A stretch of DNA of 32,400 nucleotides from Patescibacteria group bacterium (GTDB lineage Bacteria; Patescibacteriota; Microgenomatia; UBA12405). Each line of letters opens with the position of its first letter. Position 1 is the first letter of the stretch. Made by a program: the position numbers and the translations under genes. The stretch spans positions 1-32,400 of the forward strand of contig JAHISL010000025.1 of NCBI GenBank assembly GCA_018818185.1. Reading direction: 5' to 3'. Of the stretch, positions 1 through 32,400 are shown piece after piece. Under the pieces are notes generated by a model, which did not search any database, was not told where the DNA came from, and saw nothing but the letters and a program-made list of their open reading frames with translations.

Positions 1-492
1 CCTCTCGGCGAAGTTACCGAAACCAGTACCGGCCGCCGTCTTCAACGTTGCTCTAAAGGCTCCTGGAACGCCCAAACCCACAAAAACGAAGGTTGTGAAT
101 ACGTTAAATGGCTCGAAGTCGAACCTCAACAACTTGACGAAAAATGCCCCAAATGTGGCGCTGCCCTAATCCTCCAAGTCACCCGTTTTGGTAAAAAAAT
201 GAAAAAATGTTCCGCCGGCTCTTGGGATAAAGAAGCAAAAAAAGCCATCGGTTGCGACTACGTTGAGTGGATCAACGGCACCACCGAAAAACTCGACGAA
301 AAATGCCCCAAATGTGGTGAAAACCTAGTCCTCTATACCACCGCCAACGGTAAACGCATGAAAAAGTGCTCCACCTCTGGCTGGGATCGAGACGCAAAAA
401 AAGCCACTGGTTGCGACTACGTTCTCTGGTTAAAAGCTGGTGAAAACGTCAGTGACAACGGAGAAGAGTTTCTACCTCCAGAAGAAAAATAA
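1..492 (+). CDS. Tandem topoisomerase-C4-like zinc-ribbon protein, 5' partial
   Basis: Frame open from base 1; at least two full repeats of DEKCPKCG..L.L......G+.MKKCS...WD..AKKA.GCDYV.W, plus a preceding half repeat RRLQRCSKGSWNAQTHKNEGCEYVKW. Confidence 0.75.
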   Translation, partial: PLGEVTETSTGRRLQRCSKGSWNAQTHKNEGCEYVKWLEVEPQQLDEKCPKCGAALILQVTRFGKKMKKCSAGSWDKEAKKAIGCDYVEWINGTTEKLDEKCPKCGENLVLYTTANGKRMKKCSTSGWDRDAKKATGCDYVLWLKAGENVSDNGEEFLPPEEK

Positions 493-494
493 AA

Positions 495-1313
495 ATGGTC
501 TTCCGAAATCCAAAATCTCTTTCCCAAAATTTCATTAAATATCCCTCTCTTGTTTCCGAGCTTTTAAATGCTTCTGACATCAAAAGAACTGACACCGTTT
601 TGGAGATTGGTCCCGGTCGCGGTGTCATTACCCAACAATTATTGAGACATGTTTCTCAAGTTATTGTAGTTGAAAAAGATCCTATCCTCGCAGGCAAATT
701 AATAGAATTGAACAAAAATTCACCTAAATTAAAAATTCTTCCAAAAAGTATTTTAGATTGCCCTCTCCCCACCACTCCATACAAAGTTTTTTCCAATATT
801 CCCTTTAGTCTTACCAGTAAAATTGTCTCAAGATTTCTTTCCTCCCCCACTCTTCCCGACTCCATGTATTTAATTATGCAGCGAGAGGCCGCCGAAAAAT
901 ATTTCGGATCCCCCGAAACTCAGAGCTCCTTGTTAGTTAAACCATGGTACGAAGTTGAAATCCTTGGCGACATCGACAGAAGTTCTTTCACTCGAAAACC
1001 CCAAGTTAGAATCGTCTTTGTAAAATTCAAAAAAAGACCCCTTGCCTTTATAAGGAACGAAGATAAAAAAGAATATCGACACTTTATCGCCTATGGTTTC
1101 AGTCAGTGGCAACCCACCTTTCTCGATGCCTATAAAGACATTTTTACCTACACTCAAAAAAAATCTCTCGAAAAAACTTTCAAACTTTCAAACCTTAAAC
1201 CCAGTCAGGTTTCCTTTGATAATTGGCTTCAAATCTTTAAAAGCTATCTCAAAATCGCTTCTGAATCCCAACGAGACATTATTCTCAACTTTAGGCCAAA
1301 AAAGACTTCCTAA
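495..1313 (+). CDS. rRNA adenine N6-methyltransferase family (Erm/KsgA-type)
   Basis: SAM motif LEIGPGRGVITQQLL, VVEKDP, catalytic NIPF motif (NIPFSLTSKIV), N-terminal SQNF. Confidence 0.85.
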   Translation: MVFRNPKSLSQNFIKYPSLVSELLNASDIKRTDTVLEIGPGRGVITQQLLRHVSQVIVVEKDPILAGKLIELNKNSPKLKILPKSILDCPLPTTPYKVFSNIPFSLTSKIVSRFLSSPTLPDSMYLIMQREAAEKYFGSPETQSSLLVKPWYEVEILGDIDRSSFTRKPQVRIVFVKFKKRPLAFIRNEDKKEYRHFIAYGFSQWQPTFLDAYKDIFTYTQKKSLEKTFKLSNLKPSQVSFDNWLQIFKSYLKIASESQRDIILNFRPKKTS

Positions 1314-1753
1314 TTTTCCTTTTCTCCACTTTTTATTGCCAAAACGTCTTTATGTAGTTTCTCCAATCTCTTCTCAATGTCCTTTATTGCTAAGACTATC
1401 TGATCATCCTCTTCGTCCTCTTCAATATAATCATCAGAAATTTCCTTAACATCAGTTCCCAAGTCTTCCACGTCCTCCTGGATATCGTCCACGTCCTCCT
1501 GAATATCATCAATATCCTTTTCCACCTCTTCCAGACTTTTTGTTGTTTTGTTAACCGTCATTTGAATAAAAATTGCCAAATAAATTGCCTCCAATGAAAG
1601 TGCCGTTGTCAGTATCAACAATATATTTTCCAAACTGTAGCCCCAAAATCGTAACCCAAAAATACCAATAAAAAGTATAGTGTGAACTAAAATTGATATC
1701 GGCCTTCCAATCCAATCAGTTAATTTTTCCGATATCTTTTCCAAAATATACAT
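1310..1753 (-). CDS. Small membrane protein with DUF1003/low-affinity iron permease-like hydrophobic core and acidic coiled-coil tail
   Basis: Hydrophobic ISILVHTILFIGIFGLRFWG and ILTTALSLEAIYLAIFIQMTVN, then DIDDIQEDVDDIQEDVEDL. ATG start has GGAGG 8 nt upstream, better than the TTG start in the ORF track. Confidence 0.55.
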   Translation of the reverse strand: MYILEKISEKLTDWIGRPISILVHTILFIGIFGLRFWGYSLENILLILTTALSLEAIYLAIFIQMTVNKTTKSLEEVEKDIDDIQEDVDDIQEDVEDLGTDVKEISDDYIEEDEEDDQIVLAIKDIEKRLEKLHKDVLAIKSGEKEN

Positions 1754-1858
1754 TTTAAAATCCTCCAGCAAACTTTGATAACAACCACTAGATAATACAC
1801 CATTTTAGGCAAAAAACCTAATTTTAAAAGGATAAAAAAATATACGATATAATTCACC

Positions 1859-2662
1859 ATGCAGGTGGAATTTCAAGAACTATACTTATCTCCCATAGAA
1901 AAAGAACTCCGTTTCAATCAATGGTGTCAACAAAATAATATAGAACTCTTTCTTTTTGATCTCGACGATACAATCTGTAGAACAAAAGAAAACTTCTGGG
2001 AACAACTCGATAAATTAGCTAAACTTCTGCACCAAAATTCCCCAAACACATCTATTGACGAGTGGAAAGCGATTGTAAACGAAACAAATAACAGATTTTA
2101 TCAAACTGAAGGTGTCAACCCTAAGCGAAGATTTTCAGTCATTACTGATTTAACCAATAGATTTTCTTTACCAGAAAATATTCAACAACAGTCCCTAAAT
2201 CTTCTCTCCCAAATATATACTACCCCTCTCCAATGGCTTCCAGGTGCCCAAGATGGATTAAACTTCGTTAGAGCCCACACCCCAATTGGTGTTGTTACCC
2301 ACGCCAATAGAGGCTGGACTTGGCAAAAATACCAATGGCTTGGTCTGGCTGAATATCTCCCCTGGGATCATGTCTATGTTGTCAATGAAAATGGTCAAAA
2401 AACCGCTGAATCATGGCAGCAATCTATAAAATATTTTGGACAAGAAGCCAAAAATTGTGCCATTGTTGGTGACAGCCCCAAATCCGACATCAACCCCACT
2501 CACACAATTGGGGTCAAACATCGTTTCTTTGTCCATAATGGACCTATCTGGACCACTCAACAACAAGAAGTTCCCTCAGACACTCACCACATCAACAATC
2601 TCCTTGAAATTTCCAATATTGGTCTAAATTCCCTTGCTTCCTTACCTGCAACCCGACATTAA
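1859..2662 (+). CDS. HAD-superfamily hydrolase
   Basis: LFLFDLDDTICRT motif I; GVVTHANRG; AIVGDSPKSDINPTHTIGVKHRFFVHNG motif IV. Confidence 0.8.
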   Translation: MQVEFQELYLSPIEKELRFNQWCQQNNIELFLFDLDDTICRTKENFWEQLDKLAKLLHQNSPNTSIDEWKAIVNETNNRFYQTEGVNPKRRFSVITDLTNRFSLPENIQQQSLNLLSQIYTTPLQWLPGAQDGLNFVRAHTPIGVVTHANRGWTWQKYQWLGLAEYLPWDHVYVVNENGQKTAESWQQSIKYFGQEAKNCAIVGDSPKSDINPTHTIGVKHRFFVHNGPIWTTQQQEVPSDTHHINNLLEISNIGLNSLASLPATRH

Positions 2663-2676
2663 AATTACCATCACCC

Positions 2677-3039
2677 TTATATTCTTACTTCCTCTGGAAC
2701 ACTCTCTTGATTTGGATCTCCATGTCGAACCATCATTTCAGTTCCACGCGGATCACCTTCAAGTTTTAAAACCATACTTTTACCGTCTTCAACAGAATAT
2801 CTCTTTGAAGAAAAATCTCTGCCCAAAAAAGTTATCTCTACCTCATCATTCAAACATGAGTGAGAAAGTGTTATTTGTGTCGAAACACCTCTAACTTGCG
2901 GTAATTTCACAACACAGGGCTTCATGCTCTCACCAAGTACCTCTCTTTTGAATTCCACCCGATCTGGTATCGTTCCCGATAATTTGCTTCTTAAAGAAAC
3001 TTTCCCATTTTCCGTTACCCTAATTATTGCCTCTGTCAT
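2677..3039 (-). CDS. Hypothetical protein
   Basis: Full-length 120-aa ORF with TATAAT 9 nt upstream of ATG; no recognised domain. Confidence 0.55.
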   Translation of the reverse strand: MTEAIIRVTENGKVSLRSKLSGTIPDRVEFKREVLGESMKPCVVKLPQVRGVSTQITLSHSCLNDEVEITFLGRDFSSKRYSVEDGKSMVLKLEGDPRGTEMMVRHGDPNQESVPEEVRI

Positions 3040-3070
3040 ATATCATACATTATAGCACATATTATCCATT

Positions 3071-4060
3071 TTAATTTCGGGATTTCACCGGCCAAGCAAA
3101 AACTGACCGCTTTCCCAGCAAATAATCCCCTGCCTCATTTTTATAATCAATTTGATAGTGATCCAGCAAAGCCCCAACCCAGCTTTCACCCACTTTTTCA
3201 GAAAAACGCCTGACTGACCTCTCATTAAAATCTGGTTCATTTTCATTTCCTTTTTTAAAATCAACTAAAAACGAATTCGCCATTCCTCCCGCAAGTTTCG
3301 AAACCCTACGAACCAACGGAACATAAGCCTCTACCCCCTTTTTCAACAAATATTCAACTATTTCCCCATTGCTCGCCACAGAAGCAACTCTATCCTCCGT
3401 ATAATAATGCTCATTATCCGCCCTAAAAGTCGGACCTCCATATTTGGCCGTTACAATTTCACCAAATGGCTTTCTTATATCCAACCTACGCCTACGACGA
3501 CCATCATACATTTCAGACCGCGCCAAAGTCTTCTCTCCTCGATACACTGTTTCTTCATGTAAAGTCAGCACGGCCCCTGCATAACCATCAATCAATTTTC
3601 CCAATCTCTCTCTATCAGATTTAACCATCTCGGACTTATAAAAAACAAAGGCAGGATGAGGCCTAACCAAAGATTCCATATTCTTTGGCACCACTACCAA
3701 AGCCGCCATTCTCCACTCTTTACCTAACCTAACCATTGGACTAAATTGCTTAATCACAAAACTCTCTCCCTTAATTCTCCTCTCCGACAATCCATTTTTA
3801 GTCAACACAGAATCTAAATGATACTCCTGGGTCAATTCTCCAGCACAATAAGCCCTCCACACTTCACTAATCTTAGAACCACCCCCCTCCGTTTTCATAC
3901 TCTTACCCTTTTCTCTCAACCAAACACCGTGCCCAGAACTTAACCTAGAAAAATTTGCACCATTAACCGAGTCCCACCTCAAATATTTTTCACCATCAGC
4001 AATCAGCTCAAAAGGGCTCTCTCTATGATTAATACTTCCAGCTTCAATTAATCTACTCAT
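3071..4060 (-). CDS. Uncharacterised protein, 329 aa
   Basis: Long ORF with AT-rich -10 (TAATAT/TATAAT) just upstream of ATG; no recognised domain. Confidence 0.65.
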   Translation of the reverse strand: MSRLIEAGSINHRESPFELIADGEKYLRWDSVNGANFSRLSSGHGVWLREKGKSMKTEGGGSKISEVWRAYCAGELTQEYHLDSVLTKNGLSERRIKGESFVIKQFSPMVRLGKEWRMAALVVVPKNMESLVRPHPAFVFYKSEMVKSDRERLGKLIDGYAGAVLTLHEETVYRGEKTLARSEMYDGRRRRRLDIRKPFGEIVTAKYGGPTFRADNEHYYTEDRVASVASNGEIVEYLLKKGVEAYVPLVRRVSKLAGGMANSFLVDFKKGNENEPDFNERSVRRFSEKVGESWVGALLDHYQIDYKNEAGDYLLGKRSVFAWPVKSRN

Positions 4061-4106
4061 AATAATATATTATACAATATAACAACCCCAAATCAAAGCT
4101 AAAACT

Positions 4107-4298
4107 CTATTTTTCTTTTCCACGGTAACCTTCACTTCTTAAAGTTTTTTTTGAAATTCTCTCCCTACAATGCCCACAAAACACTTTTCCCTCTTTTTCT
4201 CTTGGATAAAATGTCTCTCCACAAAAATTACAAGTCATCTCACCAGGACTTTTCATAGGCCGCATTCCAGGTTTTCCGTACATAGCCTTTACACTCAT
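4107..4298 (-). CDS. Small zinc-ribbon protein (paralogue of the 4334-4516 product)
   Basis: TCNFCGETFYPREKEGKVFCGHCRERI. True ATG placed at 4298 because the upstream 'MRKKTYNIT' of the ORF track is promoter sequence. Confidence 0.65.
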   Translation of the reverse strand: MSVKAMYGKPGMRPMKSPGEMTCNFCGETFYPREKEGKVFCGHCRERISKKTLRSEGYRGKEK

Positions 4299-4333
4299 AG
4301 TTATATTATAGGTCTTTTTTCTCAAAAAGTCAA
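4299..4333 (-). promoter_or_regulatory. Sigma70-type promoter TTGACT-N17-TATAAT, leaderless layout
   Basis: -35 at 4328-4333, -10 at 4305-4310, 6 nt to ATG at 4298. Confidence 0.75.
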
Positions 4334-4516
4334 CTACCTTCCCTTTCCTTTTTTCGTCTTACCTTTTACTTTTACGGAAGCTTCACATAATGGACAAACA
4401 GAACTACCTTTTCTAATCATTGGCATAACAGGTGTATCACAATTATTACAAATAGTTGTGCTACGATCTCTATCTAATGGCCTTTCGCCTTTGCTAATTA
4501 AAATGTTTATACCCAT
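4334..4516 (-). CDS. Small zinc-ribbon protein (paralogue of the 4107-4298 product)
   Basis: TICNNCDTPVMPMIRKGSSVCPLCEASVK. ATG at 4516 preceded by TTGACT-N17-TATAAT-N6. Confidence 0.65.
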   Translation of the reverse strand: MGINILISKGERPLDRDRSTTICNNCDTPVMPMIRKGSSVCPLCEASVKVKGKTKKGKGR

Positions 4517-4551
4517 ATCGATATTATAAGATACTTTTCTCAAAAAGTCAA
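4517..4551 (-). promoter_or_regulatory. Sigma70-type promoter TTGACT-N17-TATAAT, leaderless layout
   Basis: -35 at 4546-4551, -10 at 4523-4528, 6 nt to ATG at 4516. Confidence 0.75.
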
Positions 4552-4578
4552 CTATTTTGCGTTATAATTCACTAATCT

Positions 4579-5274
4579 ATGGCAAAACCAGAAACATGTA
4601 CTGGAAACCAAGTTGAAGTCACCGCCCAATATCTGGCCGGTAACATAAACAGGGATAACCTTGACCCCCTTCACCAAAAAATTCTCGACCAAAACATTTC
4701 TCAAATGCAAACCGATCCCAGATTTTCCCAACAGGTAACCGCCAAAAAAAACGAAATCTGTTTAAATAGTGGTCAAAAAATACCTCTCTTTCCCGACTTT
4801 GATCCAAGTCCAAAAAAAAGAATCCATCGAAAAAAGAAAACAAACATTGCCCTTCAACCCTCTCTCTGGACACCAGAACCATCTTCACCTCCGAAAACAA
4901 ATAGTTTTATCCCAGAAAACAAAATTGAAAAGGTTGGTAAAAACCTCGAAGGTCGCTATACACACGACAAAGATCCCCTGATTGGCCGCGATATTCAACA
5001 AAAAAAACTGACTCTTAGAAAAGAAATTGGCCTTCCTGTTGCTAGAAATACGGGAAAACTCTACAAATTCTTGGTAAGAATGGTCTACACCCAAGATATC
5101 TTTGGCATTTTTTCTCAATATGACAGAGTTATTGGCGATACCCCACTAGAGCTGTCCCAAGAAATCCAACAAGTAAAAGAATTAATTAATACCGTTCTCA
5201 ACGACGACGATCTTTCCCAAAACCAAAGATACGCCACCTTCAACCAATTTCTAAAAGACTACAGTTGTAAATAA
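4579..5274 (+). CDS. Uncharacterised protein, 231 aa
   Basis: Complete ORF; TATAAT 10 nt upstream of ATG. Confidence 0.6.
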   Translation: MAKPETCTGNQVEVTAQYLAGNINRDNLDPLHQKILDQNISQMQTDPRFSQQVTAKKNEICLNSGQKIPLFPDFDPSPKKRIHRKKKTNIALQPSLWTPEPSSPPKTNSFIPENKIEKVGKNLEGRYTHDKDPLIGRDIQQKKLTLRKEIGLPVARNTGKLYKFLVRMVYTQDIFGIFSQYDRVIGDTPLELSQEIQQVKELINTVLNDDDLSQNQRYATFNQFLKDYSCK

Positions 5275-5501
5275 CTTAGAAGCTCATACATCAATATTGC
5301 TGGCCAAAAAAAAGATTTTATTATTCCCATTATCACCATTCCAAAAGTAGCCGCACTTTGTAAAAAATAGAATAAAGCACCGACCACCCCCAGTCCATAA
5401 ATCGCCTCTGATTTGTCATGACATCTATGACTATGATGTCTCTTAAATATCATCCCTTCGCCACAGCACTCTTTTGTCTTTTTTTCTTTTTTCATACCCA
5501 A
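5259..5501 (-). CDS. Small membrane protein with Cys/His-rich N-terminus
   Basis: KECCGEGMIFKRHHSHRCH then hydrophobic segments; convergent 16-nt overlap with the upstream + gene. Confidence 0.5.
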   Translation of the reverse strand: MGMKKEKKTKECCGEGMIFKRHHSHRCHDKSEAIYGLGVVGALFYFLQSAATFGMVIMGIIKSFFWPAILMYELLSYLQL

Positions 5502-5560
5502 TAATAATACATTTTATTACTTTCGTATGCAACTCCGTCAAAAGAGTAGTGAAAACTATC

Positions 5561-7042
5561 TCAAGCAATCAGTAGTCCGACAATTCCAGCCAAAAGCACA
5601 TAAATAGCACATGGAATAAATACCCTTTTAATCACCTCTCTCTCCTCCCCTTTCAAATTAACAACCGTCAATGTCGGAAGAATATCAGCCAACGCAATCA
5701 TATTTCCCGCCGCAGCCCCAACCAATTCCAATGACAAAATAATGGCCGGATTAAAGCCAATAGCCTTACTAGTGTTTTCAAGAATATTTCCAAACATTAT
5801 ATTTGAAACTGTTGCCGACCCCGTCAAAAAACTACCAAAAGCACCAATAATCGGAGAAATAAAAGGTAAAAGCCCAGTTTTAAAATTATCAGCAATAATT
5901 TGTAAAAGAGAAAAGTAACCAGAAAGATTTTGACTAGAGTTGACCATCAATTGAACCATTATCGAAATAACTGCAATAACCAAAAACGGTTCAATTGCCT
6001 TTTTTAAAGATTCTCCAACAGTTCTAATTTCAAATTTTACATTTTTTCTAAATAAAAAAATTGTTGGAATAGTCGCCAATATAAAAGCAATTCCAGGATT
6101 AAAAAAACTAAAAGTGTGTCTATATCCAAAGTCAACCGTGTACCCCATATTGTTAAAAAATATTTTTCCAATTATCAGCAAAATTATTAGCAAAATATAT
6201 GGGGTTAAGGCTTTCAAAATATTCATTTTTTCCACAACTAACTGTTCTTTCCGAAGAACCCTCACCTGTTTTGGTATAAATATTTTTAGTTTAATAGCCA
6301 AAAAAACAAGTAAAAATCCAACAATCGAACCAATAATTGAAGGAAATTCCTGACCAAGAAAAACAAAAAAAACTGACGGGACAACAAAAGCGATTCCCGA
6401 AAAAATAGCAAAGGGCAAAGCTTCTAAAAAGTGTTTTCTTTTCTCAATTTGCTTAGAAGTTATCATCCACAACATGAAAACTGGCACCAAAAAACCAACC
6501 ATATTGATTAAAGCCGTATAAAGAGGCACATTGACAATGTTTATTCCAGAAAAACCGACACGAATTGGTGTTCCCGCGGCACCGAAAACAACTGAAGCAC
6601 TATTGCCCAACAAAGCCACGGACACAGCAGTAATAGGAGATAATCCAATCCCAATCAACAATGGGGCAACAATGGCTGAAGGGGCACCAAAACCCGCAGT
6701 TCCCTCAAGAAAGCTTTCCAAAAACCAGGCCAAAAGAATTACTTGGACACGATAATCTGGAGAAATTTTTTCTAAATATAAACAAAGCCCTTCAATTATC
6801 CTTGTTTTTCTTAATGTCTCTAAAAAAAATAATGCACCAAAAATAATCAGTAAAATATCAGCCGCCAAAAAAGTTCCCTTTAAAAATGAGGCCTCAATAA
6901 AACTAAATTTCATTTGCCATACAAACACAACCAAAACCAAAGTGCTAAACAGTGAAATTAATGATGCCCATAAAATTTTTAATTTTCCAAAAAAGACAAA
7001 AAGAACAAATATGATAAGTGGGAGAATCGAAAGAATCAACAT
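5561..7042 (-). CDS. L-lactate permease family transporter
   Basis: 493-aa polytopic protein; FLESFLEGTAGFGAPSAIVAPLLIGIGLSPITAVSVALLGNS and FLTGSATVSNIMFG are characteristic of LctP/LldP permeases. Confidence 0.9.
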   Translation of the reverse strand: MLILSILPLIIFVLFVFFGKLKILWASLISLFSTLVLVVFVWQMKFSFIEASFLKGTFLAADILLIIFGALFFLETLRKTRIIEGLCLYLEKISPDYRVQVILLAWFLESFLEGTAGFGAPSAIVAPLLIGIGLSPITAVSVALLGNSASVVFGAAGTPIRVGFSGINIVNVPLYTALINMVGFLVPVFMLWMITSKQIEKRKHFLEALPFAIFSGIAFVVPSVFFVFLGQEFPSIIGSIVGFLLVFLAIKLKIFIPKQVRVLRKEQLVVEKMNILKALTPYILLIILLIIGKIFFNNMGYTVDFGYRHTFSFFNPGIAFILATIPTIFLFRKNVKFEIRTVGESLKKAIEPFLVIAVISIMVQLMVNSSQNLSGYFSLLQIIADNFKTGLLPFISPIIGAFGSFLTGSATVSNIMFGNILENTSKAIGFNPAIILSLELVGAAAGNMIALADILPTLTVVNLKGEEREVIKRVFIPCAIYVLLAGIVGLLIA

Positions 7043-7120
7043 TAAATTAATTCTAGCATTTACTCACTCACTGAAACGGTCTTAGAACTTATTATTTGAC
7101 AAAGCTATAATAAGTAAATT

Positions 7121-7339
7121 ATGAAAATATCGGTAATTGTCCATCCAAACTCAAGAAATCCAAGAATAGAAAAAGATTTAGTCGAAACATTGCATGTTTA
7201 CGTAAACCAACCACCACTAGAAGGAAAGGCAAATAAGGCAGTCATTAAATCATTGGTCAAATTCTTGAAAATTAAAAAATCGGAAATTGTTTTAATACGA
7301 GGAGAAAAATCAAAAAACAAGGTATTTGAAATTGGTTAA
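7121..7339 (+). CDS. DUF167 (YggU-like) family protein
   Basis: ISVIVHPNSRNPRIE...LHVYVNQPPLEGKANKAVIKSLVKFLKIKKSEIVLIRGEKSKNKVFEI. Confidence 0.9.
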   Translation: MKISVIVHPNSRNPRIEKDLVETLHVYVNQPPLEGKANKAVIKSLVKFLKIKKSEIVLIRGEKSKNKVFEIG

Positions 7340-7528
7340 ATTACAAAAGTGTTCCCTCAATCACTTCGATATTCTTATGGATTCAAAACAATCTATTTTC
7401 TTTTAAAACCAATTACAACAACAGCCAAATCCGTATATTTCTTGTATTCCATCAAATAACTAGTAATTTTATCAGAACCTATTGTTAAATAAGGTTCATC
7501 ACTATTTAAATTAGCTACCAAAAAAAGA

Positions 7529-7882
7529 TTAATTTTTGACCAATTTTCGATTAAATTCATTCAACTCAGATGGGGTCATGCGTTTGACAATTTGATTTAC
7601 AGCCCAATAGTTAATCTTAGCATCAGACCACTCAGTCGAATTGGTGGCTAATCGAAAATGTTCAATTGCATGTTCGGGACGGGTTACAGCTACCGCGTTA
7701 TTATCACTATCATCACGCGATTGATAATATGGATTTTTATGGTGGACCTCAAGGGCAACCTGTCCACATTGGGGATGCTGTCTCCTGGCTTTATCTTTTT
7801 GTTGCCGGGAAAATGGTAAAGTTTCAAATTTTCCCTTTCTTGAGGGCGGCTCACCAATTTTTCGACTTTCTCTTGAAAACAT
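7529..7882 (-). CDS. Putative HNH-endonuclease-like protein
   Basis: ARRQHPQCGQVALEVHHKNPYYQSRDDSDNNAVAVTRPEHAIEH resembles an HNH fold (VHHK...D...N....H..H). Confidence 0.5.
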   Translation of the reverse strand: MFSRESRKIGEPPSRKGKFETLPFSRQQKDKARRQHPQCGQVALEVHHKNPYYQSRDDSDNNAVAVTRPEHAIEHFRLATNSTEWSDAKINYWAVNQIVKRMTPSELNEFNRKLVKN

Positions 7883-7937
7883 AGGCGGTAATTAATAATT
7901 AACTTCCGCCTTGATGCCTCAGCAACGGACTAAAATA

Positions 7938-8135
7938 TCAACAATGGTCTGGGAAAATAGTTATATCCCCTTTAACATCATTGCCTTTGATGTGAATTTG
8001 GACTTTCATAGTTTTCCCGAGACTTAATATCAATGACTGATCATGCAACCAGTTCATAATTTTCTCTGAAACTAAATTACTGTTTACATTATTTGTTTGA
8101 ATATCCGATTTAATTGTTTGTTTCTGAAGAATCAT
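7938..8135 (-). CDS. Hypothetical small protein
   Basis: 65-aa ORF only; no recognised domain. Confidence 0.3.
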   Translation of the reverse strand: MILQKQTIKSDIQTNNVNSNLVSEKIMNWLHDQSLILSLGKTMKVQIHIKGNDVKGDITIFPDHC

Positions 8136-8303
8136 TATATATATTTATCTTATTTATATGTATAATTATCCCAAATATATATTTATGTAATATAAGCAGA
8201 TTACTATAAGATAGTAATTTATATATTGCATAACATATTGGACAGTTACGTATTAACTGTTATTTATGGAGAAATACGGAGAGACAAATAGAAGTATAGA
8301 AAT

Positions 8304-9269
8304 ATGGAAAAAAGAAACATTCAAAAAACAGGTGGGTCAAGTTTTTCTTTAACCCTACCGAAAACATGGATTGTAAATAACTGCCTTGAAAACGGAGGTG
8401 AAGTAGAGATTTATACCCGCAATCAAAAACAGTTAATAATTCAGCCACCGAAATTAGTCCATAGTCAATCAGCGATTCTTGCCATAGAAAATCTACCTGA
8501 CTCACATATCTACCGAGAATTAATTGGTCTATATATTTCCGGTGTTGATGAAATAAATGTAACAGCTAAATTTATTTCCTATGAACAAAAATCACTAGTT
8601 AGATTGATATGCTCAAAATTAATCGGATTTGAGTTGTTTGAAGAGTCTTCCAACAGAATATTACTAAAAAATGTTGCCAGTCCAACAATCACGTCAAAAG
8701 AGTATTTAAATAAAATGCATCAAATTATTCGATCAATGTTCGATGATATGGTCAAGGCTGTGGATAATTTCGACCGAAATTTAGCCAAAGACATTATCGG
8801 TCGTGATATTGAAATTGACAGGATTCATTTGATGATTTTTCGACAGTTTAATTCAATATTAACAACCATGGTTTCAGAAAATTCAACCGATATATCAGTA
8901 ATAAAACTACATTACTATGAATTAGTAGGCTTACGACTGGAGAGGCTGGCTGACCACATTGTTAAAATAGCAATCATGGTTTCAAAGCTAAAGGATAAAC
9001 AAAAAATTGTGCTTAATAAATTTGAACACGCGTATTTGACCAAAACATCTATATATCTCGATACGCTACCCTCTATAATATTCAATCTCGACAAACAAGC
9101 CGCACACGAAATACTGGATATATTTGACAGCAGAAAGGACAATGATTTCATCTATCGAAAAATTGAAAATGTCTTCAGTATTAATATCTTGATTCGGGAA
9201 AGTGTTGAAAGAATTCGAAGTTATGTTTCAAACATCGCCGAAGAAACATTGAATTTTTTCGATAGTTAA
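8304..9269 (+). CDS. AbrB/SpoVT-domain PhoU-like phosphate uptake regulator (archaeal-style architecture)
   Basis: N-terminal RNIQKTGGSSFSLTLPKTWIVNNCLENGGEVEIY swapped-hairpin domain followed by helical PhoU-like repeats (MHQIIRSMFDDMVKAV..., YYELVGLRLERLADHIVKIA). Confidence 0.8.
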   Translation: MEKRNIQKTGGSSFSLTLPKTWIVNNCLENGGEVEIYTRNQKQLIIQPPKLVHSQSAILAIENLPDSHIYRELIGLYISGVDEINVTAKFISYEQKSLVRLICSKLIGFELFEESSNRILLKNVASPTITSKEYLNKMHQIIRSMFDDMVKAVDNFDRNLAKDIIGRDIEIDRIHLMIFRQFNSILTTMVSENSTDISVIKLHYYELVGLRLERLADHIVKIAIMVSKLKDKQKIVLNKFEHAYLTKTSIYLDTLPSIIFNLDKQAAHEILDIFDSRKDNDFIYRKIENVFSINILIRESVERIRSYVSNIAEETLNFFDS

Positions 9270-9394
9270 ATACTAGTTAACAGCCTTAAACAGCTTTGTC
9301 ATAACTGCCAGTAAAAAATAATGTGGTGTTGTAATTGTACAAATTTTCTTAAACTCAGCTCGAAAAGTGGAACAGATTTGGAACTAATTTAAAT

Positions 9395-9802
9395 TTAATC
9401 TAAATTGTATCTCCAAAAAATAGCAGTGAGATTTTTGCCACCATTGACAAGATTAATGGCTTTTTTTAATTCATATTGACTAATAGTTTTATTTAATGGT
9501 TCTCTATATGGAATATTGCCAGTATAGAATTTTTCTAGAACTGGTAAAGCAGAAGAACTACCTAATTGTCCTAAAACCCAAATAGCGGAATTTCTGGCTT
9601 GAAAACCTCGGTTTTCATCTTCTAAAAGACTAATTAAGCTTTCTGTGCAAGAACCTCCATATTCTTTTTGAGCGTCATAACATTTGGATTTAACATCAAA
9701 ACCAATCCAGGTACAGGTGATAGTAAAAAACAAAATAAAAATACTAAAACCAATTGCTCCGATAAAAAGAATTGGTTTTTTAAAATTTTTTATAACTTTC
9801 AT
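9395..9802 (-). CDS. Membrane-anchored HEAT-repeat-like protein
   Basis: N-terminal TM segment; TESLISLLEDENRGFQARNSAIWVLGQLGSSSALPVLEKFYTG; AGGAGG ribosome-binding site. Confidence 0.6.
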   Translation of the reverse strand: MKVIKNFKKPILFIGAIGFSIFILFFTITCTWIGFDVKSKCYDAQKEYGGSCTESLISLLEDENRGFQARNSAIWVLGQLGSSSALPVLEKFYTGNIPYREPLNKTISQYELKKAINLVNGGKNLTAIFWRYNLD

Positions 9803-9804
9803 TT

Positions 9805-10005
9805 TTAATCCTCCTGTTGATATATAAAAATATCTTCAATATTAACTTTAAAAAAAAGAGCAATTTTAAAAGCTAAAGTAATCGATGGTAAATAACGATT
9901 GCTTTCAATGGCAATAATTGTTTGCCGACTAACACCTAATTTGTCAGCCAATTCTTCTTGGGTTAAATTTTCAGCTACCCGATGAATTTTTAATTTATTC
10001 TTCAT
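9805..10005 (-). CDS. XRE-family transcriptional regulator
   Basis: NLTQEELADKLGVSRQTIIAIESNRYLPSITLAFKIALFFKVNIEDIF. Confidence 0.93.
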   Translation of the reverse strand: MKNKLKIHRVAENLTQEELADKLGVSRQTIIAIESNRYLPSITLAFKIALFFKVNIEDIFIYQQED

Positions 10006-10417
10006 CTTTTTTACCTCCGAATTTTTTGGCTAAAAAGAAATAAGAAATTGAATAAAGAGTGATTAAAAATAGTGTTAAAAAAGCAAATATAGTTCCTAAA
10101 GATTCTAGGAATAAAAATTCACCTTTTGAAAAAACAGATAAATTACTAAAAGAAGGAATAAGTAAAATAAAAGCTCCAATACCTATAGTCGGACCAAAAA
10201 TAGAATAGGTAAAATCAGCAGCTTTTTCTTGAATAGACAACTCTCTTTCGTCAATAATATTTTTATTACTTAAATGGACTAAAGAAAAAAGAATAATCCC
10301 AGTAAAAATAGAGACTAAGGTTAAAAGATAAAGTTTCAAAAAAACAGAAATAGTAATAATCGAAATAATAAAAAGAATAGCAATAAAGCGAATTTGTTTA
10401 TATTTTTTGATATCCAT
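9995..10417 (-). CDS. Integral membrane protein co-operonic with the XRE regulator
   Basis: Four predicted hydrophobic segments; stop overlaps the XRE start. ATG at 10417 favoured (6 nt after TACAAT). Confidence 0.7.
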   Translation of the reverse strand: MDIKKYKQIRFIAILFIISIITISVFLKLYLLTLVSIFTGIILFSLVHLSNKNIIDERELSIQEKAADFTYSIFGPTIGIGAFILLIPSFSNLSVFSKGEFLFLESLGTIFAFLTLFLITLYSISYFFLAKKFGGKKDEE

Positions 10418-10452
10418 AAACATATTGTAAAGTACACTTTACAATATGTCAA
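10418..10452 (-). promoter_or_regulatory. TTGACA-N17-TACAAT promoter embedded in a 14+14 bp palindromic operator
   Basis: -35 at 10447-10452, -10 at 10424-10429; inverted repeat ACATATTGTAAAGT-AC-ACTTTACAATATGT at 10420-10449. Confidence 0.8.
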
Positions 10453-10596
10453 GTTTCCTTGTCATTATGAAACTTCTAAAACTGTTCCGTTGTGGTCTGT
10501 TTAGGCTCCCCTGCTGGGATACTACTCGGATAGAAAAATGGGTAAAAAATTATTTAATGCTCCACGAAATGAACAATTTTAAAACTAGTTATTGTT

Positions 10597-11019
10597 CTAA
10601 CTCGTGAATATCAATTTAGGGTCTACGTACTCACCGCTTTCAAACTGAAGGATGGCATCACCCACCTGAGGTCGGAGATTATGTAGCTTTTTCACACTAT
10701 CCAAATCGTACCAATTACCAATACTATTCGATCCAGTATCATTTTCGCAAGAAAATAAAAAAACAATGTGACCTTTTTTAAAATAAAATATTTTTACAAG
10801 CCTATCAGGCACAACATTAGTTAAACCTGTTTCCTCAGCAATTTCTCTAGTTGCAGCCTCTATAGGTGATTCACCACTTTTTACATGACCAACAACTAAA
10901 GATAGGTCTCCTTTGCTTTTGTTACTATGTAAGTTTGTGGACGGCTCTTCTATTAAGAGTATTTTTTTAGTAACCGGATTATGAATAACGACTGCGATAC
11001 CAATATTATTAATGTCCAT
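10597..11019 (-). CDS. NUDIX hydrolase
   Basis: GHVKSGESPIEAATREIAEETGLTN (Nudix box GX5EX7REUXEEXGU). Confidence 0.92.
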   Translation of the reverse strand: MDINNIGIAVVIHNPVTKKILLIEEPSTNLHSNKSKGDLSLVVGHVKSGESPIEAATREIAEETGLTNVVPDRLVKIFYFKKGHIVFLFSCENDTGSNSIGNWYDLDSVKKLHNLRPQVGDAILQFESGEYVDPKLIFTS

Positions 11020-11217
11020 ATATACATATTACATCAACAAAGTTTAAGTGTGATGCTCGGATTGTTGAATCAGGTGAGAACCTTTTTCATCGATCAGATT
11101 GTCACTCCCATTCAACCACAAGAAATAGATAAGAGATTCGTAATTAACTACTTTAGAAATCCTACACTGGCCTTAAACATACAATAATACAGTAGCAGAC
11201 TTGTACTAGTACCCTTG

Positions 11218-11610
11218 TTATTCTGGCAACTTACCTATTCCCAATACTGCTTGAGTTATATCTCTTTGGTTTTGTCTGATTTTCTGTGCAACAGCTTCGA
11301 CTTGCTCTTTCGTTAAATCTTTTCCTATTTGTTCTGCTAACCTGTTGGAGGAATTTTTAACCATATCAATTAAAGCTTGTTCTCTGTCCCGTTGAATTTT
11401 CAAGCGAAAATAAGCAATTGAAATAGAAAGCGAAAGTAGTAATACACCAACTACTCCCAACAGTATTTGTCTCTGTTGATTTAATTCGCGCATAAATCCC
11501 CAAAGAATTACCAGGCTTCCAACATAAGTGACTAGTCCAGCAATCCCAAACTCTCTTAGTACTTTTATCAGACTTTCACTAAAGATTGATTTGATAGTGT
11601 CAGGTTTCAT
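11218..11610 (-). CDS. Two-TM membrane protein with C-terminal coiled coil
   Basis: AGLVTYVGSLVILWGFM and ILLGVVGVLLLSLSISIAYF; ATGA overlap with the upstream gene. Confidence 0.6.
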   Translation of the reverse strand: MKPDTIKSIFSESLIKVLREFGIAGLVTYVGSLVILWGFMRELNQQRQILLGVVGVLLLSLSISIAYFRLKIQRDREQALIDMVKNSSNRLAEQIGKDLTKEQVEAVAQKIRQNQRDITQAVLGIGKLPE

Positions 11611-12314
11611 TTTTTATCCTCCTTATCCGGCATTTCTTCTTCATACTTATTAGCAATAATATCGCTTTCAACAAAATTAACAGTAAGCTTTATTAATTCC
11701 TTCAAATTTCCAATATCTTTGTTTTCCCATTTCCTATCATAATGTATTTCGTCATTTCCAAGCCAAGCAGCCCTTTTTGCACAAGCTTGTATTCGTTTAT
11801 CGTCAATTGCTGAGATTGCATCAGATAGTTGCATTTTTTTAATTTGTTCAACGGTTTTCACCTTGGTATTTTTTAGATAATCTTTTACTAAAAATTCCAA
11901 CGATTTTCTGTATCCACCACCGGCAATTTCGTCTAATCCAAAATCCTCAGATATTGCCGACTGGTTATATATTCTCGAAAAACGTTGACTAACTTCGTTT
12001 ATCTCGCCGGAAAATTTAATTGGTTCCCAATACTGCGGAGCAAGTGTTCTTTTTAAGAAAAAATAGTCACCCATTCTATCTGGTTTCGTATAAATCCCGG
12101 TATAGTATCTCTTACACTTATTGTTTGGGCATTGAAAAACAGCCTCAACCACCTCGTTATAATCCCAAGCAGCCCCTAATGAGTGACCAATTATAAATTT
12201 TGGTTGTCCTGCTACTCCACAAGCAGCACATTTATCAGGATATTCGTCAAGCTGAACGGATCCTCTGTTTCCACCCTCTAATACAACTGATATTGCGTGT
12301 GTGTCTACAGCCAT
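11607..12314 (-). CDS. DUF4145-like (HEPN-superfamily-like) protein with N-terminal zinc-binding segment
   Basis: CAACG...CPNNKC; C-terminal YRKSLEFLVKDYL...ACAKRAAWLGNDEIHYDR resembles DUF4145 'iR.iGN.a.H'. Confidence 0.6.
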   Translation of the reverse strand: MAVDTHAISVVLEGGNRGSVQLDEYPDKCAACGVAGQPKFIIGHSLGAAWDYNEVVEAVFQCPNNKCKRYYTGIYTKPDRMGDYFFLKRTLAPQYWEPIKFSGEINEVSQRFSRIYNQSAISEDFGLDEIAGGGYRKSLEFLVKDYLKNTKVKTVEQIKKMQLSDAISAIDDKRIQACAKRAAWLGNDEIHYDRKWENKDIGNLKELIKLTVNFVESDIIANKYEEEMPDKEDKK

Positions 12315-12316
12315 AT

Positions 12317-13360
12317 TTATTTTAAGAACGTTTCATTTATTGCCGAAAATTCTGAAACGGCTTTGAAAAAGTTTTCTAACTGTTTATATTCTCTAAAACT
12401 AAAATCATTCTTATATTTATAATAAGGATCGTTGTTAATATATTTTTCATAAAGATAGTAATCCTTACCAGAAGCGATAATAAAAAGTTTTGTCGATAAA
12501 GGAACTAATTGATACAACCTTTGAAGACCGCTACTAATTTTAGTGCTATGTTCAACTTCAAAAGCGTATTTTGGCACCTCGTCCTTAAACCACATAACGT
12601 CAACCTGAGAGACTAATCTCACAATATCGCCACCCAAAAACCTCGTAGGAAGTTCTTTTAGAGATATATAATCTTGGAGTTTTTCCCCATACGCCTCGTT
12701 TGATTTATTTGGGCTAAAAGTATCGTAGCCAAGCAATCTTCCAATTTTTAGAAGTAACATTTCAGCCTCAGCGTGAGCTGTTATTTCATTCTTTTCTTCA
12801 AGATCACTCTCAATTAAGGGTTTATCCTCAGTGACACTGTAATGGCTTAAAAAAGCGTCTGCACTGCCAAACTTATCTAATATGGCCTTATTCCCCTCTT
12901 CGTTCAGAGGCATAAAACCTTGAATTCGATCAAACGAAGGTTCGTATTTTCCAAACTGTTGAATGTCAGACATTGGCATATATATTGGTCTTAAATCCTT
13001 TAAGAAAAAGACACAAGTCCACGGTTCTTCTCCTGTCTTTGGAGGCCACAATGCTAAACCAAGATCTCTACTGTGTTGCTTATAGAGAAGTTTGCCTGCA
13101 TATAAAAATTTTCCTTCTTTTTCATTACCTTCACGGCCTTTGTAGAAAAGTACTAAATCGTCAACTTCCATTTTGTCCCAAGAAGATTTTTTGGCTTCTT
13201 TATTTCCCCAAACAAATATCTTGTCGCTCGGAGCCAAAGTCTTTTTACCAGAGTCGTCTAAAAACGGTTCAACAATTGACTTGTCTACGCCGTTTTCAAT
13301 AGTACTTAAAAAATTCTTATATGACGTTTCGTTTGAACGTGGAGCGAGAAATATCTTCAT
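12317..13360 (-). CDS. EVE/PUA-like N-terminal domain fused to PD-(D/E)XK-like nuclease domain (putative modification-dependent endonuclease)
   Basis: N-term: DKIFVWGNKEAKKSSWDKMEVDDLVLFYKGRE..KFLYAGKLLYKQHSRDLGLALWP...EPWTCVFFLKDL. C-term: SQVDVMWFKDEVPKYAFEVEHSTKISSGLQRLYQL (D...ExE). Leaderless-type promoter TAAAAT-N6-ATG. Confidence 0.65.
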   Translation of the reverse strand: MKIFLAPRSNETSYKNFLSTIENGVDKSIVEPFLDDSGKKTLAPSDKIFVWGNKEAKKSSWDKMEVDDLVLFYKGREGNEKEGKFLYAGKLLYKQHSRDLGLALWPPKTGEEPWTCVFFLKDLRPIYMPMSDIQQFGKYEPSFDRIQGFMPLNEEGNKAILDKFGSADAFLSHYSVTEDKPLIESDLEEKNEITAHAEAEMLLLKIGRLLGYDTFSPNKSNEAYGEKLQDYISLKELPTRFLGGDIVRLVSQVDVMWFKDEVPKYAFEVEHSTKISSGLQRLYQLVPLSTKLFIIASGKDYYLYEKYINNDPYYKYKNDFSFREYKQLENFFKAVSEFSAINETFLK

Positions 13361-13466
13361 AGTCGTATTTTACTCCAATTGTATACGTAAGTGAATAATA
13401 GTTAAGTCCCAACAAATCGATCCTTTTTCTATCTTTCGAAACCGGGAAAAAGAGTAAAATAATACT

Positions 13467-13976
13467 ATGAGTAGTAGTGGCCCAAAGGGAATAAACTGGA
13501 CGGAAGTTTTTCAATTCTATTGTGAAACGATCAATGACAAGTTACCGTCTTACAAAGACGTCGCTAAAAGATTTGGGGTAAGTAAAACCGAAGTCGGTCA
13601 AAAGGCATTGGAAGAGAATTGGATAAATCTTAGACAAGAGTTATACGAAAACGGTAAAACTAAATTTTTAGAGAATAAATCAAACCAAATAGCAGAATCC
13701 GAAACCAGCCAGTTAGACAAATGGAGAGCTATTCAAGATTTGACAGACATTTATCTCGACGAGATCAATAAGGATCCATCACTTAAACAGGTTCATAAAT
13801 TGTATATTGTGTCTAAAATCATTAAGATTGCCATTGAAGGTGAAAGAATAGTTCTTGGATTACCCAACACTGTTCTACCTAATCGATTAACTACTAGAGA
13901 AGAACGTCAAGAATTATCACCAGAACTAATCCAAGAAATTGATAGATTATTTTTAATTAACAAAGCGCTTACTTGA
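13467..13976 (+). CDS. HTH-containing protein (small-terminase-like or regulator)
   Basis: LPSYKDVAKRFGVSKTEVGQKALEENWINLRQ; TAAAAT-N6-ATG. Confidence 0.45.
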   Translation: MSSSGPKGINWTEVFQFYCETINDKLPSYKDVAKRFGVSKTEVGQKALEENWINLRQELYENGKTKFLENKSNQIAESETSQLDKWRAIQDLTDIYLDEINKDPSLKQVHKLYIVSKIIKIAIEGERIVLGLPNTVLPNRLTTREERQELSPELIQEIDRLFLINKALT

Positions 13977-15159
13977 TATTGTTTATTTTTATTTGTAAGA
14001 CACCGACTAACTTCATTATGTATTCGTCTAATTCCAACAAATTTGCTTCCTTGAAACTGTCTCTTTTGACTTCATACACTTTATCGTGGGTTACAAAATA
14101 TAAAACAAAGTCGTTGTTTGTTAGAATGCTGGCAAGGGTTCCTTTGAAGTATTCAAACTCTTTATTGTCATAGGCTAAGGCACAAATATCATTTTTTAGT
14201 TTACTAAGCAACTCACCTTGTCTTTCATAAAAGTCTTTATCAACGTGGTTTTTATTAAATACAACGTAAAATATCATTTTTGGCGTTACTCGGCTGTGTA
14301 ATATGCCTTCTACAGTGGATTCCATTTCCCAAAGTGTTTCTACAACTTCTTCTTCCCTTTTAGGGAGAATGGCACCGTGTACTGGTGTACTTCTTTTTTT
14401 ATGCCACGCACTAAGCATTTTCTTTTTATCTGCCACTGACAAAATCCCTTCCGCAGTCATTAAATCAAGTCCTTCTGCTAAAGAATCTAGTAAGCTCTTC
14501 TTGTGGGTATCCTTTAACCTTCCAATAAGTCTATATTTTTCTTCCTTAGTTAAATCTGTCCACTTTTCAATAATAGAACTAAGTTCCTTTACTTTATCTT
14601 CTGAAAGTATTTTGCCACCTTCGTCACCAAGAACCCTCTCGATAATTGACCAAAGTTTAGTAATTCGATCTCCCGGATCTTCATAAGACTCAAATAGTCG
14701 ATACGATCTTAATCCACTTATCAAACGAGCGTTATTGTCTTTTTTAACAGTATCGTACTGCTTTTGTAGAGCTACTGGATCTCTTAATGAAACCGGGATC
14801 TTGTTTGATAATCTATTACTTCCACCAATACCTAGTGCACTTAATTGATAACTACCACTTTTTATACGTATTCCCCTCGAAGTTGTAAGCGATATAAGGT
14901 CAAGAATTGTATTTAACTCCTCTTCATATTTTTGAAATTCTTCGGTCTCTTTTGAAGGTATTTCTTGCACCAAATTACCCTTCTCATTTTTATCTGTTAG
15001 AGTTGCTTCAAAACTAAACGATACCTCTAGTTCGATATCTGATACTTTTTTGAAATTGTATCTATCTACAGAAAAATTCCAACCTTCACTAAAAAAGGGA
15101 TTTGAATTGTCCTCGTCATTTACCAGTTCCACTAATAGGTCTACATTAACGATATTCAT
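13969..15159 (-). CDS. HEPN-like / ApeA-like protein
   Basis: KLWSIIERVLG...SAWHKKRSTPVHGAILPKREEEVVETLWEMES with R-x4-H motif (RSTPVH). ATG at 15159 chosen because TATAAT lies 9 nt upstream. Confidence 0.45.
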   Translation of the reverse strand: MNIVNVDLLVELVNDEDNSNPFFSEGWNFSVDRYNFKKVSDIELEVSFSFEATLTDKNEKGNLVQEIPSKETEEFQKYEEELNTILDLISLTTSRGIRIKSGSYQLSALGIGGSNRLSNKIPVSLRDPVALQKQYDTVKKDNNARLISGLRSYRLFESYEDPGDRITKLWSIIERVLGDEGGKILSEDKVKELSSIIEKWTDLTKEEKYRLIGRLKDTHKKSLLDSLAEGLDLMTAEGILSVADKKKMLSAWHKKRSTPVHGAILPKREEEVVETLWEMESTVEGILHSRVTPKMIFYVVFNKNHVDKDFYERQGELLSKLKNDICALAYDNKEFEYFKGTLASILTNNDFVLYFVTHDKVYEVKRDSFKEANLLELDEYIMKLVGVLQIKINNIK

Positions 15160-15213
15160 TATAGGTAAATTATACTGCGATTGAGGTAAAATACGGATAT
15201 AGAGGGTAAAAAA

Positions 15214-15513
15214 ATGAATAATCAATCACCAGCGCAAAATAAATTTATATCGCACTTGTTAAAACGCGATCCTAAACTTGGCGAAAAAGATATTCCACCT
15301 CTAGTAAATAGTTTCAAGCGATTTGTAAAAGTGGTTCAGAAAATCTATACCGAACCCCAAGCCCAAATAATAATCAAAAATAAAAAAAGGATTATTACGA
15401 CAGATATTAAAGAGTTTAAGAAGGTTTTTGACAAAGATAATCCCAAACAAGATTTACTTGATACATTTAGAAAATTTCATAAATCTGTAACCAAAGATAA
15501 ATATGGAAGATAA
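15214..15513 (+). CDS. Hypothetical basic protein upstream of, and overlapping, the recombinase
   Basis: 99-aa ORF with GAGGG upstream; overlaps recombinase start. Confidence 0.5.
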   Translation: MNNQSPAQNKFISHLLKRDPKLGEKDIPPLVNSFKRFVKVVQKIYTEPQAQIIIKNKKRIITTDIKEFKKVFDKDNPKQDLLDTFRKFHKSVTKDKYGR

Positions 15514-17029
15514 TGAACCAAAATATAATCGTGTTGTAGCTTATATCCGAAAATCGTCGGAAGATAATAAAGAAGGTGAGGCTAAAAAGCAGTTAAATTC
15601 TCTTGAATATCAAAATGATTTTGTTAAAGAAGCAATAAAGAAATATAAACTTGAACTGGCAGGGCCAATTTTTGAAGACACTAAAACCGGATACGAGGCA
15701 TTCGTGCGCGACGACTTTGCTAAAATGCTCGACTACTTAAAAGACCATAAAGACGAGATCGACGGCATTGTGTGTACTGAAATTAGCCGTCTGGCACGAA
15801 ACTTTGCCGACGGTGGAATGATTCTGTGGTATTTACAAAACGGAACAATTAAAAGAATTTATACTCCCACAAAAGTATTTACTGATTCTTCCGGAGATCA
15901 GTTAATGGTCGCTATTGAATTTGCTATGTCAAAGAAATCAAGCGACGATACGGGATACAGAACGATAGAGGGTATGAAATCAAAAGCAAGGGTAATGAAA
16001 CACCCTGCAAGACCTGCAATACTAGGTTACTTTACCGAAGGAAAAATTGGGCAAAAAAAATGGATTATTGATCCCAAAAAAGGGCCATTAGTTAGACAAG
16101 TCTTTGAACAATTCGCAACAGGAAAATACACTTTTGATCAAATAGCAGATTATGCTTTTAATATCGGACTTAAATCAATTAACAAGAAAACTATTATTGG
16201 AAAAATTTCTAAAAACACTTGGAGAAATAGATTGAGTGACGTTCAATACACAGGTATTTTTGAAAGCGACGGAGAAAGAATTGTAGGTGAATATAAACAT
16301 TTAATAGACACTCCACTTTTTTATCGTGTACAAGAAATTATTACCGACCACGAACACCCAAAAACTACCCACCTAGATTACGCATATTCGGGAATGTTTA
16401 AGTGTGGCCTATGTGGTGGAATGCTTTCAGGAACACACAAGAAAGGAATTACTTATTACCGGTGTGGTAAACGGAAAACCCCTTGTAAAGATATTGCTCG
16501 AATTACTTATATCCCCGAAAAACAACTTGAAGACAGTCTAATGACCGCTTTTGAAAACATAGAAATAGATCAAGATACTTGGAAAGCAGCACGAGAATAT
16601 GTCGCTGAAATAAATCAACCTCAAAAACTCGATATTAAGAAACAAATTCGAATGATAGGAGAAAAGATTTCGGCAGAGCAAAATACCCAAATAAATGTAG
16701 GTAGACGATTTTCAGCGAACGAATATACAAAAATAGATTATGACCGACTTATGGAAGATAGCCGTCGTAAAGAAGCCTCGTATCGAAACACGATTATTAA
16801 ATGTGAGAATATCGTAAACGAACTCGACGAACTTATGTATCAATTCCTCGACAACATTAAATATGTCACTAAAAAGTTGAGACTAGCATTACCAGAGAAC
16901 AAAAGAGAAATGGTTGATATTTTTTGTGAGAACTTGGAGTGGAAAGACGGAAAAGCCCTATGGGACTGGAAGAAACCGTATTTTATAATCGCAAATCGAC
17001 CAAAAAATTCAACAGTGCTCCCCCTCTAA
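15503..17029 (+). CDS. Large serine recombinase (resolvase + recombinase + zinc-ribbon domains)
   Basis: VVAYIRKSSEDNKEGEAKKQLNSLEYQ, GIVCTEISRLARNFADG, zinc ribbon FKCGLCGGMLSGTHKKGITYYRCGKRKTPC. Confidence 0.95.
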   Translation: MEDNEPKYNRVVAYIRKSSEDNKEGEAKKQLNSLEYQNDFVKEAIKKYKLELAGPIFEDTKTGYEAFVRDDFAKMLDYLKDHKDEIDGIVCTEISRLARNFADGGMILWYLQNGTIKRIYTPTKVFTDSSGDQLMVAIEFAMSKKSSDDTGYRTIEGMKSKARVMKHPARPAILGYFTEGKIGQKKWIIDPKKGPLVRQVFEQFATGKYTFDQIADYAFNIGLKSINKKTIIGKISKNTWRNRLSDVQYTGIFESDGERIVGEYKHLIDTPLFYRVQEIITDHEHPKTTHLDYAYSGMFKCGLCGGMLSGTHKKGITYYRCGKRKTPCKDIARITYIPEKQLEDSLMTAFENIEIDQDTWKAAREYVAEINQPQKLDIKKQIRMIGEKISAEQNTQINVGRRFSANEYTKIDYDRLMEDSRRKEASYRNTIIKCENIVNELDELMYQFLDNIKYVTKKLRLALPENKREMVDIFCENLEWKDGKALWDWKKPYFIIANRPKNSTVLPL

Positions 17030-17089
17030 GATTCGAACTTAGGACCAATCGCTTAACAGGCGAGCGCTCTACCACTGAGCTAAGGGGGA
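17018..17089 (-). tRNA. tRNA-Asn (anticodon GTT)
   Basis: Minus-strand TCCCCCT TA GCTC AGTGGTA GAGC G CTCGC CTGTTAA GCGAT TGGTC CTAAG TTCGAAT CTTAG AGGGGGA G: full cloverleaf (one 27-43 mismatch), no encoded CCA. Confidence 0.93.
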
Positions 17090-17183
17090 ATGTGGTCAAA
17101 AAACCATTTCAGATTTTCAAAAGTACAAAGGGATTATAGCATTAAAATCACCTCTAAAATATCCTTAACAAAAACTACCTATA

Positions 17184-17432
17184 TCACGAAAACCGTCTCT
17201 TAATGGGGACAATTTTTGCTAATTCAACATGCCAATCACCATCAAGAAACATCGGCTCTGACATCTTGGGACATACAGACACTTCCGCTGTACTCATAGA
17301 TGATAATATTGGCTGACCAAAGTCAAATCGAGTTTTCGGATGTCTAGTATTTAAGACTCTATTGTGAAAATCAATGTCACAATTTCCATAGGGCCTACCG
17401 CATGTATTACAAACATTTTCACCCTTACCCAT
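17184..17432 (-). CDS. Small Cys-containing hypothetical protein
   Basis: NVCNTCGRPYGNCDIDFHN N-terminus. Confidence 0.5.
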   Translation of the reverse strand: MGKGENVCNTCGRPYGNCDIDFHNRVLNTRHPKTRFDFGQPILSSMSTAEVSVCPKMSEPMFLDGDWHVELAKIVPIKRRFS

Positions 17433-17436
17433 ATTG

Positions 17437-17973
17437 TTATTTTTTCAATAATCTATAATAAAATTTTTTCTTTCCTTTTGCCTTTGCTTCTTTTTTCCTT
17501 CCTCTATTTGTAGATTCCACAAAAGGAAAGCCCTTTTTCCCCACGTTTCCGTCAATTGCAATACAATACGGTGCAGTGAACCTATCATCAGGAACCCCGG
17601 ATCCAGGCCCTTGCACCATCAAAATCCTAAGTCCTTTCTGTGGTATTTCAATGCCTAACACTCTATCAACGCCATTTACCGTGTTACGCAAGGTAATGTC
17701 CACCCTTGCTCCAATTCGGTGAAAATGTTTAACTATTCGTTCTTCCATTAAATTAAAAGTTATACCACTATAATCACATCTCCCACACTTCGGAATCTCT
17801 TCTCCAATATCCGGACACACCAACCCACTCTGCGCTTTTCTAACAGGACATTCCCCCGCCCATACCTCATCTATGGTCCCATGTCTTGAACTCATATTAT
17901 TCAAATGCCCCACCACTTCATCCGCCGTCGATTTTGGTATTGTCACATATCCTTCACGATATCCATAGTTCAT
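17437..17973 (-). CDS. Uncharacterised Cys-rich protein
   Basis: CPVRKAQSGLVCPDIGEEIPKCGRCDYSG; ATG 'MNYGYREGY' chosen. Confidence 0.5.
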   Translation of the reverse strand: MNYGYREGYVTIPKSTADEVVGHLNNMSSRHGTIDEVWAGECPVRKAQSGLVCPDIGEEIPKCGRCDYSGITFNLMEERIVKHFHRIGARVDITLRNTVNGVDRVLGIEIPQKGLRILMVQGPGSGVPDDRFTAPYCIAIDGNVGKKGFPFVESTNRGRKKEAKAKGKKKFYYRLLKK

Positions 17974-17977
17974 ATAT

Positions 17978-19183
17978 TTATCTTTTTTCAATAAACTTAC
18001 CTTCAACTATTTTTTCGGGAGAGTTTCCAATTTGATCCGGAGATAAAGGCTTACTCGTAATCGAATTAGGTATATCCCCTACAATTCGAGCAAACGCTGC
18101 CTTGGTAGAAGCAAATTCTCTTGCTGAACTTTCGCCCAATATTTTTCTTTGAGACTCAGAAGCCAAAGTCATGATCCCACCCAAAAATTTCGAGGCAGCC
18201 GTATGTGCATTCAACTCCAGGGAAAATGCTGATAACAAGGCCACCTGAGCCGAAGAATATGCCTCAGCCATCAAGGGTTGATTCCCCCACCCAGCCATCA
18301 AAACATTACCCGCAACAGTAATAACCCCAGGCAAGGTCTGTCTTATTCGATAACTTTCCGAAACACTATTAACCATCCTGTCGACCTTCTGTAATTCTTC
18401 AAGGGACATCAAATCTCTCGGGTCAGTTGTATTTGAAAACTTTTTCAATCTTTCTGCCAACTCTTCCAATGCTTTGTTCACACCCGGAACACCTTCTTTA
18501 GTCACTCTTTGTGCTTCTTGAAGTTTACCTTTCAACTCCTCCATTTTTAAAATAACCAACTGGTTATTAGAAGCATTTTTTTCAAACATTTCTCTTGCCT
18601 TAATAGCATTATCTCTCAACTGTGGCATTATTCTTGCCGCCGCCAACCCGTCATTTATTGGTTCACGAATTACTTCCATTCCTGAAATAAACAAAGCCAT
18701 TGTCTTACTTTTTTCTCTAGTTTCTTTATTAAATCTTGCCCTTAATCCCGAAACATCAAGTCCGTTAATCGCCTCCCATAACCCAACGGCCCCTCTTGTC
18801 AAATTACTCAAAAACTGATCATTCATCCATTCTTCCGGCCTATCAACACTCCCCATCTTACCATCACTGGGAAAAAGAGCACTTCTAAATATATTCATCC
18901 CTTGAACCGCTTGTATTTGTGAAAAGGTCGCTAATTCTGCCGCCTGGGCAATTGCCTTAACCGGAATACTCCCTCCCACGCCGCTTTCTGTTGGAATGAT
19001 TCGATTATCACTAAGCCCAACCCCTTTTCCTCTCCTAATTGAATCTTTTAATGGTTTATTTGCACCTATTGTTGACTGAACAAGTTGATATATTTCTGGT
19101 TGTGCAATCTCAATACCCCTATACACTTCATTTTGAATTTGATTTTCCCCTTTTCCACCACTTTCAATTTTGTTTCTTCCCAT
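17978..19183 (-). CDS. Uncharacterised protein, 401 aa
   Basis: Long ORF in a minus-strand operon-like run; no recognised domain. Confidence 0.65.
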   Translation of the reverse strand: MGRNKIESGGKGENQIQNEVYRGIEIAQPEIYQLVQSTIGANKPLKDSIRRGKGVGLSDNRIIPTESGVGGSIPVKAIAQAAELATFSQIQAVQGMNIFRSALFPSDGKMGSVDRPEEWMNDQFLSNLTRGAVGLWEAINGLDVSGLRARFNKETREKSKTMALFISGMEVIREPINDGLAAARIMPQLRDNAIKAREMFEKNASNNQLVILKMEELKGKLQEAQRVTKEGVPGVNKALEELAERLKKFSNTTDPRDLMSLEELQKVDRMVNSVSESYRIRQTLPGVITVAGNVLMAGWGNQPLMAEAYSSAQVALLSAFSLELNAHTAASKFLGGIMTLASESQRKILGESSAREFASTKAAFARIVGDIPNSITSKPLSPDQIGNSPEKIVEGKFIEKR

Positions 19184-19188
19184 ATTTT

Positions 19189-20277
19189 TTAATTAAAATT
19201 ATAATTGTTAATTAATTTTTCTAATTCCTCTTGCTCTTTTGCCATAGAAGCAAAACCCTTTTTCCAATTTCTACCTTCTGTCAAAGCACCCAATTGTCTT
19301 TCAACTTTCCTTCCCGCCGTCGCAATTCCTCCAACATGAAACAAATCAACACAATGCGCCAAAAATATTAGTGATCTACCGGGAATAGCATTCTCAGTTA
19401 TCCCTTTCATAATGGCTAGTCTTCCAACCAACATCTGCGATCGTAGGGCCACTGACTTCAAAGCCGATCTACTTCTATTGTTTCTAACTATCTGCTCAGC
19501 CAACCATTTTTCGGGAGAACCATTTTTTCCCTCTTCCAACATAACCTTTTTTGCTTGATCTCGGGATAAAACCGAACTTATCCCCGACAACAACTCTGCT
19601 TCCACCATCGCCTCAACTGAAGCTACAGCCAATTGGTTAATTGCTTCAAAACCTGGCAAATTTACCTGCCACAACACTGGATCAAAAAACAAATCATCCA
19701 ACACTCTGGCAAAACCTTTTTTTTCAGGTCTATATTGCTGAATAGACTCACCAGCTTCACTTTCCCAAAAAACTTGTCTAATTGGAGCCGTATTTATTTC
19801 CACCGCTCTTACGGGACCAAATTCAACATAATCTCCTTCCCAATAATTTTGTTGAGGTAATGAAATATTCTTTGTCAACTCCGCAACCGCCTCTCTAACC
19901 TCTGGTGCAACTTCAGCCAAACTCTTATGCGTTTCGTTCTCTAATGTTCCCCAAATTTCATTATGACCACTAAAATCGACCTCTGGCGGAGCATGATTTA
20001 TTGTTGCCATTTTTACCAAAACAGCTGGAAAATTTGAAGGAGCAATTTCCAACAATGCCTTCTCTGGCGGTTTTTCACTTCTAAATATTTGTTCTTTTAT
20101 TTCTGGTGGCAAATACGCTTCTGGATCATACAGCCATCCGATATCTGCCTTAGTTTCAACAACAACTGGCTCAGGAACAGTAAATAATGACAAACCTCCC
20201 TCTTTAACCTCTGGCAAAGCCACATTATCCGGCATCTGAAACACACCTCCCACATTTCCTTCTTTTGTGTTTGTCAT
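19189..20277 (-). CDS. Uncharacterised protein, 362 aa
   Basis: Long ORF; start 36 nt downstream of the module-1 3' inverted repeat. Confidence 0.65.
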   Translation of the reverse strand: MTNTKEGNVGGVFQMPDNVALPEVKEGGLSLFTVPEPVVVETKADIGWLYDPEAYLPPEIKEQIFRSEKPPEKALLEIAPSNFPAVLVKMATINHAPPEVDFSGHNEIWGTLENETHKSLAEVAPEVREAVAELTKNISLPQQNYWEGDYVEFGPVRAVEINTAPIRQVFWESEAGESIQQYRPEKKGFARVLDDLFFDPVLWQVNLPGFEAINQLAVASVEAMVEAELLSGISSVLSRDQAKKVMLEEGKNGSPEKWLAEQIVRNNRSRSALKSVALRSQMLVGRLAIMKGITENAIPGRSLIFLAHCVDLFHVGGIATAGRKVERQLGALTEGRNWKKGFASMAKEQEELEKLINNYNFN

Positions 20278-20313
20278 ATTTTATTTAAAACTTTAATTTT
20301 TATTTTATAAATG

Positions 20314-20412
20314 CAAGTCAGAGAAGATCGGGGTGTGGGGTTTGGGGGGTGTTTTTTTGTTTTTTTTGGCCTTCAGCCCCTGGGAGGGGGTTTTACCCCC
20401 CTCCAACCTCCC
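20314..20412 (-). other. Module 1 3' end: GC hairpin, A/C-rich tract and long-range complementary strand
   Basis: GGAGGGGG-GTAAAA-CCCCCTCC hairpin (stop codon in loop), GGCCAAAAAAAACAAAAAAACACC, then TCTTCTCTGACTTG complementary to 20894-20907. Confidence 0.6.
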
Positions 20413-20806
20413 ATCCGGCCACCCACTCCAGAGCGGCCGCCGCCCAATCTAAGGCGGTGGCAAAAACCTTCAACACCCAGGCCAGGTATGGCCCGAGATT
20501 GAAGATAAATGACGGCGCCGCCGTAAAGACAAAACCCCAGGGGGTTTCATCGATCAACGACGGGTTGTCGACAGAAAAGGACCAAAAAAGCAGTCCTCCA
20601 ATCCCGAAAACAAATCCACTTACCCCCTCAATTATTTCCCTGAGAGGGTCCTTTCCGGACTCCTCACGGAGTAAAACAATCACCAAACTGATCGCCAACG
20701 TGCCGATCAATCCAATAATTGTAAACCAAACCGGCCATCCCGTAAGGGCGCCGATAACAACCAACAGGGAAATTAATCCCTGTAAGATGTTCAAGAAAAC
20801 CACCAT
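20393..20806 (-). CDS. Multi-pass small membrane protein
   Basis: MVVFLNILQGLISLLVVIGALTGWPVWFTIIGLIGTLAISLVIVLL...; strong RBS AAAGGAGGAAAACCATG, so ATG at 20806 rather than the upstream ORF-track start; locally GC-rich. Confidence 0.75.
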   Translation of the reverse strand: MVVFLNILQGLISLLVVIGALTGWPVWFTIIGLIGTLAISLVIVLLREESGKDPLREIIEGVSGFVFGIGGLLFWSFSVDNPSLIDETPWGFVFTAAPSFIFNLGPYLAWVLKVFATALDWAAAALEWVAGWEVGGG

Positions 20807-21037
20807 GGTTTTCCTCCTTTCTTTTACACGCAACCCGAATTGGTTGACATGAATCAATCTTGGTTATTTCAAAACTGATTCATGCCAACCTTTTCTTCTC
20901 TGACTTGTTAAAGTGCTCTTTGGCTTTCGCCAAAGACCAAAAAAAGGCCTCAACTTGACCCGAAGCTTTATCGGGTTTTATTAAAGGCCTCAAATTGTTT
21001 CATACATGGGCTTAATGCCTCTTTCTGAAACATAGAG
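20807..21037 (-). ncRNA. Module 1 structured leader RNA (candidate)
   Basis: Four hairpins on the minus strand: 20997-21031; 20958-20976 nested in AGGCCT arms followed by T7; 20917-20936 with GAAA tetraloop; 20842-20890 with 15-bp stem. Confidence 0.6.
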
Positions 21038-21038
21038 A

Positions 21039-21067
21039 AATATACATCACAAATGTGTATAAGTCAA
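21039..21067 (-). promoter_or_regulatory. Promoter TTGACT-N17-TATATT of module 1
   Basis: -35 at 21062-21067, -10 at 21039-21044. Confidence 0.75.
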
Positions 21068-21111
21068 GCTTTTTTGTCCTGTTTTAATATCTTTATAAGA
21101 TTTTCTTATAT

Positions 21112-22395
21112 CTATTGTCCCAAGGCTGCGTTTATCGGACCAAGATAAGTATTCCTCACGTGTTGTCTCATCACCAATGGCCAAAAAGCCCCTGCCAAAT
21201 ATAATTGTCCTTTTGCCATCTCCAACTCAGGACCGGCAACACCCATTTTTTTCAATTGCTTAATCTGTCTTTCAATTTGTTTTCCAACCTCCTCCGTCAC
21301 TTTATTTACTGCCATAGCTCCAATTTTTTCAATCTCAGTCAATCTTTCCTTCAAAATTTCTCGTACCGACATATTTTTATCCTGACTAACCGGAATTCTA
21401 TCATCTAAAGATAATCCTTCATTTATCAACAACAAGACACTATCCTCTACTTTTACCTTAGCCACCCTTTCTGTTTCTTTTGTCAGCTCATCCCTCGTTA
21501 TTGTTTCAGTGCTTACTCTTTTTTCAGAGTAGCGCGTCTTTTTCCCATGTCTAACAGCTACAAGTTCATCCTTACTCTCTGACCTTGTATTGTATTGTGT
21601 TCGCCCCACCACCGATAAACTTTCGCCTCCAGAAACTAATCTAGAAAATTTTACTCCGTTACTTAAAGCAGTTAACCCCTCAAGACAAGCATTTAACTGT
21701 TTTTTTATTCCCTCAGCCTGGTCGCGTGAAATCCTTCCATTTTTATCAAGCACCGCACCCAATGGTGGATCCGGATACATTAATATTTCCGGGTGAAGCC
21801 TTTTGTATTCTCTAAATTTTTCAGCATCTGTTTGCACCCTAGGCTTTGGCACATCCGACATAGATACCTTCACTCCCACAACAGTCGATGTGCAGCTCTC
21901 ATACACATTCTTGGCCATTGCCACCAAAAACGACGAATTCCCTACAGCCCTCACATCACCTCCAACTGGTTTCAAAGCTACTTCCGCAAAGATCAATTTC
22001 CCAGGAATTGGTTCAGTGTGAAGATACTGCACCATCTCATAAACCCTTCCACCAACTCTAAAATGTGACAAACCTGCACGCGCTAACTCTGGACAAAGTT
22101 TTTCCTCTCTTGCTCCATTTTCTATCCCTAAAAATGCCTGACTAAACATTTTCGTGCTTTCGTCAACATACCTTTCTTTCTTGCCTGCCAAATCCATTCC
22201 CCCTTCTACCCATCTCTCCACAGTCTTGTCAAAATCTCCTTTGTACAAATCTTTTGCTCCAATCTTTACCGGCAAAACATTACCATTTCCTGACTCTTTA
22301 AAAATAGGGTTATTAGCCAAAAAAACAGCCAATATACCCGCCATAGCCTCAGGTCTTTCTACCTTCTTCCTCTGAACCGCAACTTCTCTATTCAT
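21112..22395 (-). CDS. Uncharacterised protein, 427 aa
   Basis: Long ORF; ATG 'MNREVAV' chosen; downstream of perfect promoter. Confidence 0.65.
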   Translation of the reverse strand: MNREVAVQRKKVERPEAMAGILAVFLANNPIFKESGNGNVLPVKIGAKDLYKGDFDKTVERWVEGGMDLAGKKERYVDESTKMFSQAFLGIENGAREEKLCPELARAGLSHFRVGGRVYEMVQYLHTEPIPGKLIFAEVALKPVGGDVRAVGNSSFLVAMAKNVYESCTSTVVGVKVSMSDVPKPRVQTDAEKFREYKRLHPEILMYPDPPLGAVLDKNGRISRDQAEGIKKQLNACLEGLTALSNGVKFSRLVSGGESLSVVGRTQYNTRSESKDELVAVRHGKKTRYSEKRVSTETITRDELTKETERVAKVKVEDSVLLLINEGLSLDDRIPVSQDKNMSVREILKERLTEIEKIGAMAVNKVTEEVGKQIERQIKQLKKMGVAGPELEMAKGQLYLAGAFWPLVMRQHVRNTYLGPINAALGQ

Positions 22396-22424
22396 AACAC
22401 ACAACAAATATATATAAGTGACTG

Positions 22425-22453
22425 TTTATACATCAGCCTTACTTGCTTGTCAA
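22425..22453 (-). promoter_or_regulatory. Promoter TTGACA-N17-TATAAA
   Basis: -35 at 22448-22453, -10 at 22425-22430; short leader lacking an evident RBS. Confidence 0.75.
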
Positions 22454-22492
22454 TACAATACATATTTTATATAGGGTAAATATATATACCTT

Positions 22493-23719
22493 TTACGACA
22501 AAAAATGTCGCATTGGATTTAGGTAATATTCTTCAACATATTTCAAATACATCGCCGGCCAAATACTCATCAGATTTTTTATTGTCTTTTCGTAAATATC
22601 CATTTCCTCCCGATTAAATCTCCTCGATTTCCTCATGCTTTCTATCAACAAAGTTCCCACCTTTTTTGAACCATTATCAATACTCACCAAATTTCTAGAA
22701 ATTGTAGTTCCCATTTCATATGTTATGTGCTGAAGTATCTCCCCAACCGTTTCCTCATTACCATTGTACAAAACCACCTCATGACTTCCTATCTTACCCC
22801 CCATAATCCAATACATCAAATCTATCATTACTCCGTCATCTCCATACTTTCTAAAGTCGTTAATCTCTATCCTGGTCATTCCCTCAGAGTTTGTTTGCCC
22901 CCTAAACAAATCAGTTGTTTCACCAAAAACTCTTTTCCGACTTTTTTGTTTGGGTCGACGAATAACCATTTCAGCCACAAATCTCCCTTTATCCTCCTCC
23001 AATTTATTCACCATCTTTTCAGATAACTTAATGTCTTTCGCCGGAATTGTCATTGTCATGGCAATTTCTTTCATCCCCTTGCTTACCTTCTCGACTAACC
23101 CAATCGCTTCTTCATTCAAACTAATCTCACCTCCTTTATCAAAAATTACAGGCAAAATAGCTCCTGGAAATGAAATTTGCCTTCCTGAAAAATCTTCGTA
23201 AGCAGGATACACTCCTTTCCACGATTGTCTTTGTCTTGTTTTGGAATCATCCTTTGCCAATTGTGGGCCCTTTTTTTGTTCTCTAATATACCCTCTCGGC
23301 ACTACCCGAACACCTGCCAAACACACCTTCCCCCCACTGGGAGATTCTATTGGTAGCTCGATTCCCGTAGATATCATTTCCACCCCAAAGACTTTATCTA
23401 CAAACCCTAATCTTTTTCCTTCTTTGCTTTTTCCAACACCCTCCCACAAAGCACCAAACACATTCTTTCCATTTTCCAACCAATTCTTTGTTTCCACTGG
23501 CAAATCCCTAATTTTTCTCCCAATACCAAAACGAGCCCTTTCCACATACTCACCCAATGGTGATAATTTCTTGAAATCACTTCTTAAAAATGGATTTATT
23601 TTTGATAAATGCACCAAATCTTCCCCAGGAATCTTTGCAGTTATCTCTCCAAGTTTCTTCTGACTAGAAATTTCCCAACCACTTTCAGGAGCTGATTCAT
23701 GTCCACGTCTATAAGCCAT
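22493..23719 (-). CDS. Uncharacterised protein, 408 aa
   Basis: Long ORF downstream of perfect promoter. Confidence 0.65.
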   Translation of the reverse strand: MAYRRGHESAPESGWEISSQKKLGEITAKIPGEDLVHLSKINPFLRSDFKKLSPLGEYVERARFGIGRKIRDLPVETKNWLENGKNVFGALWEGVGKSKEGKRLGFVDKVFGVEMISTGIELPIESPSGGKVCLAGVRVVPRGYIREQKKGPQLAKDDSKTRQRQSWKGVYPAYEDFSGRQISFPGAILPVIFDKGGEISLNEEAIGLVEKVSKGMKEIAMTMTIPAKDIKLSEKMVNKLEEDKGRFVAEMVIRRPKQKSRKRVFGETTDLFRGQTNSEGMTRIEINDFRKYGDDGVMIDLMYWIMGGKIGSHEVVLYNGNEETVGEILQHITYEMGTTISRNLVSIDNGSKKVGTLLIESMRKSRRFNREEMDIYEKTIKNLMSIWPAMYLKYVEEYYLNPMRHFLS

Positions 23720-23743
23720 TAATTATCAAAATTCTAATGCTTC

Positions 23744-23772
23744 TTTATACCTCAAAGCACATCATTTGTCAA
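23744..23772 (-). promoter_or_regulatory. Promoter TTGACA-N17-TATAAA
   Basis: -35 at 23767-23772, -10 at 23744-23749. Confidence 0.75.
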
Positions 23773-23797
23773 CTATATTTTTTTATTATAAGCTAGT

Positions 23798-23998
23798 TTA
23801 TTTCCTATCCCCTGTCGGTTGTGCCTTAGTTATTCCTGCCACATTCCAACCCCCTGTAATCTCAGTTTGTTCATGGTGACAATCCTCCCCCGTATCTCTT
23901 CCTGTATGCCTTGCCTTCAATTTCCCTCCCTCTGTCAGATGAGCAGTTTCATCTACTTCACAATCAAACAATCTTGGCTGTTCTTCTTGTTTTCTCAT
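23798..23998 (-). CDS. Small hypothetical protein
   Basis: 66-aa ORF with TATAAT-N6-ATG. Confidence 0.45.
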   Translation of the reverse strand: MRKQEEQPRLFDCEVDETAHLTEGGKLKARHTGRDTGEDCHHEQTEITGGWNVAGITKAQPTGDRK

Positions 23999-24012
23999 AC
24001 TTATATTATATC

Positions 24013-24216
24013 TTACCTACTTCTTCTCCTTACTTCTTTATCAATAACTGCCTGTTTAACTCTCTCTGTTGCCACAACCACATCAACAGCTTCAGAAATT
24101 CTACCTAAAAATCCATTTTTTCTTGGCTTCATTACCTCATCCTGATTACTCAAGACTTCGCTCCAGCCAGTTCCATTTCTTCCCGCCCTTTTTCCTTCAA
24201 TTTTAAAAATTGTCAT
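24013..24216 (-). CDS. Small hypothetical protein
   Basis: ATG 'MTIFKIEGKRAGRN' chosen; the longer track ORF runs through the GC hairpin and A/C-rich tract. Confidence 0.45.
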   Translation of the reverse strand: MTIFKIEGKRAGRNGTGWSEVLSNQDEVMKPRKNGFLGRISEAVDVVVATERVKQAVIDKEVRRRSR

Positions 24217-24253
24217 TAATTTTCTTAAACTTATAATCAAAATTTTAATGATG

Positions 24254-24345
24254 CCTGCGAAATATTTGTTTTTTGTGTGTGTTTGTTTTTTTTGTTTTTG
24301 CCCTTGGCCGTTTGGTGGAGGGGTATAAATACCCCCCCACCTCAC
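24254..24345 (-). other. Module 2 3' end: GC hairpin, A/C-rich tract and long-range complementary strand
   Basis: GGTGGGGGGGTA-TTTA-TACCCCTCCACC 12-bp stem with one G.U, then GGCCAAGGGCAAAAACAAAAAAAACAAACACACAC, then ACAAATATTTCGCAGG complementary to 24790-24805. Confidence 0.6.
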
Positions 24346-24353
24346 CGATATAC

Positions 24354-24542
24354 TTAGTCAGGATCGCCGGCGCCGGCAATCCTCGACAATCCTAATTCTC
24401 TCTCTTGAACTTCAAGAGAGATATCCGATTCTTTGGTTTTTGCTAGCATCTTTTCTCTGCAGCTTTGAAAAAATTTACACCCAGAACAATTATTTAACGG
24501 ACATTGATCTGGTTTTCCAGGAGTTTTATTTTTTGTCATCAT
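24354..24542 (-). CDS. Small Cys-rich protein
   Basis: DQCPLNNCSGCKFFQSCREKM. Confidence 0.45.
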   Translation of the reverse strand: MMTKNKTPGKPDQCPLNNCSGCKFFQSCREKMLAKTKESDISLEVQERELGLSRIAGAGDPD

Positions 24543-24682
24543 CGTACCTTCCCAGCATCTAGTTTTCGATTGTGCAATTCTTTCAATTCGGCATCTGATA
24601 ACGACTTTCCAGCCCGTGCCAGCTTCTTTTGTTTCTGTTCCAATACTCTGATTCTCCTAAGATTACCATCCTTTGAACACAT
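24539..24682 (-). CDS. Small hypothetical protein
   Basis: ATG preceded by AAAAGGATAATAGC; overlaps the next ORF start. Confidence 0.4.
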   Translation of the reverse strand: MCSKDGNLRRIRVLEQKQKKLARAGKSLSDAELKELHNRKLDAGKVR

Positions 24683-24727
24683 GCTATTATCCTTTTCTTG
24701 TGGGCAAGTATTATTTAATCCACTCAC

Positions 24728-24891
24728 ATTGAGTAGAACCCAATCAGTTCACAATCTTTCAATTGTGCTCTCATCGGGCCCACTCAATCACAAATATTTC
24801 GCAGGTTTTTAAAGTACTCTTACTTCCCGCCAATGTGATTGCTATGTATCTCACCGCAGTCTTGTAAGATACTTCTCAGTCTATCACAATG
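24728..24891 (-). ncRNA. Module 2 structured leader RNA (candidate)
   Basis: Nested helices 24728-24734/24782-24788, 24739-24744/24773-24778, 24750-24756/24761-24767 (GAAA loop); 9-bp stem 24846-24854/24864-24872; enclosing ATCACA/TGTGAT. Confidence 0.6.
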
Positions 24892-24943
24892 TCTTATAAT
24901 ATCAAGGAGTCAAATACACATTTATTGCACACATTTTTATGCT

Positions 24944-25273
24944 TTACTTGTGATAAACCCGACCAAGTCTCTTTAGTAACAAACTCTCTTCCCCAACAAC
25001 TACTTCCTCTTTTTCTTGTCTCCGTCTCAACATTCCCGCTACATCTACCCTTAGCAACCATTCTTGATTTTCCAAGCTTCCTTCTTCAATCGGTAATCTC
25101 CGTCTTCTTATGGCATGATCATGACACAACACGGCTACTGGCATTGCTTCCATCTCCGGATAGGCATATCTGACAAATCGATTTCTATTTTCTTTTGGAA
25201 CAATTCCATTTAAACACAAATAAACCCTCCCCTTCTCTTCAACTCCAATTTCGTTACAATCCTGACAATTCAA
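24944..25273 (-). CDS. Small Cys-containing hypothetical protein
   Basis: NCQDCNEIGVEEKGRVYLCLNG; uncertain TTG start. Confidence 0.4.
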   Translation of the reverse strand: MNCQDCNEIGVEEKGRVYLCLNGIVPKENRNRFVRYAYPEMEAMPVAVLCHDHAIRRRRLPIEEGSLENQEWLLRVDVAGMLRRRQEKEEVVVGEESLLLKRLGRVYHK

Positions 25274-25337
25274 CTGAGACAGTCGTTTATTAATTCTTGA
25301 TTCTATGTTGCTACTCTATCACGCACCCGTCCGCTTT

Positions 25338-25604
25338 TTATCTATATACCTCTTTTCGAAAAGCCACCTCTACAACCTTAATTCTCCTTGCCTTGTTATC
25401 CACCTCAAAAATCAATCTCAACTTACCCATTCTCAATCTGAAATAATCCCCCAGTTCACCACTTAGTTTTTTAACATTGTTATTGTTCAGATAGTTGTTC
25501 AACAAACTAGCTTTAAGAAAAATTCTTTCGGCATCTTTTTTTGATAGTTTTTTAAAATCCTTTTTTGCCTCATCAGAAAAACCTATTTCAAAGTTTAACT
25601 TCAT
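25338..25604 (-). CDS. RelE/YoeB-family toxin
   Basis: FSDEAKKDFKKLSKKDAERIFLKA...KKLSGELGDYFRLRMGKLRLIFEVDNKARRIKVVEVAFRKEVY. Confidence 0.85.
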   Translation of the reverse strand: MKLNFEIGFSDEAKKDFKKLSKKDAERIFLKASLLNNYLNNNNVKKLSGELGDYFRLRMGKLRLIFEVDNKARRIKVVEVAFRKEVYR

Positions 25605-25866
25605 ATTCTCTAGCCAAATCTTCCAAACTGGTAAAACCTTTACCTCTGCCTTCTTTTTCCAACTTATAAACCAACTGTTGATCCTCCCAATCCTCCAGCT
25701 TTTCTAAGATAGTTTTAAATTCCTTCATACTCAACACCACCGCCTGCGGTTCAGATCTCTGAAAGATATACTTCATACCTTTTTTCTGAACATCTTTTAA
25801 AAAGCTGATAGCGTCAACCCGCATATCAGTTACTGTACTTATATTATCTTTGCTTGGTATAAACAT
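25588..25866 (-). CDS. Phd/YefM-family antitoxin
   Basis: ISTVTDMRVDAISFLKDVQKKGMKYIFQRSEPQAVVLSMKEFKTILEKLED; overlaps toxin; TTGTAA-N17-TATATT-N6-ATG. Confidence 0.85.
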   Translation of the reverse strand: MFIPSKDNISTVTDMRVDAISFLKDVQKKGMKYIFQRSEPQAVVLSMKEFKTILEKLEDWEDQQLVYKLEKEGRGKGFTSLEDLAREYEVKL

Positions 25867-25912
25867 AACATTAATATAACATTTTCGTAACGTTTTTACA
25901 ATAGCCCTTCTG

Positions 25913-25938
25913 TAGGGGCGCTGCTAGCCAGCGCCCTA
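25913..25938. repeat. REP-like GC palindrome
   Basis: TAGGGGCGCTG-CTAGC-CAGCGCCCTA. Confidence 0.6.
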
Positions 25939-25959
25939 AAATCACTATATAATGTTTCT

Positions 25960-28215
25960 ATGTCTGATATTGCTTCGCTTTGGAAAATTTTAGAAATCCG
26001 TCTACCTCAAGAAAACGAGTTCACTCCCGAGTCCATGTCTTCTCTTCTAAGCAACTTTGTCCAAATGAGCCACAAATCATTTTTCAACCGTATCTTTGGC
26101 AAAAAAACAACCATCACCTCCTTAGAAATCGTTCTTCTCGATGGACAAATTCATTTCTATGTCACCATTCCCGCCGCCAATTTCGAGTTTTTTCGTGCTC
26201 AAATCCTCGCCCAATACCCCACCGCCATCACCAAAGAATCAAAAGACTATTTAGATAGATTAGTGGATAAAAGCGGAGTAAACAATTTTTCGGAGCACAG
26301 CGAACGCGAAGGCGTAGCCAAGCCCGTAGGTAGCGAGCACCGCAAAAATTCGTTTACAAACGAATTATCCATGAGCCAATTAACTCTTGCCCGTCCCTAT
26401 ACCTACCCCCTCAAAACCAACCGTGATTTTCGTGACACCGACCCCCTGGCCTCAGTTCTTTCTCCCCTGGCTCGCTCCGCCCAATCCCAAGATTTTTTTG
26501 TTTACCAAATTCTCCTTTCCGCCCCTCCAAAAAATTGGCAATCGTCAATTATCTCCGTCATTCAAAACGGCATTGTTGTCGACAAGGAAAAAGGTTTTCG
26601 CCAAGCCCATCCCGACAAACAAGTTTTCGAAACCAAAATTCAATACCCTGGTCTATTAACCCAGATAAATCTTCTTAGTAACAACCCTTCGCTATTAAAC
26701 TCCATTTCTTCCTCTTTTGGTATCTACACCTCCCCCAGAGGCAACTTTATCAAGCCCTCTTCCCCCTCCTTTCTATACAAAAGAAACCTCAAAAAATCAA
26801 TTTTTCATCGATCTTTTTTACCCGGTCTTTCGACACAAATTTTGAATGTTGAGGAACTTTCTGCTCTTTGGCATTTTCCCACCTCGCTCACCAAGCTCCC
26901 CAACATCGCCTGGGGCAAAAATCTTTTCTCTGACCCTCCCGAAAACCTTCCTGCCGCTACTAATCTCGACGACGCCGCCAAGGAGAAAATCACCTTTTTT
27001 GCCAAAACCGAATTTCATAATCAAGATACCATCTTTGGCATCAAAGAAGGTGAGGATCGCCGCCGCCACACCTACATTATCGGAAAATCTGGTACCGGAA
27101 AAACCACCCTCATTGCCAACATGGCCATCGACGATATTCGTAAAGGTCGAGGTGTCGCCGTTATCGATCCACATGGCGATTTGTGCAACACTATTCTCGA
27201 CTACATTCCCGCCTCTCGTATCAATGATTGTTGTTATTTCAATCCTGCAGATCCAGATTATGTTTATCCTCTCAATGTCCTTGAAGCCCAAAACGAGTCT
27301 CAAAAAGAGCTTGTTGCCTCTGGCGTCATCTCAATTTTTAAGAAACTTTACGGCAATGTCTCCTGGGGACCCCGTCTAGAACACATTCTTCGCAATGCAG
27401 TTTTAACCCTCGTCAATACACCTGGCTCAGATCTAACTCATGTTGTTGAAATATTAACTCACAAAGAATATCGTAATCAGGTTGTCGCCGGCCTCAAAAA
27501 CCAAACCCTAAAAAATTTCTGGATTAATGAATATGACCGGATGGATGCCAAATTCCAAAATGAAGCTATTTCTCCCATTCTCAACAAAGTTGGTCAGTTT
27601 ATTTCCTCCACCAATATTAGAAACACCATTGCCCACCCCAAATCAAAGATTCGTATCGAAGACATTATGAACGAGAAGAAAATCCTTATCGCCGATCTTT
27701 CCACCGGAAAATTAGGTGAAGATAACTCTGCTCTTCTCGGCGCCATGTTAATTACTCAAATCCAGCTTTCTGCTATGAACCGCGTTTTCCAAGGCGAGTC
27801 AGAACGTTCTGATTTTTATCTTTATGTCGACGAATTCCAAAACTTTGCCACCGAAGCCTTCATCAAAATCCTCTCTGAAGCTCGGAAATTTAAACTAAAC
27901 CTTATTGTCGCCAATCAATATATGGCCCAGCTTGATCGTCCTATCCAAGATGCTCTATTTGGAAACGTTGGCTCCCTCCTCTCCTTTGTCGTCGGCAATC
28001 AAGATGCTTATCTTCTCAGCAAAGAATTTGGCCCAAAATTCCCCCCCGAAGACCTAGTAAAAATTGGAAAATACCAGATTATTTGCAAACTTAGTATCGA
28101 TTCCGAAACCCAAAATCCTTTTTACGCCACCACTCTCTCACCTCTTTCCTGTAAAAACCAGGGTCGCGACAAACTAATTCGCACTTCCCAAGAACGTTGG
28201 GGTAAAGTAAAATAG
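25960..28215 (+). CDS. VirD4/TraG/HerA-like conjugation-type ATPase
   Basis: TYIIGKSGTGKTTLIANMAIDDIRKGRGVAVIDPHGDL (Walker A), FYLYVDEFQNFATEAFIKILSEARKFKLNLIVANQYMAQL (Walker B and sensor). Confidence 0.9.
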   Translation: MSDIASLWKILEIRLPQENEFTPESMSSLLSNFVQMSHKSFFNRIFGKKTTITSLEIVLLDGQIHFYVTIPAANFEFFRAQILAQYPTAITKESKDYLDRLVDKSGVNNFSEHSEREGVAKPVGSEHRKNSFTNELSMSQLTLARPYTYPLKTNRDFRDTDPLASVLSPLARSAQSQDFFVYQILLSAPPKNWQSSIISVIQNGIVVDKEKGFRQAHPDKQVFETKIQYPGLLTQINLLSNNPSLLNSISSSFGIYTSPRGNFIKPSSPSFLYKRNLKKSIFHRSFLPGLSTQILNVEELSALWHFPTSLTKLPNIAWGKNLFSDPPENLPAATNLDDAAKEKITFFAKTEFHNQDTIFGIKEGEDRRRHTYIIGKSGTGKTTLIANMAIDDIRKGRGVAVIDPHGDLCNTILDYIPASRINDCCYFNPADPDYVYPLNVLEAQNESQKELVASGVISIFKKLYGNVSWGPRLEHILRNAVLTLVNTPGSDLTHVVEILTHKEYRNQVVAGLKNQTLKNFWINEYDRMDAKFQNEAISPILNKVGQFISSTNIRNTIAHPKSKIRIEDIMNEKKILIADLSTGKLGEDNSALLGAMLITQIQLSAMNRVFQGESERSDFYLYVDEFQNFATEAFIKILSEARKFKLNLIVANQYMAQLDRPIQDALFGNVGSLLSFVVGNQDAYLLSKEFGPKFPPEDLVKIGKYQIICKLSIDSETQNPFYATTLSPLSCKNQGRDKLIRTSQERWGKVK
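26265..26370. repeat. Long imperfect palindrome inserted in frame in the ATPase gene
   Basis: GGATAA...GTAAACAATTTTTCGG.GC.C.GCGA ... TAGCGAGCACCGCAAAAATTCGTTTAC...TTATCC. Confidence 0.6.
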
Positions 28216-28218
28216 CTA

Positions 28219-28713
28219 ATGCCAGACACAGAACCTGTTAATATCGTCAACGAACTTAGACAAGAAGTAAAAACGGAAGAAACACTTAGAAAAAGGCATC
28301 AATTTAACGCCGTTGCCAATGCCTCCGCCGTCGTTGAACAACATGTAAATAAAATAAATGTCGCCTCCAAAGTTGAATGTGCCTTTTGGGGACTATATTC
28401 ATACCTAGAGTCAATTTACCCCAACCAAACCCTAGAGCAAATCGAAGACAAAGCAAGTCAGATACTCACATTCGATAGATCAGAAGACCCAGAACTTTTT
28501 TTTCAACAACAATCGATAATTCGACAACATCCCAATTCATCCATCATCGGTATCACCGCCCACATTCTCACACAACAAAAAAGAACCAATGAAATTAACC
28601 CCAAAATCCTAAATCCTTCACCAGAAATGCTTAAAAACTTCAAAAAAAGTCTCGGCGAACCAAACCCTGAACTAGTCGGCAAAGCCCTCGACCTCGCAAC
28701 TCACGATAATTAA
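28219..28713 (+). CDS. Hypothetical protein downstream of the ATPase
   Basis: 164-aa ORF, 3 nt after the ATPase stop. Confidence 0.55.
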   Translation: MPDTEPVNIVNELRQEVKTEETLRKRHQFNAVANASAVVEQHVNKINVASKVECAFWGLYSYLESIYPNQTLEQIEDKASQILTFDRSEDPELFFQQQSIIRQHPNSSIIGITAHILTQQKRTNEINPKILNPSPEMLKNFKKSLGEPNPELVGKALDLATHDN

Positions 28714-28818
28714 CCTCAAACTCCTTATTCTAACCTTTTTGTGCTCAAGATCACAGCTATTGAATTAGATATCTCACTCTTGCTACACTCATCCATTACT
28801 TATTTCTTATATATAAGT

Positions 28819-29016
28819 ATGGCCTTATCGATAGTAGAAGCATTACAAAGAATTTATCAAACAGGTGGATACATCGTCGATAGTAAAGAAGCATGTCAGG
28901 ACTGCACCTCTCAACCAGCATGTCGTCAAGTTTCAAGAACTGAACACACTAAAATTTCTCCCGGATCCCCAACCTGTCAAAGAGTAACCTCTGCAGAGGC
29001 AGAATCTCGAAAGTAA
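28819..29016 (+). CDS. Small Cys-containing protein
   Basis: MALSIVEALQRIYQTGGYIVDSKEACQDCTSQPACRQ; AT-rich -10-like sequence just upstream. Confidence 0.45.
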   Translation: MALSIVEALQRIYQTGGYIVDSKEACQDCTSQPACRQVSRTEHTKISPGSPTCQRVTSAEAESRK

Positions 29017-29075
29017 TCTTGCCACTCCCTCAATCCATTTCCACCCTCGCTTTGATTTTAAGTTCAATTTGCCCC

Positions 29076-29104
29076 TTGACAGCATTATAAGACAGTCCTA
29101 TAGT
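29076..29104 (+). promoter_or_regulatory. Promoter TTGACA-N17-TATAGT
   Basis: -35 at 29076-29081, -10 at 29099-29104, upstream of three small ORFs. Confidence 0.7.
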
Positions 29105-29136
29105 TATATTAATTAAACATTATTTATTAAAATAAA

Positions 29137-29304
29137 ATGTCAAAAGAAACTATAGGACATAAACCAACCGATACAGCCAATATGCCCGAATTAAGGCGAG
29201 ATATTATAGAAGCTAGATTCATTCCTCGACTTAATCAAGCCGACTCCATGCTCAATCAGGCTACATACGGTAAAGTAGACTTTATTGCTTCTATCTTAGC
29301 TTAA
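29137..29304 (+). CDS. Small ORF (55 aa), absent from the supplied track
   Basis: MSKETIGHKPTDTANMPELRRDIIEARFIPRLNQADSMLNQATYGKVDFIASILA; follows the promoter. Confidence 0.5.
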   Translation: MSKETIGHKPTDTANMPELRRDIIEARFIPRLNQADSMLNQATYGKVDFIASILA

Positions 29305-29333
29305 ATATTATTCATTAACCCATAACAAAACAT

Positions 29334-29474
29334 ATGTCTAAAGAACAATCATTTTTTTACAAAGAAACACCAGCAGGCCGAAATAATCTTCGTGACGAAT
29401 TTGGTCAAGCCTACACTCCTGACCCTATCACCCCCGTCCAATCTCGCCAATCCCTAATTATTAAAGAAAAATAA
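29334..29474 (+). CDS. Small ORF (46 aa), absent from the supplied track
   Basis: MSKEQSFFYKETPAGRNNLRDEFGQAYTPDPITPVQSRQSLIIKEK. Confidence 0.5.
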   Translation: MSKEQSFFYKETPAGRNNLRDEFGQAYTPDPITPVQSRQSLIIKEK

Positions 29475-29478
29475 ACCT

Positions 29479-29730
29479 ATGCCTCCCAGAACCAGTCAAG
29501 AACAGCTTAGACAAAGAACAGAGAAAAGAAGTAATCGTTTTCCCGCTCAGCCTCAAACTCAAGCCGAAACTCCGGTTGCCAGGCATGAACGCATTGAGGA
29601 AAACCTCCTCAAAATTCCAACTCACATGGCATCTGAACCAAAACCCATCGGAGATGTTACCTTTCTTGATGTTCGCCAAAGAGCTGGTACTTCAAAAGGA
29701 AAACGACCAACACCACCAAAACGTCCTTAA
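29479..29730 (+). CDS. Small hydrophilic hypothetical protein
   Basis: 83-aa ORF immediately after the preceding small ORF. Confidence 0.45.
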   Translation: MPPRTSQEQLRQRTEKRSNRFPAQPQTQAETPVARHERIEENLLKIPTHMASEPKPIGDVTFLDVRQRAGTSKGKRPTPPKRP

Positions 29731-31707
29731 CTACGGCTTTTTCCAGCTAGCCCACTTACATTTCGGGTAATCACTACATCCAAAAAACTTTTTTCCACTC
29801 TTCGTTTTCTTAATTACCCCTTCCTTTCCACATTCCGGACAGGCAAATCCCGCCATTTCCCTAAACGGTGCCGTATATTTACAATCTGGGAACAAAGAAC
29901 AGGATATAAATTTTCCAAATCTCCCCACCCTAATCACCAAATCCCCTTCTTTACATAAGGGGCACTTTTCCCCTGTTTTTTCCACCGCCACCTTAACTCT
30001 TTCCGCGTGATCTTCCACATTTTTCAACTCTTTTTCAAAACCCTTCCAAAAATCCTTCATCATTTTTCTCCAATCTGCCTTCCCCAAAGCCACCTTATCC
30101 AAATCTGTTTCCATCTCTGCTGTAAAAGGCAATGACAAAACCTTGGGAAAATTCTTTGTTAAAAACTCATTCGCCGCTATACCTAAGCTCGTCGGTTTAA
30201 ACCTACCCTCTTCTCGATCCACGTACTGTCGATTGATAATCGTTGAAATAATCGGTGCATATGTCGACGGTCTACCAATTCCTTGTTTTTCCATCGCCGC
30301 CACCAAGGAAGCATCAGAATACCTCGGCATCGGATTTGTTTCGGTTTCCGTTACATTAATTTTCTTCGCTGCAATTTTCTCATCAACTTTTAGTTCTGGC
30401 AACAATTGATCCTCATGTTTTTCACCTGAAATTCGGTAAAAACCATCAAAGACAACCCTTAAACCATTGGCTTTAAATAATGCTTCATTATTAATCAGCT
30501 CCACACTATTACTCTCCATCTTGGCCACTGCCCCCTGAGTTGCCACTGCCCTCTTCCAAATCAATTGATACAGTTTCAGTTCTTTGCTGTCCAGATTTCT
30601 AGGTTCCACCTCTGCCACCTTAGTTGGTCTAATTGCCTCGTGTGCCTCTTGGGCATTTTTAGAATTATTTTTATATACCCGAACAGTAGGCGATAAATAC
30701 TCACTACCATATTCCTTTTCAATAAAATTTCTAAATTCTCCCACTGCCTTATCCGATAAATACACCGAATCAGTTCGGTGATAGGTAATCAAGCCTTGTT
30801 CATATAATCTCTGAGCCAAAGTCATTGTTTGTTTACCCGACCAACCAAAACGCCTCGCTCCGGCTTGTTGCAACTTCGAGGTTGTATACGCCGGTAAAGG
30901 TGATCGACTCACTTCTCTCACATTCACCCTTGCTACTGTGAATTCTTTTTCCAAAGAATCAGTAAATTTTTTTGCCTGTTCCTTCGTCGAAAATAGAGAC
31001 TTTGAGTAGCTATATTCACCATCAAACAAGTTGACCTTAGTACTTTCAATAAAATTTTTGCCCTTTATTTTTTGTAATTCAGCCTCAAAATTTTCTCCTT
31101 TTTTGAAACTAGCCCCAATCCTGAAAAATTTCTCTCGGGAAAATGCTTCAATCTCTCTTTCTCTTTCACATATTAATCTCACCGCCACAGATTGCACCCT
31201 TCCTGCCGACAAACCACGACGAACCTTTCTCCACAAAACTGGCGACAAGGAATACCCCACCACTCGGTCCAAAACCCTTCTTCCTTGTTGGGCATTAACC
31301 AAATCCATATCGATCTTTTTTGCCTTACCCAAAGCCTCTTCTACAGCTTCCTTGGTAATTTCGTGAAACACCACTCGTGAAATTTTATTCTCATCAACCT
31401 TTTTCTTTTGCCCTTCAGTCAAAAGCCATTTTACATGCCAAGCAATTGCCTCTCCTTCGCGGTCAGGGTCGGAAGCCAAATAAATTTCATTTGCCCCTGC
31501 CGATAATTTTCCCAATTCAGACACCACCGCTTTCTTTTTTGGATCAATTACATAATCAACCGTAAATTTTTTTAAATCAACTCCCATCTTACTACTCGGC
31601 AAATCTCGAAAATGTCCCACCGTCGCCATCACCTCAAAACCACTCCCCAAATATTTAGAAATAGTTCTCGCCTTAGTTGGCGATTCCACAATTAATAGCT
31701 TTTTCAT
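29731..31707 (-). CDS. topA: DNA topoisomerase I
   Basis: MKKLLIVESPTKARTISKYLG, LASDPDREGEAIAWH, RRFGWSGKQTMTLAQRLYEQGLITYHRTDS, GRPSTYAPIISTI, two C4 zinc ribbons. Start moved to the conserved MKKLLIVESPTKA. Confidence 0.97.
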   Translation of the reverse strand: MKKLLIVESPTKARTISKYLGSGFEVMATVGHFRDLPSSKMGVDLKKFTVDYVIDPKKKAVVSELGKLSAGANEIYLASDPDREGEAIAWHVKWLLTEGQKKKVDENKISRVVFHEITKEAVEEALGKAKKIDMDLVNAQQGRRVLDRVVGYSLSPVLWRKVRRGLSAGRVQSVAVRLICEREREIEAFSREKFFRIGASFKKGENFEAELQKIKGKNFIESTKVNLFDGEYSYSKSLFSTKEQAKKFTDSLEKEFTVARVNVREVSRSPLPAYTTSKLQQAGARRFGWSGKQTMTLAQRLYEQGLITYHRTDSVYLSDKAVGEFRNFIEKEYGSEYLSPTVRVYKNNSKNAQEAHEAIRPTKVAEVEPRNLDSKELKLYQLIWKRAVATQGAVAKMESNSVELINNEALFKANGLRVVFDGFYRISGEKHEDQLLPELKVDEKIAAKKINVTETETNPMPRYSDASLVAAMEKQGIGRPSTYAPIISTIINRQYVDREEGRFKPTSLGIAANEFLTKNFPKVLSLPFTAEMETDLDKVALGKADWRKMMKDFWKGFEKELKNVEDHAERVKVAVEKTGEKCPLCKEGDLVIRVGRFGKFISCSLFPDCKYTAPFREMAGFACPECGKEGVIKKTKSGKKFFGCSDYPKCKWASWKKP

Positions 31708-31775
31708 AAAATACAGTCTACACCCTTTATAATTGCCTATTGTAACATTACCCCTCTGCTTGTCCGTCCAGAGCT

Positions 31776-32207
31776 TTAACCAAGGTAAGTCAGGTCGTCC
31801 ACCTCCAGCAAAGGTGTCGCCCCCTGTTTTATCAACCAATTTGTTGCCCAACTTCCCTCATCAGTTATTCTCCCAGGTACACAAAAAACATTCTTCCCTT
31901 TATCAATAAAATTCTCTGCCAAAAGAATTGTCCCACTTCTTTCACCACCTTCAATTATCACCAATAAATCGGAATATTCAGCGATTTTATCATTAAGTAT
32001 CTGAAAATTATTTCCCTCAAAAACTCGGCATCTTATCTTTAATTCCTGACATTTTTTAAAAATTTCACTATTACAACCAGACACCCTAATTGTCACAATT
32101 TCCAAATCCATAACTCTTAATTCATAATTCTTAGTTAACAATTTATTTATTACCTCTTTTCCGTAATTACTCATTTTTCTACTTCCCACCACCGCCACCT
32201 TTTTCAT
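31776..32207 (-). CDS. Short DprA/Smf-like protein
   Basis: VAVVGSRKMSNYGKEVI ... SDLLVIIEGGERSGTILLAENFIDKGKNVFCVPGRITDEGSWATNWLIKQGATPLLEVDDL. ATG overlaps the upstream stop (TGATG). Confidence 0.8.
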   Translation of the reverse strand: MKKVAVVGSRKMSNYGKEVINKLLTKNYELRVMDLEIVTIRVSGCNSEIFKKCQELKIRCRVFEGNNFQILNDKIAEYSDLLVIIEGGERSGTILLAENFIDKGKNVFCVPGRITDEGSWATNWLIKQGATPLLEVDDLTYLG

Positions 32208-32400
32208 CAACGCACCTCCCCTTCCACATATCTTGGTACTAAAGTTTCCGGCTCATTAAACCATTCCTTCAAAATATCCCCCACAATTGGAGCTGCCACA
32301 TCACTTCCCTCTCCTCCTCTTTCAACCAACACCGTTATCGAAATCTGCGGACTATCTGCCGGGGCAAAAGCCGTCAACCAGGCATGAGTATCATGACTAC
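32207..32400 (-). CDS. Penicillin-binding protein transpeptidase C-terminus, partial
   Basis: Reverse frame reads SHDTHAWLTAFAPADSPQISITVLVERGGEGSDVAAPIVGDILKEWF. Confidence 0.85.
   Translation of the reverse strand, partial: SHDTHAWLTAFAPADSPQISITVLVERGGEGSDVAAPIVGDILKEWFNEPETLVPRYVEGEVR

Follow-up and report, generated by a model that had tools for sequence, protein, structure and literature searches.

A boxA element and a leader-trailer helix frame small protein genes in two Patescibacteria loci, suggesting an mRNA class made and finished like rRNA

The boxA element is the binding site of NusB-S10. To our knowledge, its combination with a leader-trailer helix has been studied almost exclusively on ribosomal RNA, on which antitermination, RNA folding and processing are hard to disentangle because the product is essential. 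The mechanistic precedent is 30S biogenesis in E. coli, in which a boxA tether acts together with the leader-trailer helix; the rrn leader (boxB-boxA-boxC, rrnTAC) carries boxA, a 5' arm a few nucleotides later and a distal pairing strand (PMC10250234). A boxA ahead of a protein gene is found in the mRNA leaders of suhB and of ParE-like toxin genes, although the available text of that study reports neither a distal partner strand nor a leader-trailer helix for them, and the effect that it describes is repression (PMC5725501). Lambda nut sites (boxA plus boxB) likewise combine boxA with neighboring hairpins in antitermination, without an enclosing helix. Thus, boxA elements of mRNAs are already known, and we found no precedent, in the literature text available, for a boxA joined to a leader-trailer helix that encloses an ORF.

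We analyzed a window of 32,400 nucleotides (positions 1-32,400 of contig JAHISL010000025.1, from the 762-kb assembly GCA_018818185.1 of a Patescibacteria group bacterium), in which an initial annotation had described two minus-strand loci with the same order of parts, here called module 1 and module 2; all coordinates that it gave for them check out (Table 1). Both modules reproduce the boxA and leader-trailer layout of rrn operons, with protein genes replacing 16S, and module 1 likewise has a hairpin upstream of boxA. In contrast to rrn operons, the modules enclose a protein gene between arms about 0.5-1.7 kb apart, form a clean helix of 12-18 bp, have arms unrelated to those of rrn and in some cases end in a hammerhead; in contrast to lambda nut sites, they come with no identified phage N-like protein. 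The only RNA family that Rfam found in the window was tRNA, and ORFs instead of rRNA lie between the module arms. For the modules themselves, gathering and permissive thresholds yielded no family above the gathering threshold, together with chance microRNA-like matches. Retrons, group I/II introns, integron attC sites and HEARO/OMEGA-type RNAs were dropped, since they leave boxA and the ORF-enclosing helix unexplained and Rfam gave no match. We regard it as rather probable that both loci belong to a "boxA-stalk" class of mRNAs, transcribed by a Nus-modified polymerase and made into discrete, end-protected messages by a leader-trailer helix that closes around the ORF.

Table 1. Features of the two modules in the window
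Feature	Position	Strand	Basis
Module 1 promoter-like site, TTGACT-17-TATATT	21039..21067	-	Consensus match only
Module 1 boxB-like hairpin, CTTTGGC-GAAA-GCCAAAG, directly 5' of boxA	20918..20935	-	Sequence, fold
Module 1 boxA, GCACTTTAACA, core of the shared block	20906..20916	-	Identical to rrn boxA of same-genus G015 and G019
Module 1 leader (5') arm of the long-range helix, 14 bp	20894..20907	-	Inverted-repeat and pairing search
Module 1 long post-arm hairpin, 21 bp	20842..20890	-	Fold, z = -6.7
Module 1 cargo, 137-aa multi-pass membrane protein, Shine-Dalgarno AAAGGAGG, orphan	20393..20806	-	
Module 1 G-run/C-run hairpin 3' of the ORF	20383..20404	-	z = -0.9, no better than composition
Module 1 trailer (3') arm	20314..20327	-	Inverted-repeat and pairing search
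Module 2 promoter-like site, weak	24878..24905	-	Consensus match
Module 2 leader hairpin	24822..24890	-	Fold, z = -1.7
Module 2 boxA, GTACTTTAAAA	24807..24817	-	Identical to rrn boxA of family members G001, G006 and G021
Module 2 leader (5') arm, 16 bp	24790..24805	-	Inverted repeat; covariation with orthologues
Module 2 long post-arm hairpin	24728..24788	-	Fold, z = -8.9
Module 2 cargo a, 47-aa helical protein	24539..24682	-	G008 orthologue, 49% identical
Module 2 cargo b, 62-aa Cys-rich protein, four conserved Cys	24354..24542	-	Orthologues in G008, G016, G021 and G028
Module 2 G-run/C-run hairpin 3' of the ORFs	24308..24341	-	Fold, z = -3.9
Module 2 trailer (3') arm	24254..24269	-	Inverted repeat; covariation with orthologues

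Judged by sequence comparison, the block shared by the two modules, AAGAGYACTTTAA, is a boxA element. Its copies (20908-20920 and 24809-24821) are identical at 12 of 13 positions, as initially reported, and no further copy occurs in the assembly. Since a search of this assembly did not find the 16S gene, the comparison was made with rrn leaders from relatives, and the cores of the block match boxA elements of their 16S leaders exactly, one within the same genus and the other within the same family. Compared with the E. coli consensus, published as GYTCTTTAANA in the available text of PMC5725501, the modules are one base off, with A instead of T at position 3, and the rrn leaders of relatives also have A there. 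With the block identified as boxA, the layout turns out to be that of a pre-16S transcript built around protein genes and not an unprecedented fold. As far as the shared architecture is concerned, the proposal of a new structured-RNA class stands. Three exact matches to the 13-mer elsewhere in the family, outside the genome of the window, were set aside: all apparently lie within coding sequence, two of them at P-loop GKSTL codons.

Both arm pairs are perfect, and they are the two longest inverted repeats in the window at spacings of 60-1500 nt; dinucleotide shuffles gave an expectation of 0.48 repeats per window at ≥14 bp and 0.017 at ≥16 bp. The earlier caution about a lone inverted match was well placed, as a single 14-bp repeat within 1.5 kb is unremarkable (about one per two shuffled windows) and would by itself be compatible with chance similarity in an AT-rich window. 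What is remarkable, unlike the 14-bp repeat alone, is that both 5' arms lie directly 3' of the same 13-mer. Chance, which also has against it that the block is common to both modules and that two more modules of the same genome were located by boxA alone, is refuted by the compensatory changes in module 2 orthologues described below, and we give it practically no weight.

Within the family, 15 of 21 rrn operons have a helix of 10-16 bp to the 16S trailer, beginning 6-24 nt from the boxA start. The module arms, which are paired nearly all by Watson-Crick pairs, have no conserved sequence and enclose long ORFs; for this reason, pairing was tested directly instead of with a covariance model. In the orthologues of module 2, picked by homology of the cargo protein plus one G010 locus picked by boxA, 65/65 cells were paired and 11 of 13 pairs had changed on both sides (0/500 shuffles), while slid controls were 34-63% paired. 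Cargo homologues of module 4, from the same genome as the window, have other arm sequences but still form the stalk in G022, G024, G026, G008 and G110, the last of which belongs to a different family. The refutation checks set beforehand thus found the long-range pairing retained in homologues and strong covariation, and comparison of homologues supports the view that a single RNA architecture, with a long-range helix around the ORFs, is used with swapped cargo.

Perfect inverted repeats that flank small unrelated genes, in places as tandem module arrays (L115 and L116), might also be read as a DNA element, either a mobile cassette bounded by terminal inverted repeats or a segment that can invert. 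We consider this very improbable: the common part is boxA, outside the repeat, whereas the repeat itself differs in nearly every module; boxA, ORF and ribozyme keep a constant orientation; the same boxA-helix layout occurs in rrn operons of the same genomes; hammerheads function in RNA only; and neither a transposase, in an unsystematic look, nor a target duplication was noticed. Mismatches within the helices (three G-U versus two A-C) are too few events to tell RNA from DNA pairing.

Not all parts of the initially described architecture fared equally well. The hairpins that follow the 5' arm are strong in both modules, those in the leader are moderate (z = -4.1 in module 1), and of the two G-run/C-run hairpins that of module 2 is significant, whereas base composition accounts for that of module 1. 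The AT-rich gaps of 36 and 37 nt before ATGACAA starts (20277 and 24216) are present here but missing from most other modules, and neither GGCCAA nor the A/C tract is general across modules. The strong hairpins between the 5' arm and the ORF would also suit a regulatory switch, in which boxA and helix govern translation or premature termination, as in suhB, rather than yielding a stable mRNA, for example through feedback from a late 3' arm to boxA or the ribosome-binding site. The best-studied mRNA boxA, that of suhB, represses translation according to the available text of PMC5725501, and helix and NusB could compete, since the 5' arm frequently runs into the last boxA bases (arm offsets 7-10). 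However, suhB-like boxA elements lie, in that same text, at most 50 bp from the start codon, compared with roughly 90-250 nt here; the helix occupies its rrn position, and in rrn it serves maturation; end formation is suggested by the hammerheads at the 3' arm; and the cargo is unrelated among modules. We therefore consider a switch unlikely, though it is the strongest of the alternatives.

The genome of the window has two additional modules, with lipoprotein cargo and arms of 15 and 16 bp, and none of its remaining boxA-like or TTTAA positions has a stalk score of ≥28. Among the family loci, this score was reached by 21 of 69 distinct boxA sites versus 12 of 1184 other TTTAA sites. About 36 modules were catalogued, about 30 of them spread over 15 or more related genomes, of which one belongs to another family; weak candidates in L090, L125, L127, L139 and L119 (at 6891) were discarded as probably spurious. 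The cargo ORFs noted initially in the window are real, that of module 1 having a Shine-Dalgarno sequence and those of module 2 having orthologues. Homologue searches left the cargo and neighbor proteins of module 1 and the lipoprotein of module 3 as orphans. The module is not required by its cargo, since the G028 orthologue of the Cys-rich protein lacks boxA and stalk and a distant lipoprotein homologue in G043 lacks the module. Some modules, especially in the G007 array, have no convincing ORF, and the modules are laid out like a non-coding RNA operon. On this alternative reading, the transcripts would be structured non-coding RNAs, or scaffolds of RNPs, with rRNA-like expression and with the ORFs as secondary passengers. 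This appears improbable, given that most modules have a well-placed Shine-Dalgarno sequence and a full sense ORF, that the cargo of modules 2 and 4 is conserved as protein across genera, and that cargo sequences are unrelated among modules.

For the preferred reading of end-protected messages, the mechanism that we infer, its purpose included, would begin with NusB-S10 on boxA joining RNA polymerase to form an antitermination complex. The 5' arm would then be held at the RNA exit, a co-transcriptional tether with the ORF looped out, until the 3' arm emerges and the helix closes, leaving the message as a closed unit with protected ends. It would be matured either through RNase III-type cutting or, as in many modules, through a hammerhead cut a few nucleotides past the 3' arm. 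The outcome would be a discrete, long-lived mRNA, possibly produced in large amounts, that encodes small proteins, mostly membrane proteins or lipoproteins. The shared rRNA-style start signal and the end-to-end helix suggest a previously undescribed kind of mRNA. It is quite possible, and we propose it tentatively, that a whole mRNA class is made and matured like rRNA in several genera and at least one other family of this bacterial class, with many members self-cleaving at the 3' arm, end-sealed and perhaps circularisable, and encoding small surface proteins. Such natural short protein-coding transcripts, with freely swapped cargo, would allow the action of boxA and helix to be observed alone, and they point to a stable-message strategy in bacteria with reduced genomes. 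Other bacteria can be searched for the same pattern, a boxA and then an arm whose complement lies at a distance.

A hammerhead ribozyme ends many modules, and neither module of the window has one. In lipoprotein modules the predicted hammerheads come immediately after the 3' arm, and examples occur in module 4 and in relatives. They have the same stems I-III and core (CUGANGA...GAA) as bacterial type III hammerheads (RF00008; PMC3088659), here located 3' of the trailer arm, but their matches to Rfam Hammerhead_3 are sub-threshold (24-28 bits versus a gathering score of 48.5), and they are tied to boxA-stalk modules, not to prophage integrases. Hammerhead ribozymes may thereby gain a clear job, namely, 3' end formation beside the stalk. 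Nine parses are complete and type III-like (CUGANGA / GAA core, three paired stems, NUH cleavage site); the canonical A15.1-U16.1 pair is present in six of these, and several hammerheads with a swapped 15.1/16.1 pair may be weak. Five of the nine directly adjoin the 3' arm.

The two minus-strand loci termed modules 1 and 2 carry the parts that the initial annotation had assigned to them, at coordinates that all match the sequence. The 762-kb assembly has only two copies of the 13-mer AAGAG(C/T)ACTTTAA, and the arms that follow it, which pair with a strand past the enclosed protein gene (the cargo) to form a leader-trailer helix (the stalk), are the two longest inverted repeats at 60- to 1,500-nt spacing in the window. 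In dinucleotide-shuffled sequence, the number expected per window is 0.48 for inverted repeats of at least 14 bp and 0.017 for those of at least 16 bp. Either repeat alone could be due to luck, but hardly the position of both immediately 3' of one and the same 13-mer with a common order of parts. Past the 5' arm, each module has a hairpin far more stable than shuffled sequences (z = -6.7 in module 1 and -8.9 in module 2). A G-run/C-run hairpin had been proposed as a further shared part; in module 1, its stability does not exceed that expected from its composition (z = -0.9).

The core of the 13-mer (GCACTTTAACA in module 1, GTACTTTAAAA in module 2) looks, at the sequence level, like boxA, which binds NusB-S10 and is found in the leaders of rRNA and in nut sites of phages. 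The assignment was checked against the bacteria's own rRNA; since the window's assembly contains no 16S gene, the leaders of ribosomal RNA (rrn) operons were read in related genomes. Two genomes of the same genus (G015 and G019) harbor CAGCACTTTAACAAA between promoter and 16S, identical over boxA to module 1, three further relatives (G001, G006, and G021) share the core of module 2, and others feature GCTCTTTAACA or GTTCTTTAACA, the textbook form of boxA (published consensus GYTCTTTAANA; PMC5725501). In these leaders, a stretch past boxA is complementary to the trailer on the far side of 16S, and in 15 of 21 operons the helix is 10 to 16 bp long and starts 6 to 24 nt from the boxA start (e.g., ATATCAGCTTCATT, 14 bp, in G020 and TAAAATTTCACCAGT, 15 bp, in G021). 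The module arms start 7 to 14 nt from it. Given this matching placement, we read the module as a putative pre-16S-style transcript with a protein gene in place of 16S.

Further modules were sought by locating boxA-like sites and then checking whether the bases next to each site have a complement downstream, the helix not being used to find the sites. The window's own genome yielded four loci, namely, modules 1 and 2 and two on other contigs, and none of the 474 TTTAA positions in the own-genome loci reached their score outside these four. A family-wide boxA search with fetching of the sites (loci numbered L) returned many more, of which 36 distinct candidates, a few of them doubtful, passed strict limits. 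Stalk scores of at least 28 were found at 21 of 69 distinct boxA sites versus 12 of 1,184 other TTTAA sites in the fetched loci, controls that may include opposite-strand stalks. Some modules form tandem arrays (L115 in G006, L116 in G007).

The long-range pairing is retained in homologues. A protein profile search identified orthologues of the Cys-rich cargo of module 2 in G008, G016, and G021; a fourth module, in G010, entered the alignment through its boxA and stalk, with arms near-identical to those of G016. All four have boxA and a perfect stalk, with one G-U in two of them, and stalk sequences range from CCTGCGAAATATTTGT in the window to CCTGCGTTTTCTTG in G008 and AATCCGTGTTTCTTT in G021. 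In this covariation-type test, a gapless alignment has 65/65 cells paired and 11/13 pairs changed on both sides, neither value being reached in 500 shuffles, and sliding the partner by 1 to 3 columns lowers pairing to 34 to 63%. Homologues of the lipoprotein of module 4, one of the two further own-genome modules, in G026, G024, G022, G008, and G110 (from another family of the class) each have boxA and a stalk with different arms. No module surrounds the Cys-rich protein gene of G028, the lipoprotein homologue of G043, or several distant homologues outside the family.

Most cargo ORFs lie in sense orientation behind a good Shine-Dalgarno sequence, and many resemble lipoproteins or membrane proteins, judging by lipobox and hydrophobicity. 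The module 2 type encodes two small proteins, four cysteines being conserved in one of them, and L119 an M23 peptidase-like exported protein within a weaker stalk (two G-U pairs). At least two modules of the G007 array hold no convincing ORF; a noncoding cargo is possible there.

A type III-like hammerhead directly follows the 3' arm in module 4, L082, L083, L084, L120, L131, and L143; modules 1 and 2 have none. A parser requiring three stems (I to III) and both strings of the core found nine complete hammerheads among the fetched loci (e.g., uagcau-U|UAUCGAUGUGUAUCGAUA-CUGAUGA-GUCCGAAAGGAC-GAA-augcua in L131), and Rfam Hammerhead_3 matched three loci, all under the gathering score. The 15.1/16.1 pair is the canonical A-U in six parses and reversed in module 4, L084, and L117, which may be slow. 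We found no report of hammerheads in this lineage in the open-access literature.

For E. coli rRNA, a proposal has NusB keeping boxA tethered to the polymerase, with the nascent RNA looping out until the trailer appears and pairs, and boxA and the helix both contribute to 30S formation (PMC10250234). The modules contain the two cis elements, correctly ordered and at short distance. Parsimony favors a reading in which their mRNAs would be made by that same machinery. The main rival is a suhB-type regulatory switch in place of such rRNA-like mRNA production. Under the rRNA-like reading, the closed stalk would define and protect the mRNA ends, helped by the hammerhead where present, and we infer high output and stability of these mRNAs. 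Every part of the architecture has a precedent; the open-access literature yielded no example of the full combination: a protein gene enclosed by a leader-trailer helix next to boxA, freely exchanged cargo, and hammerheads at the 3' end.

Modules and other features of the window, its genome, and related genomes
Feature	Location	Positions	Strand	Details
138-bp imperfect direct repeat (75%)	window	128-423		inside zinc-ribbon/topoisomerase-like small ORF
Zinc-ribbon-like small proteins	window	4107-4325, 4334-4543		tandem paralogues, 35% identity
Likely mobile element integrated at tRNA 3' end	window	13467-17139		large serine recombinase (15503-17029), end overlapping tRNA-Asn (17017-17089); small HTH/terminase-like ORF upstream
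Long orphan genes	window	17184-24216	minus	362, 401, 427, 408 aa and smaller, both modules between them; unmatched in Pfam and PHROG above threshold; family searches, where made, gave no relative
Module 1	window	20314-20327 with 20894-20907 (arms)	minus	
Module 2	window	24254-24269 with 24790-24805 (arms)	minus	
RelBE/YafQ-like toxin-antitoxin pair (by eye)	window	25338-25866		between module 2 and ATPase gene
HerA/TraD-like ATPase gene	window	25960-28215		near module 2
Module	own genome, C43	2845		stalk 15 bp; lipoprotein MNKRSIMVLALAFGLIFTLGCS...
Module	own genome, C59	5402		stalk 16 bp, one G-U; lipoprotein MNTRKILTVLVTIVILMVTLACVF...
Tandem boxA-stalk array	L116 (G007:C1)	1500-4000	minus	units of ~500-650 nt
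Neighboring modules	L124 (G006:C3)	6197, 7743		identical arms (AATACGACCGCAGA); similar secreted proteins of ~400 aa; apparently duplicated, with diverged cargo
Module 2 Cys-rich orthologue	L159 (G028:C12)			no boxA or stalk; adjoins HerA/TraD-like ATPase gene that looks like the one near module 2
Complete type III-like hammerheads	L131, L143, L083, L117, L124, L127, L180, own-genome L050			under the Rfam gathering score; several immediately behind a boxA-stalk module
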